Positions 1 through 61,681 of a stretch of 61,681 nucleotides of DNA are shown here, piece by piece; position 1 is the first letter of the stretch, and each line of letters opens with the position of its first letter. Location: contig CALHQW010000014.1 in NCBI GenBank assembly GCA_938040315.1, positions 1-61,681 of the forward strand, written 5' to 3'. The notes below the pieces were generated by a model. It was not told the origin of the DNA, did no database searches, and saw only the letters and a program-made list of their open reading frames with translations. The translations under genes were made by a program, and so were the position numbers. The stretch comes from an uncultured bacterium. GTDB lineage: Bacteria > Hydrothermota > Tepidihabitantia > Tepidihabitantales > DTDR01.

Positions 1-966
1 GAAGTGACAATTATTGACCCAATTCCTGATGGTCCAAGAACACCACCGAGATATTGGGCTTATGATGATATTGATAGTTTCTATGTGGAATGCCCAGATT
101 TTGAATGGGTTGAGATAAGAGATGTTGGTGTGAGATTGCCGATAACTGGTGATGACCAAACAATAAGAATTCCTTTGCCATTTCCAATTTACTATTATGG
201 TGTGAGGTATAGCGATTCTTTATCAGTATGTAGTAATGGTTGGATAAGTCCAATAAGAACAACTTCCACAGTTTATACTAATCAACCATTACCTGATCCG
301 ACATCAACAAATCCGAGTGCGATGATTTGTGTTAATTGGGATGATTTATATCCACCTTATGGTAATGGAATTTGGTTTTTGTATGATACCTTAAATCATC
401 GGATGATTTTAGAGTGGGATAGTGTCCATTATTATAATCCAAGGACCTCTTGGGATAAGTTTCAGATAATTATTTATGATACCACAATAAGAACCTATAC
501 TGGTGATAATGAAATAGTTTTTCAATATCTAACTGCCAATTATTACCAATCAAATACGGTTGGTATTGAAGATCAAACAAATACGATTGGCATAAATGCT
601 TTGTATAATAATACCTATCATCGGGCCTGTGCACCAATTGTTGCTGGCAGAGCGATTAAATTAACTACTGATACGGTTGCTTATATTGGAATTAAAGAAG
701 TTGCTAACAGAATAGAAAATAAAAAGAAAGAGATTATTGTTGCTAATCCCCAAAGAATATTAAGAATGGTTTTGCCTTTTAAAGAAGCCAAAATAACTAT
801 TTTTGATGTCTTTGGTAGAAAGGTAAAAGAGTTTAAGGTAAGAGATAAAGAGTTAGTTTGGGATTTTAAAGATGCGAAGGGTAAAAAGTTAGGAGCGGGT
901 ATTTATACTTTGAGAATAAAAGTAAATAATAATCAAGTTATTAAAAAGATAATTCATATTAAATAA
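1..966 (+). CDS. C-terminal part of a secreted T9SS-sorted protein (5' partial)
   Basis: The frame is open at the left window edge, so this is the end of a longer protein; the GTG at base 4 is probably internal. About 230 residues form a beta-rich module with motifs such as CSNGWI and CVNWDDL. The same module is nearly identical in the C25 peptidase downstream and more distantly present in the Kelch protein at 29001-31208. The final ~70 residues (ITIFDVFGRKVKEF ... GIYTLRIKVNNN ... IIHIK) look like a type IX secretion C-terminal sorting tail, which directs outer-membrane translocation and surface attachment in known systems. The next gene begins 8 nt downstream with a GGAGG site, so the two are likely cotranscribed. 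The catalytic or binding part lies outside the window. Confidence 0.8.
   Translation, partial: EVTIIDPIPDGPRTPPRYWAYDDIDSFYVECPDFEWVEIRDVGVRLPITGDDQTIRIPLPFPIYYYGVRYSDSLSVCSNGWISPIRTTSTVYTNQPLPDPTSTNPSAMICVNWDDLYPPYGNGIWFLYDTLNHRMILEWDSVHYYNPRTSWDKFQIIIYDTTIRTYTGDNEIVFQYLTANYYQSNTVGIEDQTNTIGINALYNNTYHRACAPIVAGRAIKLTTDTVAYIGIKEVANRIENKKKEIIVANPQRILRMVLPFKEAKITIFDVFGRKVKEFKVRDKELVWDFKDAKGKKLGAGIYTLRIKVNNNQVIKKIIHIK
41..690 (+). repeat. Long direct repeat, copy 1 (C-terminal beta module)
   Basis: Bases 41-690 align without gaps to 3712-4361 (constant offset 3671). The segment from about 300 to 680 is almost identical, with only scattered, mostly third-position differences. Identity falls off sharply on the 3' side, where the two sorting tails differ. 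This suggests recent duplication or gene conversion of the module. Confidence 0.9.
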
Positions 967-974
967 GGAGGGCT

Positions 975-3900
975 ATGCGGTATCTTATTTTATTTTTATT
1001 TATTACTTTAACCTTTGCTGGCTGGTTAGGCGAAAAAGGAAAATTTGAAGAGTTAGTAAAGGTTAATCTTGTTTCTCACAATTATTCGGAAGCGATTTTG
1101 GAGATTTCAATCCCTGGTGTGAAAACCGAAGAGATTGAGAAAGGTGGAGTTGTTTATACCAAAATCTATCTTCTGGGTGAAGAGGGAACAACTGAAGAAG
1201 TTGGAAAACCAGAATTACCAAAGATTGCAAGAGTTATTGGTATTCCTGATAATGGAAAAGTAGAAGTAGAAATTGTTGAGAGTAGATACGAAACTTATGA
1301 AAATATTCTTATCTATCCTCTCCAACCACCAACAACTGATGAAAAAGAGAATTATGAGTTTGTTATTGATCAATATTTCTATAATACCTCTCTTTCTTAT
1401 CCCGAAAATATTTTATATAAACTTTCTTATGCTCGTTGGCGGGAAGTTCATTTAGCAAATCTCCTTTTTGTTCCTTTTAATTATGATGCGGTTAATAAAA
1501 GATTGAAGGTTTATCACTATCTAAAAGTGAAAGTGAGATTTACTCACGGTTATTGGCAGACAAAGATAATTGAACCTTGGTTTGCTAAGGTATTAAAAAA
1601 GACTTTACTCAATTATGATGACTATCCAAAAGATATAAGATATATTGATTTGCCCGGAGTAAGATATTTAGTTATTACCCATTCAAATTTTGCTCAGGCA
1701 ATTGATACCTTAGTAAAATGGCACTTTAAGAGAGGAATTGAAACAAGGGTTATTTCTAAATCTAATTGGACTTCTCAAGAGATAAAAGATTCAATTATGG
1801 CAGAATATAATAGAAATTCGCCACCGGTTTTGAGATGGGTCTTACTTGTTGGTGATGTCAATCAAGTTCCGCCTTCTTATGCTTTTGGTAGTTTTCCTTC
1901 TGATTTTTGGTATTGTGATTTTCCAACAATTGATTATTATGGAGAAGTAGGAATTGGTCGTTTCTCGGTGCAAACAGTTGAAGAATTGCAAAGGATGTTA
2001 AGAAAAACATTGAAATTTATGATTAATCCACCATTAGATACCTGGCTTTCTAAATCGGTTCTGGTTGCCCATAAAGAACAATATCCTCAGAAATATTCGG
2101 CTTGTAAACGAGGGATTTATTTCCATAATTATCCTTATTATAAATATGATATGGATACTTTAATGGGTTATTTCCCTTATGCGACAAACGCTGCTTTAAT
2201 TGCCCGGATTGATAGTGGCAGAGTTATTGTCAATTATCGTGGTCATGGTTTAGAGACTGCTTGGGATGCTTGGGGTTATGATAATCAACGATGGGGAGCA
2301 ACTCAGATAAATGCCTTAAATAATGGCGATAAAACACCGGTTGTTTTCAATATTGCCTGTTTATGCCATCGGATTGATTATTCTACTGATTGTTTGGGTG
2401 AACTTTGGTTAAAGAAATATCCTGGTGGTGCGGTTGCTTCTTTAGGCGCCTCTAACCCATCTTATACTATCCCTAATCACGGATATGATTCAATGCTTTA
2501 TCGTTGTTTGGGTGATACTATAATAATACCAACACCGGCACGAAATTATAAAGCACCAATGTGGGATTTGGGTTGGCTAATGCTTTTTGCTGATGCTCAT
2601 ATTGCTTTAAGACACGGAGGTATTGGACAAGATAATGTTGAGATGTATTTCTGGCTTGGTGATCCAGCATTGGAAGTTTGGACAGGAATACCAATCTCAC
2701 CACTTGTTCAACATCCAATGGTAGTTCCTTTGGGTCCTTATCCGATGAGTATAACTGTTTTAAAACAAGGTATGCCATTAGAAGGTGCTTTAGTCTGTGC
2801 CTATAAAGAAAATGAATTTTATGTTTATGGTTATACTAATCAAGCAGGTCAGGTTATTTTAAATATCAATGCCCAAACACCTGGCGAATTTAGTTTAACA
2901 GTAACTGGTCATGGGATTTTGCCTTATACTGCTACTTGTATGGCTACTCCTGGTACAACTCCTTATGTAATTTATCTAAAACATTATATTGATGATGCTC
3001 CACCAAATGGCAATGGTGACGGAATTGTTAATCCGGGCGAAAGGATTAATTTGCCTCTTTGGGTTAAAAATGTTGGCGGTGCCTTGGCAGAAAATGTGAT
3101 TGGTAAATTGGTAATTAATGACCCAAATATTAATATTACCGATTCTTTAAAAACCTTTGGTAATATACCACAAAATGATTCTGCCTTCACTGGTGAAGAT
3201 GGTTTTGATTTTGAAGTTGCTTTATCTTGTACAAATGGTTATTTATTAAATTTCCGGTTAATTTGTAAAGATATTAATGATTCAACTTGGCTTTCTTCTA
3301 TCCCCATTTTTGTTGGCGCACCAGTAATAAATTATCATTCCTTAATTGTTAATGATTCCATTGGCAACAATAACCGAAGGGTTGATCCAAATGAAAGTGC
3401 CTATATTTATATTGGTTTAAGAAATCAAGGAAGAGGAAATGCCTACAATGTTTATGCAATTTTGAAATCTGGTGATAGCCGTTTCCATATCGTTGATTCC
3501 TTGGGAACTTACGGAACAATTTTGGTTGATTCAATTGCTTATAATTACCTTGATAATTTTAAAGTATTTGCTGAGCCAACAATTATGCCCGAAACACCTA
3601 TTCCTTGTACCCTTTATATTTATGGCGATAACGGTTATTTTGCAATTAGACCCTTTATAATTGTAATTGGTGAATTAAGAGTTTCTGATCCAACACCTGA
3701 TAATACTCAGCCAACACCAAGATATTGGGCCTATGAAGATATTGACACTATTTACGCTCAAAGACCAGATTTTGAATGGATTGAGATAAGAGATGTTGGT
3801 GTGAGATTGCCAATCACTGGTGATGACCAGACAATTCAAATTAACTTGCCATTTCCATTAAAATATTATGGTGTTCTTTATACTGGTCAATTATCAGTAT

Positions 3901-4601
3901 GTAGCAATGGTTGGATAACTCCAGTATATACCACCTCAACTGTGTGGGTTAATCAACCATTGCCTGATCCGACATCAACTAATCCGAGTGCAATGATTTG
4001 TGTTAATTGGGATGATTTATATCCACCTTATGGTAATGGAATTTGGTTTTTGTATGATACCTTAAATCATCGGATGATTTTAGAATGGGATAGTGTTCAT
4101 TATTATAATCCGAGGACCTCTTGGGATAAGTTTCAGATAATTATTTATGATACAACAATAAGAACCTATACTGGTGATAATGAAATAGTTTTTCAATATC
4201 TTACTGCCAATTATTACCAATCAAATACGGTTGGTATTGAAGACCAAACAAATACGATTGGCATAAATGCTTTGTATAATAATACCTATCATCGGGCCTG
4301 TGCACCAATTGTTGCTGGCAGAGCAATTAAACTTACTACTGATACAATTGGTTATGTAGGAGTAAAAGAATATCTTTCTCTTAATAAAAAGATAATTCCT
4401 AAAACTATTCCAACAATTCAAAAAGGTAAATTTAATTTAAATCCTAAAGATAACTTGAAATTAACAATTTATGAGATTACCGGCAAAAAGGTTTTTGAAG
4501 GTAAGATTGATAAAAACTGGGAAAAGAAGTTACCTAACGGAATTTACTACATTCTCATTCAAAAAGAAAAGATAAAGAAGAAAATTATTTATATTAAATG
4601 A
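975..4601 (+). CDS. Secreted C25 (gingipain-like) cysteine peptidase with T9SS tail
   Basis: The 1208-residue protein has a signal peptide (MRYLILFLFITLTFAGW), a gingipain-type propeptide region and a Peptidase_C25 domain at about residues 215-580. The likely catalytic His is in NYRGHG (about residue 424) and the Cys in FNIACLC (about residue 462). An Ig-like or CARDB-like stretch follows (about 620-900), then a beta module at about 910-1130 shared with the upstream gene, and a C-terminal sorting tail (LTIYEITGKKVFEG ... IIYIK). Known relatives are exported by T9SS and cleave proteins at the cell surface. GGAGG lies 6 nt before the ATG. The end overlaps the convergent MFS gene by 13 nt. Substrate specificity cannot be read from sequence. 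Confidence 0.88.
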   Translation: MRYLILFLFITLTFAGWLGEKGKFEELVKVNLVSHNYSEAILEISIPGVKTEEIEKGGVVYTKIYLLGEEGTTEEVGKPELPKIARVIGIPDNGKVEVEIVESRYETYENILIYPLQPPTTDEKENYEFVIDQYFYNTSLSYPENILYKLSYARWREVHLANLLFVPFNYDAVNKRLKVYHYLKVKVRFTHGYWQTKIIEPWFAKVLKKTLLNYDDYPKDIRYIDLPGVRYLVITHSNFAQAIDTLVKWHFKRGIETRVISKSNWTSQEIKDSIMAEYNRNSPPVLRWVLLVGDVNQVPPSYAFGSFPSDFWYCDFPTIDYYGEVGIGRFSVQTVEELQRMLRKTLKFMINPPLDTWLSKSVLVAHKEQYPQKYSACKRGIYFHNYPYYKYDMDTLMGYFPYATNAALIARIDSGRVIVNYRGHGLETAWDAWGYDNQRWGATQINALNNGDKTPVVFNIACLCHRIDYSTDCLGELWLKKYPGGAVASLGASNPSYTIPNHGYDSMLYRCLGDTIIIPTPARNYKAPMWDLGWLMLFADAHIALRHGGIGQDNVEMYFWLGDPALEVWTGIPISPLVQHPMVVPLGPYPMSITVLKQGMPLEGALVCAYKENEFYVYGYTNQAGQVILNINAQTPGEFSLTVTGHGILPYTATCMATPGTTPYVIYLKHYIDDAPPNGNGDGIVNPGERINLPLWVKNVGGALAENVIGKLVINDPNINITDSLKTFGNIPQNDSAFTGEDGFDFEVALSCTNGYLLNFRLICKDINDSTWLSSIPIFVGAPVINYHSLIVNDSIGNNNRRVDPNESAYIYIGLRNQGRGNAYNVYAILKSGDSRFHIVDSLGTYGTILVDSIAYNYLDNFKVFAEPTIMPETPIPCTLYIYGDNGYFAIRPFIIVIGELRVSDPTPDNTQPTPRYWAYEDIDTIYAQRPDFEWIEIRDVGVRLPITGDDQTIQINLPFPLKYYGVLYTGQLSVCSNGWITPVYTTSTVWVNQPLPDPTSTNPSAMICVNWDDLYPPYGNGIWFLYDTLNHRMILEWDSVHYYNPRTSWDKFQIIIYDTTIRTYTGDNEIVFQYLTANYYQSNTVGIEDQTNTIGINALYNNTYHRACAPIVAGRAIKLTTDTIGYVGVKEYLSLNKKIIPKTIPTIQKGKFNLNPKDNLKLTIYEITGKKVFEGKIDKNWEKKLPNGIYYILIQKEKIKKKIIYIK
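3712..4361 (+). repeat. Long direct repeat, copy 2 (C-terminal beta module)
   Basis: Second copy of the repeat at 41-690, inside the C25 peptidase gene and in the same orientation and reading frame. The best-conserved core is about 3971-4351. Confidence 0.9.
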
Positions 4602-5740
4602 CGCTTCTCTTTTACAAATAATAAAATAATTACTGCGAGGATAGTCAAAAAGAGAGAAAAATAAAAAGGTGCTTTCATATTAAATATTTCCCATAAAATA
4701 CCAGCAATAAAAGAAGAGAGAAGGGCGATTATTCCATTTATCATTTGGAAAAAACCAATTCCCGTTGCCCGAAATTCCAAAGGCGATAATTCGGAGACTA
4801 AGGCTCTTTGACTTGGTTCTAAAGAAGCCTTATTTAAACCATAAATTAGAAAAATAAAGAATAACAAAAATTTTGATTTAAGATAAATAAATCCTAAGAT
4901 CGCAATAATCCAAAAAAGATAACCCAAAAATAAAGTAAATTTTCTTGAAGTCTCATCAGCCAGTCTACCAAAAGGAAAAGAAAATAAAGAGGCAGTTAAG
5001 GTAAATATAAGATAAAATAAAGGAATAAAAGTTTCTTGATAGCCAACATCCTTAGCATAAATTAAAAGAAAGGAATAAGAGAAATAAGAGAGAGAAAATA
5101 AAGAAGAAGAAAAAAGATAGAGATAATAATTTTTATCAAAGAATTTAAAAGAGAAATTTAAAATTTTATCTTTCTTTTTGTTCTCCCTCTCTCTTTCTTT
5201 GATAAAAAGGATTATTAAAAAAGCACTAATTAAAGAGGGAAGGGCTGCTAGCAAAAATAATTTTCTAAAACCAAAAAACTTAAAAAATAAGAGGGCAATC
5301 ATAATTCCACAAACCGCTCCCAAGTTATCCATCGCTCTTAGAAAGCCAAAGTTTCTTCCTCGATCTTTATCATTAGAGATATCAGCAATTATCGCATCCC
5401 TTGGTGCCTGACGAATCTTACCAGCACGGTCAAAAATTTTTAAAGGAATAAGAATAGGCCAAGATTTTGCTAAAGCATAACCAATCCTTGACAAAGAACC
5501 AAAAAGATAACCAAGCCAAACAAATACTTTCCTTTTCTTTATTCTATCAGCCAGATAACCAGAAAAAAAAGATGATAATGAGACTATCGCATCGCCAATT
5601 CCATCAATCAAACCTAAGGCGACCATATTTGCTTTTAAACTTTTGATAAATAAAGGCCATAAAGGATAAATAATATCTGAACCTAAATCGTTTAAAAAGG
5701 AAGCAATAGCAAAAATATTAATAACTTTTCTTTTTTCCAT
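4589..5740 (-). CDS. Major facilitator superfamily transporter
   Basis: This 383-residue polytopic protein has about 12 hydrophobic segments and the MFS loop 2-3 signature in GYLADRIKKRKV (about residues 60-71); a second copy, GRLADETSRK, occurs in the C-terminal half. MFS proteins are secondary transporters; the substrate here cannot be inferred and the nearby genes give no clue. The ATG lies 5 nt downstream of a TATAAT box with no Shine-Dalgarno sequence, suggesting a leaderless message. The 3' end overlaps the convergent peptidase gene. Confidence 0.85.
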   Translation of the reverse strand: MEKRKVINIFAIASFLNDLGSDIIYPLWPLFIKSLKANMVALGLIDGIGDAIVSLSSFFSGYLADRIKKRKVFVWLGYLFGSLSRIGYALAKSWPILIPLKIFDRAGKIRQAPRDAIIADISNDKDRGRNFGFLRAMDNLGAVCGIMIALLFFKFFGFRKLFLLAALPSLISAFLIILFIKERERENKKKDKILNFSFKFFDKNYYLYLFSSSLFSLSYFSYSFLLIYAKDVGYQETFIPLFYLIFTLTASLFSFPFGRLADETSRKFTLFLGYLFWIIAILGFIYLKSKFLLFFIFLIYGLNKASLEPSQRALVSELSPLEFRATGIGFFQMINGIIALLSSFIAGILWEIFNMKAPFYFSLFLTILAVIILLFVKEKRHLI

Positions 5741-5745
5741 AGAGA

Positions 5746-5773
5746 ATTATAAAAATAATATATAAAAAATCAA
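5746..5773 (-). promoter_or_regulatory. Predicted promoter of the MFS gene
   Basis: On the minus strand, TTGATT (5773-5768), a 16-nt spacer, then TATAAT (5751-5746). The start codon follows after only 5 nt. Confidence 0.65.
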
Positions 5774-5784
5774 AGATTTTACTC

Positions 5785-5813
5785 TTGACTTTTATAAGTT
5801 TTTATGTTATAAT
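5785..5813 (+). promoter_or_regulatory. Predicted promoter of the FmdB-like gene
   Basis: TTGACT (5785-5790), a 17-nt spacer, TATAAT (5808-5813), then 7 nt to the ATG at 5821. It is a near-consensus sigma-70 type promoter with transcription predicted to start at the initiation codon. Confidence 0.75.
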
Positions 5814-5820
5814 TATTTAT

Positions 5821-6030
5821 ATGCCAATATACGAATATATTTGTTTAAAATGTAAAAAGGAGTTTGAAGAGTTGGTTTTAAATAAAGAGGAGGAGGTTAG
5901 ATGTCCGGCTTGTGGCAGTAAAGAATTAGAAAAAAAATTCTCTCCTTTTGCTACCCAAGGGTTAGAGAAAAATGTGGGTAGTAAAGGATGTTTTGGTTGC
6001 ACTGCCACAAGTTGTGCAAGTTGTAGATAA
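5821..6030 (+). CDS. FmdB-family zinc ribbon protein
   Basis: The 69-residue protein starts MPIYEYICLKCKKEFEEL, the usual opening of the FmdB/CxxC_CXXC_SSSS zinc ribbon family, with paired CxxC motifs (CLKC and CPAC) for one zinc ion. The C-terminus is extra Cys-rich (CFGCTATSCASC). I chose the ATG at 5821 rather than an upstream in-frame codon because the family begins at this Met and because the -10 box lies just upstream. Function in the family is poorly known; a role as a small regulator or metal-binding protein is inferred. A second FmdB-like gene lies at 59531-59749. Confidence 0.85.
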   Translation: MPIYEYICLKCKKEFEELVLNKEEEVRCPACGSKELEKKFSPFATQGLEKNVGSKGCFGCTATSCASCR

Positions 6031-6047
6031 AGGGAGAAGGAGGGAGT

Positions 6048-6344
6048 ATGACAATAACAAAACAACAACTTGTTGAAGAAATATTTCGGGAACTATCATC
6101 GCCCAGATTATTAAGAAAGGATGTTGCTGACATTGTCCAAAAGTTTTTGGATAAAATAATTGATAATTTAGCCGAAGGAAATCGGATTGAACTTCGTGGT
6201 TTTGGTGTTTTCAATACGAAATTAAGAAAACCAAAGATTGCGCGGAATCCAAAGACTAATGAACCAGTAAGTCTGCCACCGAGGAGGGTACCAATTTTTC
6301 GAGCATCAAAAATTTTTAAAGAAACATTAAAAGTGGGGAGTTAG
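6048..6344 (+). CDS. HU/IHF-family DNA-binding protein
   Basis: The 98-residue protein has the bacterial histone-like fold: an N-terminal helical dimerisation region, the conserved GNRIELRGFGVF strand, and the DNA-binding arm with ARNPKTNEPVSLP. It bends and compacts DNA as a dimer. The ELRGFG context resembles both HU and IHF, so the subgroup is not decided. AGGAGGG lies just before the ATG. It sits 17 nt after the FmdB gene, probably in one transcript with it and with the 29-aa basic peptide that follows. Confidence 0.92.
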   Translation: MTITKQQLVEEIFRELSSPRLLRKDVADIVQKFLDKIIDNLAEGNRIELRGFGVFNTKLRKPKIARNPKTNEPVSLPPRRVPIFRASKIFKETLKVGS

Positions 6345-6346
6345 GT

Positions 6347-6436
6347 ATGCCTTGTGGAAGAAAAAGAAAACTAAAAAAGGTAAAAAGACATTGGTACAAG
6401 AAAAGAAGAAAATTAATGCGCCATAAGAAAAAATAA
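6347..6436 (+). CDS. AURKAIP1/COX24-domain small ribosomal-type peptide
   Basis: A 29-residue, extremely basic ORF starts MPCGRKRKLKKVKRHWYKK and ends RRKLMRHKKK. It begins 2 nt after the HU stop codon. Its pattern (MPxGKKRKxxKxxxHKxKKRxRxxRHKKK) matches the tiny bacterial proteins annotated as AURKAIP1/COX24 domain, which relate to mitochondrial mS38 and actinobacterial bS22 of the small ribosomal subunit. It is easily missed because of its size. The identification rests on sequence resemblance from memory; the ribosomal role is by family analogy. Its stop abuts the stop of the convergent zinc-binding gene. Confidence 0.7.
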   Translation: MPCGRKRKLKKVKRHWYKKRRKLMRHKKK

Positions 6437-6970
6437 TTAAGATAAAAGGGAAAAGGTTTTGAAATAATCTTCTTCTTTATTTCTTAAATCTTTAATAATC
6501 TTTCCTTCTAATTTTAATAAAGTAAGGAGGGTATCTTTATCATATTTTTTGAATTCTTCTTTTCCATTTAAATGATTTTTAATCAAATTTTCAATTGTTT
6601 CGTAAATTAGTTGTTTTCTAATATCAATAATCTTTGGTTCATAAATTAGATTTTTTGTTTCTAATCTCATTTTTTCAATTAAGATTTCTAAAACTTCTAA
6701 GACTTCTTCTTCTTTTAAATCTTTTAGTCGGTTATTTTTTAAGTAAATAAGTTCTCTTCTTAAATTTTTATTAAAATCTTCTTCATAATTTAACAAAGGG
6801 ATATCAAGTTTTTCTTTTAAATAGGTTTGGGCAGTTTTTAAATAGGGACAATCTTTTGGGCAAATTATTCCTTCTCTTTTTTTACCACAACAAAGGGAGC
6901 AAATATAATTTTGATAATAAAGGCAAAATCTTTTGCTAATTCTTTTATTACAGAGAAAACATTTTTTCAT
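6437..6970 (-). CDS. Cys-rich zinc-binding protein coupled to rnfB, unknown function
   Basis: I do not recognise the family of this 177-residue protein. The N-terminal 50 residues hold four paired cysteine motifs (CFLC, CSLCC and CPKDC among them), suggesting one or two zinc or iron-sulfur sites; the rest is charged and predicted helical. Its start overlaps the end of rnfB by 4 nt, so it is translationally coupled to the rnf operon as its last gene. A role in assembly or regulation of the Rnf complex is only a guess from position. Confidence 0.75.
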   Translation of the reverse strand: MKKCFLCNKRISKRFCLYYQNYICSLCCGKKREGIICPKDCPYLKTAQTYLKEKLDIPLLNYEEDFNKNLRRELIYLKNNRLKDLKEEEVLEVLEILIEKMRLETKNLIYEPKIIDIRKQLIYETIENLIKNHLNGKEEFKKYDKDTLLTLLKLEGKIIKDLRNKEEDYFKTFSLLS

Positions 6971-7968
6971 ATTACTTTTTGAGTATAACCTAAGGCGCCA
7001 ACCATTGTAATTGCTTTAATTGGGCAAACCCGAAAACATTCGCCACAACCAACACATTTTTCAATTATTACTTTATGCCTTTCCTTTGGATTACCTTCAA
7101 TGGCTTTAAACTGGCAAACTTTTACACATTCGCCACAGCCATTACAAGTGGTATCAATTAAAGCGTAAGGTCTTTTCTTTACCTTATCCACATAAGACTT
7201 TGTTGGACATTTTTGATAACAGATACCACAATCAATACACTTTTCCAAATCCATAACTGGTAAATTATTTTCCATTTTTAAGGCATCGTAGGGACAAACT
7301 TTCACACAGATGCCACAAGCAAAACAGCCAACTTTACAAACTTCTCTCACCTCTTTTCCTTTATCGGGCGAGACACAGGCAAGATAGACAAGTTTTGTTT
7401 TGGGAATAAGTTTTAAAACGCCTTTGGGACATTCTTTTACGCAGATACCACAACCAGTGCATTTATCCTCATCAATTATGGGCAATCTTTTCTTTTCATC
7501 CATTTTGATAGCACCAAAAGGACAGACATTAACACAAGTACCTAATCCTAAACAACCAAAAGGGCAGGCTTTCATTCCTTGGTGAATAATATTGGCTTCT
7601 TTACAATCTAAATGACCGTCATAAATAAATCTCTCTTTACATTCCTCAATACCACCTTGGCAGGTTAATACCGCAACCATTTTTTCTTTTGCTTCAATTT
7701 TTATACCTAAAATTTCGGCGATCCTTTCTGCTACTTCCTTTCCACCAACCGGGCAACGGTTTGGTTCAACTTCTCCTTTGACAATTGCTTCGGCATAATT
7801 CTCGCAACCAGCATAACCACAAGCACCACAATTAGCATTTGGTAAAACTTTTGTTAATAAGGCAACTTTCTCATCTACTGAGACCGCTAATTTTTTGTGG
7901 GCAATAGTTAGAATCGTTGCCATCAAAATTCCTAAGATACCCAAAAGCAAAATAGAGATAATAATCAT
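6967..7968 (-). CDS. rnfB: Rnf electron transport complex subunit B, long multi-cluster form
   Basis: The 333-residue protein has one N-terminal membrane helix, then the RnfB Fe-S domain (NCGACGYAGCENY ... C), then six ferredoxin-type CxxCxxxCxxxC-like motifs (for example CTGCGICVKECP, CIDCGICYQKCP, CVGCGECFRVCP). Proteobacterial RnfB has only two of these; the long form resembles that of acetogens such as Acetobacterium. RnfB is the likely entry point for electrons from reduced ferredoxin. It overlaps rnfA by 4 nt upstream and the Cys-rich gene by 4 nt downstream. Confidence 0.93.
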   Translation of the reverse strand: MIIISILLLGILGILMATILTIAHKKLAVSVDEKVALLTKVLPNANCGACGYAGCENYAEAIVKGEVEPNRCPVGGKEVAERIAEILGIKIEAKEKMVAVLTCQGGIEECKERFIYDGHLDCKEANIIHQGMKACPFGCLGLGTCVNVCPFGAIKMDEKKRLPIIDEDKCTGCGICVKECPKGVLKLIPKTKLVYLACVSPDKGKEVREVCKVGCFACGICVKVCPYDALKMENNLPVMDLEKCIDCGICYQKCPTKSYVDKVKKRPYALIDTTCNGCGECVKVCQFKAIEGNPKERHKVIIEKCVGCGECFRVCPIKAITMVGALGYTQKVI

Positions 7969-8555
7969 AAGGAAGCACCAAAAAGGTTAGCAAAACCTAA
8001 AAAGGCTAAAGATACTAAACTGGCAGCAATGAAGGCAATAGGATATCCTTTAAAAGAATGAGAAATTGGAGCATAGTCTAATTTCTCTCTGATGGCAGCA
8101 AAAAGAATAATCACGAGCATAAATCCCAAACCGGTTCCTAACGCAAAGATTATTGTATTTAATAAATGGAAACGATAATCAATTACTAAAAAGGTTGTTC
8201 CCAAAATAGCACAATTAGTAGTTATTAAGGGCAAGTAAATTCCTAAGGCATTATATAATTGGCGATAACTCTTTTTTAAAAACATTTCCACAAATTGGAC
8301 TAAACTGGCAATTACTAAAATAAAAGAAGCAGTCCTTAGAAATTGAAGGTTTAAAGGTATTAAAAAGAAATGGTAAATTGGATAAGTAATCAGTGTTGCC
8401 AAAAGCATTACAAAAATAACTGCCAATCCCATACCAAAGGAAGTGGAAATTCTTGTTGAAACACCAAAGAAAGGGCAAAGTCCAATATAGCGCATTAATA
8501 AAATATTCTGGACTAAAAAACTGGCAAAAAATACTTTAACTGGTGAGATATTCAT
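7965..8555 (-). CDS. rnfA: Rnf complex membrane subunit A
   Basis: The 196-residue protein has about six transmembrane helices and typical RnfA segments such as NILLMRYIGLCPFFGVS and NCAILG. RnfA and RnfE are homologous membrane subunits of inverted topology that hold an intramembrane iron-sulfur centre and form part of the ion path. The gene lies between rnfE and rnfB in the usual order. Confidence 0.92.
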   Translation of the reverse strand: MNISPVKVFFASFLVQNILLMRYIGLCPFFGVSTRISTSFGMGLAVIFVMLLATLITYPIYHFFLIPLNLQFLRTASFILVIASLVQFVEMFLKKSYRQLYNALGIYLPLITTNCAILGTTFLVIDYRFHLLNTIIFALGTGLGFMLVIILFAAIREKLDYAPISHSFKGYPIAFIAASLVSLAFLGFANLFGASL

Positions 8556-8561
8556 AATTCT

Positions 8562-9155
8562 CTATTTACTTAAAAATAATTTATTCACAATTGCCTTTAA
8601 AATTCCAATCAATAAAAATCCACCAGGCGGAAAGAGCATAAATAAAATTGAATTATTAATATAAATATCAGGCATAATCTTTATTCCAAAGAATGTTCCT
8701 TGGGCTAAGATTTCTCTTACCATTCCCATAATAAAAATAACCAAAGTAAAGCCAACCGATTTTCCTAAACCATCAAGAAAGGAATCAAATATTCCGTGGC
8801 GATAAGCAAAGGCTTCGGCTCTTCCTAAAATAATACAATTAACAACAATTAAGGGAACAAAGACACCAAGGACTTTATACATATCCGGTTCATAAGCCTG
8901 TAAGACATAATCAACAATAGTAACAAAGGTTGAGATGATGATAATAAAGACCGGAATTCTAATATTTTCAGGAACAATCTTTCTTATTGCAGAAACAAAG
9001 ATGTTAGAGAAGACTAAAACAAAGGAAGCAGCAATTCCCATTCCCAAAGCATCTCTTGCAGAAATGGAAGTTGCTAAAGTTGGGCATAAGCCAATCATTA
9101 AGATTAATACTGGGTTTTCTAAAATAATTCCGTTCCAGAAATATTTAAATCTCAT
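8562..9155 (-). CDS. rnfE: Rnf complex membrane subunit E
   Basis: The 197-residue protein has six predicted membrane helices and RnfE hallmarks (ENPVLILMIGLCPTLATS near the N-terminus, NCIILGRAEAFA in the middle). The paired Cys-containing helices match the RnfA/RnfE/NqrD/NqrE family. It overlaps rnfG by 4 nt; rnfA follows after 6 nt. Confidence 0.92.
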   Translation of the reverse strand: MRFKYFWNGIILENPVLILMIGLCPTLATSISARDALGMGIAASFVLVFSNIFVSAIRKIVPENIRIPVFIIIISTFVTIVDYVLQAYEPDMYKVLGVFVPLIVVNCIILGRAEAFAYRHGIFDSFLDGLGKSVGFTLVIFIMGMVREILAQGTFFGIKIMPDIYINNSILFMLFPPGGFLLIGILKAIVNKLFLSK

Positions 9156-9685
9156 TCTTCTTTTAAATATTTTTTATATTTTTCAATTCCTTTTCTGATA
9201 CCTTCACAAACGGCTTTAGAAGAGATTGTGGCAGCAGTGATTGCTTCAATTTCGCCACCCTCCTTTTTTAATTTTATTTGCTCTTTTATCTTTCCTAAAA
9301 ATTGGTTTTTAAATTTATCCTCTCTAATTTTTAATCCTAAACCAGGTGTCTCTTTTAAACCTTCGGCTGGTGAAGCAATTTTTAAACCACAAACCCTTTC
9401 TAAAGTATCAATACCAACAAACATCTCAATAATTCCACCGTAGCCTTTCTCACCAACTCGGAAAACCAAACCAATAATCTTTGTCTTATCTGCTGATAAA
9501 ATTTGGTAACAACTATCTTTAATTACTTCTTTATAACCACCCATATAAGGAAAAATTTCCGAAAGGGCAGAGGTAAAAAATTTCTCTTTATACTCTTTGA
9601 TTTTTGGTATTGTAAATAAATAGACATAACTTAAAAGTAAGGCACTTATCACACAGACCAAAGTCAAAATAACTATCTGCCTCAT
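9152..9685 (-). CDS. rnfG: Rnf complex flavoprotein subunit G
   Basis: The 177-residue protein has one N-terminal membrane helix and an extracytoplasmic FMN-binding domain. The motif ITAATISSKAV near residues 148-158 corresponds to the flavinylation site, where ApbE attaches FMN to Thr through a phosphoester. GYGGIIEMFVGID is also typical. No apbE gene is visible in the window. It starts 2 nt after the rnfD stop. Confidence 0.9.
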   Translation of the reverse strand: MRQIVILTLVCVISALLLSYVYLFTIPKIKEYKEKFFTSALSEIFPYMGGYKEVIKDSCYQILSADKTKIIGLVFRVGEKGYGGIIEMFVGIDTLERVCGLKIASPAEGLKETPGLGLKIREDKFKNQFLGKIKEQIKLKKEGGEIEAITAATISSKAVCEGIRKGIEKYKKYLKEE

Positions 9686-9687
9686 AT

Positions 9688-10689
9688 TTACTTCTTACCA
9701 AAAACCCTTGGTCTTGTATATCTTTCAATTAATGGCGTTGCCACATTCATTAATAAAATAGAGAAAGAAACACCTTCGGGATAACCACCAAAATGCCTGA
9801 TTAACATCGTTAAAATACCACAACCAATACCAAAAATTACTCTTCCTTTTTTAGTGATTGGGGAAGTTACGTAATCGGTCGCCATAAAAAAAGCACCAAG
9901 GATAAGTCCGCCAGATAAAATTTGGAAAAGATGATAATTAGGAAATCTCTTTATTGGTAAAATAAATAAAGATAAAATAAAACAAGTTAATAGATAACTT
10001 AAAGGAATACGATAATCAATATATCTTTTTATCAAAAGATAGATAGCACCGATTAATAATAAAATTGCTGAGGTTTCGCCTAAACAACCGCCCACATTAC
10101 CAGTAAATAGATTTTTTAAACTTTCCCAACTTGTCGCTTTATCAAGCAGGATTTCTAAATTGCGAGGAGTATCCATTATTTTGGCATTTCTTATCGCAGT
10201 TAACGGTGTTGCCTGCGTTATCGCATCAAAACCACTAATTGTTCCGTAATAAGGAGCAATATAAGAGGCGCTCATTATTTGAGGAAAAGAAGCAACTAAA
10301 AATGCTCTTGCTGCTAAAGCCGGATTTAAAAAATTATATCCCAAACCACCAAAAAGTTGCTTAACAACAACGATTGCAAAGAAAGAACCAATTATTGGAA
10401 TAAAAAAGGGAACATTTGGTGGTAAATTAAATGCCAAAAGTATTCCAGTAATTACTGCACTGCCATCAAATATAGAAATTTCCCTTTTGAAAATAAGATT
10501 ACAGATATATTCACTAATTAAGGCGGTAATTATAGAAAGGATTATAAGAATAATTGCCCTTATTCCAAAGAAATAGCCAGCACCAATTGTTGCCGGAATT
10601 AATGCCCAAACAACACTCCACATTATCTTATCAACCGAAACATCACTTCTGATATGAGGAGAAAGAGAGACAATCAAACTTCTATTCAT
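9688..10689 (-). CDS. rnfD: Rnf complex membrane flavoprotein subunit D
   Basis: The 333-residue NqrB/RnfD-family protein has about nine transmembrane helices. ITQATPLTAIRNA (about residues 165-177) contains the Thr that carries covalent FMN. GYNFLNPALAARAF and ATDYVTSPIT are family signatures. It overlaps rnfC by 4 nt, giving operon order rnfC-D-G-E-A-B. Confidence 0.93.
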   Translation of the reverse strand: MNRSLIVSLSPHIRSDVSVDKIMWSVVWALIPATIGAGYFFGIRAIILIILSIITALISEYICNLIFKREISIFDGSAVITGILLAFNLPPNVPFFIPIIGSFFAIVVVKQLFGGLGYNFLNPALAARAFLVASFPQIMSASYIAPYYGTISGFDAITQATPLTAIRNAKIMDTPRNLEILLDKATSWESLKNLFTGNVGGCLGETSAILLLIGAIYLLIKRYIDYRIPLSYLLTCFILSLFILPIKRFPNYHLFQILSGGLILGAFFMATDYVTSPITKKGRVIFGIGCGILTMLIRHFGGYPEGVSFSILLMNVATPLIERYTRPRVFGKK

Positions 10690-12044
10690 TTTCTTTCCTT
10701 TTTTATAATTTCTTGCTTACCAAATTTAAAAGATTGGACCAGTTTAATTCTTGCTGGACAGATAAAAGCACAGGAGCCACATTCAATACAATCTAAAAGA
10801 GAATAATCTCTTGCTTTATCAAACTCTCTTCTTTTGATAAATTTATGCAATTCGGTAGGTAAAAGTCCCATTGGACAAACTTCTACACAACGACCACAAC
10901 GGATACAATCTCGCTCTTTTTCTAAAATAACCTCCTTCTCATTAAAGAAAAGAATTCCGGTAGTTCCTTTCACAATTGGCATATCCTCGGAATAGATTGC
11001 CACTCCCATAATCGGACCACCCATAATTACCTTCTTTATCTCACCAACATAACCACCACAATATTCAACAATATCTTTTATTTGTGTGCCAATTCTTACA
11101 AGTAAATTCTTCTTTTCCTTAATTCCATTTCCGGAAACAGTAATAACCCTTTCAAATAATGGTTTATCAAAATAACAGGCTTCATAACAGGCATAAGCAG
11201 TACCAACATTTTGGACAACAACACCAACATCAAAAGGAAGTCCACCACTCGGCACTTCCCTTTTTAATATTGCCTTTATCAATTGCTTTTCTGCTCCTTG
11301 GGGATATTTTGTTTTTAAAGTATAAACCTCAAAATTATAATCTTTTTTATAAGAATCAAAGATCCCAATCGCCTTCTCTTTATTATCCTCAATACCAAAG
11401 ATTAATCTAATATTTTTATTATTCTTTTCTAATGCCTTTTTTAATAAGAGGGCACCTAAAATTATCTCTTTTGGTTTCTCAATCATTAAACGATAATCAT
11501 TGGTTAAATAGGGTTCACATTCACAACCATTAATAATTAATGTATCAATAACCTTTTCTTTTGGTGGTGATAATTTTACCGCTGTTGGAAAGGCTGCGCC
11601 ACCAAGTCCAACAATTCCTGCCTTAAAAACTTTCTCAATAATTTCATCACTATCAAATTCTTTTTTTACAAATTCTCTTTTAATATTCTCATCCCAAATA
11701 TCTTCACCATCACTTTCAATAACATAAGTCAAAACCCTTCCAAAGATTAAAGGATGTGGAAGTTCCTTTAAATCTTTCACTTTACCAGAAATAGAAGAAT
11801 GGATATTTGCTGAGATTTTTCCATCCGCTTCACCAATAATCTGTCCAGTTTTTACTTTATCACCAATGTTTAAGAGGGGTTTTGCTTGTTTACCAGTATG
11901 TTGTAATAAAGGTAGATAAACGAGTTTTGGTAAGGGTAGTTTTTCTATTGGAGAATTCTCAGTAAAATGCTTATTCTCTTCTGGATGAACTCCACCGGCA
12001 AAAGAAAATTTCTTAACCTGCTTACTAATTAAAAAATTAAACAT
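10686..12044 (-). CDS. rnfC: Rnf complex NADH-binding subunit C
   Basis: The 452-residue soluble subunit begins with the RnfC barrel-sandwich region (FAGGVHPEENK), followed by a Rossmann-type NADH/FMN domain (GIVGLGGAAFPTAVKL, INGCECEPYLTND) and two C-terminal 4Fe-4S motifs (CIRCGRCVEVCPMGL and CIECGSCAFICPARI). Rnf couples ferredoxin-NAD+ electron transfer to Na+ or H+ translocation. It is the first gene of the operon; the ATG lies about 12 nt from a consensus -10 box with no clear Shine-Dalgarno sequence. Confidence 0.93.
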   Translation of the reverse strand: MFNFLISKQVKKFSFAGGVHPEENKHFTENSPIEKLPLPKLVYLPLLQHTGKQAKPLLNIGDKVKTGQIIGEADGKISANIHSSISGKVKDLKELPHPLIFGRVLTYVIESDGEDIWDENIKREFVKKEFDSDEIIEKVFKAGIVGLGGAAFPTAVKLSPPKEKVIDTLIINGCECEPYLTNDYRLMIEKPKEIILGALLLKKALEKNNKNIRLIFGIEDNKEKAIGIFDSYKKDYNFEVYTLKTKYPQGAEKQLIKAILKREVPSGGLPFDVGVVVQNVGTAYACYEACYFDKPLFERVITVSGNGIKEKKNLLVRIGTQIKDIVEYCGGYVGEIKKVIMGGPIMGVAIYSEDMPIVKGTTGILFFNEKEVILEKERDCIRCGRCVEVCPMGLLPTELHKFIKRREFDKARDYSLLDCIECGSCAFICPARIKLVQSFKFGKQEIIKKERK

Positions 12045-12056
12045 TATTAAGATATT

Positions 12057-12084
12057 ATTATAATAAAAAATTATTTAGTGTCAA
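12057..12084 (-). promoter_or_regulatory. Predicted promoter of the rnf operon
   Basis: On the minus strand, TTGACA (12084-12079), a 16-nt spacer and TATAAT (12062-12057). Both hexamers are perfect consensus, the strongest promoter seen here. The predicted 5' leader is only about 5-6 nt. Confidence 0.8.
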
Positions 12085-12255
12085 ACTAAAGAGAAAATCT
12101 TTAAAAAGGAATTCTAAGGAGTATCCAAGGTGGTATAGGAGATAGCCCCCTATCTATATTGGTGAAGATAGTTAAGTTATTAAATTTCAATAATTTAGAT
12201 AAAATTTCTGAAAAATAAAAAGTTTCCTTATAGGAAACTTGGAGAATCTAATTAT
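12085..12255. other. Intergenic region between rnfC and the XRE regulator
   Basis: No gene is seen in these 171 bases. It contains a small hairpin (AGATAG-CCCC-CTATCT near 12142-12157) and, just before the next gene, a perfect 21-bp palindrome. A stretch near 12129-12141 (aaggtggtatagga) loosely resembles bases in the intergenic regions near 27841 and 47890. Confidence 0.5.
12220..12240. promoter_or_regulatory. Perfect 9-bp inverted repeat upstream of the XRE gene
   Basis: AAGTTTCCT-TAT-AGGAAACTT ends 15 nt before the TTG at 12256. It could be an operator for the adjacent helix-turn-helix protein (autoregulation) or an RNA hairpin near its ribosome binding site. There is no T-run, so a terminator is less likely. 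Confidence 0.5.
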
Positions 12256-13182
12256 TTGATTTTTTATCTTTTTATTTTATTATTGGTTATGGTTTCCAAT
12301 TTTGTTGGAAGGTTATTAAGAGATTTCCGAAAATTAAGGGGGTATAAAATAAGAGATGTTGCTAAATTTTGTAAAAGGACAACTTCTTATATCTCCAAGT
12401 TAGAAAGGGGAAAGATTAAAGAGCCCACCTTAGTTTTGGTCTTAAATTATTTGAAGGCATTACAGATATCTTATTCTGAATTCTTTGGCAAAGTTGATAA
12501 TTGGGAATTAAGTAGAATGTTAAAGAAAAAGGGAAAAAAGGAGAAATACGGAATAGAGGCTAAAAAATATTTAGTAGGTATTAAGTATCCAAGGAAATCC
12601 TATATTGATTTTCCAAAATATCTAATTGCAAAAATAAGGAATTATTTACTACCTTTTAATCTTTCTGATGATTTAATTGAAAGGTATATTAATTTTGGTA
12701 AAGAATTTTTTCATTCTTTGTTAAAAATTTATGAAGGTAAAGAAGAAAAGGAAGTTATTGATAGATTAATGAAAAAAGCAGAGAAAGAAGGTTTGAAGAC
12801 AACTTTCCCTAATTTTTTATCAGAAGTTATAAATATTGTCAAAAAAGGTTTTAAAAGAGAATTAAAAAGAAGAAGGTGTTTAAAGCCGATAACAGATAAA
12901 AAGATAAAGAAGATGGTTAAAGGTTATCAAAAATATATGGAAGAATGGTTAAATATTGAAGGCGAGGCAAAGAAAGTCCTTTTTAATAAAGGAATTAAAC
13001 TTCTTGATATGAGAGTATATTTAGATATATTAAGAAAATACCATTCCTTAAAAAGAAAAGGAGAAATTAAAAAGTTAAATAAATTTAAAGAAGATTTAGA
13101 AAAAGAAATCCCTCTTTATCAATTAGATAAAAATATAATAGAAGAATTAATAAAAGTAGTTGATAAAGTTTTGGAGAAATAA
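12256..13182 (+). CDS. XRE-family helix-turn-helix protein with long unknown C-terminus
   Basis: A Cro/C1-type HTH domain lies at about residues 16-75 (LLRDFRKLRGYKIRDVAKF ... SYISKLERGKIKEP). It is followed by about 230 lysine-rich, predicted helical residues that I do not recognise. The TTG at 12256 has a GGAG 11 nt upstream; the in-frame ATG at 12289 (MVSNFVGRLLRDF) matches the start of the domain better but has no ribosome site, so the start is uncertain. It may sense a ligand through the C-terminus. The gene is divergent from rnfC and might regulate it, an inference from position only. Confidence 0.75.
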   Translation: MIFYLFILLLVMVSNFVGRLLRDFRKLRGYKIRDVAKFCKRTTSYISKLERGKIKEPTLVLVLNYLKALQISYSEFFGKVDNWELSRMLKKKGKKEKYGIEAKKYLVGIKYPRKSYIDFPKYLIAKIRNYLLPFNLSDDLIERYINFGKEFFHSLLKIYEGKEEKEVIDRLMKKAEKEGLKTTFPNFLSEVINIVKKGFKRELKRRRCLKPITDKKIKKMVKGYQKYMEEWLNIEGEAKKVLFNKGIKLLDMRVYLDILRKYHSLKRKGEIKKLNKFKEDLEKEIPLYQLDKNIIEELIKVVDKVLEK

Positions 13183-13188
13183 ACTCTT

Positions 13189-14517
13189 TTACTTCACAAT
13201 TTTTATTGTCTTAGTAAATTTTAAATCTTTTGTTTTAATTTGCAGTTGGTAAACTCCGGCTTTTATCTCAGTTAAATCTAAGGTAATTGGTGTTTCTCTT
13301 TTTACTGGTAGATTTTTTATCATTCGACCATCTTTCGTATAAATTTTTAATTCTTTTATCTCAAAATTTTTGGGATAGGTTAATTTCGCATAATTTTTGG
13401 CGGGATTAGGTTGGATATTAAATTTTTTGATATATTCTTTTATTAAATGTTCAGCGATTTCTACTCCTAATTGATAATATTCGCAGGTTCTTAAAATATT
13501 GGTATCGGCACCTTGTCTACCACCAAACACCCACATTCCCGGAGTTCCTTGTGAATTTAGTGGCTCGGGAATTAAAACGCCGGCGTGGTTCCTGCGGGCA
13601 GAATTTAGATTGGTAAAAGTTGACCAAGAGTTGGTTTCAATATCATAGATAAAACATTGAGGTGTCTCATTTGGCCATTTTCCATTGCCAGCAATAATGA
13701 TTTTGTTTCGGAAAGGAAAAGGAGAGGTAGAATCAAAACCAAAGGCTCTGGTCTCACCCGAAGAGTCAGGCAGGTCAGCAATCCTTCGCCAACCAGAATC
13801 GGGTGCGGAAAGGGACATTACTTCGCAATATTTCTGGGCTCTTAAATAAGTACCATCATAAATACAACCGCCCATCGCATATAATTTACCATTGACAACA
13901 CAAGTGGTAATATAAACCCTGGCTAATCCTAAAGAAGGTAATTGACGCCAGCGGCTACCGGGTGTGGTTTCTGGATTATACATCCAAACTTGGTTTGTTG
14001 TATAGGGTGAAATATTATGATTAAAGCCACCAAGAACATAAAGCCGATTATTATCAACAGCAGCATCAGGAGTTAAATAGGGTTGACCACTTAAAAGTCC
14101 AGGAAAAGAGTCAGTTCCAATAATTGCGACATTATTGCTTAAAGGATAATAAACTTGGACCGCTCTGGTGAAAGTTCCTGCTTGTGTTCTGCCACCAACA
14201 ATATATAAACCATAGGTATCAGGATGGGTAGTATCTTTAAGAATAGAAATGGTATAATTGGAAATAGGAATTGGCATGCTTCTGCCTACTGGATAATAGG
14301 TTAATGATTCCGGATTAAAACACCAAATAGTTCCGTCAGTATTATTATTTGCTAATCTACCGCCAAGAAAATAAACCTTTCTTGTTATTGGAAAATATTC
14401 ACCATCAAACCGCCAGAATTGGAAACCAGTTTGTGGTCCATATTGCCAAGTTTGAGAGAAAATAATTGAAAATAAGAATAAGTTTATTAAAACTTTAATA
14501 TTTCTTTTTTTCATCAT
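13189..14517 (-). CDS. Secreted Kelch-repeat beta-propeller protein with T9SS tail
   Basis: The 442-residue protein has a signal peptide (KVLINLFLFSIIFSQ) and Kelch-type blades with repeated YVLGG, YAMGG and VFGG motifs at about residues 45-340. Its C-terminal sorting tail starts near residue 365 (FNIQPNPAKNYAKLTYP ... LKIYTKDGRMIKNL ... AGVYQLQIKTK). It is likely exported by T9SS and surface-attached; the ligand is unknown. AAAGGAGG precedes the start. Confidence 0.85.
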   Translation of the reverse strand: MMKKRNIKVLINLFLFSIIFSQTWQYGPQTGFQFWRFDGEYFPITRKVYFLGGRLANNNTDGTIWCFNPESLTYYPVGRSMPIPISNYTISILKDTTHPDTYGLYIVGGRTQAGTFTRAVQVYYPLSNNVAIIGTDSFPGLLSGQPYLTPDAAVDNNRLYVLGGFNHNISPYTTNQVWMYNPETTPGSRWRQLPSLGLARVYITTCVVNGKLYAMGGCIYDGTYLRAQKYCEVMSLSAPDSGWRRIADLPDSSGETRAFGFDSTSPFPFRNKIIIAGNGKWPNETPQCFIYDIETNSWSTFTNLNSARRNHAGVLIPEPLNSQGTPGMWVFGGRQGADTNILRTCEYYQLGVEIAEHLIKEYIKKFNIQPNPAKNYAKLTYPKNFEIKELKIYTKDGRMIKNLPVKRETPITLDLTEIKAGVYQLQIKTKDLKFTKTIKIVK

Positions 14518-14542
14518 TACCTCCTTTTAAATTTGTTTAATT

Positions 14543-14571
14543 AATATAAAGTAATTTTTAATTAAAGTCAA
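14543..14571 (-). promoter_or_regulatory. Predicted promoter of the Kelch gene at 13189-14517
   Basis: On the minus strand, TTGACT (14571-14566), a 17-nt spacer and TATATT (14548-14543). The transcript would have a leader of about 20 nt carrying the AAAGGAGG site. Confidence 0.65.
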
Positions 14572-14583
14572 TATTTCAATTAT

Positions 14584-14611
14584 TTGACTTTTTAAGATTT
14601 TTAGGCATAAT
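14584..14611 (+). promoter_or_regulatory. Predicted promoter of the ugd glycan operon
   Basis: TTGACT (14584-14589), a 16-nt spacer and CATAAT (14606-14611), then 7 nt to the ATG at 14619. No Shine-Dalgarno sequence is present, so the message is predicted to be leaderless. Confidence 0.7.
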
Positions 14612-14618
14612 TTTATTT

Positions 14619-15911
14619 ATGGAAATTACAATAATCGGAACAGGTTATGTTGGCTTAACAACTGGTGCCTGTTTTGCTCATCTTGGTCATAAAGTAATTT
14701 GTGTTGATAATGATAAGAAAAAAATTGATTTATTAAATGAAGGGATTATTCCTATTTATGAGCCAAAACTTGATAAAATAGTTGAAGAGGCAAAAAAGAA
14801 AGAGTTGATTTCTTTTACTACCGATATTGCTTACGGAGTAAAAAATTCTAAGGTTCTTTTTATTGCCGTTGGAACGCCGCCAAAGGAGAGTGGTGAGCCG
14901 GATTTATCTTATGTAGAAAATGTCGCCTCCCAAATTGGTGAACATATGGATTCTTATCGGTTGATTGTCGAAAAGAGTACGGTGCCGGTAAAAACTGCCC
15001 AATGGATAAGGACAACTATTTCCCGTTTTAATAAAAAGAAAGTAGATTTTGATGTGGCAGTAAATCCGGAATTTTTAAGAGAGGGAAGTGCGGTGGATGA
15101 TTTTTTAAATCCGGACCGAATTGTGATTGGGGTAGAAAATAAAAGGGCAGAAGAACTTTTATTAGAGATTTATAAACCAATAAAAGCACCAATTTTGGTT
15201 ACTGATTTAGCAAGCGCCGAATTAATTAAACATGCTTCTAATGCTTTTTTAGCAATGAAAATCTCTTTTATTAATGCAATTGCCATAATTTGTGAAAAAT
15301 CTGGTGCGGATGTGGAGATGGTGGCAAAAGGTATGGGACTTGATAAAAGGATTGGCCCCCATTTTTTAAGAGCCGGAGTTGGTTATGGTGGTTTCTGTTT
15401 TCCTAAGGATTTAGCCGCTTTTATTAAAATTGCTGAAGAGTTAGGCTATGATTTTCGCCTTTTAAAGGAGATTGCCAATATTAACGAAAAACAGAAAGAA
15501 TATTTTGTAAAAAAAATTGAAAGGGTTTTATGGAATTTAAAAGATAAGACTATCGGCATTTTAGGGCTTTCTTTTAAACCGAATACTGATGATATTCGTT
15601 TTGCACCTGCCTTGGATATAATTAATTTATTAAAAAAAGAAGGAGCAAAAATTAAGGCTTATGATCCAAAAGCCATGGCAAAGGCAAAAGAGATTTTGAA
15701 AGAGATTACTTATTGTGATAATCCTTATGATGTCTGTAAAGATGCCGATTGTCTTGCTTTGATTACTGAATGGGAAGAGTTTGCCCATTTAGATTTTGAA
15801 AAGATAAAATCTTTAATGCGCCAGCCAATCATCTTTGATGGTCGCAATTTTTTAAATAAAGAAAAACTTATTAGTTTAGGATTTCAATATTACGGAATTG
15901 GAAAAAGATAA
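14619..15911 (+). CDS. ugd: UDP-glucose 6-dehydrogenase
   Basis: The 430-residue protein has an N-terminal NAD-binding motif (GTGYVGLTTGACF), the family motifs AVGTPPKESGEPDLS, NPEFLREGSAVDDF and SNAFLAMKISFINA, and the catalytic Cys in GYGGFCFPKDL (about residue 254-262). It oxidises UDP-glucose to UDP-glucuronate. The next gene encodes a UDP-glucuronate decarboxylase, which supports this substrate over GDP-mannose. It is the first gene of a six-gene operon. Confidence 0.92.
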   Translation: MEITIIGTGYVGLTTGACFAHLGHKVICVDNDKKKIDLLNEGIIPIYEPKLDKIVEEAKKKELISFTTDIAYGVKNSKVLFIAVGTPPKESGEPDLSYVENVASQIGEHMDSYRLIVEKSTVPVKTAQWIRTTISRFNKKKVDFDVAVNPEFLREGSAVDDFLNPDRIVIGVENKRAEELLLEIYKPIKAPILVTDLASAELIKHASNAFLAMKISFINAIAIICEKSGADVEMVAKGMGLDKRIGPHFLRAGVGYGGFCFPKDLAAFIKIAEELGYDFRLLKEIANINEKQKEYFVKKIERVLWNLKDKTIGILGLSFKPNTDDIRFAPALDIINLLKKEGAKIKAYDPKAMAKAKEILKEITYCDNPYDVCKDADCLALITEWEEFAHLDFEKIKSLMRQPIIFDGRNFLNKEKLISLGFQYYGIGKR

Positions 15912-16845
15912 AACTTTAATAATTACTGGCGGTGCTGGATTTATTGGCTCTTATCTTTGTGAATATTTTGTTAAGGAAGGATACCAAGTAATTTGTATTG
16001 ATAATTTAATTACTGGAAAAGAGAAAAATATTTCTCATTTATTAAAAGAGTCTAATTTTAAATTTATAAAAGAAGATGTGAACGAGATTGATAAGAATCT
16101 TTTTTTTGATAAAGAGATTTTGGCAATTTTTCATTTTGCTTCACCAGCCAGTCCGAAGGATTATTTTGCTTATCCTTTATTAACTTTAAAAACCAATGCT
16201 TTTGCTACTTATCATCTTTTGGAATTGGCAAAAGAGAAAAAGGCAATTTTCTTTTTGGCTTCTACCTCTGAGGTATATGGGGATCCCCAAGTTTCACCCC
16301 AATATGAGGAGTATTGGGGATATGTAAATCCTTGTGGGCTTCGTTCAGTATATGATGAAGGGAAAAGATTTGCGGAAAGTTTAACAATAACTTATTTTCG
16401 ACAATATAATGTTTCGGTGAGAATTGCTCGGATTTTTAATACCTATGGTCCAAAAATGAGAGTTGATGATGGCAGGGTAATTCCCAATTTTATAAATCAA
16501 GCATTAAGAGGTGAGGATATAACAATTTATGGTGACGGCAATCAAACAAGAAGTTTTTGTTATATTGATGATTTGGTTGATGGTTTAATAAAACTTTTTT
16601 ATTCTGATTATTCCCAACCAATAAATTTAGGAAACCCTAACGAGATAAAAATTATTGATTTAGCAAAAAGAATAATTGCTTTGACCAATTCTAATTCAAA
16701 AATTACTTATCTTTCACCTTATCCTGACGATCCTCATCGTCGTTGTCCGGATATCAGAAAAGCAAAAGAAATATTGAAGTGGGAACCAAAAATCAGTTTA
16801 GAAGAAGGATTAAGAAAAACCATTGATTACTTTAAGTCCTTTTAA
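15898..16845 (+). CDS. UDP-glucuronate decarboxylase (UDP-xylose synthase)
   Basis: The 315-residue extended short-chain dehydrogenase has GGAGFIGS at the N-terminus and the characteristic catalytic motif SVYDEGKRFAE (YxxxK). RIFNTYGPKMRVDDGRVIPN and the C-terminal PDDPHRRCPDI stretch are typical of the UXS family. It converts UDP-glucuronate to UDP-xylose, so the operon probably supplies xylose or a derived sugar. The TTG start overlaps the end of ugd by 14 nt, implying coupling. Confidence 0.88.
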   Translation: MEKDKTLIITGGAGFIGSYLCEYFVKEGYQVICIDNLITGKEKNISHLLKESNFKFIKEDVNEIDKNLFFDKEILAIFHFASPASPKDYFAYPLLTLKTNAFATYHLLELAKEKKAIFFLASTSEVYGDPQVSPQYEEYWGYVNPCGLRSVYDEGKRFAESLTITYFRQYNVSVRIARIFNTYGPKMRVDDGRVIPNFINQALRGEDITIYGDGNQTRSFCYIDDLVDGLIKLFYSDYSQPINLGNPNEIKIIDLAKRIIALTNSNSKITYLSPYPDDPHRRCPDIRKAKEILKWEPKISLEEGLRKTIDYFKSF

Positions 16846-17539
16846 AATCAGCATTTTTAAGCAATGCCCATTAAGATATAAATTTCATTATGTTGATAAA
16901 TTATATAAAAAATATAAAAAAGATAGAGATTATTTAAGTTTTGGCGATTCTTTACATCGGACCTTAAGAGATTTTTTTAAAATTTCCTTTAATGAAAGAA
17001 CTTACGAGAATTTAGAAAAACTTTATCGAAAAAATTGGGTAAGAAAAGGGTATTCTTCTTTGGAAGAAGAAAAGAAATGGGGTTTAAAGGGTTTAAGAAT
17101 ATTAAAAAATTTTTATGAAGAGGAGGAATTAAAAATAAAACCCTTTCTAATTGAAAAGAGTTTAAAAGGATATTATCGCTCTTTTGTGATATCTGGAAGA
17201 ATTGACCGCGCCGATTTGATAAAGGAAAATGAAATAATAGTTATTGATTATAAAACAGGTAGAATTAGTGAAGATAAAGAGTTAAATAAAATTAGTGCGG
17301 TGATTTACAAATTTCTTTTAGAAAAAAATTATCATAAAAAAGTAATAAAAATAATAAATCATTATCTTTTATTTCAAAAGAAAGTTATTTATACTTTTGG
17401 GGATAAAGAGTTTGAAGATTATTTAAATAGAATTGTTAATATTGGTTTAGAAATCTTAAAAGAGAAAGAATTTCCACCTAAAAAAAGCAATCTTTGTGAG
17501 TATTGCGATTTTTCCGAAATTTGTCCGGCTTATAAATGA
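16823..17539 (+). CDS. PD-(D/E)XK nuclease with four-Cys cluster (RecB/Cas4-like)
   Basis: The 238-residue protein opens LSPFKISIFKQCPLRYKF, as in RecB/AddB/Cas4 nucleases. It has HRTLRDFF, the metal-binding GRIDRAD and the active-site strand IIVIDYKTG, and ends with CEYCDFSEICP. The early Cys plus three late Cys would form a Cas4/AddB-type 4Fe-4S cluster. It probably processes DNA ends. The TTG start lies inside the end of the upstream gene (23-nt overlap) and its end overlaps the next gene by 4 nt. A repair-type nuclease is odd in a sugar-nucleotide operon. No cas genes or CRISPR array are seen. Confidence 0.85.
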   Translation: MITLSPFKISIFKQCPLRYKFHYVDKLYKKYKKDRDYLSFGDSLHRTLRDFFKISFNERTYENLEKLYRKNWVRKGYSSLEEEKKWGLKGLRILKNFYEEEELKIKPFLIEKSLKGYYRSFVISGRIDRADLIKENEIIVIDYKTGRISEDKELNKISAVIYKFLLEKNYHKKVIKIINHYLLFQKKVIYTFGDKEFEDYLNRIVNIGLEILKEKEFPPKKSNLCEYCDFSEICPAYK

Positions 17540-18408
17540 ATAAATTAAAAATTGGTATTGTTGGCTTTGGTAATTGGGGGAAAAAGATTTATCAAACTTT
17601 AAAAGGTTTTTCTAATTGTGAGATAGTGGCTATTTGTGATAAAAAAAATATAAATATAGATGAAAAAATTATTATTACTGATGATTATAAAGATTTAATA
17701 AAAAGGAAATTAGATGCCGCAATTATTGCTACTCCTAATGAGACTCATTATGAAATTGCTCGTAAGTTTTTGTTATCTAATATTAATCTTTTTGTTGAGA
17801 AACCTTTGGCTACTTCTTATAAGGAAGCTCTTTCATTAATCAATTTAGCAAAAAAGAAAAATCTTAATCTTTTTACCGGCCATATTCTCCTTTACCATCC
17901 TTTGACTTGGTGGTTAAAAAGATATTTAGACAGATATAAAAATTGGCAATTAAAAATTAGGAGAACAAATAATTTTTTTGCCTCTTCTCAGCCAAAAAAT
18001 ATCCTTTATGACCTCGGTCCTCATGAAATTAGTTTAATTCTGTTTTTATTTGATAATAAAGAATTTGACAAAATAGATTTAAAAGCAGAAAAAGGATTAA
18101 TAAATTTTAATTTTTTTATTAGTGAAGAAATAAAGATTTCTGGTAAGTGGGGAGAAAATCAAAAGGGAAAAGAAAGAATGATAATTGCCAAGTCAGATGG
18201 TAAGGAAATTATTTTTGATGACAGTTTAACAACCTTTAAATTTTTGGAAAAGGGGAAGGAGCAAGTGGTTAAAAAAATTAATAAAAAATTGCCCTTATAT
18301 TGGGAATTAAGATTCTTTTTAAATTCCTTAATTAATAAAAATATAAAAGAGATTATTCCCACAGAAAGAATTATGAAGGTTATTGATCAAATAGAAAAAA
18401 TATTATGA
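17536..18408 (+). CDS. Gfo/Idh/MocA-family oxidoreductase
   Basis: The 290-residue protein has an N-terminal Rossmann fold (KIGIVGFGNWGKKIYQ) and the conserved EKPLATS active-site segment (about residues 88-94). DLGPHEISL corresponds to the substrate-binding His region. At 290 residues it is somewhat short for the family. Such enzymes oxidise or epimerise sugars, often nucleotide sugars; the exact substrate is unknown. ATGA overlaps join it to both neighbours. Confidence 0.82.
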   Translation: MNKLKIGIVGFGNWGKKIYQTLKGFSNCEIVAICDKKNINIDEKIIITDDYKDLIKRKLDAAIIATPNETHYEIARKFLLSNINLFVEKPLATSYKEALSLINLAKKKNLNLFTGHILLYHPLTWWLKRYLDRYKNWQLKIRRTNNFFASSQPKNILYDLGPHEISLILFLFDNKEFDKIDLKAEKGLINFNFFISEEIKISGKWGENQKGKERMIIAKSDGKEIIFDDSLTTFKFLEKGKEQVVKKINKKLPLYWELRFFLNSLINKNIKEIIPTERIMKVIDQIEKIL

Positions 18409-19067
18409 AGGTTTCAATAATCATTCCGGTATATAATGAAGAAAAGACAATTGAAAAGGTTATTGCGGAAATAAAGAAAGTGCCGATTGAAAAAGAATTG
18501 ATAGTAGTTGATGATGGTTCTTCTGATCGCACCAAAGAGATATTAAAAAATATTGAAGATATAAAAAAGATATTTTTTGATAAAAATCAAGGTAAAGGTT
18601 CAGCAATTAGAGCCGGTTTAAGATTAGCCACCGGTGACATTGTTATTATTCAGGATGCTGATTTAGAATATAATCCTTTTGATTATTTAAAATTATTAAA
18701 ACCCTTTTTAAAACATGGAAAGGGTATTGCGGTTTATGGTTCTCGATTTAAAGGTGGTGGTAAATTTCTTTTTTTGAGTCGGTTAGCAAACATAATCCTT
18801 AATTTTTTTACTAATCTCCTTTTTGGTGGCAAAATAAGCGATATGGAAACTTGTTATAAAGTCTTGCCAAGGGAAATAATGCTTTCTTTAAATTTAAAAA
18901 GTAAAAGATTTGAGATTGAGCCCGAGATTACAGCAAAATTGTTAAAGAAAAAAATAAAGATCGTTGAGATTCCAATTTCTTACGAAGCCCGAAAGGTGGG
19001 GAAAAAAATAAAGCCAAAAGATGGTATTATTGCCTTATTTACTTTATTATATTATCGGATTGCTTGA
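18405..19067 (+). CDS. Family 2 glycosyltransferase, DPM1-like
   Basis: The 220-residue GT2 domain begins VSIIIPVYNEEKTIEKVI. It contains VVDDGSSD and the metal-binding DADLEYNP. It resembles dolichol/polyprenyl-phosphate sugar transferases, and its C-terminal helices are short. It probably makes a lipid-linked sugar used by a membrane glycosyltransferase; the sugar is not known. It overlaps the preceding gene by 4 nt. Confidence 0.85.
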   Translation: MKVSIIIPVYNEEKTIEKVIAEIKKVPIEKELIVVDDGSSDRTKEILKNIEDIKKIFFDKNQGKGSAIRAGLRLATGDIVIIQDADLEYNPFDYLKLLKPFLKHGKGIAVYGSRFKGGGKFLFLSRLANIILNFFTNLLFGGKISDMETCYKVLPREIMLSLNLKSKRFEIEPEITAKLLKKKIKIVEIPISYEARKVGKKIKPKDGIIALFTLLYYRIA

Positions 19068-19091
19068 TTTTTTAAAAAATTTAACTATAAT
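19064..19091 (+). promoter_or_regulatory. Predicted internal promoter for the processive GT2 gene
   Basis: TTGATT (19064-19069), a 16-nt spacer, TATAAT (19086-19091), then 9 nt to the ATG at 19101. No ribosome binding site is visible. Confidence 0.6.
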
Positions 19092-19100
19092 TTAAAACCA

Positions 19101-20621
19101 ATGTTAAATTTTTTTGATACATTAATTTTAATTCTTTATTTTGTGGTTTTAGTAATTATTTCTCTTTATGGGCTTCATCGATATTTTTTAATTTTTTTGT
19201 ACCTAAAAGGAAGAAAAAAGGTAATAAAACCAAAAGGCTATTTTTTTGAATTACCAAAAGTGACAATTCAATTGCCTATTTATAATGAGAAATTTGTTTG
19301 TGAAAGATTAGTTAATTCTGTTTGTCAAATTGACTATCCAAGAGATAAATTAGAAATTCAGGTATTGGATGATTCGACGGATGAAACTCAAGAGATATTG
19401 AAAAGGTTAGTGAAAAAATATCAAGAAAAAGGAATAAATATAAAATATTTTCATCGTGACAATCGGAAAGGTTATAAAGCTGGTGCTTTACAAGAAGGTT
19501 TAATGAAGGCGGAAGGAGATTTTATTGCTATTTTTGATGCCGATTTTGTTGTGCCTAAGGATTTTTTATTAAAAACTGTTCATTATTTTACTGATGAAAA
19601 AGTTGGGATGGTTCAAGCACGCTGGGGACATATAAATAGAAATTATTCTTTATTAACCCGTTTGCAAGCAATATTATTAGATGGCCATTTTATAATTGAA
19701 CATATTGCTCGTTCTTATAATAATTTATTTTTTAATTTTAATGGTACCGCTGGTATTTGGCGAAAAAAAACTTTATTACAAACGGGTGGTTGGGATGGTT
19801 CAACTTTAGCAGAAGATTTAGATATAAGTCTTCGTGCCCAACTTTTAGGATGGAAGTTTGTTTATTTACCTAATTATGTTGTTTATGCTGAATTACCAAT
19901 AGAAATTAATTCTTTCAAAGCCCAGCAATATCGTTGGGCAAAGGGTGGTGTTCAGACAGCAAAAAAAATGTTAGGAATAATATTAAATTCCAAAATTTCT
20001 TTCAAACAAAAATTGGATTCCTTTTTTCATTTAACTGCTAATTTTTCTTTTCCTTTGATGTTAATTTTGATTTTTGTTGCCTTTCCGGCAGCAGTTATTC
20101 GTTATGGTCTTAATTTTAAACATATTTTAATGGTTGACTTTCCGCTTTTTTTCTTTTCTACTTTCTCCTTCTTCCTATTTTACCTTATTACCCAAAAGGA
20201 ATTGACACCCAATTGGAAGCGGGAGATAAAATATATAATTTTGGCGATGTCTTTAGGAGCGGCCTTAGCAATCAACAATTCCGTTGCTGTTTTTGAGGCT
20301 TTTTTGAAATTGAATTCAGAATTTATCCGCACACCAAAATACGGAGTTACTGAAGAAAAGAAATTTATAAAAGAAGGATATCAATTAAATTTTAAAAATT
20401 CTATTCATTATTTAGAAATTGCTTTTGCTTTTTACTTACTTGTCGGTATTATTGCTGTTTTATCTCAGCAGGTATTTTTAACACTCCCTTTTCTTTTATT
20501 TTTCCAAATTGCTTATTTTTATTTAAATTTTTTGCCTAATTTAAATAAAATAAAAAACTTTTTTGTAAAGTCTCGGGTAAGGGAAGTTATAGCAATTAGT
20601 GAAGCATTTCGGCAAGATTGA
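19101..20621 (+). CDS. Membrane GT2 glycosyltransferase, cellulose-synthase-like
   Basis: The 506-residue protein has one N-terminal membrane helix, a GT2 domain with VQLPIYNE-like opening (TIQLPIYNEKFV), VLDDSTDET, the FDADFVVP metal site, a TAGIWRKK/LAEDLDIS region and the QQYRWAKGG product-binding motif, then four or more C-terminal helices. The Q-x-x-R-W motif indicates a processive beta-glycan synthase such as CslA/glucomannan or cellulose type. It likely polymerises a surface glycan using sugars from this operon. Confidence 0.85.
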   Translation: MLNFFDTLILILYFVVLVIISLYGLHRYFLIFLYLKGRKKVIKPKGYFFELPKVTIQLPIYNEKFVCERLVNSVCQIDYPRDKLEIQVLDDSTDETQEILKRLVKKYQEKGINIKYFHRDNRKGYKAGALQEGLMKAEGDFIAIFDADFVVPKDFLLKTVHYFTDEKVGMVQARWGHINRNYSLLTRLQAILLDGHFIIEHIARSYNNLFFNFNGTAGIWRKKTLLQTGGWDGSTLAEDLDISLRAQLLGWKFVYLPNYVVYAELPIEINSFKAQQYRWAKGGVQTAKKMLGIILNSKISFKQKLDSFFHLTANFSFPLMLILIFVAFPAAVIRYGLNFKHILMVDFPLFFFSTFSFFLFYLITQKELTPNWKREIKYIILAMSLGAALAINNSVAVFEAFLKLNSEFIRTPKYGVTEEKKFIKEGYQLNFKNSIHYLEIAFAFYLLVGIIAVLSQQVFLTLPFLLFFQIAYFYLNFLPNLNKIKNFFVKSRVREVIAISEAFRQD

Positions 20622-20645
20622 TTTTTTCTTTAATTTTGTTAAAAT
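20618..20645 (+). promoter_or_regulatory. Predicted promoter of rho-rpmE-prfB
   Basis: TTGATT (20618-20623), a 16-nt spacer and TAAAAT (20640-20645). The predicted leader is about 68 nt and ends with AAAGGAGG before rho, long enough for rho autoregulation, though no specific structure is evident. Confidence 0.55.
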
Positions 20646-20719
20646 ATTTAATAAATCAATGGAATTATTTAATCCCCAAAAGTAGTTGATTTAGAAGTAT
20701 CTTTAAAAAGGAGGAAATA

Positions 20720-22003
20720 ATGGATATTGAAGAACTGAAAAAGAAGAAAGTTTCAGAATTACAAGAGATTGCTAAGGCATTGGGTATTCCCGATTTTAAA
20801 GAAAAGAAAAAGCAAGAATTAGTTTTTTCTATTTTAGAAACCGAAGCGAAACAGAAAGAAGGAGAAGGGGAGGAAGAAAGATTAATTCCCATTGATGGGG
20901 TATTAGAGGTTTTAGAGGAAGGTGGTTTCGGTTTTTTACGTTCTCCAGAATATAGTTATTTAAAAAGTTCCAGCGATATTTATGTTTCGCCTTCTCAAAT
21001 TAAGAAATTCGGTTTACAAACCGGTGATACTATTAAAGGTTTCGCTCGGCCACCTAAGGTTAAAAATGGTGAAAAATATTATGCCCTATTAAAAATTGAA
21101 GAAGTAAATTTTCAACCTCCGGAGAAAATTGCTGAAAGAATTCCTTTTGAAGAACTCACTCCTTTATATCCGACCGAAAGGATCCATTTAGAAATTCCTT
21201 CTAAAAATGATCTGTCTTTAAGGGTAGTTGATTTATTTACGCCGATTGGTAAGGGTCAAAGAGGATTAATTGTTTCACCACCCAGAGCAGGAAAAACAGT
21301 TCTTTTACAAAAAATTGCGAATGCGATTGTTGAAAATCACCCAGAAATTTATTTAATAATTCTTTTGATCGATGAACGACCAGAAGAAGTTACTGATATG
21401 GAAAGGTCGGTAAAAGCCGAAGTGATTAGTTCTACCTTTGATGAGGTTCCTGAAAGACACGTAGAGGTTGCTGATATGGTTTTAGAGAAAGCAAAGAGAT
21501 TAGTGGAAGCAAAAAAAGATGTGGTTATTTTGTTAGATAGTCTAACCCGTTTAGCGCGGGCTCATAATTTAGTAGTACCCCATTCCGGAAGAACTCTTTC
21601 TGGCGGTTTAGATTCCAATGCTTTACAAAAACCAAAGAAATTTTTCGGTTCGGCAAGGAATATTGAAGAGGGTGGAAGTTTAACAATAATCGCTACTGCT
21701 TTAATTGAAACTGGTTCACGAATGGATGAAGTTATTTTTGAAGAATTTAAAGGAACTGGCAATATGGAATTAGTTTTAGATAGAAAATTAGCGGATAGAA
21801 GAATTTTCCCAGCAATTGATTTACAACGTTCTGGAACGAGAAAGGAAGAGTTACTTTTAAGTGAATTTGAATTAAATAGGATTTGGATTTTAAGAAAAAT
21901 GTTGGCGGAAATGACGCCAGTAGAAATGATGGAGTTTATTTTAGATAAAATGAAAATGACAAAAACTAACCAAGAATTTTTAAAAGCAATGAGCGAAGGA
22001 TAA
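20720..22003 (+). CDS. rho: Transcription termination factor Rho
   Basis: The 427-residue protein has an N-terminal Rho_N helix bundle ([20 protein letters not shown]), an RNA-binding cold-shock-like domain (about 60-130; [20 protein letters not shown]) and the RecA-type ATPase with Walker A SPPRAGKT (about 186-193) and [23 protein letters not shown] and the R-loop segment are typical. Rho is a hexameric RNA helicase that ends transcription. It has a strong ribosome site and is followed by rpmE after 15 nt. Confidence 0.96.
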
Positions 22004-22018
22004 GAAGGAGGAAAAAAG

Positions 22019-22249
22019 ATGAAAAAAGATATTCATCCCAAATATGGAGAATGTATAATAACTTGTGCTTGTGGTAATACCGTTATTACCCGTTCAACAA
22101 AATCAAAAATTAACGTAGAAATTTGTTCTCGTTGTCATCCTTTGTATACCGGAAAACAAAAAATTGTTGATACTGCGGGAAGAGTAGAAAAATATAAGAA
22201 AAAATATGCAAAAAGAACAAAAGAGAGTAACGAAAATGAAAATAGATAA
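22019..22249 (+). CDS. rpmE: 50S ribosomal protein bL31
   Basis: The 76-residue protein starts [20 protein letters not shown]. It has the zinc-binding Cys set (CACG and CSRCHP) of the C+ form of L31, then FTGKQ-like [17 protein letters not shown]. Zinc-containing L31 is the form used when zinc is sufficient. An AGGAGG site precedes it. Its last 14 nt overlap the start of prfB. Confidence 0.95.
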
Positions 22250-23325
22250 GAAAAAAATTGATGAATTGAAACAAAAAATTAGTTTTTTAGAGGAGTTTCT
22301 TTGAGATTGAAAAAAAGGAGAAGGAATTAATAAAACTCCAAGAAGAACTAAATAATCCCCAAATCTTTTCCGATAACCGGAAAGTTCAAGAAATTAATCA
22401 AAAAATTGGCAATCTTAAAAAAACTTTAGAAGAGTTTACCTCTTTAAAAAAAGAAATATTAGATTTAGAGGAAATAAGCCAATTATTTTCTGGCGATAGT
22501 AAAGAAGTTGAAGAGATTAATAAGAACGTTTTGTTAGTAGAAAAAGGGCTCAAAGATTTAGAGTTATCTTCTTTTTTTAAAGAAGAAATAGATAAAAAAG
22601 GTGCAATTTTGACCATCCACCCAGGTGCCGGTGGTGTGGAATCTTGTGATTGGGCAGAAATGTTATTAAGGATGTATTTAAAGTTTTTGCAAAAGAAAAA
22701 TTTTAAATACGAGATATTAGATTTAAAACCCAATGAAGAAGCCGGAATAAAAGAAGCAGTTATTGAGATAACCTCACCCAATGCTTATGGTTTTTTAAAA
22801 TCAGAAATTGGTGTTCATCGTTTAGTGAGAATTTCTCCCTTTGATGCTAATCAAAGAAGGCATACTTCTTTTGCTTCAGTTTTTGTCTATCCAGAAATTG
22901 AGGATATCGAAGTTAAAATTGATGAAAAAGATTTGAAAATTGAAACTTTTCGTGCTTCAGGGCATGGGGGACAGCATGTGAATAAAGTAGCCACGGCAGT
23001 GAGAATTACCCATATTCCTACTGGAATCACGGTAAGTTGCCAGAATGAACGTTCTCAGTTTTTAAATAAAAAAAATGCTTTAAAAATTTTAAAAATAAAA
23101 TTGTATAAATATTACGAAGAAAGAAAGAAGGAAGAATTGAAAAAATATGAAGAAAAAAAGACAGAAATTACGTGGGGATATCAAATTCGTTCTTACATTT
23201 TATTTCCTTATAAATTGGTAAAAGACCATAGGACAAACTATGAGACTTCTAATGTTGAAGCAGTCCTAAATGGCGAAATAGATGAGTTTATCTTTGCTTA
23301 TTTAAGTCAAAAAGAGAAGTTTTAA
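22236..23325 (+). CDS. prfB: Peptide chain release factor 2, expressed by programmed +1 frameshift
   Basis: Frame 0 runs from ATG 22236 to an in-frame TGA at 22302-22304. Joining 22236-22301 to 22303-23325 by a +1 shift gives a 362-residue RF2, the normal length. The N-terminal helical domain (LEEFL then [18 protein letters not shown]), the RF2 specificity motif SPF in [15 protein letters not shown], and the GGQ hydrolysis motif in [10 protein letters not shown] are all present. RF2 recognises UGA and UAA, so low RF2 favours the shift and raises its own synthesis. A plain ORF search recovers only the C-terminal part from 22531. Confidence 0.95.
22290..22304 (+). promoter_or_regulatory. RF2 programmed frameshift site
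   Basis: GAGGAG-TTT-CTT-TGA-G. The Shine-Dalgarno-like GAGGAG lies exactly 3 nt before the CTT slippery codon, as in the canonical AGGGGGTATCTTTGAC site. The base after TGA is G instead of the usual C. Confidence 0.9.
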
Positions 23326-23331
23326 ATTATT

Positions 23332-24612
23332 TTACTTGTAAATGGGTGACCAAGCAGGAGAAGTCGCATTTCCTAGTGAGGTTATTTTTCTTTGATTAGA
23401 GCCGTCATAATGCATTGTGTATATTTCCCAGGAGCCGGTACGGTCAGAAGAAAAGACGATATGGAGACCATCCGGTGAAAAATAAGGATCTTCATTATTA
23501 CCTTCAAAGGTGAGTTGTTTTATAAAAGATCCGTTTATATCGGTTAAAAAAATTTGGTTCTTATTATTTTTTGTTCTTCCAACATAGACAATTAAATCGC
23601 CTTTGGGTGACCAATTAGGAGAAGTATTATAATTTCCTTCGTAAGTTACTCTTGTTAAATTTGTTCCATCAATATTTACAATATATATTTGTGGTGTACC
23701 CGAGCGATCGGAACAGAAAACAATTTGTTTGCCTGAAGGACTAAAAGAAGGCGAAACAGCTACTGAAGAAGTGTAGGTTATTTTTTGTGGTTTTCCGCCA
23801 TCAGAAGAGATTAAATAGATATTCATGTTGCCTTCTTGAGTCATGGAAAAGGCAATATATTTATCATCAGGTGAAAAAGTCGGAGTAGCAGCCATTCCTT
23901 TATCTCCGTATAAAATTTTTGTTTTTTTAGTGTTCAATTCATAAAGATAAATTCTTAAAATGTTATTATCATAGGCAGAATACACAATTTTGTCTCCCTT
24001 TTTTGACCATTCAGGAGATAATTTTAATTTTCCATCATTGGTTAATTTTTTAAGATTATAGCCATCATAATCACAAATCATTAATTCTTTTCCATACCCA
24101 CTTTTGTTAAGGAAAACAATTTTTGTTTGAGAGATACCGTCATTACCCGTTAAAATTTTAATTACATCATCACTTATTTTATGAGCAAAATGTCTTAAAT
24201 TTATTTCTGAAGAATATTCATATTCTTTTTTAGTAATTAATTTTTGGATGTTTAATTCATATAATCTAATTTTCACAAAGATTTTCTTTTTCTTTAAAAA
24301 TATATCTCCACAAAGGAGAATATCGGCACCCGTGGTGCGCCAGCCTTTAAAGTCAACTTTCTTTTCATTAGTTGAGTAGGTATTATTGCTCTCGGGATAA
24401 CAGAGTTTAAAATATAAAGAAAAGTCTAGGTCATCAGTTATTATCTTTTTAATTTCTTGAGCAAAAGAGGAATAGGTATTGATTAATTCCTTTTCTATAT
24501 TGAAATCAGCAATAGTTATTGGAATTTTTCTTTTAACTCCCTGAGTAGTAATTTTTGCCCAAATTTCCAATTCTCTTAATTGAGTAAATAAGAATAAAAA
24601 AAGAAAGAACAT
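23332..24612 (-). CDS. TolB-like periplasmic beta-propeller protein
   Basis: The protein of about 426 residues starts with a hydrophobic signal (MFFLFLFLFTQL). A TolB N-terminal-like domain follows (IADFNIEKELINTYSSFAQ, TGADILLCGDIFL), then at least five PD40/WD40-like blades with repeats of FSPDGKxIxFxSDRxGxxxIY (about 200-425). TolB works with Pal at the outer membrane; no tolA/tolQ/tolR/pal genes are visible. I chose ATG 24612, 1 nt past the clpX stop, with AAAGGA upstream; an in-frame TTG at 24645 is possible but would put a basic stretch before the signal. Confidence 0.82.
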   Translation of the reverse strand: MFFLFLFLFTQLRELEIWAKITTQGVKRKIPITIADFNIEKELINTYSSFAQEIKKIITDDLDFSLYFKLCYPESNNTYSTNEKKVDFKGWRTTGADILLCGDIFLKKKKIFVKIRLYELNIQKLITKKEYEYSSEINLRHFAHKISDDVIKILTGNDGISQTKIVFLNKSGYGKELMICDYDGYNLKKLTNDGKLKLSPEWSKKGDKIVYSAYDNNILRIYLYELNTKKTKILYGDKGMAATPTFSPDDKYIAFSMTQEGNMNIYLISSDGGKPQKITYTSSVAVSPSFSPSGKQIVFCSDRSGTPQIYIVNIDGTNLTRVTYEGNYNTSPNWSPKGDLIVYVGRTKNNKNQIFLTDINGSFIKQLTFEGNNEDPYFSPDGLHIVFSSDRTGSWEIYTMHYDGSNQRKITSLGNATSPAWSPIYK

Positions 24613-24613
24613 T

Positions 24614-25840
24614 TTAGGCTTTTTTCCTTTTATATTGATTTTCAATAAAAATTGGTTCTTCTTTTCCTAAAATTACTTCGGGAGTAATAATGCATTCGGT
24701 GATATTTTTCCTATTAGGGAGGTTAAACATTATATCCAGCATAGTTTTTTCTAAAATACTTCTTAAAGCACGGGCACCGGTGTTTTTCTTTAAAGCACAT
24801 TCGGCTACCACCTCTAAGGCTTCTGGAGTAAAAGTCAATTTTACTCCTTCCATTTCAAAAATTTTTTCATATTGCTTAATAAGTGCATTTTTTGGTTTGA
24901 TTAAAATATCAATTAAAGCGTTTTTATCTAAGGAGTGTAAAGGTGCGATTACCGGAAATCGACTCACAAATTCTGGAATTAAACCATATTTTATTAAATC
25001 TTCTGGTTCTACTAAACTAAGAAGTTGGTCAACATTTCTTTCTTTTTGTGAATAGATTTCGGCTTTAAAGCCAATACTTTGCCGTTTTAATCTTGCTTCA
25101 ACAATTTTTTCTAAGCCATGAAAGGCACCACCGGCAATAAATAAAATATTTCGAGTATTAATTTGAATATAGGATTGCTCCGGGTGTTTTCTTCCACCTT
25201 GCGGTGGAACATTAGCAATCGTACCCTCCAAAATTTTTAGCAAAGCTTGCTGAACACCTTCACCAGAAACATCCCGGGTAATTGATGGGGAATCCCCCTT
25301 TCTACTGATTTTATCAATTTCATCAATGTAAACAATTCCAATCTCTGCCAAAGGAATGTTATAATCAGCTGCTTGAATTAGTCTTAATAAGATATTTTCT
25401 ACGTCTTCACCTACATAGCCGGCCTCAGTTAAAGGAGTGGCATCAGAAATTGAAAAAGGTACTTTTAAAAATTTTGCTAAAGTTTCAGCAATCAATGTTT
25501 TACCAACACCAGTGGGACCAACAAGAAGTATATTACTTTTTTCTATTTCAATATCGGTTTTATTAGCAATAATTCTTTTATAATGATTATAAACGGCTAC
25601 GGAAATAATCTTTTTTGCCTGTTCTTGACCGATTATATATTCATCTAAAAATTTTTTAATTTCCGCAGGAGTAGGGATTTGTTTTAAGGTTAAAACATTG
25701 TTGGTGATTTTTTCTTGGGATTTTAATATATTATAACAAATTCTGATACAATCTTCACAGATATAACCCTTTCTACCTGCGATTATATTTTTTAAAACTG
25801 CTTGCGGTCGGTCGCAAAAAGAACAGCGGATTTCTTTCAT
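24614..25840 (-). CDS. clpX: ATP-dependent Clp protease ATP-binding subunit ClpX
   Basis: The 408-residue protein has the N-terminal four-Cys zinc-binding domain (Cys 6, 9, 28, 31), Walker A GPTGVGKT (about 108-115), the pore loop TEAGYVGED, the [19 protein letters not shown] loop and the C-terminal AAA+ small domain. It unfolds substrates and feeds them to ClpP. It lies 3 nt after clpP in the same operon. Confidence 0.96.
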
Positions 25841-25843
25841 TAT

Positions 25844-26428
25844 TTATTTTCTTTTTATAATTATTTCGTCGATTATTCCATATTCTTTTGCTTCTTCTGG
25901 TGACATAAAGAAGTTTCGATCAGAATCTTTTTCAATTTTTTCTTTTGGTTGACCAGTATGAAGTGATAGAATAGAGTTAAGGCGATCCTTTAAGCGAGTA
26001 ATTTCCTTAGCGTGGATAATAATATCGGTTGCTTGCCCAGAAAGTCCGTGAATCTCTGGTTGATGGATCATAATTCGAGAATTAGGTAAAGCATATCTTT
26101 TACTTTTTGTACCGGCTGCTAATAACAGGGCAGCAATACTTGCTGCTAAGCCCATACAAATAGTGACAATATTTGGTTTAATATACTGCATGGTATCATA
26201 AATTGCTAATCCCGAAGAGACATAACCACCGGGAGAATTGATATAAAGATAGATATCTTTATCGGGATCCTCGGCTTCTAAAAAAAGAAGTTGAGCAATA
26301 ATTAAATTAGCAACGTTATCGTCTACCGGCGAACCTAAAAAAACTATTCTTTCTTTTAATAATCGGGAATAAATATCATAGGCTCTTTCTCCACGAGCGG
26401 TTTGTTCAATTACAATTGGGACATACAT
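25844..26428 (-). CDS. clpP: ATP-dependent Clp protease proteolytic subunit ClpP
   Basis: The 194-residue protein has the catalytic Ser in [14 protein letters not shown] (Ser97), His in RIMIHQPEI (His122) and an acidic residue in [11 protein letters not shown] (about 168-170). The length is normal. It forms the tetradecameric chamber that works with ClpX. An AAAGGAGG site precedes the start. The order tig-clpP-clpX is widespread in bacteria. Confidence 0.96.
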
Positions 26429-26441
26429 TCTAAACCTCCTT

Positions 26442-27623
26442 TTAATCTTCCATAATTTTTGCGTTTTCCACTAAAAATTTTAAAACTTTTTCTTCCAAAA
26501 TTGTTCTTTTGAGATGATCACTTTTCTTTAATAGATCGATCTTTTCTTCTTCAAGGTCTCCCAATTGTTTTAGTCTTTCCTCAATTTCCTCTTCGCTTAC
26601 TTCGATATTTTCTTTTTTGGCAATTTTTAATAAAAGACAAATTAATTTTGCTCTTTTTTCTGATTCTTTTAAAATTTTTTCTTTTAAATCTTCCTTTAAC
26701 TCTTCCTCTCTAATATTTAAATTATTTAAAAAAGATTGAAAATTTTCTTTCACTAAGGAAGGAGGAGGTTGAAAATCATGATTGTTAAGTAAATACTCAA
26801 TTACTTCTTTTTTATTATTTTCTTCAATAATTCTTTCTCTTTCTTCATTGATTTCGTTTTCAATTTCTTCTTTTAAAGCCTTCAAGTTTTCAAAACCAAG
26901 TTCTTGAGCAAATTTTTCATTAACTTCCGGAAGATGTTGTTCTCTAATTGAGCGAACAAAAATTTTATATTGATAATTGTCCACTTTTATTAAAATCTCC
27001 TTTTCCCTTTCAACGCCCATTAAATTTTTATTAATTTCCGGATGGTTTTTTTCATCACCAATTTTTACCAAGAGATTTTCTTTTTTTTCTATCAAATTAT
27101 TATTTTCGTCCAATAAAGAATAATCAATTAAAAGAAAATCTCCTTCTTTTGCTGGTCGATCAAGTTCGGTATAGGTTGCACATTTTTCCTGCAAAGCCTT
27201 AACTTTTTCTTCAAATTTTTTATCAAAGCCGGTTATTTCCAATTTTTTAATAGGAATTCCTTTATATTCTTTTAATGAAAAATCAGGAATTACTTCTAAA
27301 AGAAGAGTAAATTTTAATTCTTTTTCAGGAGTAAGTTCATATTCAGAGATTTTTATTTCTCCTACAGGTTGCCATTCATTTTCTTTAATTAATTTTTCAT
27401 AGGTTTCGTTAACTAATCTTTCAATTACAAGTTCATCAATTCCTTTTTTAAATTTTTTATAGATAATCTCTTTTGGTGCTTTACCAATTCTAAAACCGGG
27501 AATAGCAATTTTATCTTTATAAAATTCTAATATTTCATCAATCTTTTTTTCCACAATTTCTTTTTCAATAATGATATTGGCCTCTTTTAGATAATCTGTT
27601 CTATTAGTTATTGAGATATCCAA
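26442..27623 (-). CDS. tig: Trigger factor
   Basis: The 393-residue protein has an N-terminal ribosome-binding domain with the signature [12 protein letters not shown] (about 40-51), a PPIase-like middle region (about 150-215, much diverged) and a long helical C-terminal chaperone domain. It catches nascent chains at the ribosome exit tunnel. The start is TTG with AAAGGAG 6 nt upstream. It lies 15 nt downstream of a tRNA-Leu gene and appears to share its promoter. Confidence 0.92.
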
Positions 27624-27638
27624 TTTTTACTCCTTTTA

Positions 27639-27720
<82 letters not shown>

Positions 27721-27728
27721 ACCTAAAT

Positions 27729-27757
27729 ATTATAATTTAAAACTAGTTTAAAGTCAA
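27729..27757 (-). promoter_or_regulatory. Predicted promoter of tRNA-Leu and tig-clpP-clpX
   Basis: On the minus strand, TTGACT (27757-27752), a 17-nt spacer and TATAAT (27734-27729), ending 8 nt before the tRNA 5' end. This fixed start point anchors the promoter consensus for this genome. Confidence 0.85.
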
Positions 27758-27871
27758 TTTTGTCTTAAAATTATGGGTACCCAATAAGCCTTTTTCCGTC
27801 TTATATATAAGGGAGATATTTTTAAATAAAAATAGGGGACGGTATAGGATACCATCTACTAACTTATTATT
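27758..27871. other. Intergenic region with possible repeated element
   Basis: No gene is seen. It contains GGGTACCC (27775-27782 approximately), TTTTTCCGTCTTATATATAA (27791-27810) and a small hairpin GGTAT-AGG-ATACC near 27841-27853. The GGGTAC ... TTTTCCGTC ... TATATATA arrangement recurs at 47906-47930. Confidence 0.5.
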
Positions 27872-27899
27872 TTGAAAAAACCTTAATTTTAATTAGTAT
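27872..27899 (+). promoter_or_regulatory. Weak predicted promoter of the DUF72 gene
   Basis: TTGAAA (27872-27877), a 16-nt spacer, TAGTAT (27894-27899), then 8 nt to the ATG. No Shine-Dalgarno sequence. Confidence 0.4.
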
Positions 27900-27907
27900 T
27901 ATTAAGA

Positions 27908-28600
27908 ATGGAAATTTATGTCGGAACTTCTGGTTGGTATTATGGTTGGAATGTGGAAGGTAGTTTAGACTGGTATCTTAAATATTCTAAACTAAATGCT
28001 ATTGAATTGAATGCTTCTTTTTATCGTTTTCCTTTTCCTAATCAAGTAAAAAGTTGGGCAAATAAAGGTAAGAGTTTAAGATGGGCAATAAAAGTTTCTC
28101 GGATAGTTACCCATCGTTTTAAACTGAGTGAGAAGGCTTATCCTTTTTATGAAAGATTTATAAATCTTTTTAAAATTCTTGATAATTATATTGATTTTTA
28201 TCTTTTCCAATTACCGCCCAATTTTACTCCTCAAAGTATTAATAAATTAGATAAATACATTGATTATACAGATTTAAAAGAGAGATTTGCCTTAGAAGTA
28301 AGAAATAAGAAGTGGTTTAAAGAAGAATATTATAAATGGGCAGAAAATAAGAAAATTACTTGGGTTTCTATTGATGCTCCGGATTTTGGAGAAATTATCG
28401 TAAAAACAAGCGATTATATCTATATAAGGTTCCATGGAAAAGATGTTTGGTATTCCTATGATTATTCTAAAAAAGAATTAGAAAATATTGCTAAAAAAAT
28501 AATTCTAAAAAAACCTAAAAAGGTCTACGCCTTTTTTAATAATAATCACGCAATGCTAAAAAATGCTCAATTGTTTATGAAAATATTAAAAAGTTTATGA
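27908..28600 (+). CDS. DUF72 (YecE-like) family protein
   Basis: The 230-residue protein opens EIYVGTSGWYYGWN, followed by LNAIELNASFYRFP, LRWAIKVSRIVTH and YIRFHGKDVWYSYDYS, the hallmarks of DUF72, a TIM-barrel family of unknown biochemical role. YAFFNNNHAMLKNA near the C-terminus matches the family's last motif. It overlaps the cytidine deaminase gene by 4 nt. Confidence 0.9.
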   Translation: MEIYVGTSGWYYGWNVEGSLDWYLKYSKLNAIELNASFYRFPFPNQVKSWANKGKSLRWAIKVSRIVTHRFKLSEKAYPFYERFINLFKILDNYIDFYLFQLPPNFTPQSINKLDKYIDYTDLKERFALEVRNKKWFKEEYYKWAENKKITWVSIDAPDFGEIIVKTSDYIYIRFHGKDVWYSYDYSKKELENIAKKIILKKPKKVYAFFNNNHAMLKNAQLFMKILKSL

Positions 28601-28983
28601 AAAAGATTAATTTATTAAAAAAAATTATAAAGAATAGTTATTCTCCCTATTCCAAATTTCCCGTAGCGGCAATTCTTATTACTAAACATAATGTTTATTC
28701 AGGTGTAAATATTGAAAATGTCTCTTTTTCGCTTACTATTTGTGCTGAAAGAGTAGCGATTTTTAAAGCAATCAGTGAGGGAGATAAGAGTTTTCAAAGA
28801 TTAATAATTTATACACCAACAAAAAATTTTACCTATCCTTGCAGTGCCTGTTTGCAAGTTTTAAAAGAATTTAAAAAAGATTTGGAAATAATTTTGATAA
28901 ATAAAAATGAAAAAATAAAAAAAGAAAGGTTAAAAAAGTTAATAAAAAATTTTAGCCCGCCTTTATTAAAAAGAAATATTTAA
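28597..28983 (+). CDS. cdd: Cytidine deaminase
   Basis: The 128-residue homotetrameric-type enzyme has YSPYSKFPVAA, the active-site CAERVAIFKA (zinc Cys plus catalytic Glu) and PCSACLQVL (two zinc Cys). It converts cytidine and deoxycytidine to uridine forms in pyrimidine salvage. The 5' arm of a transcription terminator lies within its last codons. Confidence 0.92.
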   Translation: MKKINLLKKIIKNSYSPYSKFPVAAILITKHNVYSGVNIENVSFSLTICAERVAIFKAISEGDKSFQRLIIYTPTKNFTYPCSACLQVLKEFKKDLEIILINKNEKIKKERLKKLIKNFSPPLLKRNI

Positions 28984-28992
28984 AGGCGGGCT
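28954..28992. terminator. Bidirectional intrinsic terminator between cdd and the Kelch gene
   Basis: Perfect 12-bp arms AGCCCGCCTTTA (28954-28965) and TAAAGGCGGGCT (28981-28992) enclose a 15-nt loop. T-rich sequence follows on the plus strand and a clear T-run follows on the minus strand. It can serve both convergent genes; one arm is inside the cdd coding end. Confidence 0.85.
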
Positions 28993-29000
28993 TCCTTTTA

Positions 29001-31208
29001 TTATCGGATAATAATCAGTTTATAATTTTTAATGGATTTTTCAGTTTTAAATCTCAAGAAGTAAATTCCCTTCTTTAGATTGTTGTGGCGGATTTCTTTT
29101 TCTTCTAAAGAGATTTTCTTTATGAGTTGTCCATTAAGATTATATATCTCGCAAATTCCTTTTTCTTTGGGTAATGAATAGAGGGTGTTAATAACTTTTT
29201 CATATTTTTCTTCGGCAATATCTAAATAAGGAGGATAATAGAAGATAATTGATACGGAATCATCCACAATATGATTTGATGGTTGACCATTAAATACATA
29301 TTGATGATACCATCGATTAGCACCATAAATTCCTTGGATGCCAACAGTATTAGAATTTAATGTTCCAGTCATATTTAAATAACTGAATCTTATAACACTG
29401 TTGCGATAAAGGATTATTTCGAAAGTTTGAATTTCATTTGGAGCGCCATATCTTGGTACATTTACCCAGGCAAAAACCACAAAGTTTCCTTGGGGGTCAT
29501 TATATTGATAAACAGTACCCGAGGTTCTTAAATCAAGGTCATCCCACCAGCCACAAATATGATTTCTAATCGCTGTTGGAAAACCGGTATTAGAAAAAGC
29601 ATAAGCAGCCGAATCGGATAGAAAACCATTTGTACAAACATAGATGTTATTTAATGTTTGGCCATAATATCTAAACGGAAATGGTAATGTTCTTTGGACA
29701 TAACCATCGTCAGCATTGGGATACCAGCCAGAAAGGGGTGTTCCCGAGGTTGGATCAATCCAGACAAAGGTGGTCGTATCAGGTTCTTGGGTTGATTCAT
29801 AAATGTAACCAAAACCATCTGGCTCACTTCCTACTCTTACTTCAACTCTTGTTCTCATAGTATCATTACTGGGATCTTCATCACCTGGTAAAACAGTGTA
29901 AACTGTGATTTTATAAATTTTTCCTGCCGGAGGAGTTATCCTTCCAAATTCAATTGCTAAAGTTTCTCTTATTTGTAAAGTAATCGTGGTATCTTTTTGA
30001 ATAAGTAGCGTATCACCAATTGAATCATAAACTAAACAAGTTACTGTGAATGTTTCGGTATTTAAACCAAAATTTTTTACCACACCAATAAAAGGAGTTT
30101 CTACGTTTGGAGGAGTTTTTATTGAAGGTAATATTCTTACTACACCTACATCATGGTTAAATTGTCTTAAATCAAGTCCTTCGTGAGCAGTTACATAGCC
30201 AGTTCCCGTATAACCACCAGCAATATAAAGGATACCTGTCGGATCAACTGCGATTCCATAAACATTAGAAACAGCAGTCGGTTTATTTGCCCATTGTGAC
30301 CAGGTATTTGTTCTGGGATTATAAGAGCGAGTTTCAGGAGTTACACCAGCAGAAGTATTGCCGCCTACCAAGAAAAGTTCATCGTTATACACTCCGCAAA
30401 TTGTTCGATATCTTATTTCGCCAGGGCAAGAAGGGCCAGTAGTCCAAGTAATTTGGGTAGGATTCTCTGGATTAATTGTACCAATGAAAGTTACATTTGT
30501 AGCGCCACCAGAACCATAACCAGTAGAGACAACAATCGTATCACCAATTATTCCGACTCCTGGAGTACCTAATGGTTGAGGCATTTGTGTACAGGATGAC
30601 CAAGTATTAGTAAATGGATTATATATATAAACCGAAGCTATCGGTGGAGAGGCTGAATGCCAATTTCCGCCACCGATTACATAAATTAAAGAATCTCGCC
30701 AAACTCCAATTCCAAAATCATGATTTCCAATAGGCATCGATGCTCCGGTAGTCCAACTATTGTTTACTGGATCATAAATTTCCACCACATTAAGACCAGT
30801 TCCAAAGGTTTGACAGCCACCGATTACATAAATTTTCCCTGTTTTGCCGACATAGGCAGCCCGACCGATTGCTCGAGCAGTTGGCATAGGTGCTTTTTCT
30901 GTCCAAGTATTTGTTCTTGCATTATATTCTAAAACAATATTCTGTACTGTACCACCTGATACTTGGAAACCACCAAAGGAATACCATTTTTTTTCACCGT
31001 TAACTACACAGAAAGCAGTCATTTGATGAGCCCGGGTAGTAGGAAGAGAAGCAAAGGTAAGCCATTCATTGTAGTCGAAGTAGCCGAAAGAAACTTCCTT
31101 TGACTTTTGAAAAGAAGTATTAGGAGCGTAATCAGGATTTAATTGATAAGAAAATAAAAAAATTGGTAAATATAAAAATATGATTAAATACTTTCTTTTC
31201 ATTTTCAC
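29001..31208 (-). CDS. Large secreted Kelch beta-propeller protein with T9SS tail
   Basis: The 735-residue protein has a signal peptide (KYLIIFLYLPIFLFSYQ), six or so Kelch blades (about 45-350; repeated YVIGG, YIAGG, FLVGG), then a CARDB-like domain (about 355-465; VGVVRILPSIKTPPNVETP). A module at about 490-660 (IYVCTNGFLSD, CGWWDDLD) relates to the C-terminal module of the C25 peptidase. A sorting tail follows (CEIYNLNGQLIKKISL ... KGIYFLRFKTEKS). GGAGGTGA precedes the ATG. It is probably surface-attached; its ligand is unknown. Confidence 0.87.
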   Translation of the reverse strand: MKMKRKYLIIFLYLPIFLFSYQLNPDYAPNTSFQKSKEVSFGYFDYNEWLTFASLPTTRAHQMTAFCVVNGEKKWYSFGGFQVSGGTVQNIVLEYNARTNTWTEKAPMPTARAIGRAAYVGKTGKIYVIGGCQTFGTGLNVVEIYDPVNNSWTTGASMPIGNHDFGIGVWRDSLIYVIGGGNWHSASPPIASVYIYNPFTNTWSSCTQMPQPLGTPGVGIIGDTIVVSTGYGSGGATNVTFIGTINPENPTQITWTTGPSCPGEIRYRTICGVYNDELFLVGGNTSAGVTPETRSYNPRTNTWSQWANKPTAVSNVYGIAVDPTGILYIAGGYTGTGYVTAHEGLDLRQFNHDVGVVRILPSIKTPPNVETPFIGVVKNFGLNTETFTVTCLVYDSIGDTLLIQKDTTITLQIRETLAIEFGRITPPAGKIYKITVYTVLPGDEDPSNDTMRTRVEVRVGSEPDGFGYIYESTQEPDTTTFVWIDPTSGTPLSGWYPNADDGYVQRTLPFPFRYYGQTLNNIYVCTNGFLSDSAAYAFSNTGFPTAIRNHICGWWDDLDLRTSGTVYQYNDPQGNFVVFAWVNVPRYGAPNEIQTFEIILYRNSVIRFSYLNMTGTLNSNTVGIQGIYGANRWYHQYVFNGQPSNHIVDDSVSIIFYYPPYLDIAEEKYEKVINTLYSLPKEKGICEIYNLNGQLIKKISLEEKEIRHNNLKKGIYFLRFKTEKSIKNYKLIIIR

Positions 31209-31226
31209 CTCCTTATTTTAAAATAA

Positions 31227-31255
31227 AATATAAAATAAAATAATTAAAAAGTCAA
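31227..31255 (-). promoter_or_regulatory. Predicted promoter of the large Kelch gene
   Basis: On the minus strand, TTGACT (31255-31250), a 17-nt spacer and TATATT (31232-31227). The hexamers match those of the other Kelch gene at 14543-14571, and both have short leaders with strong ribosome sites. Confidence 0.65.
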
Positions 31256-31266
31256 TATAAAATAAA

Positions 31267-31295
31267 TTGATTTTTAAGTTTTTTTTTATTAAAAT
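31267..31295 (+). promoter_or_regulatory. Predicted promoter of the Wzz-led polysaccharide operon
   Basis: TTGATT (31267-31272), a 17-nt spacer, TAAAAT (31290-31295), then 6 nt to the ATG at 31302. Predicted leaderless. Confidence 0.6.
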
Positions 31296-31301
31296 AAAAC
31301 A

Positions 31302-32462
31302 ATGAATTATTTATTAATTTTATTCCGAGGAAGAAAATTTATTTTTTGGAATGTCTTTATAATTACGCTATTTTCTTTAATTTTATCTTTTATTTTGCCT
31401 AAAAAATATAAGGCAACAGGTCAAATTTTACCACCGCCGGATGAACCAACGATTTACAGTCTTTCAACAATTTTACCCGGTTCTTCACCAACTCAACGGT
31501 TAATGTTAAGAAGTTGGAATATTAGCGATATCTTAATAGCAATTTTGAAAAGCCGAACAATTGGTGAATATGTGATAAATAATACTAAATTTCTAAATTT
31601 TTATAAATTTAAAAGGTTAGAAGATGCCCTTAATTTTTTAAATAAAATTACAAAAATTTCCCAAAGCGAAGAGATGGTAATAAAAATTAGTGTAGAAGTG
31701 AAAGACCGAAATCTTGCCTGTGAGATGGTGAATACTTATATTTATGCTTTAGATAATTTTCTTAAAGAGTCTATGATGAGCAGAGGAAAATATTTAAGAA
31801 TATTTTTAGAAAATCAATTAAAAAAGGTAGAAAAAGAATTAGCCGAGGCTCGCGATTCTTTAAAAGTTTTTCAGGAAAAGTATAATCTGCCCGAATTAGA
31901 AGAGGGATTAAAATCAGTATTAGATGCTTATGCTCAATTAAAATCCCAATTAATAGTAAAGGAAGCTGAATTAGAGATGGTTAAAGATATTTCCTCTCCC
32001 GACAACCCTTATTACCAAGATTTAATAGCAGAGGTTAATAAATTCCGTGAGAAATTAAGAGAAATGGAGAAAGGTAGTGGTCTAGGTGGTTTTGGTCCCG
32101 GTTTCGGGACTCCTTTTAAACAATTACCAGCAGTAGCAAGTGAATATATAAAGAGATATCAAGAATGGAAGTTAAAAAGCGAAATCTATCTTTTATTACA
32201 ACAGCAATATGAACAAGCAAAACTTACGGAAGCAAAAGATACTCCTACCATAACAATTTTAGATTATGCTAAAGTACCGGAACGCTATTCTTTTCCTAAG
32301 AAAAAAATTTTTGTTATTGTTGGTTTTTTCTTTTCTTTAGTTTTTAGTATTTTAGTTTTGTTTACCAAAGAATATATAGATTCTCATCAAGAACTCAAAG
32401 ATTTTCTTTCTGAAGCGTTTGACACTTTTAAAAAGGAACTTCCTTTTAGAAAGAAAAGATGA
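31302..32462 (+). CDS. Wzz/GNVR-type polysaccharide chain-length determinant
   Basis: The 386-residue protein has two membrane helices (about 14-34 and 338-358) flanking a large periplasmic coiled-coil region, the layout of polysaccharide co-polymerases. PKKYKATGQILPPPDEP after the first helix and the Pro-rich stretch VPERYSFPKKK before the second are typical. There is no tyrosine kinase domain. It controls the length of a Wzy-polymerised glycan and heads the operon. Confidence 0.85.
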   Translation: MNYLLILFRGRKFIFWNVFIITLFSLILSFILPKKYKATGQILPPPDEPTIYSLSTILPGSSPTQRLMLRSWNISDILIAILKSRTIGEYVINNTKFLNFYKFKRLEDALNFLNKITKISQSEEMVIKISVEVKDRNLACEMVNTYIYALDNFLKESMMSRGKYLRIFLENQLKKVEKELAEARDSLKVFQEKYNLPELEEGLKSVLDAYAQLKSQLIVKEAELEMVKDISSPDNPYYQDLIAEVNKFREKLREMEKGSGLGGFGPGFGTPFKQLPAVASEYIKRYQEWKLKSEIYLLLQQQYEQAKLTEAKDTPTITILDYAKVPERYSFPKKKIFVIVGFFFSLVFSILVLFTKEYIDSHQELKDFLSEAFDTFKKELPFRKKR

Positions 32463-33604
32463 AAATTCCTAAAATTCTTTTTGCTTTTGGTACGAGACCA
32501 GAGGCAATAAAATTAGCACCAGTTATTCAAGAGATGAGGAAAAAGGATAATAAAAAATTTTTTAAAAGTTATGTATGTATTACTGCTCAACATCGAGAAA
32601 TGTTAGACGAAGTTTTAAAATTATTTGAAATTCAGGTAGATTATGACCTAAATATTATGGAGTATAATCAGACACCCCGGGTGGTAACGGAAAAAATTTT
32701 AAAAATTTTTTATCCTTATTTAAAAAAAATAAATCCTGATTTAGTAATTGTCCAAGGCGATACCACTTCTGCTTTTGCCTGTGCTTTACTTGCTTTTTAT
32801 GAGAAGATTGAGGTAGCCCATATTGAAGCTGGATTAAGAACCGAAGATAAATATCAACCTTATCCGGAAGAAATGAATCGCCGTTTACTCTCTCCGCTGG
32901 CTGATCTCAATTTTGCTCCCACAAAAATAGCAAAAGAAAATCTTTTAAAAGAAAATGTTGACAAAGAAAGAATTTTTGTCACTGGAAACACCATAGTTGA
33001 TGCTCTTTTGAAAATCAAGAAAAAATTTAAAATAAAAAAGAATACTAAGAAAGAAAAAAATATTTTGGTCACAATTCATCGTCGAGAGAATTGGGGAAAA
33101 CCTTTGGAAGAAGTTTGTGAAGCATTAAAAAAATTAACGGAGATTTATCCCTTTGTTAAATTTCATATTCCAGTTCATTTAAATCCTAATGTTAAAGAAG
33201 TTATATATAATAAATTAAAAAATATTCCCCAAGTAAATCTTTTACCGCCTTTACCTTATTTTGAATTATTAAAATTAATAGGGAAAAGTTTTTTAATTCT
33301 TACTGATTCAGGTGGAATTTGTGAAGAAGCACCCAGTTTTGATGTTCCGGTGCTAATATTACGAAATAAAACCGAACGAAAAGAAGCAATAATAAAAGGA
33401 TTAGCAAAATTAGTAGGAACTTCTTATGAGAATATAATAAAAAATGTGAGCGAATTAATAAATAATCCAGAGAAATATAAGCAGATGATTAAAAAGATAA
33501 ATCCTTTTGGTGACGGTAAGGCAGCAAAAAGAATTGTTGAATACTTAAAATTTTATTATGGATTTAGAAATAAAAAACCAAAGCCCTTTAACAACGGAAA
33601 TTAA
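32459..33604 (+). CDS. wecB: UDP-N-acetylglucosamine 2-epimerase (non-hydrolysing)
   Basis: The 381-residue protein has FGTRPEAIKLAPVI, VQGDTTSAFACALLAF, HIEAGLRTEDKYQPYPEE and TDSGGICEEAPSF, all family signatures. It interconverts UDP-GlcNAc and UDP-ManNAc for surface polysaccharide synthesis. The ATG overlaps the preceding stop codon (4 nt). Its end overlaps the next gene by 47 nt. Confidence 0.93.
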   Translation: MKIPKILFAFGTRPEAIKLAPVIQEMRKKDNKKFFKSYVCITAQHREMLDEVLKLFEIQVDYDLNIMEYNQTPRVVTEKILKIFYPYLKKINPDLVIVQGDTTSAFACALLAFYEKIEVAHIEAGLRTEDKYQPYPEEMNRRLLSPLADLNFAPTKIAKENLLKENVDKERIFVTGNTIVDALLKIKKKFKIKKNTKKEKNILVTIHRRENWGKPLEEVCEALKKLTEIYPFVKFHIPVHLNPNVKEVIYNKLKNIPQVNLLPPLPYFELLKLIGKSFLILTDSGGICEEAPSFDVPVLILRNKTERKEAIIKGLAKLVGTSYENIIKNVSELINNPEKYKQMIKKINPFGDGKAAKRIVEYLKFYYGFRNKKPKPFNNGN

Positions 33605-34925
33605 ATTTAATAATCTCTTCTTTCTTTTTCTTTTAATTTTTCAAGTTTTTAGTCTGATAATTTGCTTTCAATATGGTTCGTCTTATTCTTGGCCAATCTT
33701 TTTGATTATTCTTTTTTTATTATTTCTCATTGTAGGCAAGCATCGCTTAAAATTCCTTTTAATTTTCACCATTTTTTTTGCTTCTCTTCTAATGAGACCT
33801 ACTTCCCGGAGAGCAATTTTCTTAAGGTTAGAAGAAGTTCCCTTTTTTTTACTTCTTTTTTTAACTTTTTTGGCATTTGAAAGGAAAGAAAAATACCCTT
33901 TAAAAACAAAAAGTGATTATCTATTGTTAACCTTTCTATTATTAACCGGTTTCTCTTTCTTTTACGGAGTTTTTTCCGGTAATTCGTTATCTCAAGCAAT
34001 TGATGATTTTTTAGTTCTTTTTTATTATGCTTTCTATTTTTTAGTATTAATCTATTTTCAAGAAGAAAAATGGCAAAAAATTTTGATTGTTTCAATCATT
34101 ATTCTCTCAGTTTTGGTTTCTTTAGAATATGTGATTCCTTTTTTACTTACTTTTCATATCAAAAGATATGCTACCGACCAACAACATCTTTTTAATATTG
34201 GCTATCCTTTATTAGTTTCTTATATTATTTTTGGTGAGAAAACAAAATATAAAATTTTAGCAGGTTTATCTTTAATCCCGATGACCTTAGCAGTAATTAT
34301 TTCTCTTACCCGTGCTTTGTGGATAACAATCCCTTTTTCAATCTTTATAATTTTGATAACCTATCTTTGGCAACAGAGAAGATTAAAACAAATTTTTGGA
34401 ATTTTTTTATTTTTTTTGATAATTATCTTTATTGTTTATTCTTTATTTACAAAGGGAGTAGATTTTAAAAAATTTATAAAAGTAAGAAAAGAAGTTTTTA
34501 GTAGTTGGCAAGCCGATCTTTCTCTTTTGGAAAGAATTTTTTCTGTGAAATATGTAATTAAGGAATTCCAAAAAAAACCAATTTTCGGCGTGGGTTTAGG
34601 AAGTACTCATCCAGCAGTGGTTCCTTGGAAAAAGAGGTTAAGGTTTCCTTGGGTTGATAGTTTGTTTATTAATTTATTATGGAAATTGGGAGTTTTGGGT
34701 TTTATCTTGTTTATTACGCTCTACTATTATTTTTTTAAAAATATCATTAAAATTTTTAAAAATCCAAAAGATAACTTTCAAAAATGGGTTAGTGTGGGAA
34801 TGCTTTCAGTTTTTCTCTCCTTAGCGGCAATTAGTATTGAATCGGGATTTTTGTTAACCTATCGGTTTAATTTTGTTTTAGCATCTTTGTTAGCAATTTT
34901 TAACTTATGGGCAAATCAAAATTAA
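33558..34925 (+). CDS. O-antigen polymerase/ligase-like membrane protein (Wzy/WaaL type)
   Basis: This 455-residue protein has about 11-12 hydrophobic helices with a larger extracytoplasmic loop near residues 310-370, containing KKPIFGVGLGSTHP, the pattern seen in Wzy_C/O-antigen ligase proteins. Phe- and Leu-rich composition makes family assignment uncertain. It probably polymerises or transfers lipid-linked glycan units at the outer face of the inner membrane. Its start lies inside wecB. Confidence 0.75.
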   Translation: MDLEIKNQSPLTTEIKFNNLFFLFLLIFQVFSLIICFQYGSSYSWPIFLIILFLLFLIVGKHRLKFLLIFTIFFASLLMRPTSRRAIFLRLEEVPFFLLLFLTFLAFERKEKYPLKTKSDYLLLTFLLLTGFSFFYGVFSGNSLSQAIDDFLVLFYYAFYFLVLIYFQEEKWQKILIVSIIILSVLVSLEYVIPFLLTFHIKRYATDQQHLFNIGYPLLVSYIIFGEKTKYKILAGLSLIPMTLAVIISLTRALWITIPFSIFIILITYLWQQRRLKQIFGIFLFFLIIIFIVYSLFTKGVDFKKFIKVRKEVFSSWQADLSLLERIFSVKYVIKEFQKKPIFGVGLGSTHPAVVPWKKRLRFPWVDSLFINLLWKLGVLGFILFITLYYYFFKNIIKIFKNPKDNFQKWVSVGMLSVFLSLAAISIESGFLLTYRFNFVLASLLAIFNLWANQN

Positions 34926-34934
34926 ATTTTAAAT

Positions 34935-36878
34935 ATGAGTATTTTTTTTCTGTTAATTATTTTAATTTTTATTAGTTTAATTTTTCCTTATTTAGGGTTT
35001 CTTTTTTTTCCCGGTTTTATTTTATTTTTTCTTTTTAGAAAAGAAATTGATGATTTTTTAATAAAAATCAATTTAGTTTTCGGTTTTTCTTTTGCTTATT
35101 GGATAATTACTTTTTGGTTTCTTTATTTTCCAATTTTTAAATTTTGGATATGGGGAAGCATAATATTTTTTGGAATTATAAGTTTTATTTTAGGCTATAT
35201 AAAAAGGAAAGAGATAATCAAAATAGAATATTTTTTATTATTAATTTTTTTAATTTTTGGATTGGTTCGTTTTTTTCCAATGATTATTAATGAAGCTCCG
35301 CCAGGTGGAGACATAACTATGCATACTTATAATTCCCTTTTGATTACCCTCTGGCAGAAAATTCCAGAAAGTTATCAACCTATTTTTGATATGAAGGGTT
35401 TTGGTGCGCAACCACAAGGTTTTTCCATTTTATCGGCAATTTTTGCTTTTTTATCTAATTTACCAATTTATCGGGCTACTTTTTTTATTTCTTGTTTTAC
35501 CTATTTTTTAATTTTTGGAGGATTTTATGTTTTTCTTCGTTCTTTTCTCTCACCGAAGTCTTCTTTAGCGACGGCTATAATTCTTTTAGTTTTTTCTCGG
35601 GATCCCCAAAATTTCTATTTATGGGGTGGAACACCCTCTATTCTTGCTTTCTTTTTCTCTTTAATTAGTTTTTATTTTTTTGTTCAAGAAATTAAAAATG
35701 AGCGAATATCTTTTCTAAATATTTTTCTTTTTAATCTTTTCTTGGCTGCTGGTTTTTTAACCCATTTTATTCCTCTGGCTGGTTTTTTAATAATATTGTT
35801 AATTATTACTCTTTATGAATTAGTTTTTTATCATCAAAAGAGAAGATTGCTTTTGAAAAAAATTTTTTTATCAATACTTTTCTTTTCCATTCTTTCTTTT
35901 TCTTATTTTATTATTTTCAAAAAAACAATTACTTCCGAAAGAGAATGGCAAGTAATTTTTAATTGGAATGATTATTTATGGCAAGATGATTTTGCTACTC
36001 GATTTATTTGCCAAAAATTTGCCTTTTTAGGTTCTTTTCTTCTCCTTTTTTTACCTTTTATAAAAATGGTAATAACAATAAGTTTGCCAATTTTAATTTT
36101 AGTAATAATAGGGTTGATAATAAGAAGAAAAGATATTGGGAATGAGAAACTTCTTCTTCTCCTTTTTTTGCCAGTATTAATAATTTTATATTTAAATTTA
36201 TTTTTAAAGATCAAATTCACTCGAATTTTTTATCCAGAACGAATTTCTTTATATTTCCATTTGCCTATTGGAATATTTATTGGTAAATTAATGGAAAAAA
36301 TTTTCTACGAGAAAATAAAGAAGATTTTAATTTGTTTTATAATTTATGTAGTAATGGTTATTACAATTTTAAAAATAAGTTTTAAAGATAAAGATTTTCT
36401 TCAGTATCGTGAAAAGGAAAAGCCAATTTTAAAGTTAATTGGTTATGAATTTCTTTGTCGCAATTTTTATCGTTATCTTTTTTGGCAAGGAAACTATTCT
36501 TTAAAAGAAAATGATTTAGAAGCCTTTGAATGGATAAAAAAGAATTGTGAAAAAGGGATAATTTTGACAAATTATAGTGATGCCGGTATCTGGATACCAG
36601 CGGTTTTGGGAAGGCCAGTGTATTTAGCCCACATTGTCTTTAACCTTTTTGATGAGTATGAAGAGTTTATTAAAAAAAGTAAATTAGAAGATTTTAAATA
36701 TCTTTATATTGGTTCCAAAACTATTGGTCAAAATATTTTTTTTACAAATGAAGATTTACCAAGAGAGGCTGTTAAAAAAATTTATCAAAATAAGGGGGTT
36801 ACAATTTATCAAGTTATAAATCCTGTGCCCTTACTATCAAGAGTAATCCTCCACCAAATACCCCAACAAACCTTTTGA
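34935..36878 (+). CDS. Large multi-spanning membrane protein, possible GT-C glycosyltransferase
   Basis: The 647-residue protein has about 14 membrane helices in the first 500 residues and a soluble C-terminal part (WIKKNCEKGIILTNYSDAGIWIPAVLGRPVYLAH). An acidic motif after early helices (NEAPPGGDITMHTYN, about residues 118-132) and the overall layout resemble GT-C type enzymes that use lipid-linked sugars; this is inference. Very AT-rich with no ribosome site before the ATG. It ends 10 nt before the convergent GT gene. Confidence 0.7.
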   Translation: MSIFFLLIILIFISLIFPYLGFLFFPGFILFFLFRKEIDDFLIKINLVFGFSFAYWIITFWFLYFPIFKFWIWGSIIFFGIISFILGYIKRKEIIKIEYFLLLIFLIFGLVRFFPMIINEAPPGGDITMHTYNSLLITLWQKIPESYQPIFDMKGFGAQPQGFSILSAIFAFLSNLPIYRATFFISCFTYFLIFGGFYVFLRSFLSPKSSLATAIILLVFSRDPQNFYLWGGTPSILAFFFSLISFYFFVQEIKNERISFLNIFLFNLFLAAGFLTHFIPLAGFLIILLIITLYELVFYHQKRRLLLKKIFLSILFFSILSFSYFIIFKKTITSEREWQVIFNWNDYLWQDDFATRFICQKFAFLGSFLLLFLPFIKMVITISLPILILVIIGLIIRRKDIGNEKLLLLLFLPVLIILYLNLFLKIKFTRIFYPERISLYFHLPIGIFIGKLMEKIFYEKIKKILICFIIYVVMVITILKISFKDKDFLQYREKEKPILKLIGYEFLCRNFYRYLFWQGNYSLKENDLEAFEWIKKNCEKGIILTNYSDAGIWIPAVLGRPVYLAHIVFNLFDEYEEFIKKSKLEDFKYLYIGSKTIGQNIFFTNEDLPREAVKKIYQNKGVTIYQVINPVPLLSRVILHQIPQQTF

Positions 36879-36888
36879 GAAGAAAATT

Positions 36889-37998
36889 TTATTTCTTAAC
36901 TAAAAAATACATTAAATTTAAAATTTGCTGGGCAGTTTTTTTAAAAGAAAATAGTTTTGCTCTTATTAATCCTTTTTCTTTCAATTCTTGTTGTAAAGAA
37001 GGAGAAGAGAGTAATTTTTCGATTTGGTTGGTTAATTCCTGTTCATTATATGGATCGAAATATAACACCGCATCGCCGCCGATTTCTGGTAAACTGCTTG
37101 AGGAAGAAATAATTGTTGGTACTCCGCATTTTAAAGCCTCTAATACTGGTAATCCAAAGCCTTCGTAGAGAGAAGGATAGATAAACAAAGTCGCTGCGTT
37201 ATAAAAATAGCATAAATCTTCATCATCAATAGCAAAAAGGAAAATAACTTTCTCTTCCAAATTTAGTTTTTTTACTAATTGAAAAATCCTTTCATTTTTC
37301 CATCCCTTTTGGCCAATAATTATTAATAAAAAATCCTTTTCAAAATTTTTGAAGGCTCTTATTAAAAGAGAATAATTTTTTCGTGGTTCAATCGTTCCAA
37401 CACTCAAAATAAAATCTTTTTCAATTTTATATTTTTCTTTAACTTTTGTTTTTGCCCAATTTTTATCAAGAGTTGTAAAAGTCTCATCAACACCCTCAGG
37501 AATGACAGTTATTTTATAATGAGGGATACCAAGATAAATTAGGCTTTTTTTTACAAAATTGGAAGGAGTGATAATATGAGTAACTAGTTGTATGGTTTTC
37601 CAGAAAAGGCTGCGGACAATCAACCATGAACGAAAAGGCAAAGTATAGGAGAAATAATAAAAAGATAAGTCATGGACAGTTACTAAAGTAGGAATTTTTT
37701 TTGCTAATTTAAAAGGTAGAATGTGATTTTGTCCCCAAAAAATATCAATTTTATCTTGAAAGATATATTTTGCTCCCTCCAACTGAAACCAATAAGAACC
37801 AAATTTTTTAGTTAAATTTTTCCCAATTCTTAAATTAATATTTTCAATCCCTTTAGGCAAAGTTATTTCTGTAGGAGAATAAAGATAGAAAATATCCTTT
37901 TTTGATAAGTTTATTAAATTTATTAAAGTATTTTTAAGGTACCGAGCAATACCGGCTTTTGGAAAACGAAAAATACTGCCATCAATACCGATTCTCAT
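36889..37998 (-). CDS. Family 4 glycosyltransferase
   Basis: The 369-residue GT-B protein has a basic N-terminal segment, VTVHDLSFYYF, VIPEGVDETF, SVGTIEPRKNYSLLI and the EX7E motif in YEGFGLPVLEALKCG (about residues 279-293). It resembles WbpY/mannosyltransferase-like enzymes. Donor and acceptor sugars are unknown. It is the last gene of the minus-strand trio that starts with the flippase. Confidence 0.88.
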   Translation of the reverse strand: MRIGIDGSIFRFPKAGIARYLKNTLINLINLSKKDIFYLYSPTEITLPKGIENINLRIGKNLTKKFGSYWFQLEGAKYIFQDKIDIFWGQNHILPFKLAKKIPTLVTVHDLSFYYFSYTLPFRSWLIVRSLFWKTIQLVTHIITPSNFVKKSLIYLGIPHYKITVIPEGVDETFTTLDKNWAKTKVKEKYKIEKDFILSVGTIEPRKNYSLLIRAFKNFEKDFLLIIIGQKGWKNERIFQLVKKLNLEEKVIFLFAIDDEDLCYFYNAATLFIYPSLYEGFGLPVLEALKCGVPTIISSSSSLPEIGGDAVLYFDPYNEQELTNQIEKLLSSPSLQQELKEKGLIRAKLFSFKKTAQQILNLMYFLVKK

Positions 37999-37999
37999 T

Positions 38000-39148
38000 T
38001 TAAATAGATTTCAAAAGAATTTCTACTCTCTTTCTCCAAGTATGATTTTCTAATACGTATTTTTTTCTTTCCTGAAAAAGATTTTCATCCTTTTCTTTTA
38101 AAGCAATTTCTATTTTTTCTATAAACTCCTTTTCATTATTAGCCAAATAAATCAATCTGTTTAAATATGAGTCAGATTGCCATTCAATAGTGGAAATAAT
38201 TGGTTTCCCAAAAATTAAATATTCATAAAGTTTTATTGGATCAGCAGCATAGGAGACTTCGCCTTTTTTAAAAGGTATTAAACAGACATCAAAAAGATTA
38301 ATATAATAAGGAATAAGAGAGTAAGGTTGAGGACCTAAAAGTAGAAAGTTTGGATATTTAGATAATTCTTTTATATCCTTTTTATAAGGACCGATAAAAA
38401 TAAAAGTGGCTTTAGGAAAATTTTTTACACAGGTTTCTATTAAACCTAAATCTACCCACCAATAAATAGCACCAATAAAACCAATAACCGGCTTTTTAAT
38501 ATTTTTATCTATCCCGGGCAAAGGGGGTAATTGATTTAAAGAAAGAAAAGACCATTCCTCAGGAACACCGTTAGGAATTTTTAAAACCTTTAAAAAGGGA
38601 TTTTTCGCTTCCAATTCTTCTTTAATTTTCTCATTTATTGCCAAGGCAATTTTTACCTTTTTTAATAATTGATTCTCTAATTTTTCGTAATAATTTCTAA
38701 TCTTCTCGTAAGGATAGAAGACTTTTAAATCATCTGCTCGGTCATAAATTATTTGATTAAAATTTTTTACCTTTTCTAATGTCCAAAACCACAATAAATT
38801 ATTGACAAAAATAATACTATCTTGAAAAATTTCTTTAAATTTATTAATAATCAAATTAGGAAATAGTAGTTGGAAATTTAAATAGTGAGAAATCAAATAA
38901 CGACGAGGGAAATAAATAGGAATTGCATATACTTCAATTTCAGAAATTTGATAATAGGTAATCTTGAGGGTGTCAAAAAATTTTTGGGAGACATTTTCTT
39001 TTTCTTGCCAATACCGATAGAAAATTGGGGAAAGAGCAAAGTAATAAACTTTATAACCTTTTTTCTTTAAACAATTTGCCAAAAACCAAGGTCGACCAAC
39101 AATTTTATTTTGGGGAAGCAATTCACATAAAAAAATAAATTTTTTCAT
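38000..39148 (-). CDS. GT-B fold glycosyltransferase
   Basis: The 382-residue protein has the GT4/GT1 shape: N-terminal LLPQNKIVGRPWFLAN, a middle IPNGVPEEW, VIGFIGAIYWWVDLGLIE and a C-terminal donor-binding segment (KLYEYLIFGKPIIST). It matches TuaH/GT1-like proteins that act on teichuronic or exopolysaccharides. It overlaps the flippase gene by 4 nt. Confidence 0.83.
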   Translation of the reverse strand: MKKFIFLCELLPQNKIVGRPWFLANCLKKKGYKVYYFALSPIFYRYWQEKENVSQKFFDTLKITYYQISEIEVYAIPIYFPRRYLISHYLNFQLLFPNLIINKFKEIFQDSIIFVNNLLWFWTLEKVKNFNQIIYDRADDLKVFYPYEKIRNYYEKLENQLLKKVKIALAINEKIKEELEAKNPFLKVLKIPNGVPEEWSFLSLNQLPPLPGIDKNIKKPVIGFIGAIYWWVDLGLIETCVKNFPKATFIFIGPYKKDIKELSKYPNFLLLGPQPYSLIPYYINLFDVCLIPFKKGEVSYAADPIKLYEYLIFGKPIISTIEWQSDSYLNRLIYLANNEKEFIEKIEIALKEKDENLFQERKKYVLENHTWRKRVEILLKSI

Positions 39149-40473
39149 AAGATTTTGTAAAAAAGAATAATTAAAATTGAATTTAAAATCAAGAGTTTGA
39201 CAATTAAAAGAGGTTTAGTTAAAAGGATTTTGAAACGAAAAATTATTGAAAAAACTTGAAAAAGATAAGCAATATAAAAACTTATTCCTGCTCCCAAGGC
39301 ACCATATTTATAAGTAAAGAAGTAGACTGAAAGAATAAGAATAGAAAACCATACGCTATTAAAAAAAGTTGCTAACCACATTCTTCCGGTACCAGTAAGA
39401 TAATAACCAAAAATATAACCAATGTTAGCGGGAATAATTGCACCAACCACGAAAAGAAAAGGCTTTAATGCTGGCAGATAATCTTTGCCCAAAATTATTA
39501 AAATTATCTTTGGCAAAAAAATAAAAATCGGAATAAGGATTAAAAGAAGAAAGAGATTTGAATAGTTAATAATTTTACTAATAAGTTGTTTGATTTTTTG
39601 ATGATTATTTGCTTCTTCAGCAATGGTTGGCGTTAAGGGCATTCCGATGGCAATCGGAATAAAAAGCAGAAATTGAAAAAAAGTATTGGCCACATTAAAA
39701 TAGGCTACCTCAGAAAAATTTTTAGTTATTGCTAATTTGGTATTAACTAACCAAAAAGCCGGAACCATCACTAAGCCAGATAAAAAAGTTGGAAAAGCCA
39801 AGGAGAGAATTTCTTTTGCCTTCGGAAAGTCAAAATTCAATTTTAAAGAAAAGAAATTCTTGGTCTTTATTAAAAATAATATATTACCAAAAAGGTTTCC
39901 TAAGATAAGGGCAATAATTGCTCCGTAAATTTCATATCTTTTAACTAAAAAAATGATTAAGGGTAAACTTAAAAAATTATAACCAATATTTATTAAAGAA
40001 ATGCTTTTGATTTCTTTTAATCCTTGTAAGACTCCTACTAAAAAATTATTTAAAGTAAGAAATAACAATAAAAAAATGGATAGATAAAAATAACTTATCA
40101 AATAAGGTTGTTTATAGATTTTTTCTGCCAGAAATTTACTAATAGATAAATAAATAACGATGGTAATGAAAGAGGTTAAAATAACCAAAATTTGGGCGGT
40201 ATTGTAGGTCTTATTTAATAATTCTTTATCCTTTTTTGATTGGGCAATAAATTTAGTAATAATTATCGGTAAACCAAAACCAGCAAAAAAAGAGAGGAAC
40301 AAAGTTAGTTGATTTACCAAAGTATAAATGCCAAATTTTTCACTGAGTAAAAGACGTGCCAAAAATATTCCATTTAAAGCGGTAATAAATTTAACAATAA
40401 TTAAAGATAAAAAATACTGAAAACTTTGAAAAAAAATTTTTTTAAGGTCTTCCCACTTTTCAATTTTAAGCAT
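39145..40473 (-). CDS. Wzx-type polysaccharide flippase (MATE/MOP superfamily)
   Basis: The 442-residue protein has about 12-14 membrane helices and the typical N-terminal segment with ALNGIFLARLLLSEKFGIYTL broken here across residues 30-50. GLPIIITKFIAQ and the central AVAYFNVAN-like segment (SEVAYFNVANTFFQF) are family features. It moves lipid-linked repeat units across the inner membrane. First gene of its transcription unit, divergent from nadE. Confidence 0.87.
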   Translation of the reverse strand: MLKIEKWEDLKKIFFQSFQYFLSLIIVKFITALNGIFLARLLLSEKFGIYTLVNQLTLFLSFFAGFGLPIIITKFIAQSKKDKELLNKTYNTAQILVILTSFITIVIYLSISKFLAEKIYKQPYLISYFYLSIFLLLFLTLNNFLVGVLQGLKEIKSISLINIGYNFLSLPLIIFLVKRYEIYGAIIALILGNLFGNILFLIKTKNFFSLKLNFDFPKAKEILSLAFPTFLSGLVMVPAFWLVNTKLAITKNFSEVAYFNVANTFFQFLLFIPIAIGMPLTPTIAEEANNHQKIKQLISKIINYSNLFLLLILIPIFIFLPKIILIILGKDYLPALKPFLFVVGAIIPANIGYIFGYYLTGTGRMWLATFFNSVWFSILILSVYFFTYKYGALGAGISFYIAYLFQVFSIIFRFKILLTKPLLIVKLLILNSILIILFYKIL

Positions 40474-40486
40474 AAAAATTTTTTAA

Positions 40487-40514
40487 ATTATATTGAAGGG
40501 CACTTACTTTTCAA
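40487..40514 (-). promoter_or_regulatory. Predicted promoter of the flippase operon
   Basis: On the minus strand, TTGAAA (40514-40509), a 16-nt spacer and TATAAT (40492-40487). Its -35 box overlaps that of the divergent nadE promoter. The predicted leader is about 7 nt, with no ribosome site. Confidence 0.6.
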
Positions 40515-40535
40515 TAATTAAAATTTTGTTATAAT
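40508..40535 (+). promoter_or_regulatory. Predicted promoter of nadE
   Basis: TTTTCA (40508-40513), a 16-nt spacer and TATAAT (40530-40535). The GTG at 40542 is 6 nt further on, suggesting a leaderless message. Confidence 0.5.
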
Positions 40536-40541
40536 TATTTG

Positions 40542-41450
40542 GTGGATAAGGATACATTAATTAAAGAGTTAGAAATTGATCCCCAAATAACTTTTTTATC
40601 TTTAAAAGATTTTATAAAAAAATCCTATGAAAATTTTAAAAAAGAAGGAATAATTTTAGGACTAAGTGGTGGAATTGATTCTTCTTTAACCGCTTACCTT
40701 TGTAAAGAAGCAGTCGGAGAAAAGAATGTATTGGCTCTTATTTTACCCGAAAGGGACAGTGAGAAAGAGAATATTGAAGACGCTATTTTCTTTGCTAAAA
40801 AACTAAATATAAAATATAAAATTATTGAAATAACAAAATATTTAAAAAATTTTGGTATTTATGATTTATTTTTTCTAAATAAATTAATAATTCCCCAAAG
40901 AATAAAACCTATTATTATTAAAAAACTGTCTTCTTTATATCAAAAAGAAACTCAAAAACCACTTTTTTTTATCACCTTCAATGAAGAAAATAAAAAATTA
41001 GATAAAATTGTAAAGAGAATTAACGCTTATTATCGTTTTAAACACCGTTTAAGAATGGTGTTACTTTATCTTTTTGCCGATTTAGAAAACCGATTAGTGG
41101 TTGGCTGTACTAATAAAACTGAATATCTTATTGGCTTTTTTGTAAAATATGGTTGTGACGATGCTTGCGATATAATGCCTCTTTTGTCATTATATAAAAC
41201 CCAGGTAAGAAAACTATATGAATATTTGGGTTTGCCTAAAAGAATTCTTGAAAAAAAACCTTCACCAGACCTTTTGCCAGGAATTTTGGATGAGGAAGTT
41301 ATTGGATTGAATTATGAAGAGTTAGATTTGATTTTATATGCCTTAGAAAGAAAATTATCCGTTTCCCAAATTGCCGAAATTTTAAAAATTGATGAAGAAA
41401 AAGTGAATTATGTTGCTTTCTTAACAAAAAGGCATGGAAATTATAATTAA
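40542..41450 (+). CDS. nadE: NAD+ synthase
   Basis: About 302 residues with the P-loop of ATP pyrophosphatases (LGLSGGIDSSLTAYLC), RMVLLYLFADLENRLVVG, CTNKTEYLIGFFVKYG and LYKTQVRKLYEYLGLP. It amidates nicotinic acid adenine dinucleotide. There is no glutaminase domain, so it would use ammonia directly. I prefer GTG 40542 because it is placed for leaderless initiation; an in-frame TTG lies at 40539. An NAD biosynthesis gene is unusual inside a glycan locus. It overlaps the following GT gene by 17 nt. Confidence 0.9.
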   Translation: MDKDTLIKELEIDPQITFLSLKDFIKKSYENFKKEGIILGLSGGIDSSLTAYLCKEAVGEKNVLALILPERDSEKENIEDAIFFAKKLNIKYKIIEITKYLKNFGIYDLFFLNKLIIPQRIKPIIIKKLSSLYQKETQKPLFFITFNEENKKLDKIVKRINAYYRFKHRLRMVLLYLFADLENRLVVGCTNKTEYLIGFFVKYGCDDACDIMPLLSLYKTQVRKLYEYLGLPKRILEKKPSPDLLPGILDEEVIGLNYEELDLILYALERKLSVSQIAEILKIDEEKVNYVAFLTKRHGNYN

Positions 41451-42525
41451 TGGTCGTTTTTTAACCCAAAAGATGACCGGTGTCCAAAGATATGCCTTTC
41501 AATTAATAAAAGAAATTGATTCCCTAATAGAGAAAGAAGAAATTGATAAAAAGAAGTTCCAATTTAAAATCTTTGCACCAAAAAATATTATTCATAAATT
41601 GAAATTAAAGCATATTCCAATAAGAAAAATCGGATTTCTAAAAGGACATTTTTGGGAGCAGTTAGAACTACCTTTTTATGTAAAGAATAAACCCCTTATC
41701 TGTTTAGGTAATACCGCACCTTTAATTTCATTATTTTTAAATAAGAAAATGATTGTCACCATTCACGATTTGGGTTTTAAATATTTTCCAGAAAATTATC
41801 GTTTTCTTTTTCGGACCTTTTATTCAATAATCATTCCAATTATTCTAAAATATGCTTGGACAATAATTACTGTTTCGGAAAGTGAAAAGCGATTAATTTT
41901 GAAAAGATATCCTTTTGTCAAAAATAAGATTTTTGCCATTCCGCAAGGTGGTTTTATTGAAACTTCTCTAACACCCACAGAAATAGAAGAGAAAAATTAT
42001 CTTCTTTATATCGGTTCACTTTCTAAAAAGAAGAATTTAATTAATTTTCTTTTATCTTTCGAAATAATTGTTAATAAAAATATTCCCTTAAAGGCGATAA
42101 TAATTGCTTCCGAAGGAAAAATTTTTGAAAGGGTAAATATTAAACTAAAACCAGAGATTAAAGAAAGGATTAAATTTATTAATAAAGTTAAGGACCAAGA
42201 ATTAATAAGTTATTATAAAAATGCCTTTTGTCTTGTCTTTCCTTCTCTCCATGAAGGTGCCGGCATACCACCAATTGAAGCAATGAGTTGTGGCTGTCCA
42301 GTTCTCTGTTCTGATATTCCAGTTTTAAGAGAGAGATGCAATGAGGCAGTAATTTATTTTAATCCCTATTCACCAGAAGATATTGCCGAAAAGATTATTT
42401 TCCTTTTTGAAAATCCGAAATTAAGAGAAGAATTGATAAAAAGAGGTTACGAAAGAGCAAAAATATTTAAATGGGAAGATACTGCCAAAAGAACAATTAA
42501 ATTATTAGAAAGATTAATCTCTTGA
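41434..42525 (+). CDS. Family 4 glycosyltransferase
   Basis: The 363-residue GT-B protein has GRFLTQKMTGVQRYAFQLI at the N-terminus, VTIHDLGFKYFPENY, a mid LLYIGSLSKKKNLINF and the donor-site motif PSLHEGAGIPPIEAMSCG. It is similar in layout to mannosyl- and rhamnosyl-transferases of O-antigen clusters. The start is within nadE and the end overlaps the next gene, so translation is likely coupled. Confidence 0.87.
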   Translation: MEIIINGRFLTQKMTGVQRYAFQLIKEIDSLIEKEEIDKKKFQFKIFAPKNIIHKLKLKHIPIRKIGFLKGHFWEQLELPFYVKNKPLICLGNTAPLISLFLNKKMIVTIHDLGFKYFPENYRFLFRTFYSIIIPIILKYAWTIITVSESEKRLILKRYPFVKNKIFAIPQGGFIETSLTPTEIEEKNYLLYIGSLSKKKNLINFLLSFEIIVNKNIPLKAIIIASEGKIFERVNIKLKPEIKERIKFINKVKDQELISYYKNAFCLVFPSLHEGAGIPPIEAMSCGCPVLCSDIPVLRERCNEAVIYFNPYSPEDIAEKIIFLFENPKLREELIKRGYERAKIFKWEDTAKRTIKLLERLIS

Positions 42526-43625
42526 TGAGAGTAGCAATAATTCATGATTGGCTTACTGGCATGCGGGGTGGAGAAAAGGTTTTAGAAGTCTTGTGTGAAC
42601 TTTTTCCTCATGCCACCCTTTATACTTTAGTTCATAACGAAAAGAAAATTTCACCAATTATTAACCGAATGAAGATCAAAACTTCTCTTCTTCAAAAGTT
42701 TCCTAATATTGAGAAAAATTATCGTTATTATTTACCAATCATGCCCAAATTGATTGAGCAGTTTAATCTCAAAGATTATGATTTAATTATTTCTTCGAGC
42801 CATTGTGTTGCCAAGGGAGTTAAAAAGTTTAGAAGGCAAGTTCATATCTGTTACTGCCATAGTCCGATGAGATATATTTGGGATATGTTTGACCAATATT
42901 TTAAAAAGGCAAAATTAATAACGAAGATGGGTGCAAAGATTTTTCGTCCCTATTTAAAAAGATGGGATATAAAAAGTTCTCAAAGAGTTGATTTCTTTAT
43001 TGCCAATTCAAAAAATATTGCTAAAAAGATAAAAAAATATTATAGTAAAGAGGCAAAGATAATCTATCCACCGGTAGATATCAATTTTTACAGAATTTTA
43101 AATACCAAAAGGGAAGATTTCTTTTTGATTGTTTCTGCTTTGGTTCCTTATAAAAACATAGATTTAGCAATTGAGGTTTTTAATGAATTAAATTTGCCTT
43201 TAAAAATTATTGGCATTGGTCCGGAAGAAGAGAAACTTAGAAAAATTGCCAAGAGAAATATTGAATTTTTAGGTTGGCAACCCGATGAAAAACTTTTGGA
43301 ATATTATAATAAATGTCGGGCATTAATCTTTCCGCAAGAGGAAGATTTAGGAATTGTGCCTTTAGAGGCGCAAGCCTGTGGTAAGCCAGTTATTGCTTAT
43401 AAAAAAGGCGGTGCCTTAGAAACGATTATTGAAGGAGAAACTGGAATATTTTTTTATCCTCAGACAAAAGAAGCCTTAATCAAAGCAATTAAAGATTTTG
43501 AAAAATTATCTTTTTCACCCGAGCGATGTCGAGAAAATGCGTTAAGATTTTCTCGCGAAAGATTTTCTAAGGAAATAAAGAATTATATTAATGAGTGTCT
43601 CAATTTAACTTTTCGGCTTCAATAG
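42525..43625 (+). CDS. Family 4 glycosyltransferase
   Basis: About 366 residues: [20 protein letters not shown] at the start, [35 protein letters not shown] and [20 protein letters not shown] (EX7E region). It matches WbaZ-like mannosyltransferases. I prefer the ATG at 42525, which overlaps the previous TGA, over the TTG one codon earlier. The 3' end overlaps the convergent slipin gene by 21 nt. Confidence 0.87.
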
Positions 43626-44342
43626 AGAGAGAAGTTCGATTGGCAAAGGAAAGATTATTGTTGAATTCTTTTCGGCAGCAATTTCGGTCAAAGTTCCCAA
43701 ATAACGAAGTTGTAAAGCGGCTGGTGTCTGGGAAAGGATTTCGGCTGCTTCTCTTAATTTTGTGGCGGCTTGTAATTCGCCATCCGCATGGATAATTTTT
43801 GCCCTTCTTTCTCTTTCGGCTTCGGCTTGTCTCGCAATTGCCCTTTTCATCTCTTCAGGAATATCAACATGTTTGATCTCAACCATGGTTACTTTTATCC
43901 CCCAAGGATCAGTCTGTTGATCAATAATTTTCTGTAATCTTTGGTTAATCATCTCTCTTTTTGTTAATAAATCATCAAGTTCATATTCACCTAAAACACT
44001 TCGTAAAGTAGTCTGGGAAATTTGGGAAGTAGCATATAAATAATTTTCCACTTCAATTATTGCCTTTTGGGGATCAAATACTCTAAAATAGGCAACCGCA
44101 TTAACCTTTACTGAAATATTATCTCGGGTAATTACATCTTGCGGCGGCACATCTAAGGTAACAACCCTTAAACTCACTTTTATCATCCGGTCAATAAAAG
44201 GGATTAATAAAATAAGACCAGGTCCTTTTACTTTGTGAAATCTTCCTAAACGAAAAACTACTCCTCTTTCGTATTCCGCTAAAATCCGAATTGCCATTGA
44301 TAACAAAATAATAATAATAACTCCAAAAATAAAATATCCCAT
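43605..44342 (-). CDS. SPFH-domain membrane protein (slipin/stomatin family)
   Basis: The 245-residue protein has an N-terminal membrane anchor, then the SPFH domain ([50 protein letters not shown]) and a coiled-coil ([14 protein letters not shown]). Slipins form oligomeric membrane microdomain scaffolds, often paired with a NfeD-like partner; no nfeD is seen here. It is the last gene of the minus-strand operon. Confidence 0.9.
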
Positions 44343-44350
44343 TTTTCCTC

Positions 44351-44662
44351 CTACTTTTCTAAGATATCTTTTATCTCCAAAAGTTCCTTATACAAACTCC
44401 TCAAAAATTTTAAGGATTGTTTTATTTTTCTTTCATTCTCCTTTTCTTTCATCTTTTTTAATAAATTTTTTTGAATATCCCTTTGGCGAAAACCCTCTTT
44501 AAAAAGTTCTTTGATAACTTTTATCTTACTAACTTCTTTCTCATCAAAATAGATTTTACCTTTTTCTTTCTTGCCAATCTTAAAAATTTTTACCCATTTT
44601 TTTAATTGGGAATCTTTAATCTTTAATTTTTCGCTTATTTCTTTTAAAGAGAATTTCTTCAT
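44351..44662 (-). CDS. MerR-like helix-turn-helix protein
   Basis: About 103 residues: [20 protein letters not shown] forms a winged-helix HTH of MerR type, continued by [20 protein letters not shown] and a C-terminal coiled-coil (about 70-103). It has no visible ligand or metal Cys. I chose the ATG at 44662, which overlaps the gpsA stop (ATGA) with GGAGG 10 nt upstream, over a TTG two codons earlier. Likely a local transcription regulator. Confidence 0.75.
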
Positions 44663-45564
44663 TGCCAAAATTCCTCCTTTAAACTTCTTTTTAATAACTT
44701 TTTAATAATTTCGTCAATATCTTTTTTCAAAAATAAAATTTGGTAAATCCCTTCACAGATTGGCATTTCCACATTATATTTCTCTTTTAGTTGATAAATA
44801 GTTTTGGCAGTATGATAGCCTTCGATCACTCCCTTTTCTTTTTTTAAGACCTCTTCCAATTTTTTACCTTTACCCAAAGCAAAACCGAGTTGATAATTTC
44901 GGGAATATTTAGAAAAGGAGGTAACTATTAGATCACCAACTCCCGAGAGTCCAGCAAAAGTTAAAGGCAAAGCACCTAATTTTATTCCTAACCGCATAAT
45001 CTCGGCAAGTCCCCGAGAAATCAGAGCCGCTTTGGTATTTACTCCAAATTTCTTGCCGTCTAAAATACCAGCAGCAATGGCAATCACATTCTTTATTGCT
45101 CCGCCAATCTCACAACCAATAACATCATTTTGATAATAAACCCTCAGATTATTAAAAGAAAGTAATCTCTGTAATTTCTCACCAATTTTTCTATCTTTCG
45201 AAGCAATCACCAAAGAGGTAGGAATACCTAAGGCCAACTCTTCAGGAATCCCCGGTCCACATAAGACAGCAATTGGATTATAAGGAAAATATTCAGAAAT
45301 TATTTCCGACATCCTTTTTAAACTTCCCTCTTCTATTCCTTTAATACCAGAAACAAAAATAGTTTTTGGTGGAATATTTATCTCTTTTAACCTTTCTAAA
45401 ACCTCCCTTAAAGAATAAGAAGGAATGGTTAAAAAAAGGATACGACACTTTTTTAGTTCTTTTAAATTCTCTTTATTATAAATAAAAATCTTATGGTTTT
45501 TCTTTTTTAAATGGTTTATCAAAACACTTCCCCAACGACCAGCACCAATAAAACCAATATTCAT
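44659..45564 (-). CDS. gpsA: Glycerol-3-phosphate dehydrogenase [NAD(P)+]
   Basis: The 301-residue protein starts NIGFIGAGRWGSVLINHL. It has VLCGPGIPEELALGIPTS, the conserved IGGAIKNVIAIAAGI with catalytic Lys, and LAEIMRLG ... TFAGLSGVGDLIVT ... SRNYQLG. It makes sn-glycerol-3-phosphate for phospholipids and is directly coupled (4-nt overlap) to plsY, which uses the product. Confidence 0.94.
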   Translation of the reverse strand: MNIGFIGAGRWGSVLINHLKKKNHKIFIYNKENLKELKKCRILFLTIPSYSLREVLERLKEINIPPKTIFVSGIKGIEEGSLKRMSEIISEYFPYNPIAVLCGPGIPEELALGIPTSLVIASKDRKIGEKLQRLLSFNNLRVYYQNDVIGCEIGGAIKNVIAIAAGILDGKKFGVNTKAALISRGLAEIMRLGIKLGALPLTFAGLSGVGDLIVTSFSKYSRNYQLGFALGKGKKLEEVLKKEKGVIEGYHTAKTIYQLKEKYNVEMPICEGIYQILFLKKDIDEIIKKLLKRSLKEEFWQ

Positions 45565-46190
45565 TTTATTTTCAATCTAAATTTTGGCTCCTCTTTTTTT
45601 ATCAACCTTTTAATATTAGAAAGATGTTTTAAAATAATCAAGATACTAATAATAATAAAGAAAAGGAATATTAAAAAATCTTTTGGTTTTAAAAAAAGAA
45701 AGGATAAGGGAAGGGCTAAAGCAAAAGATATTGAGGCTAAAGACATATAAGAAAAAATAATTAAGACGATAAAAAAAATAATTAATGATAAGAGGAGGTT
45801 CTTGGGTGCCAAAGCAAGAAGAACGCCAATTGTTGTTGCTACTCCCTTGCCACCCCGAAAACGAAGATAGGGAGTAAAGAGATGTCCGAAAATCGCACCA
45901 ATACCACAAAAGAGCGGTAATAAAGAAAGTTCCTTGGAAAAATAGGTAATAAAAAATCCTTTACTAATATCTAATATCAAAACCGGTATTCCATATAAAA
46001 AACCCAATGTCCGAAAAACATTCGTAAAACCAATATTTCTACTACCATAATTTCTAATATCAATCTTTTTAAAAATCTTCGGAATTAGATAACCAAAAGG
46101 AATACCACCTACTAAGAAACCAATAAAAAAGGAAGCAAAAAAAATCGCCAAAATTTCTAAATCCTTATTTATTGAAAAATAAAGTCTCAT
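45561..46190 (-). CDS. plsY: Acyl-phosphate:glycerol-3-phosphate acyltransferase PlsY
   Basis: The 209-residue integral membrane protein has five helices or so and the three PlsY motifs: GGIPFGYLIPK, SRNIGFTNVFRTLG and RGGKGVATTIGVLLAL. It acylates glycerol-3-phosphate with acyl-phosphate, the first step of phosphatidic acid synthesis. It overlaps its neighbours by 4 nt on both sides. Confidence 0.94.
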   Translation of the reverse strand: MRLYFSINKDLEILAIFFASFFIGFLVGGIPFGYLIPKIFKKIDIRNYGSRNIGFTNVFRTLGFLYGIPVLILDISKGFFITYFSKELSLLPLFCGIGAIFGHLFTPYLRFRGGKGVATTIGVLLALAPKNLLLSLIIFFIVLIIFSYMSLASISFALALPLSFLFLKPKDFLIFLFFIIISILIILKHLSNIKRLIKKEEPKFRLKIK

Positions 46191-47224
46191 TTCAAAATAA
46201 TTAATTTCTTAAATTGGTTTCTCTCCTTTAAAAAATACATTCTCCCTTTCTTAACATTATAAGATATTCTTTGACCTAATGGATTATAAAGAATATTTCT
46301 ATTTTCTATTTTCTTTTTATTATAAAGTATCTTCTTAGCAATTGGTAAAATATTTGAACTAATTGGATTACTTAAAGAGGCGATAGTGGCAATTGTTGCT
46401 TTTGTTATCTCATATACTAAATTTAAATCATTAAAACCACCACCAATCGTATCACCATTTGTATGATAATAGGGATTATTAATATTTAAATTCTCTCTTA
46501 TATGAATAGCAATATAACCAAAGCGATTAAAAGAGGCATGGTCGGAGCGTGGTCGGTCAATAATTGCTCTGATACATCGCAAATTGGTATAGGTATCAGC
46601 ACAACTAATAAAATAATCAACTAATGGTTGACAATTTGGATTATTGGGCTTGCCAATAATTGAAGCCGAATCCCTTCCTTCTATTGAATAACCAATCATA
46701 TCAATATTAATTGCTGAGATAATACTATCTTCGTAAACATATTTTGCTAAACTACAATAATAATAACTTCCGAGAAGTCCCTCTTCTTCACCGGAAAAGA
46801 AGATAAACCTAATTGTCTTTTCAAAGTTATAATTACTCAAAATTCTTATCACTTCTAAAAGTGCTGAAGTACCGCTACCGTTATCATCGGCACCCGGAGC
46901 AAAGAGAAAGGGATTAGAAGAAATAGCATCATAATGGGCACAGAGAACAACATAAATACTTTCTAATTGATTTGCTCCCCTTTTTATACCAATCACATTT
47001 GGTGAATAATTAGGAAGAAAAGTTTGAAAATATACTGAGTCAAGGCGATATGCTAATAATTTATTATATAAAAAATTAGCGCAAGCAAAAGCACTTTCGC
47101 TTAGAGAATAACGGGTTTGGAAATTTTGCAACCTTAAAACATTATAAAAAATTGACTCCTGCGAACAAGAATTTACCATCTCCCAAATTAACGGATTAAA
47201 ATTAAAAAGAAAGAAAAAGATCAC
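46187..47224 (-). CDS. M28-family metallopeptidase, likely exported
   Basis: The 345-residue protein has a short hydrophobic start (MIFFFLFNFNPLIW). Its M28 domain shows all metal-ligand motifs: LCAHYDA, PGADDNGSGTSAL, FFSGEEEGLLGS, INIDMIGY and a late His in NPYYHTNGD. It is probably a zinc aminopeptidase acting outside the cytoplasm. The C-terminal 60 residues (ILYNPLGQRISYNVKKGRMY) look like a shortened or decayed T9SS tail. It is embedded by 4-nt overlaps between phospholipid genes and the beta-repeat gene. Confidence 0.85.
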   Translation of the reverse strand: MIFFFLFNFNPLIWEMVNSCSQESIFYNVLRLQNFQTRYSLSESAFACANFLYNKLLAYRLDSVYFQTFLPNYSPNVIGIKRGANQLESIYVVLCAHYDAISSNPFLFAPGADDNGSGTSALLEVIRILSNYNFEKTIRFIFFSGEEEGLLGSYYYCSLAKYVYEDSIISAINIDMIGYSIEGRDSASIIGKPNNPNCQPLVDYFISCADTYTNLRCIRAIIDRPRSDHASFNRFGYIAIHIRENLNINNPYYHTNGDTIGGGFNDLNLVYEITKATIATIASLSNPISSNILPIAKKILYNKKKIENRNILYNPLGQRISYNVKKGRMYFLKERNQFKKLIILK

Positions 47225-47493
47225 CTTTCAAAAATTATATTGCCTTTATTATCATAAAGGGTAATAATACCACCTTTTTCTTGGGCACCAATTTCGGCAA
47301 TTGGTCTTCCTTCCTTGTTAAAAATCATTAATCCACCACCCTCTTTACCCGCCCACATACTCATAACAACCTTTCCTTCGTTATTATATATTAAAAACAC
47401 ACCTCCTTTTTCGGTTTGCTTAATTTCTAATAATACCTTGCCCTCTTCATTAATAAACTGTAAACCTTCCTTATTAATATTAATTTGCTTCAT
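47221..47493 (-). CDS. Small beta-repeat protein, unknown function
   Basis: I do not recognise a named family. The 90 residues are built from three to four repeats of about 23 residues with the pattern NxEGKxxxxIxxxExGGxxxIY, alternating Gly turns and beta strands, as in a small beta-solenoid or sheet stack. It has no signal peptide. Its ATG overlaps the stop of the acidic gene by 1 nt (TAATG) and its own end overlaps the peptidase gene. Confidence 0.7.
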   Translation of the reverse strand: MKQININKEGLQFINEEGKVLLEIKQTEKGGVFLIYNNEGKVVMSMWAGKEGGGLMIFNKEGRPIAEIGAQEKGGIITLYDNKGNIIFER

Positions 47494-47816
47494 TAATCCT
47501 CATCAAAATCTTCCTCTTCTTCCTCATCGTCAAAATCCTCGTCTTCTTCCTCATCATCAAACTCTTCCTCTTCTTCCTCATCATAATCTTCATCCTCTTC
47601 TTCATCATCAAAATCTTCCTCTTCTTCATCGTCGTCAAAATCCTCGTTCTCTTCATCTTCGTCAAAGTCTTCGTCTTCGTATTCTTCCTCTTCGTATTCT
47701 TCTTCTTCGTCGTCTTCGTATTCCTCTTCTAACAAGAAGATTTCTGGAAGGAAGAATTTCTTTTCTTCTTTTTCTTCTAAAATATCACTTAATAAAAATA
47801 ATTTGTTTTTATCCAT
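47493..47816 (-). CDS. Highly acidic Asp/Glu-repeat protein
   Basis: The 107-residue protein starts MDKNKLFLLSDILEEKEEKK; from about residue 30 it is nearly pure Asp, Glu, Tyr and Phe, in repeats like EEEDFDDEEEDEDYDE. The DNA is a degenerate repeat of TCATC/TTCTTCC units. AAAGGAGG precedes the ATG, which supports real expression. Such tracts may bind divalent cations or basic proteins, but no function can be assigned. It heads the operon down to the slipin gene. Confidence 0.65.
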   Translation of the reverse strand: MDKNKLFLLSDILEEKEEKKFFLPEIFLLEEEYEDDEEEEYEEEEYEDEDFDEDEENEDFDDDEEEEDFDDEEEDEDYDEEEEEEFDDEEEDEDFDDEEEEEDFDED

Positions 47817-47853
47817 CTTAACCTCCTTTTAATAATTTATAATTTATCTTTTT

Positions 47854-47881
47854 ATCTTACTTAAAAAAATTTTTATTTCAA
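47854..47881 (-). promoter_or_regulatory. Possible promoter of the acidic-protein operon
   Basis: On the minus strand, TTGAAA (47881-47876), a 16-nt spacer and TAAGAT (47859-47854), giving a leader of about 30 nt with an AAAGGAGG site. The -10 match is modest. Confidence 0.4.
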
Positions 47882-47953
47882 TAAAAAAAAGGTGGTAACC
47901 TAAAGGGGTACTTTTCCGTCATATATATAGAAGAAGATATAAGGGAGGATATT

Positions 47954-48433
47954 ATGAAGTTTTACCTATCAGATGAAGAAAAAGAGAAAATTAAAAAATT
48001 GGGCATCCTAAAAATAAGCCAAGCCACATACTTCCTTAACGTAAATAGAAAAATGTCCCAATCTGTCCCAAAATGCCCCAATCTGTCCCAATCTGCCCCA
48101 AAGTGTCTCCAACTGCCACAAACTGTCCGTTTACTTTCACTCGTAAAATCATTATATTTTCTATGTATGTTTGATAAAAAAATAATAAAAATTGTATGTC
48201 GAGGTTTAAGGGTAAATGCTCCTATTAAAATGATTGTGGAACTTAAACCTGTGGAATCTTTTGACTACAAAAATTGCGTTTCCGAAATGGATTTCTTTGC
48301 CGTTAATCTTATACAACACGCCGATATCTACCTATCCGTCAGATTAATAAGAGAATTATTGCAAAGATTACCAGCAATGTTTCCTCCTGATATAAATAAT
48401 ATAAATAAAGTTATAAACGAATTCGAAAAATAA
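47954..48433 (+). CDS. Unknown 159-aa protein with 10-residue repeats
   Basis: No family recognised. AAGGGAGG lies 7 nt before the ATG, which argues for expression. Residues 1-32 (LSDEEKEKIKKLGILKIS ... NVNRK) could form a small HTH-like helical unit. Residues 33-57 contain 10-residue repeats (SQSVPKCPNL, SQSAPKCLQL, PQTV) encoded by the 10-bp DNA repeat at 48051-48130. The remainder is mixed, with Cys and Val, and ends in helices. It marks the left edge of the accessory region. A chance ORF cannot be excluded. Confidence 0.5.
   Translation: MKFYLSDEEKEKIKKLGILKISQATYFLNVNRKMSQSVPKCPNLSQSAPKCLQLPQTVRLLSLVKSLYFLCMFDKKIIKIVCRGLRVNAPIKMIVELKPVESFDYKNCVSEMDFFAVNLIQHADIYLSVRLIRELLQRLPAMFPPDINNINKVINEFEK
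48051..48130 (+). repeat. Eight-copy 10-bp tandem repeat
   Basis: Eight consecutive 10-mers follow the pattern aactGTCCCa (for example aaatgtccca, atctgtccca, aaatgcccca, atctgcccca, aactgtccgt). Because 10 is not a multiple of 3, the coding period is 30 bp or 10 residues. Such direct repeats occur in replication iterons, protein-binding arrays and low-complexity coding DNA. Confidence 0.85.
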
Positions 48434-48690
48434 TGAAAAATATGACCAGGAGACCCCTACTCTACCCTGATACGTCCATATCTATCATTATTAAAAAGAC
48501 TAAAAAAATCGCTATTTTAAAGATACTTTATAGTTCTATAAAAATTAGTCCGAACTATTTTATTAAAATGTTTCTTTCTCTTTTTATTAATAATTCTCTT
48601 TTTCTTTTTAAAAATGAGAGAGGACCTAAAACTATTATTGAGCCGAGAGCGACTTTTGGGTTTTTTGGTTTTCTTTATGAAATCCTTTAG
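48433..48690 (+). CDS. Doubtful 85-aa ORF
   Basis: The ORF starts by a TAATG overlap with the preceding gene. The product is Ile/Lys/Ser-rich with a hydrophobic C-terminal half and no recognisable motif. Composition looks like non-coding AT-rich DNA and there is no independent ribosome site. It is listed because it fills the space between two more credible genes. Confidence 0.25.
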   Translation: MKNMTRRPLLYPDTSISIIIKKTKKIAILKILYSSIKISPNYFIKMFLSLFINNSLFLFKNERGPKTIIEPRATFGFFGFLYEIL

Positions 48691-48704
48691 GAAATATTTG
48701 AATA

Positions 48705-49073
48705 ATGGATAATTTAAGGCAGGTTGTATCCAAATTTGAGTATGAGAGTATGAAAAAAGAGTTTAGCCGGTATCTTGCTAATTTATATCGCCAAATGAGA
48801 AGAAAAGAAAGAAAGGTATTTTATCATATTGGTTATCGAAACATGGCTGAGGATGGCTTCTGTTATGAATTTTACAAAAACATTGCCTTTCACACAGAGG
48901 TTCACAGAAACACCATTTCCAAATATGTAAATTTTTTTATTGAGAATAAATTATTAGAGAAAAAAGTAATGAAAGCAAAATATCGTTATCGTAAAGGTCT
49001 TTTACTAACTAAATTAAGTCTATGTTTTTATATAACCTTCAAGAAGGCGAAAATTGACTTAAAAAAATATTGA
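48705..49073 (+). CDS. Winged-helix DNA-binding protein, replication-initiator or regulator type
   Basis: The 122-residue protein has an N-terminal helical part (VSKFEYESMKKEFSRYLAN) and a winged-helix-like segment at about residues 60-105 (FYKNIAFHTEVHRNTISKYV, then LEKKVMKAKYRYRKG as a basic wing). The pattern is like the HTH of plasmid/phage replication or primase-associated proteins. The -35 box of the next promoter overlaps its stop codon. It may be a remnant of a mobile element or the regulator of the kinase operon; neither is proven. Confidence 0.55.
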   Translation: MDNLRQVVSKFEYESMKKEFSRYLANLYRQMRRKERKVFYHIGYRNMAEDGFCYEFYKNIAFHTEVHRNTISKYVNFFIENKLLEKKVMKAKYRYRKGLLLTKLSLCFYITFKKAKIDLKKY

Positions 49074-49097
49074 CTTTTGCTATAAATTAAATATAAT
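49070..49097 (+). promoter_or_regulatory. Predicted promoter at the head of the kinase island
   Basis: TTGACT (49070-49075), a 16-nt spacer, TATAAT (49092-49097), then 7 nt to the ATG at 49105. Near-consensus with leaderless geometry. Confidence 0.7.
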
Positions 49098-49104
49098 TGA
49101 CTAT

Positions 49105-49266
49105 ATGAAAAATTGTTATCAAAGTAATGAAAAAATAATTAGAGTTTTACAATTAAAGGAAAATGCAGTATTAGAAGGAAGGACTTTGAAAAAAGGCTTT
49201 TTGGCTCTACTTTTCTTTTGCCCAAAATGGTTAAGAGCCAAAAAGGCAAGTGCCAGACCAAACTAA
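49105..49266 (+). CDS. Small 53-aa ORF, possible leader peptide of the kinase operon
   Basis: The product begins MKNCYQSNEKIIRVLQLKEN and ends with a hydrophobic then basic stretch (GFLALLFFCPKWLRAKKA). It has no Shine-Dalgarno sequence but its ATG sits 7 nt after a TATAAT box, as in other leaderless genes here. Its 3' half contains an 11-bp inverted repeat. It lies 16 nt upstream of the next gene. It may be a real small membrane-active peptide, a leader peptide, or a chance ORF. Confidence 0.45.
   Translation: MKNCYQSNEKIIRVLQLKENAVLEGRTLKKGFLALLFFCPKWLRAKKASARPN
49197..49245 (+). repeat. Inverted repeat within the 53-aa ORF
   Basis: CTTTTTGGCTC (49197-49207) pairs perfectly with GAGCCAAAAAG (49235-49245) around a 27-nt loop. 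There is no T-run after the stem, so it is not a clear terminator; it could be an attenuation or RNA-stability structure just before the kinase operon. Confidence 0.6.
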
Positions 49267-49282
49267 ATAACAGGAGGTTTAA

Positions 49283-49630
49283 ATGAAGTTAATTTTAATA
49301 AAAAATCAGAGTAAAGGATTATTTGGTGGTGTGAAATTTGAAGTGCAAGCCCAAGGGGAGTTATCTGATGAAGAAAGAAAACTTATACATCCTTATAAAC
49401 TCGAAAATGAGATACTCTTTCAAAAGAAATTGGTAAATCTTTGGGAACAACCTACTGATTATGCGCTTGATGTGAAGGTAAAGGATTTTCTTTCTTGGCA
49501 GACTTACAAGTGTAAAGATCTGGCCGAGGTTATTAGTTTTGCTGAGCGTCTGATTGAGGCAGGAAAGATGCTAAAAACTTATTTAGCGGTTGCTAAATCT
49601 TTTGGTGGACAAGAAATCTATGAATTCTAA
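49283..49630 (+). CDS. Unknown 115-aa protein at the head of the kinase island
   Basis: No family recognised. The product (MKLILIKNQSKGLFGGVKFE ... KTYLAVAKSFGGQEIYEF) looks like a compact alpha/beta protein: beta strands in the first 50 residues, a Trp/Cys-containing middle (FLSWQTYKCKDLAE), and a C-terminal helix. There is no signal peptide or membrane helix. A full AGGAGG site precedes the ATG. It lies 67 nt upstream of the kinase gene, so it may be an accessory subunit or substrate. Confidence 0.7.
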   Translation: MKLILIKNQSKGLFGGVKFEVQAQGELSDEERKLIHPYKLENEILFQKKLVNLWEQPTDYALDVKVKDFLSWQTYKCKDLAEVISFAERLIEAGKMLKTYLAVAKSFGGQEIYEF

Positions 49631-49697
49631 AATAACTTTCCAGAGAACCAGGGAAATGACCTTAATTTCTTAAAAAAATATAAAAAGGAGGAGCAAA

Positions 49698-52376
49698 ATG
49701 GAGGATAATTCTAAAAAGACCAAGCGGGCAGAGGAAGATGTCATCTCGTCTGGAGTTACGCCTACGGATAAGACCCAGAAAGATGAGGGATCCGTAATAA
49801 AATCGGGTGTTACTCCCACGCCGACAGCCCAGATAATTTCTGCTGGAATTGTAGGCGCTGTTGGAAGCGAAATAGTTCTTAATGGCAAAACTTATCGAAT
49901 ATCAAGATTTATTGCCAGTTCTGGTGAAGCCGAAGTCTATTTGTTAGAAAGAGAAAATCAGAAGTATATTTTCAAGTATTATTATTCCCGATTTAAACCT
50001 AACGAGAAAATTTTGGAGAAACTAAAAGGATTAACTCATGAGAATATAATAGCGCTTATTGATTATGGTTATTATTATGGTCGGTTCTTTGAGATTCTTG
50101 AATATGCAGAAGGTGGCTCAATTATTGATACTAATCCTGATGGTACCTATCGGTATATTCCAATAAAGGATATGAATAAATTAAAGCGGATAATAAAAGA
50201 GGTTGTAAATGCACTCCAGTTCTGCCATTCTAAGGGAATAATTCACCGGGATATAAAGCCTGGAAATATCTTTTTTGCTAATCCTGATGGCACGGGTGTG
50301 AAGATTGGTGATTTTGGTATTTCCTCATTGTTTGATGAAGGGTTATCAAAGCATATCACAACAGACCAGGCGAGGACAGAAATATATGCTGCACCTGAGT
50401 TGTATCAGACTATCGGTGGCAAAATATTAATATCAAAAGGAGTAGACTATTATGCCTTAGGAATAACGCTAATTCATATCTTCTCTGGTGAGGAACCTTT
50501 TAAGGATTTGAATGCCTTAGCGATAATGAGGGTAAAATGTGATGGAATGGTCTATATTCCTGAGGATATGCCTGAAGATTTAAAGAATTTAATAAAGGGT
50601 CTTATCACTGTGGAGTCTTCTAAACGTTGGGGCTATGAAGAAGTTCAAAAATGGCTGAAGGGTGAATATGTTCCAGTTTATTATAAGACCGTGGAGTTTA
50701 AGTATGAACCTTTTCCTTTTGGTGTGATTAAAGGAAAAGAGGTAATAGCGAGGGATCCAGCAGAATTGGCAGATTTATTATTAAAATATCCAGAGATTGG
50801 AAAATTTCATATATATAAAGGTAGGGTTGAAAGGTGGTTGGAAAATGCGAAGAACCCAGTATTTACTCTCATTGAGACTATTCGGGAAAAAGAATATCCT
50901 AAGGATGAAGAGGCGGGTTTAATTAAGACTGTCTATCTTCTAAATCCATTAAAAGGTTATATTACCTTTGCCGGAATTGAATGTAAAACTGCGGAAGAAA
51001 TTGGCGATGCAATTGAGCGGGAATTTTCATATTATATGCTCTATCTTACCCAGAAGAAAAATGCTGACCTTTTTCTTTACTTGGAGGCTCATGATGCAAA
51101 AGATGTAGCCGATGCATTTAGGAAATATGCCCAAGCCTATAGTCCTGACCGGGCATTTAATATGATGGTATTAGAATTACAGGGCAAGGATAAATTTAAG
51201 ATGGGAAATATGATATTCCGTAAACCAGAAGATTTACTTCTGGCTGATGATAAGACAAAAGATAAACTAGCGAAAGAGTTGAGTAATCCTAATTCAAAGT
51301 TATCAATCTGGCTTGAACAGTTTGCCGAATTAAAGAATAGTATTGATAAATGGCGGAAAATTGGTAGATACGATGGAATTACTTTAAGGTATGCATTGGA
51401 TAAAGATAGTGCATTCCCTATAAATGGAAGCAAAGCACGAGATGTCAAAGAATTTGAAGCCCTCCTTTCTCAAAATATATTAACTATTTCAAAAAATTTA
51501 GCACCGGAGACCGATTTTGTCAAAGAAGCAGATTTTTGGCTAAAGAATTACCAAAATAGCGACTTTGAAACCTGTTGGATAAATATAATTGATAATATTA
51601 CTGCTTCTGGTCCTATTTCTGATGAAGCACGAAAAGTTTATGAATGGTTATGCGAAAAATGGGCTGAGTATGCCCGTAAAAGAGTAGATAGAAAATTAAG
51701 AAAGAAATTTATTGAGTTATTAAAAAAGATTAATTCCGATCATAAGTTAATTGGGCTTTACATAAAAGAAGAGGAAATTATAAAAAAATTAGTTGAAGCA
51801 GAATGGGCAAAAATAGATAAAATTCAAAAAGATAAATTGGAAAAAATAGAAAGGGATAGAAAGAATTACTTAAATAGGTTAAGGGCTTTAGAGAAAGAAA
51901 AGCGAAAGAAAGATTTTTTGGAAAAAAGGGATGAGGCTTTTGGTGTAGGCATCCTTATGGCTGTGGCATGGATACTGTTTTTTACTCTGAAAGGTAGTCA
52001 AGTCCTAATCTGGATTTGTGTGATAATAGGGGGTATAGTAGGTCTTGCTTCTGGAAGAGTAGGAGGTGCTATTGTAGGTGTTATTGTAGGCGCTCTCGTA
52101 GGCAAATTCCTACCATTTGTACTTATTATACTTACACCAATATTTATAATCCTCCTTATCCGTGCGCTGATATCTTATAATAAAATAAACCAGAAGGTAT
52201 TTAAGATTCGCCTCTCACCTAATGAAAAACAGAAATATGATAATAAGAAAATCGCAGTGCAAAAGGAGATGGATGATAAAAAAAAGAAGGCGGAACTGCA
52301 AATTGTAAGTGAAGTTTATAAAATGGATGAAACCAAAATTGATAATGAATTAAAATCGCTTACTACCAAAAGGTGA
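49698..52376 (+). CDS. Membrane-associated Ser/Thr protein kinase
   Basis: The 892-residue protein has a Hanks-type kinase domain at about residues 65-330. Visible are a degenerate Gly loop ([11 protein letters not shown]), Lys93 in [14 protein letters not shown] (Asp185, Asn190), DFG (205-207) and APE (232-234), so it should be active. The N-terminal 50 residues carry a repeated SGVTPT motif, a possible phospho-site. Residues about 340-680 are unrecognised; a coiled-coil follows (about 690-750), then two or three Gly-rich hydrophobic helices (about 755-820) and a charged tail. AGGAGG precedes the ATG. A triple-AAA+ gene follows after 5 nt. Confidence 0.9.
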
Positions 52377-52381
52377 TAACT

Positions 52382-54898
52382 ATGCCAACACTCTGTGTAA
52401 AATGTGGTGCATCAAATCGTGACATTGCTAAATATTGTAAGTTTTGCGGTGCAAAAATTGCTCAGCCCTCATTTCAATTAGAAGATTTAGTTGGTCTTGA
52501 AGATATAAAAGAGCAGATTCAAAACATTATCAACATCGCTAAAGGAATGGAAAAGAGAAAAAAGGCAGGGCACCCGGTTCCAAAACAAAATCTTCATACA
52601 ATTATTATTGGTAATACTGGAACAGGAAAAAGTAGAATTGGAGAAATATTATGCAGAGTTTTTTATAAATATGGGATTACAACCAAAGAGGATGCCCTTA
52701 TTGTTGATGCTGTTGACTGGCCAAAATTTGCCAAAGATTTTGAGCAGAATTTTCAGAAGGCAAAAGGCGGTATCCTCTTTATTGATAATGTGCAGAAATT
52801 GGTGCCTGCCGGCTATTCAAACGAAATAAATCCTCTGGATAAATTATTCAGTGAAATGGATAAATCAAATTACGACCCAATTATTATTCTTTCTGGATTA
52901 CCAAAGGGATTAAAAGAATATCTTGAAGAAAATCCAAGTATCAAAGGCAGATTCAAATACATTTTTGAGATACCCGATTTCAATGCCGAGCAGTTATTTC
53001 AAATTGCTGAAAAGGAATTAAAGAAGCAAGGTTTTACTCTTAATGAAGAGGCAGAAAAAAGATTAAAGAAATTATTTAAACATCTTGTAAAAACCAAGGA
53101 CGAAACATTCAGTAATGCCCGGGAGGCAATAAAACAGGTTGAAGATATTATAAATAATTATTATCTCCGTATCTCAATAGGTGCCCCTGATAACTGTATT
53201 ATCGTTCCTGAAGATATCAAAGGTGAATTTCCTGAAGAAAAGAAAGAGGAAGAGATTTTTGAGGAACTTAATAAACTTGTTGGAATGGAAAATGTAAAAA
53301 CCGAAGTGAGAAATCTTATAAACACAATAAAGGTCCAGAAAGAAAGGGCAGAATTACTCGGTGAAACTTATAAACTGGGGATTCATATTGTTATGACCGG
53401 AAATCCGGGAACTGGTAAGACTACTATCGCGAGAAAACTTGGTGAAATATTCCATGCAATCGGATTACTTGATAGAGGTCATGTAGTGGAAGTTGACCGA
53501 AGTAAGATGGTTGCCCAGTATGTTGGTCACACTGCACCACAAGTAAATAAACTTTGTGATAGTGCAATGGGTGGGATTTTATTCATTGATGAGGCATACA
53601 CCCTTGCGCCAGAAAATGTTGTTGATTCCTTCGGCAAAGAGGCGATTGATACCTTATTAAAGAGAATGGAAGATGATCGGGGTAAATTTATTGTGATAGT
53701 TGCCGGTTATCCAAAAGAGATGGAAAATTTCTTGAATTCTAACCCCGGTTTACGCTCACGTTTTACTACTTACTTCCACTTTGAAGATTATAAGCCCGAT
53801 GAATTACTTGAAATTTTCAAAATTATGGCTAAATCAAACAAATACGAAATTGAAGATAAGGCAGAAGAGAAATTGAAAAGAATATTTACTCTAATGTATG
53901 AGAGAAGAGACAAAACCTTTGCGAACGGTAGAACCGTAAGAACCCTTTTTGAGGAGTGTCTTACGATGCATGCTAATCGGATATTAACAATTACTGATTA
54001 TGAAATAAAGAAAAAAGAAATGTTAATAATTAGAGTTGAAGACATACCTCCTAAATATGAAGTGGAAAAAGAAATCAGAATTGAGGATGTTATAAAGAAA
54101 TTAGAGAGTCTTATCGGACTTGAGGCAGTGAAAAAAGAGATCAAAAGTTTGATAAATTACCTACAGGTTGAAAAGGCAAGGGCTTCAATAGGTGTAAAAG
54201 AGACGATGTTAAACCTCCATTTTGTTTTTCGTGGCAATCCTGGTACTGGTAAGACCACTGTTGCCCGAATCCTTGCCGAAGTTTTTAAAGCGCTTGGACT
54301 TCTATCAAAAGGGCATCTTGTTGAGGTGGATAGGGCTGGGCTTGTTGCCGAATATGTTGGTCAAACTGCACCCAAGACCCACAAAGTCATTGATAGTGCA
54401 ATGGGCGGTGTTTTATTTATTGACGAAGCATATACCCTCGCACCAAGGGGAGCCGGAGCAGATTATGGCAAAGAGGCAATAGACACTTTATTAAAGAGAA
54501 TGGAAGATGACCGAGGTAAGTTTGTTGTGATTGTGGCAGGATATCCAGAACTAATGGATGAGTTCATCAATGCTAATCCAGGTCTTAAATCAAGATTTAC
54601 AAAATATATTGATTTTGAGGACTACAAACCAAAAGAGTTAAAAGCAATATTTGAGTTAATGGTAAAGAATAAAGGAATGAAACTGGGTGAAGGTGTAGAA
54701 GAATTTCTGGAAAAACTATTTACCAACATTTATAACAAAAGGGATAAAAATTTCGCTAATGGTAGAACAGTAAGAAACATCTTTGAGATGGTTTTACAGA
54801 ATCAATCAAGCAGGGTTGCCGAACTAATGCAGAAAGGTAAAGTGAGTGAAGAGGATTTAAGAACAATCGTTATTGAAGATTTTGGTAAAATAGAGTAA
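52382..54898 (+). CDS. Zinc-ribbon protein with three AAA+ modules (CbxX/EccA-like)
   Basis: The 838-residue protein starts with a zinc ribbon ([10 protein letters not shown] ... YCKFCGAK, residues 5-23), then three AAA+ modules. Walker A motifs are GNTGTGKS (77-84), GNPGTGKT (340-347) and GNPGTGKT (618-625). Modules 2 and 3 have Walker [11 protein letters not shown] and closely related sequence, as in CbxX/CfqX, rubisco activase CbbX and EccA ATPases. Module 1 has FIDNVQKL, with Asn replacing the catalytic Glu, and is probably impaired. I chose ATG 52382 with AAGGTGAT upstream; a GTG three codons earlier is less likely. It may remodel a protein complex under kinase control. Confidence 0.9.
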
Positions 54899-54923
54899 TA
54901 TGGTTTTAGAAACAAAATATAAT

Positions 54924-54941
54924 TGCACCTTTTAGGGTGCA
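54924..54941 (+). repeat. Short hairpin between the AAA+ and ankyrin genes
   Basis: TGCACC-TTTTAG-GGTGCA, 26 nt after the AAA+ stop and 17 nt before the next start. It lacks a T-run, so it may be a weak attenuator, an RNA-processing site or a structure near the AGGAGG site. Confidence 0.5.
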
Positions 54942-54958
54942 TAAAAAGGAGGTAAATT

Positions 54959-55354
54959 ATGGATTTAAATGAAATTTTAATTCAAGCAGCAAAAGATGGA
55001 AATATGTTGGTATTAAAGGCTGCTTTAGAGAAAGGTGCGGATATTAATGCCCAAGATGAACATGGTTGAACTGCACTTATGTGGGCGTCAAAGAATGGAC
55101 ATACAGAAATTGTAAAATTCCTTAAAGAAAAAGGAGCACAGGAATTTCCAATACCTAAAATATCAGAAGAGACACCTCTGTTTCCTGTTGAAATTGGTGG
55201 GGAGTGGGGTTATATTGATAAGGCGGGCAAAGTTGTGATTGCTCCCCAGTTTGACGATGCTTTGGATTTCAGTGAAGGTCTTGCTTCTGTTAGAATTGGT
55301 TGGAAGTGGTGTTATATTGATAAAACTGGTAAGATTGTTTTCAAAGAGGAATAA
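54959..55354 (+). CDS. Ankyrin/WG-repeat protein interrupted by an in-frame TGA
   Basis: AAGGAGG precedes ATG 54959. Codons 1-36 encode an ankyrin start (ILIQAAKDGNMLVLKAALEK, GADINAQDEHG). Codon 37 (55067-55069) is TGA, then the frame continues with TALMWASKNGHTEIVKFLKE. Ankyrin repeats usually have Trp here (GWTALMWA), so TGG to TGA is a single-base change. After it come two WG repeats (WGYIDKAGKVVIAPQFDDA and WCYIDKTGKIV). The gene is either a recent nonsense mutant, read through, restarted at ATG 55079, or a sequence error. Both repeat types are protein-binding modules, so it probably serves as an adaptor in the island. Confidence 0.75.
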
Positions 55355-55359
55355 TAATT

Positions 55360-55899
55360 ATGTATTGTGCCTTTTGTAAAGCAGAGATAGAGGACGATTC
55401 ATTCTATTGTGATCAGTGTGGACGGGAAATTTTAATCTGTCCTAAATGTAATAAACCGGGCAAAGGTAAAATTTGCACGCAGGATGGAACTACCTTGATA
55501 ACAGCAAAAAGCCGTTCTTCCACTATTCAGGTTGATGAGGTTAATGTGCAATTCTCACCTACATCCGCTAATGAATTACATCTCATAAACAGAAATCTTA
55601 ACCTGGATATTAAAATCACAAAAGATGTTTTAATCGGTAGAGCAGAAGGTGATTTTGTTGAGATATTTAGAAAATATGACGCAGTTTCACGCAGACACCT
55701 GAAAATTAGTTTTGACCCCCAAAAAGGTTGGCTTGCAACCGATTTGGGCTCAACTAATGGCACAAAATATAATAATACTCTATTAACTCCAAATCAACCC
55801 CAAGTTCTTGCTGACAAATCATTCTTACAGATTGCAAATATAGAATTCTATGTAGAAATTAGAAGACCAAAAGAAGAAGATAAAACCAAGAAGTTATAA
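55360..55899 (+). CDS. Zinc-ribbon/FHA-domain phosphothreonine reader
   Basis: The 179-residue protein has an N-terminal double zinc ribbon (YCAFCKAEI, YCDQCGREI, CPKCNKPGKGKIC) and a C-terminal FHA domain at about 75-170. The FHA has the phosphate-binding set: GR (about 93-94), SRRH (about 108-111) and STNGT (about 129-133). FHA domains bind phosphothreonine peptides, so this is the expected reader for the nearby kinase. It ends exactly where the PP2C gene begins, giving tight coupling. Confidence 0.9.
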   Translation: MYCAFCKAEIEDDSFYCDQCGREILICPKCNKPGKGKICTQDGTTLITAKSRSSTIQVDEVNVQFSPTSANELHLINRNLNLDIKITKDVLIGRAEGDFVEIFRKYDAVSRRHLKISFDPQKGWLATDLGSTNGTKYNNTLLTPNQPQVLADKSFLQIANIEFYVEIRRPKEEDKTKKL

Positions 55900-56682
55900 A
55901 TGAAATTAAAAATTTTAGCAATAAGTGACAAGGGTTGTGTTAGAGAGCATAACGAAGACATGGTGCTAATTGGCGATAATATATTTCGGGACGACCGGAA
56001 AGAATTAATCGTTGATTTGAAAGATAAACCTATTTTCTTTGTTGCAATTGCCGATGGTATGGGTGGTCATAATGCCGGTGAAATAGCAAGTGAATTGGTT
56101 TTGACAGAAATGGCGAAAAGAATTAGAACAATAGAAGAAGGTTTGTCAGAAAAAGAACTTGCTGATAAATTTTCTATCTGGGCAAAAGAGATTCATTCAT
56201 TTATCTTAGAAGAAGGAAATAAAGATGATAATAAAAAAGGGATGGGTTCTACTTTGGTCGGAATTTTATTTTACGAAGGAAGGGTGTATTATATAAATGT
56301 CGGTGATAGTCGGCTATATAGATTGAGAAGGGGCAATCTTATACAAATTTCAAAAGACCACTCTCTTCAAGCGGTAATAAGAAGCGAAGAAGTTCCATCA
56401 AATATCATTTTGAATTCCTTTGGCGGTGGTAAGGGAATTTTTATTGATTTTTACCCTGCTGGTGGTGTAGTGTTGAATGACGATATATTACTCCTCTGTA
56501 GCGACGGATTATCAGATATGTTAACTGATGATGAAATTGAAAGTATCTTAAATAATGAAAAAGAGAATGTAATAGATAAACTCCTTGAGGAAGCAAAGAA
56601 AAAGGGTGGCGAAGATAATATTTCTATTGTTTTAATACATATAACTATGGAAAATAATTCAATAGAAATGGAAACATCATAA
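55900..56682 (+). CDS. PP2C-family Ser/Thr protein phosphatase
   Basis: The 260-residue protein opens LKILAISDKGCVREHNEDM. It has IADGMGGHNAGEIAS, KKGMGSTLVGILF, YYINVGDSRLYRLR, LLLCSDGLSDMLTDDEI and GGEDNISIVLI, the complete PP2C metal-binding and catalytic set. It has no membrane helix. It would reverse phosphorylation by the kinase encoded earlier in the same operon. The ATG directly follows the FHA stop codon. Confidence 0.94.
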   Translation: MKLKILAISDKGCVREHNEDMVLIGDNIFRDDRKELIVDLKDKPIFFVAIADGMGGHNAGEIASELVLTEMAKRIRTIEEGLSEKELADKFSIWAKEIHSFILEEGNKDDNKKGMGSTLVGILFYEGRVYYINVGDSRLYRLRRGNLIQISKDHSLQAVIRSEEVPSNIILNSFGGGKGIFIDFYPAGGVVLNDDILLLCSDGLSDMLTDDEIESILNNEKENVIDKLLEEAKKKGGEDNISIVLIHITMENNSIEMETS

Positions 56683-56708
56683 GATTTGAAAATAAATGGG
56701 GAGGATAT

Positions 56709-57560
56709 ATGAAATATCATGAAAAAGGTAAAGAAAAGGAAAAAGAAAAAAGAAAAATACTTCCATCTGAAGAGGAAAAAGAAGGTAAGGAGTGTCCAAA
56801 TTGCCATTTTATCAACGAAACCGAGGCAAAATTTTGTGCTGAATGTGGCTATGATCTTTCAACCGGTGAAAAATGTCCCAAGTGCGGTGCAAAAATTGTC
56901 TCACCATATGCGGATATATGCGAGGTATGCGGTGAATGGCTATTAGAAGGAAAATGTAAGTTCTGTTACGCTGACCTTGAAGAAGGAGCAACTTATTGCG
57001 CAGAATGCGGTAATCCTGTGGCTGGCATAATTTGTCCACAATGTGGAAGATTAAGTTATTTTGATTTTTGTAAATTTTGTAATACCCCACTTACTCATAT
57101 TGCCTATAAAATGATAGAAAGAGTGAAAGCCAATCCAGAAGAAAAGATTGAGAAATTTACTACCAATCAAGAGGCAAGGGCATATTTTATGGCACAAAAG
57201 TTTGTGATGATGGGTGTAGAGGTTAAAGAGAAAAAAGAAGAAGATAAGGCAGAGGAACTACTTAAAATGAAAGAATACATTGAAAAAGTGAAGAAAAAAC
57301 AGAAAAAAAAGACATATACCCCATTATTTAGTGAGAAGCAAATACAGGATATATTATCCAGTGGTAAAGAGGCAGAGAAGGAAATACAAAGGCAAGAGGA
57401 AGAAAGACGAAGAAAAGAAGAAGAAAGGAGAAGAAGGCAAGAGGAAGAAAGGAGAAGAAGACTTAGAGGATGGGTCTGTTATTGCTGCCATGTTCTGCAT
57501 TCTAGTCCCGCGGACTGTGGTTGTCCTTATGCCGGTGGGTATTGGGTAGATTGGATTTAA
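56709..57560 (+). CDS. Multi-zinc-ribbon coiled-coil protein
   Basis: The 283-residue protein has four to five CxxC-type zinc ribbons between residues about 25 and 130 (CPNCHFINETEAKFCAECG, CPKCGAKIV, CKFCYADLEEGATYCAECG, CPQCG). A helical region follows, then a highly charged Arg/Glu coiled-coil (about 225-260) and a Cys-rich C-terminus (WVCYCCHVLHSS, DCGCPYAGGYW). It resembles double zinc ribbon scaffolds. As the last island gene, and sharing ribbons with the AAA+ and FHA proteins, it may be a scaffold or substrate. Confidence 0.8.
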   Translation: MKYHEKGKEKEKEKRKILPSEEEKEGKECPNCHFINETEAKFCAECGYDLSTGEKCPKCGAKIVSPYADICEVCGEWLLEGKCKFCYADLEEGATYCAECGNPVAGIICPQCGRLSYFDFCKFCNTPLTHIAYKMIERVKANPEEKIEKFTTNQEARAYFMAQKFVMMGVEVKEKKEEDKAEELLKMKEYIEKVKKKQKKKTYTPLFSEKQIQDILSSGKEAEKEIQRQEEERRRKEEERRRRQEEERRRRLRGWVCYCCHVLHSSPADCGCPYAGGYWVDWI

Positions 57561-57586
57561 CAAAAATATAAGTAAGAATGTTTTAA

Positions 57587-57751
57587 GAATGTTTAGACAA
57601 AAGAAATTCATATTTATATAGTTATAGTAAAGCAAAAAAAATCTATGATATAACTGGCAAAATTGTAAAAGAAAATAAACGGAAGAGAGGTATATATTTC
57701 AAGCAAACTGAAAAAGGCATAAAAAAAATAAACATTATCTATATTTATTAA
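57587..57751 (+). pseudogene. Remnant of a T9SS C-terminal sorting tail
   Basis: Between stops in one frame, the translation includes KKIYDITGKIVKEN, RGIYFKQTEKGIKK and INIIYIY. This matches the end of T9SS-sorted proteins elsewhere in the window, such as the C25 peptidase tail (IYEITGKKV ... GIYYILIQ ... IIYIK). No start or upstream domain is present, so it is the decayed 3' end of a lost secreted-protein gene. It separates the kinase island from the permease. Confidence 0.7.
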
Positions 57752-57760
57752 ATATTTTAG

Positions 57761-57788
57761 TTGCAAATGGTAATTTTTTTATTAAAAT
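57761..57788 (+). promoter_or_regulatory. Predicted promoter of the permease gene
   Basis: TTGCAA (57761-57766), a 16-nt spacer and TAAAAT (57783-57788). The ATG at 57809 follows after 20 nt without a clear ribosome site. Confidence 0.5.
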
Positions 57789-57808
57789 TATAAGATTACA
57801 TAAAAAAT

Positions 57809-59113
57809 ATGTTTCGGAAGCCATCCAAAAAAGAGTGGATTTACCTAACGAGTATTATAATTCTTTATAGTATTGCCTTAATTTATGTTATTACTAATAA
57901 TCTTTCTATAACTTCTCTTTATAAATATGGTCTTTTACAACCGAAAGGGATAATTGGCGAAGAAGCGAGGTTAAAGGAAATAGAGACACCCCTTTCTTGG
58001 AATATTCCTAAAGTTCTTTGGTTTATTATTATAAAAGGAGCAGGTGTGCTTGTTGAGTTATTCCAATATTGGGTAATTGGAATGCTCATTGCTGCTTTCC
58101 TTGTTGTTTTTGTTCCGTGGGATAAGGTGAAGAAGAAAATGGGCTATGGTGGATTAGGAAGTATTTTTTTAGCAAGTATTGCTGGTGCTATTATTCCAAT
58201 ATGCTCTTGTGGAATAGTTCCAGTTCTTGCTGGCATGGTTCAGGCAGGCATACCAATTGGCCCTACAATGGCATTTCTCATTGCTGCACCTATGCTTAAT
58301 ATTCCGGCTGTGTTTATGACCGCTGGAATTTTAGGTTGGAAATTAGCAATTGGTAGAATCCTTGGTACCTTTTTTATTGCCCTAAGTGTTGGAAGTGTTT
58401 GTTCCTACTGGCAAAGAAAAGAAAGATTTTTAAGAAGATTTATAAAATTGTCAATTATTCCTAATCTCTCACCCGAACTTCAACAATTTGCTTTTAAGGT
58501 AGCCATGGCCCTCTCTAAAGAACCTTATAAACTACCAACTGAAAAACTTGCTTTTGGAGAGGAGGAGAAACTCTATCTTTTAGGTGAGGCTGGCATTCTT
58601 GACCGAGATAAAAATGGATTATGGTTTCTGCCTCAAACATCATCAGTAGCGGTAGATGTAAAAAGTGCTTGTTTTGTACTTCCTACTGGTGAGAAATTAA
58701 ATTGGCGAGAAAGATTTATTAAACTATTTCAGACTGCCTGGGATTTTTTCCTTCAACTTAATTATTATCTTCTTTTAGCAGTTATTATTGCTGGCGCCAT
58801 TAAAGTAATTATACCCACTAATATGGTTATAAACCTTGTGGGAGGAAAGAGTTTAAATTCGGTATTAGTGAGTGCCTTTATTGCGGTTTTAGCATATGTT
58901 TGTACTTACGTCGAAGTGCCAACTGCTTTAGCATTGATTCATAAAGGTATGGGTGGTGGAGCAACTTTAGCATACTTATTAGGTGGTCCTGGTCTTTCCC
59001 TTCCTTCTATTGCAATGCTTTCCGGAGTTTTTAAGCCAAAATTATTAATCCTTTATGTTGGTTTGAGTTTTATAGGTTGTGTAATTGCTGGCTATGTATT
59101 TAATATGTTTTAA
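57809..59113 (+). CDS. CSCG-type permease (DUF318/ArsP/SO_0444 family)
   Basis: The 434-residue protein has about 10 membrane helices in two halves separated by a soluble segment (about 210-310). The first half has IIPICSCGIVPVLAGMVQAG and GPTMAFLIAAPMLNIPAVF. The second has CTYVEVPTALALIHKGMGGG and GGPGLSLPSIAML. These match the permease family that includes the organoarsenical exporter ArsP and SO_0444-type Cu/Zn transporters. The substrate is uncertain; Cys-rich neighbours favour a metal or metalloid. Confidence 0.87.
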   Translation: MFRKPSKKEWIYLTSIIILYSIALIYVITNNLSITSLYKYGLLQPKGIIGEEARLKEIETPLSWNIPKVLWFIIIKGAGVLVELFQYWVIGMLIAAFLVVFVPWDKVKKKMGYGGLGSIFLASIAGAIIPICSCGIVPVLAGMVQAGIPIGPTMAFLIAAPMLNIPAVFMTAGILGWKLAIGRILGTFFIALSVGSVCSYWQRKERFLRRFIKLSIIPNLSPELQQFAFKVAMALSKEPYKLPTEKLAFGEEEKLYLLGEAGILDRDKNGLWFLPQTSSVAVDVKSACFVLPTGEKLNWRERFIKLFQTAWDFFLQLNYYLLLAVIIAGAIKVIIPTNMVINLVGGKSLNSVLVSAFIAVLAYVCTYVEVPTALALIHKGMGGGATLAYLLGGPGLSLPSIAMLSGVFKPKLLILYVGLSFIGCVIAGYVFNMF

Positions 59114-59133
59114 GATTTCTTTTGGAAGTGTGG

Positions 59134-59161
59134 TTGAAAAATTTTAAAAAATATGTATAAT
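59134..59161 (+). promoter_or_regulatory. Predicted promoter of the Cys-rich gene pair
   Basis: TTGAAA (59134-59139), a 16-nt spacer and TATAAT (59156-59161), 20 nt before the ATG at 59182. Confidence 0.55.
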
Positions 59162-59181
59162 TATTTTTAAGAAAAAAGATT

Positions 59182-59529
59182 ATGGAGGGAAACAATAAAG
59201 TAGTGAGAATTTTTATGCTTCCTCGCCAGTTTCCTTGCGGACCGCAATCTTCTTGTTGCGGTCCTATTGGACAAACTGAAGAAGAGATAGAAACCCTTAA
59301 AAACTTTATCCAAAAGGAGTTAAATGTAAAAGTTGAGGTGCTGAATGTGATGGAGGAAAAAGATATGAGAAATCATCTTCAAATTGTTAGGCTTGTTCAT
59401 ACCTTAGGTCCGATGGCACTGCCCATTATTACTCTTAACGATGAAGTTGTATCATTTGGAATGCCTGAGCCGGAGCAGGCTATTTTAGCAATTAAAGAAA
59501 AAATGAATCAATTAAAGGAGGTGGGTTAA
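59182..59529 (+). CDS. Thioredoxin-fold-like Cys-rich protein
   Basis: The 115-residue protein starts VVRIFMLPRQFPCGPQSSCC and continues GPIGQTEEEIETLKNFIQKE; it later has GPMALPIITLNDEVVSFG. The order of a beta strand, a Cys motif, a helix and a cis-Pro-like LPIITLND segment suggests a thioredoxin-like fold, and the N-terminal CGP/CCGP Cys set recalls ArsD-type metallochaperones. I cannot name the family. It lies between the permease and an FmdB protein with a similar CGPQ ... CCG motif, so metal handling is likely. Confidence 0.7.
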   Translation: MEGNNKVVRIFMLPRQFPCGPQSSCCGPIGQTEEEIETLKNFIQKELNVKVEVLNVMEEKDMRNHLQIVRLVHTLGPMALPIITLNDEVVSFGMPEPEQAILAIKEKMNQLKEVG

Positions 59530-59530
59530 A

Positions 59531-59749
59531 ATGCCGATTTATGAATATATATGTATAGAATGTGGAGAAAAAATGGAGATATGGGCAACAATTGCGGAAA
59601 AAGAGAAAGGACTTAATGTAACTTGTCAAAAATGTGGAAGTAAGAAGGTTGCCCAAGTTTTTTCGTCTTTCTTGATTGGCGGTTCTTCAAGCGGAAAAGA
59701 TATTTCCAGCGGTTGCGGACCCCAATTTAGACCCGGCTGCTGCGGATAA
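59531..59749 (+). CDS. FmdB-family zinc ribbon protein with Cys-rich tail
   Basis: The 72-residue protein starts MPIYEYICIECGEKMEIWAT, with the usual FmdB CxxC pairs (CIEC, CQKC). The tail SSGCGPQFRPGCCG adds three Cys and copies the CGPQ ... CCG arrangement of the preceding gene. GGAGG lies close before the ATG and overlaps the previous gene's end. Likely a partner of the permease system. Confidence 0.82.
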   Translation: MPIYEYICIECGEKMEIWATIAEKEKGLNVTCQKCGSKKVAQVFSSFLIGGSSSGKDISSGCGPQFRPGCCG

Positions 59750-59827
59750 ATAAAAAGATAAATCTCCTCTCTCAGGAAAGCACCAATGAAAAATAATAAA
59801 AATATAAAAGGAGAAATTGTGTTTTAG

Positions 59828-61681
59828 ATGTCAGAACATAATTCTCTTATTAATTTAGCAGATTCTCTTGTTTCCCAAACAAAAAATATACTTTCCTCTG
59901 CAAAAACTGAAGAAGATTTAAGAATTGGATTTGAAAAAATCTTAGAACCGATATTAAAAGAATTAGATATTAAATCAACTCCTCGCTATGAAAAGTCTAT
60001 ATATAAATCAGGTCGTAGTGATGCTCTTCATGGTCAAGTGATAATTGAATATAAATCACGGGGTTCCTTTAAATCTAAAAAGACTATTAATAACACTTTC
60101 CGACGATTAGTTGAGTATATAAAAGGACTTTGCGAAGAACAAAAGGATACGCTTTTTGTGTTGGAGGTGAAGTATATAGGTGTTGGTTTTGATGGCGAAC
60201 AAATATTTTTTGTTCAATATAAAGGTGATAAAACTAAACTAAAAGCAAAATTAGAGGATAAAGATTTTAAAATAATTGGTCCTTATGAGTTTAATGAAGA
60301 AAGTGCTCGGACTCTTCTAATTCATTTACGGGCTTTATCTCGTTTACCTTTAAATGCGGAAAATTTAGTTAATAAATTTGGACCTAAAAGTGAACTTACA
60401 CTTCAAATGGTTTCTGCACTTAGTAGGGCTTTAAAATATTGGGGCAATCAGACCCGTATCCAAACATTTTTCAATGAATGGAAAAGACTCTTTGGTATTG
60501 TTTATGGCGAAAAATTTAGTGGTGGTTGTGAAAGTAAAGAGATAGAAGCCTTTTCTCAACTTTACAAGATAAGTAAAGAAATAAATTTTCAAGAACTTTT
60601 ATTTTCTATTCATACTTATTTTGCCTTTTTAATGAAACTTATTGCTGCTGAAATTTTAACTTTAAGAGAGACATCTTTTAGTTCCTCTCTTGCTTCTCAA
60701 TTTACCCATATTTCTGATGATGAACTTAAAACGCAACTTGAAGATATAGAAAATGGTGGAATTTATGCTCGTAAGGGGATTACCAATTTTTTAGAAGGTG
60801 ATTTCTTTCGTTGGTATCTTGATGCTTTTGATTCACCGGAATTAAAAGAGGCAATAAGGGAAGTTTGTCGGGCTCTTTCTGAATTTGAACCAGCAACGAG
60901 CATATTAAATCCTGATTTAACTCGTGACCTTCTTAAAAAACTTTATCAATATTTAGTTCCGAAAGAAATCCGCCATTCTCTTGGCGAATATTATACTCCT
61001 GATTGGTTAGCCGAATTATTACTAAATGAGGTTGGTTATAATGGGGATACATTGAAAAGGTTTTTAGATCCTGCTTGTGGCTCAGGCACTTTTCTTGTTT
61101 TGGCTATTCAAAGAGCAATAAAACATGGTAGAGAAAAAGAAAGACTACCAGATTTAGAAATTGGTAAAAGGATTATTAATAACATTTGGGGGTTTGATTT
61201 AAATCCTTTGGCAGTGATTGCTGCCCGCACAAACTATCTCTTTGCTTTGGGCGATTTAGTAAATCAACTAGTAAAACAACTTCCGAGAATAGAAATTCCG
61301 ATTTATCTTTGTGATTCGGTTTTAACTCCAACAAGAATCACAAAAAATCTTTACAGCGAATTTTTAGAAGTTTCAACTTCTGTTGGTAAATTTCAGATTC
61401 CTGCTGAATGGGTGAGAAGTGGCGGATTTTTGCTACCTACAGCGGTATCAATTATTGAAGAGATGGTAAAAAATAAATATTCAGTTGACCAAGCGATGGA
61501 AAGATTTAAAGAAGAGGGATTAGTTTTTCCAACTAATGAGCAAGTGGTGAAAGATTTGTACAATCAAATCTTAGAATTGGAAAATCAAAACAAAAACGGA
61601 ATTTGGGCAAGATTTTTGAAAAATGCTTTTGCGCCAATGATGGCTGGAAAATTTGATTTTGTCGTTGGTAATCCACCATGG
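59828..61681 (+). CDS. Type IIG-like restriction endonuclease/N6-adenine methyltransferase (3' partial)
   Basis: An open frame runs from ATG 59828 (directly after an in-frame TAG) to the window end, 618 codons without a stop. N-terminal residues about 55-80 hold a PD-(D/E)XK-like nuclease core (GRSDALHGQVIIEYKS). A helical region follows (about 150-380), then an N6-adenine methylase domain with LGEYYTPDWLAELLL, motif I FLDPACGSGTFLVLA (about 413) and motif IV VVGNPPW as the last residues seen. Fused nuclease and methylase suggest Type IIG; BREX PglX-like is an alternative. The target-recognition domain lies outside. An AAAGGAG is 14 nt upstream, and a 13-codon ORF (59786-59827) ends right at the start. 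Confidence 0.87.
   Translation, partial: MSEHNSLINLADSLVSQTKNILSSAKTEEDLRIGFEKILEPILKELDIKSTPRYEKSIYKSGRSDALHGQVIIEYKSRGSFKSKKTINNTFRRLVEYIKGLCEEQKDTLFVLEVKYIGVGFDGEQIFFVQYKGDKTKLKAKLEDKDFKIIGPYEFNEESARTLLIHLRALSRLPLNAENLVNKFGPKSELTLQMVSALSRALKYWGNQTRIQTFFNEWKRLFGIVYGEKFSGGCESKEIEAFSQLYKISKEINFQELLFSIHTYFAFLMKLIAAEILTLRETSFSSSLASQFTHISDDELKTQLEDIENGGIYARKGITNFLEGDFFRWYLDAFDSPELKEAIREVCRALSEFEPATSILNPDLTRDLLKKLYQYLVPKEIRHSLGEYYTPDWLAELLLNEVGYNGDTLKRFLDPACGSGTFLVLAIQRAIKHGREKERLPDLEIGKRIINNIWGFDLNPLAVIAARTNYLFALGDLVNQLVKQLPRIEIPIYLCDSVLTPTRITKNLYSEFLEVSTSVGKFQIPAEWVRSGGFLLPTAVSIIEEMVKNKYSVDQAMERFKEEGLVFPTNEQVVKDLYNQILELENQNKNGIWARFLKNAFAPMMAGKFDFVVGNPPW

Follow-up and report, generated by a model that had tools for sequence, protein, structure and literature searches.

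A gene cluster encoding a membrane Ser/Thr kinase, a zinc-ribbon protein with several CbbX/EccA-type AAA+ modules, an FHA protein, a PP2C phosphatase and a multi-zinc-ribbon coiled-coil protein (ZnR) was identified in the window, and all five genes are also present in a second WOR-3 genome (G035) and in nine complete loci outside WOR-3. The window is the whole stretch of DNA analysed, 61,681 nucleotides from candidate division WOR-3; it makes up all of contig G000:C14, and the genome measures 1.49 Mb. The five genes are close to certain to form a functional unit, on the strength of the nine complete loci and the correlated divergence of the encoded proteins. The fixed combination of kinase, PP2C and FHA with a CbbX-type AAA+ protein appears to be undescribed; each half is of a known kind. 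Kinase-PP2C-FHA switches are known from type VI secretion systems (T6SS) and mycobacteria; ATPases of the CbbX type serve in rubisco repair, in secretion by mycobacteria and in sporulation. A fixed unit of both halves that is kept from WOR-3 to Bacteroidota, Prevotella among them, would represent a novel regulatory machine.

The gene order in the window (the WOR-3 form) is kinase, zinc ribbon with three AAA+ modules, ankyrin-WG, FHA, PP2C and zinc-ribbon coiled-coil. The features are as follows.

49283 to 49630, plus strand: 115-aa protein, WOR-3 version only (G035:C29 carries a homologue upstream of its kinase)
49698 to 52376, plus strand: Ser/Thr kinase, core, 892 aa, with N-terminal tail, kinase domain, three-repeat C-terminal module and membrane helices (Pfam; orthologues in 11 other loci)
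49698 to 49877, plus strand: N-terminal tail of the kinase; KTKR at residue 8 is among its candidate phosphothreonine docking sites (orthologous tails are enriched in T[VI]R)
50703 to 51761, plus strand: C-terminal module of the kinase, three repeats of a beta-hairpin plus helices (structure model, pLDDT 90.9)
52373 to 54898, plus strand: zinc ribbon plus three CbbX/EccA-type AAA+ modules, core, 841 aa (Pfam, NCBIfam, Walker scan)
54959 to 55354, plus strand: ankyrin-WG gene, accessory, in-frame TGA at 55067-55069 (Pfam; G035 homologue)
55360 to 55899, plus strand: double zinc ribbon plus FHA domain, core, 179 aa, C-terminal end KTKKL (Pfam, motif scan)
55900 to 56682, plus strand: PP2C phosphatase, core, 260 aa (Pfam, NCBIfam)
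56709 to 57560, plus strand: multi-zinc-ribbon coiled-coil protein, core, with a conserved C-terminal W-x-C..H..P..C..GG-x-W motif (Pfam; orthologues)

The 115-aa protein has no family match, and a 53-aa frame at 49105 has no support as a gene. The first-pass annotation had described a kinase with all catalytic motifs and membrane helices, and both parts of that description hold. The kinase domain of the window protein was matched by the Pfam model Pkinase (9e-37), its catalytic motifs (K93 in IFKYY, HRD, DFG and APE) are intact, and a hydrophobic cluster near the C-terminus (residues 745-830) is read as membrane helices. The PP2C, FHA and multi-zinc-ribbon coiled-coil genes, named in the same annotation, were each confirmed by domain search, and the catalytic motifs of PP2C were found to be kept when its sequence was checked. 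Residues 336-688 of the kinase form a C-terminal module that is predicted with a mean pLDDT of 90.9 and consists of three repeats, each a beta-hairpin followed by helices. This module gave no convincing match in Pfam, PDB sequences, PDB folds or viral folds (fold-search cut-off E <= 0.001). The second kinase of an Aristaeella plasmid locus, where FHA, PP2C and a different AAA protein are encoded as well, is similar up to and including the start of the module (26% over 390 aa), so the module may be a wider sensor module.

Loci were searched for with single-gene queries, either AAA+ module 1 alone or the FHA profile alone, so the presence of the other four genes is not circular. Relatives of AAA+ module 1 were detected among GTDB genomes in Ignavibacteriales, Melioribacteraceae and another Bacteroidetes, while the FHA profile matched 7/294 genomes in the Ignavibacteriales class and 7/396 in the phylum of the third locus, two sets that overlap. 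Ten loci outside WOR-3 are distributed over Ignavibacteria, Melioribacteraceae and other Bacteroidota including Prevotella. In nine of these the core set of five is complete and follows the order ZnR-kinase-AAA+-FHA-PP2C; L055, the tenth, is situated at a contig start and begins at the AAA+ gene. The ZnR gene is the first of the operon in Bacteroidota and the last in the WOR-3 form, and the kinase of G202 is divided into two overlapping frames. The conserved kinase-AAA+-FHA-PP2C neighbourhood that the first-pass annotation proposed to look for was thereby found, and its description of a signalling island that is complete in itself, works through phosphothreonine and centres on a multi-AAA+ protein is supported. 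The recurrence of the gene set in 9/9 complete loci outside WOR-3 exceeds chance. Over the ten loci, the five proteins diverge in a correlated manner (matrix correlations, r 0.49-0.91), and the observed value was reached in at most 5 of 2000 permutations.

Within WOR-3, the kinase-specific C-terminal part was detected in 3/147 genomes, namely that of the window, G035 from a different family and G140 from a different class, and in neither of two genomes of the same genus. G035 keeps the order kinase, AAA+, ankyrin, FHA, PP2C and zinc ribbon at about 57-85% identity; its kinase is split over two contigs, and the homologue of the 115-aa gene lies upstream on the second contig. The G140 fragment comprises the end of the kinase, a DZR-NHL gene and the AAA+ gene only. 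An initial scan of genome contigs with a single sequence gave no match, and a Planctomycetota-type sample of 294 genomes (the phylum of G742) gave one weak match, to FHA only. Bacteroidales AAA+ matches at about 30% (L057-L063) were set aside; L057, the one that was read, is located in a polysaccharide cluster and is different from the cassette. Searches of IMG/VR with the kinase end and AAA+ module 1 revealed no viral carriage, and the phage proteins that the AAA+ protein matched, all with less than 45% identity, are CbbX relatives of a generic kind.

The AAA+ protein of the window contains three AAA and three AAA_lid_6 domains (Pfam), and the NCBIfam models for SpoVK, CbbX and EccA all exceed their cut-offs on it (for TIGR02880, of the CbbX/CfxQ superfamily, 551.7 bits against a cut-off of 459). 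Its closest solved relatives are CbbX (3syk, 2e-57) and EccA1 (9lur, 1e-50). The number of modules per protein is three in the window, G035, L056 and G202, and four, five or six in the others; the largest orthologue, that of L055, has six modules in 1677 aa. The Walker B motif of module 1 in the window is FIDN rather than FIDE, whereas modules 2 and 3 have DE. DN is also found at this place in most orthologues, with L056 (DE) as the exception; in the Walker scan of module 1, G202 gave no match and the Walker B of G256 was unmatched. Walker A and a DE-type Walker B are kept in the later modules (from module 2) of every member, the arginine of an S-R-F/I motif is present in all later modules scanned except one, and a Y-x-G pore loop occurs in many of them, including both of the window. 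As judged from the exchange of DE for DN, module 1 should bind ATP without hydrolysing it, and two of the three modules of the window look able to hydrolyse ATP. The earlier label of a CbxX/EccA-type triple AAA+ protein is therefore correct in family and domain number and needs to be amended for module 1, which is degenerate.

The N-terminal tails of the kinases contain motifs resembling [DE]KT[VI]R, as many as five in a single tail. In the 11 tails together, T[VI]R was counted 21 times, against 0.47 expected by shuffling (maximum of 4 in 5000 shuffles); it is found in 7 of the 11, whereas the remaining four (two from WOR-3 and two others) contain looser T-x-R/K forms alone. The window kinase has T-x-R/K motifs at T8, T23 and T26. 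The same motif, in the form T-x-[RK]-[LIV], makes up the C-terminal end of the FHA protein in 10/12 orthologues and of 0/44 other core proteins. Phosphothreonine is the ligand of FHA domains; in characterized systems, an FHA protein recognizes it on a kinase (PpkA-Fha1 of T6SS) or on the FHA protein's own tail (GarA/OdhI). As the motif is common to the kinase tail and the FHA end, it is most simply read as a candidate docking site on the kinase and on the FHA reader itself. The C-terminal motif is missing from the two FHA proteins of Prevotella type, and the forms present in the window are weaker (KTKR in the kinase tail and KTKKL at the FHA end); both points count against a switch based on T-x-R.

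The ankyrin-WG gene of the window is interrupted by the in-frame TGA, at a place where the G035 homologue has Trp. Since TGA is an ordinary stop in the window, where it terminates 18/48 long open reading frames, an alternative genetic code was ruled out, and the gene is either broken or carries a wrong base in the sequence. The WOR-3 ankyrin copies have two ankyrin repeats in common and differ in their C-terminal parts; the repeats are followed by WG in the window and by a different extension and a beta-propeller-like part (assigned by eye) in G035. In G140, NHL-like repeats, also recognized by eye, are fused to the zinc-ribbon protein. A SUKH gene is situated at the operon end in G256 and within the operon in G229, and the ankyrin/WG gene is not present in the Bacteroidota loci read. 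The ankyrin/WG adaptor of the first-pass annotation thus exists as a gene; it is a variable accessory outside the core, and the slot that it occupies looks like a place for exchangeable adaptors.

The fixed gene set, the correlated divergence, the T-x-R enrichment, the kept catalytic motifs and the degenerate first AAA+ module together point to a phosphothreonine switch, composed of the membrane kinase, PP2C and FHA, that controls a CbbX/EccA-like remodelling ATPase, and this reading is considered moderately probable. The kinase would be anchored through its C-terminal helices and would sense a signal by the C-terminal repeat module or the membrane part. Once active, it would phosphorylate the threonines of T-x-R motifs, both in its N-terminal tail and at the C-terminal end of the FHA protein, and the FHA domain would bind these phosphothreonines. 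The FHA/zinc-ribbon protein may thus alternate between binding to itself and binding to the kinase, and it may bring ZnR and the AAA+ ring together. A target protein would then be threaded or remodelled by the AAA+ protein, in which active CbbX-type modules follow a putatively non-hydrolysing module 1, and PP2C would return the switch to its start state. The ankyrin/WG, propeller and SUKH accessories probably recruit locus-specific targets. The ATPase could also act upstream of the kinase instead of downstream. A broader version, proposed tentatively and rather doubtful as yet, is a horizontally spread system in which a T-x-R docking code common to kinase and FHA licenses a CbbX-type AAA+ protein of 3-6 modules, with exchangeable ankyrin, propeller or SUKH adaptors that aim it at targets. 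The cassette model can be tested, as it specifies the threonines, their reader, a module 1 that lacks the catalytic glutamate and an orphan domain as sensor, and, if true, it would give a function to proteins annotated merely as SpoVK-like ATPase, kinase or FHA protein.

Several known systems resemble parts of the cassette. The T6SS pathway uses the membrane kinase PpkA, the PP2C phosphatase PppA and Fha1, encoded by one cluster, and its reader docks on phosphothreonine. The cassette has the same kinase, PP2C and FHA set, but its FHA protein carries zinc ribbons and, at the C-terminus, a T-x-R motif, and the set is wired to a CbbX-type AAA+ protein. The AAA+ modules belong to the family of CbbX, EccA1 of ESX-1 and SpoVK, whereas the cassette protein is a chain of 3-6 modules with an N-terminal zinc ribbon and a module 1 without the catalytic glutamate. 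These similar ingredients would be expected of a displaced control module of T6SS, T7SS or rubisco with its targets elsewhere in the genome; this is very improbable, because TssC (the T6SS sheath gene), WXG100 and the RuBisCO large subunit were each detected in 0/13 carrier genomes, with positive controls for WXG100 and RuBisCO and a positive E. coli control for TssC. The earlier observation that secretion structural genes and rubisco are not seen here extends, for these three marker genes, to the carrier genomes. The anti-phage system MADS also combines a Ser/Thr kinase and an AAA ATPase in one locus, but the window kinase misses the MAD6 equivalog cut-off (86.5 of 460 bits), and FHA and PP2C are not known as MADS parts. 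The Aristaeella lactis plasmid locus (L111) encodes a kinase, a zinc-ribbon FHA protein, AAA_2, PP2C and a kinase, whereas its AAA protein is of the ClpB/Cdc48 type and radical SAM and DUF6273 genes are present there. In the openly licensed literature, no paper was found in which CbbX/CbxX is connected with FHA together with PP2C or phosphatase.

Immunity proteins commonly have SUKH or ankyrin folds. The SUKH and ankyrin accessories, the varying content of the adaptor slot and the sparse spread (3/147 genomes in WOR-3, 7/294 and 7/396 elsewhere, and neither same-genus genome) would suit a biological-conflict system, anti-phage or inter-bacterial, in which the kinase or ZnR senses invasion, the AAA+ ring is the regulated effector and the ankyrin, WG, propeller and SUKH accessories serve recognition or immunity. 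NTP-dependent conflict systems with kinase, PP2C and vWA have been described (Kaur et al. 2020, PMC7159879), in which, as in the cassette, a kinase fused to a transmembrane segment or zinc ribbon and a PP2C partner occur in an NTPase-centred locus; those systems, however, are of the GTPase or MoxR/vWA type, CbbX/CbxX is unmentioned there, and no vWA or GTPase domain is listed by Pfam for the window core proteins. A conflict role is considered unlikely, since the core contains no nuclease or other toxic effector, the viral contigs searched contain no copy, the genes flanking the other loci have for the most part housekeeping functions and form no defence islands, and PADLOC 2.0 gave no defence-specific match for the core proteins (zero matches for FHA and ZnR, kinase and AAA matches that span generic domains only, and one weak PP2C match of 18 bits). 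The downstream restriction gene, from which a tie to defence had been drawn, is excluded as part of the island; its homologue is situated at an unrelated locus in G001, a genome of the same genus without the island. A defence role for the cassette is thus a guess with little for it. The chromosomal housekeeping contexts and the membrane helices of the kinase, together with zinc ribbons that could sense metal or redox state, fit instead a housekeeping envelope or stress regulator, i.e., a membrane-monitoring operon with the AAA+ protein as chaperone or quality control and a role like PknB-type kinase regulation. It is unusual for housekeeping genes to occur so patchily and with such variable accessories, and no conserved envelope-gene neighbour occurs among the loci read, so this explanation is likewise judged improbable, to the same degree as a conflict role.

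The ArsP permease and thioredoxin-like genes were also rejected as parts of the cassette, as they were not seen adjoining other loci. An empty site was not obtained from the same-genus genomes; G002 ends its contig soon after 47.2 kb and G001 continues into unrelated sequence. The upstream flank is kept in these genomes to about 47.2 kb. Beside the other loci, the genes that depart from the housekeeping pattern comprise a single HEPN/MNT pair, a single transposase and an ATP-binding protein whose similarity to the MAD3/MAD8 type is partial.

Short stretches with dispersed copies in two genomes of the same genus, G001 and G002, flank the island upstream (window 47866-48021) and downstream (window 57630-57730) and are possibly mobile-element remnants. 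A 107-aa reading frame at window 47493-47816 is strongly acidic and D/E-rich, with a 9-base repeat structure. Beyond the island, at window 59828-61681, lies a Type IIG-like restriction-methyltransferase gene that is truncated where the contig stops; it has a homologue that is located elsewhere in G001.

The ankyrin-WG gene, a variable accessory of the cassette, contains an in-frame TGA at window 55067-55069, where its homologue in the WOR-3 genome G035 has Trp; this codon represents either a nonsense mutation or a base error. Copies of the same kinase N-terminus terminate both G035 contigs, C86 (L031) and C29 (L052), which suggests that the kinase is duplicated or that the arrangement is tandem or circular. 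In the WOR-3 genome G140 (L051), the C-terminal part of the kinase leaves its reading frame and continues as sequence resembling NHL repeats. A zinc-ribbon/NHL-like protein comes next, then the AAA+ gene, and the arrangement looks like recombination between repeats. At L056, a complete cassette outside WOR-3, a HEPN/MNT toxin-antitoxin-like pair (9089-9822) lies immediately 3' of the PP2C gene.

An analogous locus encoding a kinase, a zinc-ribbon FHA protein, AAA_2 and PP2C is present on the Aristaeella lactis plasmid NZ_CP069422 (L111). Besides a radical SAM protein, this locus encodes another kinase, which has the start of its C-terminal module in common with the cassette kinase. On contig G030:C15 (L032), positions 3664-5391 encode a zinc-ribbon protein that carries a single CbbX-type AAA+ module and has no kinase, FHA or PP2C gene among its neighbours.

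Follow-up and report, generated by a model that had tools for sequence, protein, structure and literature searches.

The SpoVK/CbbX/EccA clade of AAA+ ATPases is marked by the tyrosine of a sensor-1 GY motif, an Asn upstream of the Arg finger and a sensor-2 Arg, and its characterised members are dedicated chaperones, for Rubisco (CbbX), in type VII secretion (EccA) and for MurG (SpoVK), as set out in PMC10659427. The legend to Fig. 3A of that paper gives clade architectures that include zinc-binding ones, among which there might be a member of the family described here. In the characterised clade proteins, each chain has a single module with the usual Glu in Walker B. In the window (the whole 61,681-nt stretch of DNA analysed here), the uninterrupted forward-strand ORF 52382-54898, which has an ATG start, a TAA stop and an in-frame GTG upstream at 52373, encodes instead an 838-aa chain with three AAA and three AAA_lid_6 stretches and one Zn_Ribbon_1 in Pfam. 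Thus, the three AAA+ modules that the initial annotation had placed behind a zinc ribbon in one chain are indeed there (Table 1). The gene is of single copy in its 1.49-Mb genome, and the four Cys of the zinc ribbon are invariant across 12 homologues. Modules 2 and 3 (M2 and M3) are close copies, as also annotated, with ~54% identity and with both quoted strings, [10 protein letters not shown] and [19 protein letters not shown], in common; module 1 (M1) is ~29% identical to each of them. The canonical modules resemble the clade in AAA_lid_6 and in their motifs, M2 and M3 carrying AGY (sensor 1), NPGL.SRF and ANGR (sensor 2). The closest solved structure is CbbX (3syk/3zuh/3syl), and CbbX single modules rank first in a Foldseek search with the chain model (TM-score 0.71-0.77, by target length). 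The family differs from SpoVK, CbbX and EccA in having 3-6 modules, a first module with Asn in Walker B and no pore loop, a zinc ribbon, and an operon with a kinase, an FHA protein and a PP2C phosphatase.

Table 1 Features of the AAA+ chain and its operon in the window (motif positions were assigned from the alignment, not from a structure)
Feature	Position	Strand	Remark
Ser/Thr protein kinase, hydrophobic C-terminal segments	49698..52376	+	Pfam Pkinase 9e-37
Kinase N-terminal tail, divergent Thr repeats (KKTKR.., DKTQK..)	49698..49853	+	replaces DKT[VIL][RK] repeats of several orthologues
Zinc ribbon of the AAA chain, CxxC...CxxC	52394..52447, residues 5-22	+	Pfam Zn_Ribbon_1
M1, predicted non-hydrolysing, pore-loop-less AAA+	52466..53236, residues 29-285	+	weak AAA/AAA_lid_6 matches
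M1 Walker A GNTGTGKS, intact	52610..52633	+	
Site of the absent pore-loop-1 segment in M1 (YVG in M2/M3)	52718..52723	+	
M1 Walker B FIDN with Asp135; Asn136 in place of the catalytic Glu	52778..52789	+	
M2, canonical, A-type, Walker B FIDE	53237..54061, residues 286-560	+	
M3, canonical, B-type, Walker B FIDE	54062..54895, residues 561-838	+	
Ankyrin/WG-repeat gene, in-frame TGA at 55067-55069	54959..55354	+	G035 has TGG (Trp) there
Zinc-ribbon and FHA protein	55360..55899	+	Pfam FHA 5.6e-12, DZR
FHA protein C-terminal DKTKKL	55879..55896	+	replaces orthologues' -(D/E)KTxR(hydrophobic)-COOH
PP2C-type Ser/Thr phosphatase	55900..56682	+	Pfam PP2C 6.6e-14
Double-zinc-ribbon protein	56709..57560	+	Pfam DZR 1.9e-14

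The modules were compared one by one with the profiles of the three named families, a check that the initial annotation had suggested. M1, M2 and M3 score 132.8, 272.6 and 289.4 bits with SpoVK (TIGR02881, cut-off 422.95 bits), 83, 237 and 247 bits with CbbX (TIGR02880, cut-off 459.25 bits), and 84, 235 and 250 bits with EccA (TIGR03922, cut-off 466.65 bits), so that no module passes any cut-off. The best stretches with the EccA profile cover its AAA part only (~273-547 of 557), and the chain begins with a zinc ribbon where EccA has its TPR/beta-helix region. As judged from these scores and the motifs, the modules are members of the clade that lie outside its three named families. The whole chain exceeds all three NCBIfam equivalog cut-offs (672 bits for SpoVK), because the scores of its three modules are summed; such sums are an annotation trap, as they pass three mutually exclusive cut-offs together. 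The whole-chain passes would be expected of an ordinary SpoVK, CbbX or EccA orthologue whose modules were fused by chance, but the best single module reaches 289 bits against a cut-off of 423, and the window ORFs read included no recognisable Rubisco, ESX or sporulation gene; we find this origin very improbable.

The rule of one AAA+ module per clade chain, from which the initial annotation had started, does not hold, since two- and three-module clade chains exist elsewhere. Two-module chains are found on plasmids of Virgibacillus, Calothrix and Streptomyces. Among 198 sampled Bacteroidota genomes, 27 have modules of the CbbX type, ~18 of them with a ~1,300-aa chain of three canonical modules. 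Tandem clade chains as such are not unusual. They share tandem canonical modules with the window family, whereas the inspected ones lack M1 and the zinc ribbon; two ~1,300-aa chains (L049 and L050) have long N-termini, TPR-like by sequence, and no kinase, FHA or PP2C neighbours. The proviso that triple-module forms might be a common and already described family thus holds in its first half, for tandem CbbX-type chains, and not in its second: the open-access literature yielded no description of the M1-bearing family, whether of its inactive M1, of its varying number of modules or of its operon, and the family is apparently undescribed. The ~1,300-aa Bacteroidota chain is widespread and of nearly constant length. 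A separate Bacteroidales type (L018-L024, ~960-1,260 aa where complete) has a canonical module 2 between degenerate modules 1 and 3, the latter with GNTGTGKS present and FIDE absent. In an unannotated human gut scaffold from a phage collection, labelled 'Bacteriophage sp.' (MT836273; L005, 2002-4785), a 927-aa chain shows ~30% identity to the window protein. It contains Cys pairs, one degenerate module in which Walker B reads SDN, and two additional modules, and is possibly a very distant family member. A scan of viral contigs yielded nothing.

It is evident from both profile and multiple alignment that M1 is diverged and has lost the catalytic Glu, as first noted from its FIDN motif. Realignment recovered no Glu, and Asn136 stays at the catalytic position. 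Two features go beyond the earlier reading: M1 is also without pore loop 1 (YVG) and without the sensor-1 Tyr. The multiple alignment shows a five-residue gap at pore loop 1 in all 12 aligned M1 sequences, and the loop is likewise absent, by inspection, from two M1 sequences found later; at sensor 1, Leu replaces Tyr (SGL versus the AGY of the clade). The window M1 retains the Asn upstream of the Arg finger and the sensor-2 Arg, and AlphaFold predicts it to adopt an AAA fold (block pLDDT mostly 80-90). Of the 14 collected chains, 12 have Asn at the catalytic position of M1, G201 has Asp (ND) and L014 has Glu, so that Glu is absent from 13; 11 have an intact Walker A, and most retain the Arg finger. 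FIDN is not a sequencing error, since it is kept in independent genomes at 85, 53 and ~49% identity and pN is far below pS. These sequences suggest that M1 is probably unable to hydrolyse ATP, and the intact Walker A that it may still bind it, which supports the ATP-binding, non-hydrolysing module proposed earlier. Binding may not extend to the whole family, as Walker A deviates in three M1 sequences: L014 has GKTGTAKS, although its FIDE is retained, and G201 and G452 end in GKN. Counterparts of such a module are described in PMC7311170, where RNF213 AAA2, devoid of the Walker B and sensor-I residues, keeps a bound ATP that glues modules together, and where AAA2 of both RNF213 and dynein is ATP-bound and inactive.

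The divergence of M1 and the loss of its catalytic and pore-loop residues would also fit a decaying copy without function. However, M1 modules form one clade of their own in the module tree (support 100/100), with one copy per chain, always N-terminal and in every chain. The Asn is shared by 12 of the 14 chains, the adjacent NVQKL is largely conserved across the family, and the comparison with the M1 of G035 gives a pS of 0.55, a pN of 0.068 and hence a pN/pS of ~0.12. By these sequence comparisons M1 is under purifying selection, and we think decay scarcely credible.

The family was assembled as a collection of at least 14 distinct chains rather than as a census, and homologues with a known title come mostly from metagenome bins. 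The family is represented in candidate division WOR-3, in Ignavibacteria and in other Bacteroidota. When named genome contigs were scanned with an alignment of three sequences, full-length relatives appeared in Bacteroidetes, Ignavibacteriales, Melioribacteraceae and one candidate division WOR-3 bacterium, and a search with an alignment of the zinc ribbon and M1 found the family in 8 of 391 genomes in the class of G149 and in 3 of 395 in that of G147. All 14 collected chains have the zinc ribbon and a single N-terminal M1 without pore loop, followed by canonical modules that keep Walker A, the Walker B Glu, the Arg finger and sensor 2, and the total number of modules per chain is 3, 4, 5 or 6. 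The canonical modules fall into two supported clades, A (with M2 of the window; 16 rows, support 100/99) and B (with M3; 18 rows, support 99/97). Their order is M1-A-B in the window, G035, L014, G201 and G452, M1-A-B-B in L015 and G382, M1-A-B-A-B in G223 and G314, M1-A-B-B-B in G249, and M1-A-B-A-A-B in L016, whose six modules and 1,677 aa make it the longest chain found. Two chains outside the module tree (G709 and G765) have M1 and three canonical modules, and in G765 a separate one-module gene adjoins the multi-module gene; the WOR-3 contig L012 stops within the third module of its chain. With a single constant M1 and varying numbers of A and B, expansion seems to be confined to the canonical part. 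These module counts hinge on assembly, and collapse of repeats is unlikely since canonical modules within the compared chains are 38-69% identical at the protein level.

The initial annotation took the triple to suggest a pseudo-hexamer of two chains or an asymmetric ring. Relatives with 3, 4, 5 and 6 modules mean that two chains adding up to six modules is no rule of the family, which weakens the two-chain hexamer, and a putative asymmetric assembly with one non-hydrolysing module stays the best reading. One way to build it would be to stack six chains in tiers, one per module position, as p97/Cdc48 and other type II AAA+ proteins do, with M1 as a non-hydrolysing assembly tier. Stacked rings permit any of the four module numbers, and NSF offers a precedent, its D2 tier binding ATP and hardly hydrolysing it; we know, however, of no six-tier AAA+ stack. 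Type II AAA+ proteins (p97/Cdc48, Rix7, Drg1 and NSF) also have tandem AAA modules in one chain, but they have two, placed in different tiers, and the Foldseek alignment over two modules is poor: among the 50 best matches, the p97, Rix7 and Cdc48 type II chains reach a TM-score (by target length) of at most 0.48 with the predicted triple at an rmsd of ~10 A, in a model whose packing is uncertain. We regard stacking as possible without favouring it. Alternatively, a single-layer mixed ring in the manner of dynein, Rea1 and RNF213 would hold one six-module chain or two three-module chains. It is worth noting that the longest chain has exactly six modules (L016), that three-module chains divide six and that the A/B order hints at defined neighbours. 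Chains of four (G148, G382 and G709) and five modules (G223, G314 and G249) would nevertheless need extra partners to reach six, and AlphaFold gives no confident side-by-side packing of modules (pTM 0.51 for the chain and 0.52 for the M2-M3 pair), so single-layer rings are a tentative solution.

Module numbers from three to six are neutral for stacked tiers, and a ring made of one chain gains appeal from the six-module example. Dynein, Rea1/midasin and RNF213 likewise have several AAA modules per chain, of which specific ones are inactive and bind ATP; they differ from the window family in being eukaryotic, of other AAA clades and fixed at six modules, with huge extra domains, whereas the family is bacterial and has three to six. 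That one chain forms an asymmetric ring or a large arc of one, with up to all six of its modules, a built-in inactive and pore-loop-less module at a constant place and phospho-control, is rather doubtful; if true, it would be a bacterial counterpart of dynein and RNF213 that evolved within the CbbX/SpoVK clade. Questions of ring size, subunit order and inactive subunits in AAA+ machines are usually approached by artificial linking of subunits. The natural linked chains of 3, 4, 5 and 6 modules, all opening with the same inactive module, are a ready-made series in which these questions can be probed.

The AAA gene starts 5 bp after the end of the kinase gene, and the window operon continues with a broken ankyrin/WG gene, the FHA protein, PP2C and a double zinc ribbon, with small gaps or none. 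The same order (kinase-AAA-ankyrin-FHA-PP2C-zinc ribbon) is found in G035. The TGA within the ankyrin/WG gene seems to mark a nonsense mutation, the splitting of the gene or a mistake in assembly, since TGA is a common stop in the window. Zinc-ribbon orthologues adjoin the kinase in nine other genomes, and the order zinc ribbon-kinase-AAA-FHA-PP2C is found in L014, L015, L043, L044, L045, L046, L047, L053 and L054, with one more small gene inserted at some of these loci. The order kinase-AAA-FHA-PP2C is thus common to these nine, the window and G035. L048 has a partial kinase-AAA-FHA operon, and L016, whose contig begins at the AAA gene, has AAA-FHA-PP2C; in L012, whose contig ends inside the AAA gene, a zinc-ribbon/NHL-type protein lies upstream of that gene and not a kinase. 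The window kinase and most orthologues keep HRD, DFG and APE, and all kinases except the G201 ORF have hydrophobic C-terminal windows like transmembrane segments. The FHA protein has the FHA consensus residues, and the phosphatase scores 1.1e-50 with the Stp1 profile, under the cut-off of that profile.

A motif of the type [D/E]-K-T-[V/I/L]-[R/K] occurs 3-6 times in 7 of the 11 kinase tails, compared with ~0.1 expected from shuffling, although this motif was picked after inspecting the data. Its strict form is absent from the kinases of L014, G201, G709 and the window, the last having only divergent versions. A related T-x-R/K-hydrophobic C-terminus is found in 10 of the 13 FHA proteins, which end in DKTKKL in the window, DKTVRI in G314, EKTVRL in G382 and DKTIRL in L016. 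A correlation of tail repeats with module number (Spearman 0.86 among 11 kinases) was set aside, since the genomes are related, the motif is post hoc and G765 was scored as five by including its separate one-module gene. The DKT[VIL][RK] motifs suggest candidate targets of the kinase that would double as docking sites for the FHA domain. A small FHA protein with a Thr motif outside its FHA domain is a Ser/Thr kinase target in GarA/OdhI, according to PMC12321487. Here the likeness lies in the FHA consensus residues and the Thr motif, and there are differences: the GarA/OdhI motif is an N-terminal ETTS, that of the window family a C-terminal DKTxR, and the partners are others.

From these motifs and the operon we infer an ATP-driven arm of a phospho-signalling system, a model that as a whole we rate about evenly between right and wrong. 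The membrane Ser/Thr kinase would phosphorylate the Thr of D/E-K-T-x-R/K motifs, both those of its tail and those that end the FHA protein, with PP2C opposing it, and the FHA domain would read the phospho-Thr marks and so lead to assembly of the complex. The AAA chain, held in place by its zinc ribbon, would act close to the membrane and remodel or activate a dedicated client, much as MurG is served by SpoVK and Rubisco by CbbX. By analogy, the canonical A- and B-type modules, M2 and M3 in the window, should hydrolyse ATP and thread or pull the substrate. M1, with neither catalytic Glu nor pore loop, would bind ATP as a static element, without hydrolysing it or touching the substrate, and would serve as a fixed anchor or a regulator at the N-terminus of the row of modules. 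Conservation of the three partners (kinase, phosphatase and FHA protein), together with their common candidate phospho-motif, makes this a testable model of phospho-control for a remodelling machine.

The operon is an accessory segment that has probably been moved horizontally. The chain of G035, which is of the same class and another family, is 84-85% identical to that of the window, more than the housekeeping protein Rho (just 72% between the two genomes). The AAA chain is absent from two genomes of the same genus (Rho 97%). These congeners match the window up to ~47.2 kb, and one of them (G001) again from ~59.9 kb on another contig; between these matches there are only short repeat-like ones, up to ~49.0 kb, and none over the operon. 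This patchy distribution, the absence from both congeners, a window stretch with few congener matches, a nearby type IIG restriction enzyme and weak partial PADLOC matches of the kinase and the AAA chain could point to an anti-phage defence or conflict system. Yet no known defence family was matched at full length in the defence libraries, the genes around the operon in other genomes are, by sequence, mostly ordinary metabolic ones, and the operon contains no recognisable nuclease or toxin effector; a defence role is therefore unlikely. A vWA/MoxR ternary conflict system was also considered and dropped, since none of the operon genes was recognised as vWA.

The type IIG restriction-modification enzyme (59828-61681, PADLOC 1e-161) runs off the end of the window, and an ArsP-like permease (57809-59113) lies upstream of it. 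Directly upstream of the kinase is a 115-aa ORF (49283-49630) that matches nothing in Pfam or PHROG. Further upstream (47221-47816), a 107-aa extremely acidic, low-complexity ORF with Glu/Asp runs adjoins a 90-aa glycine-rich, repeat-like protein, the region of which matches several places in a congener genome. The G035 contig starts within a kinase C-terminus and ends, downstream of its zinc-ribbon gene (L011, 7331-7523), in the apparent N-terminus of a second kinase of the same family; such ends would fit either a tandem copy of the operon or a circular element of small size.
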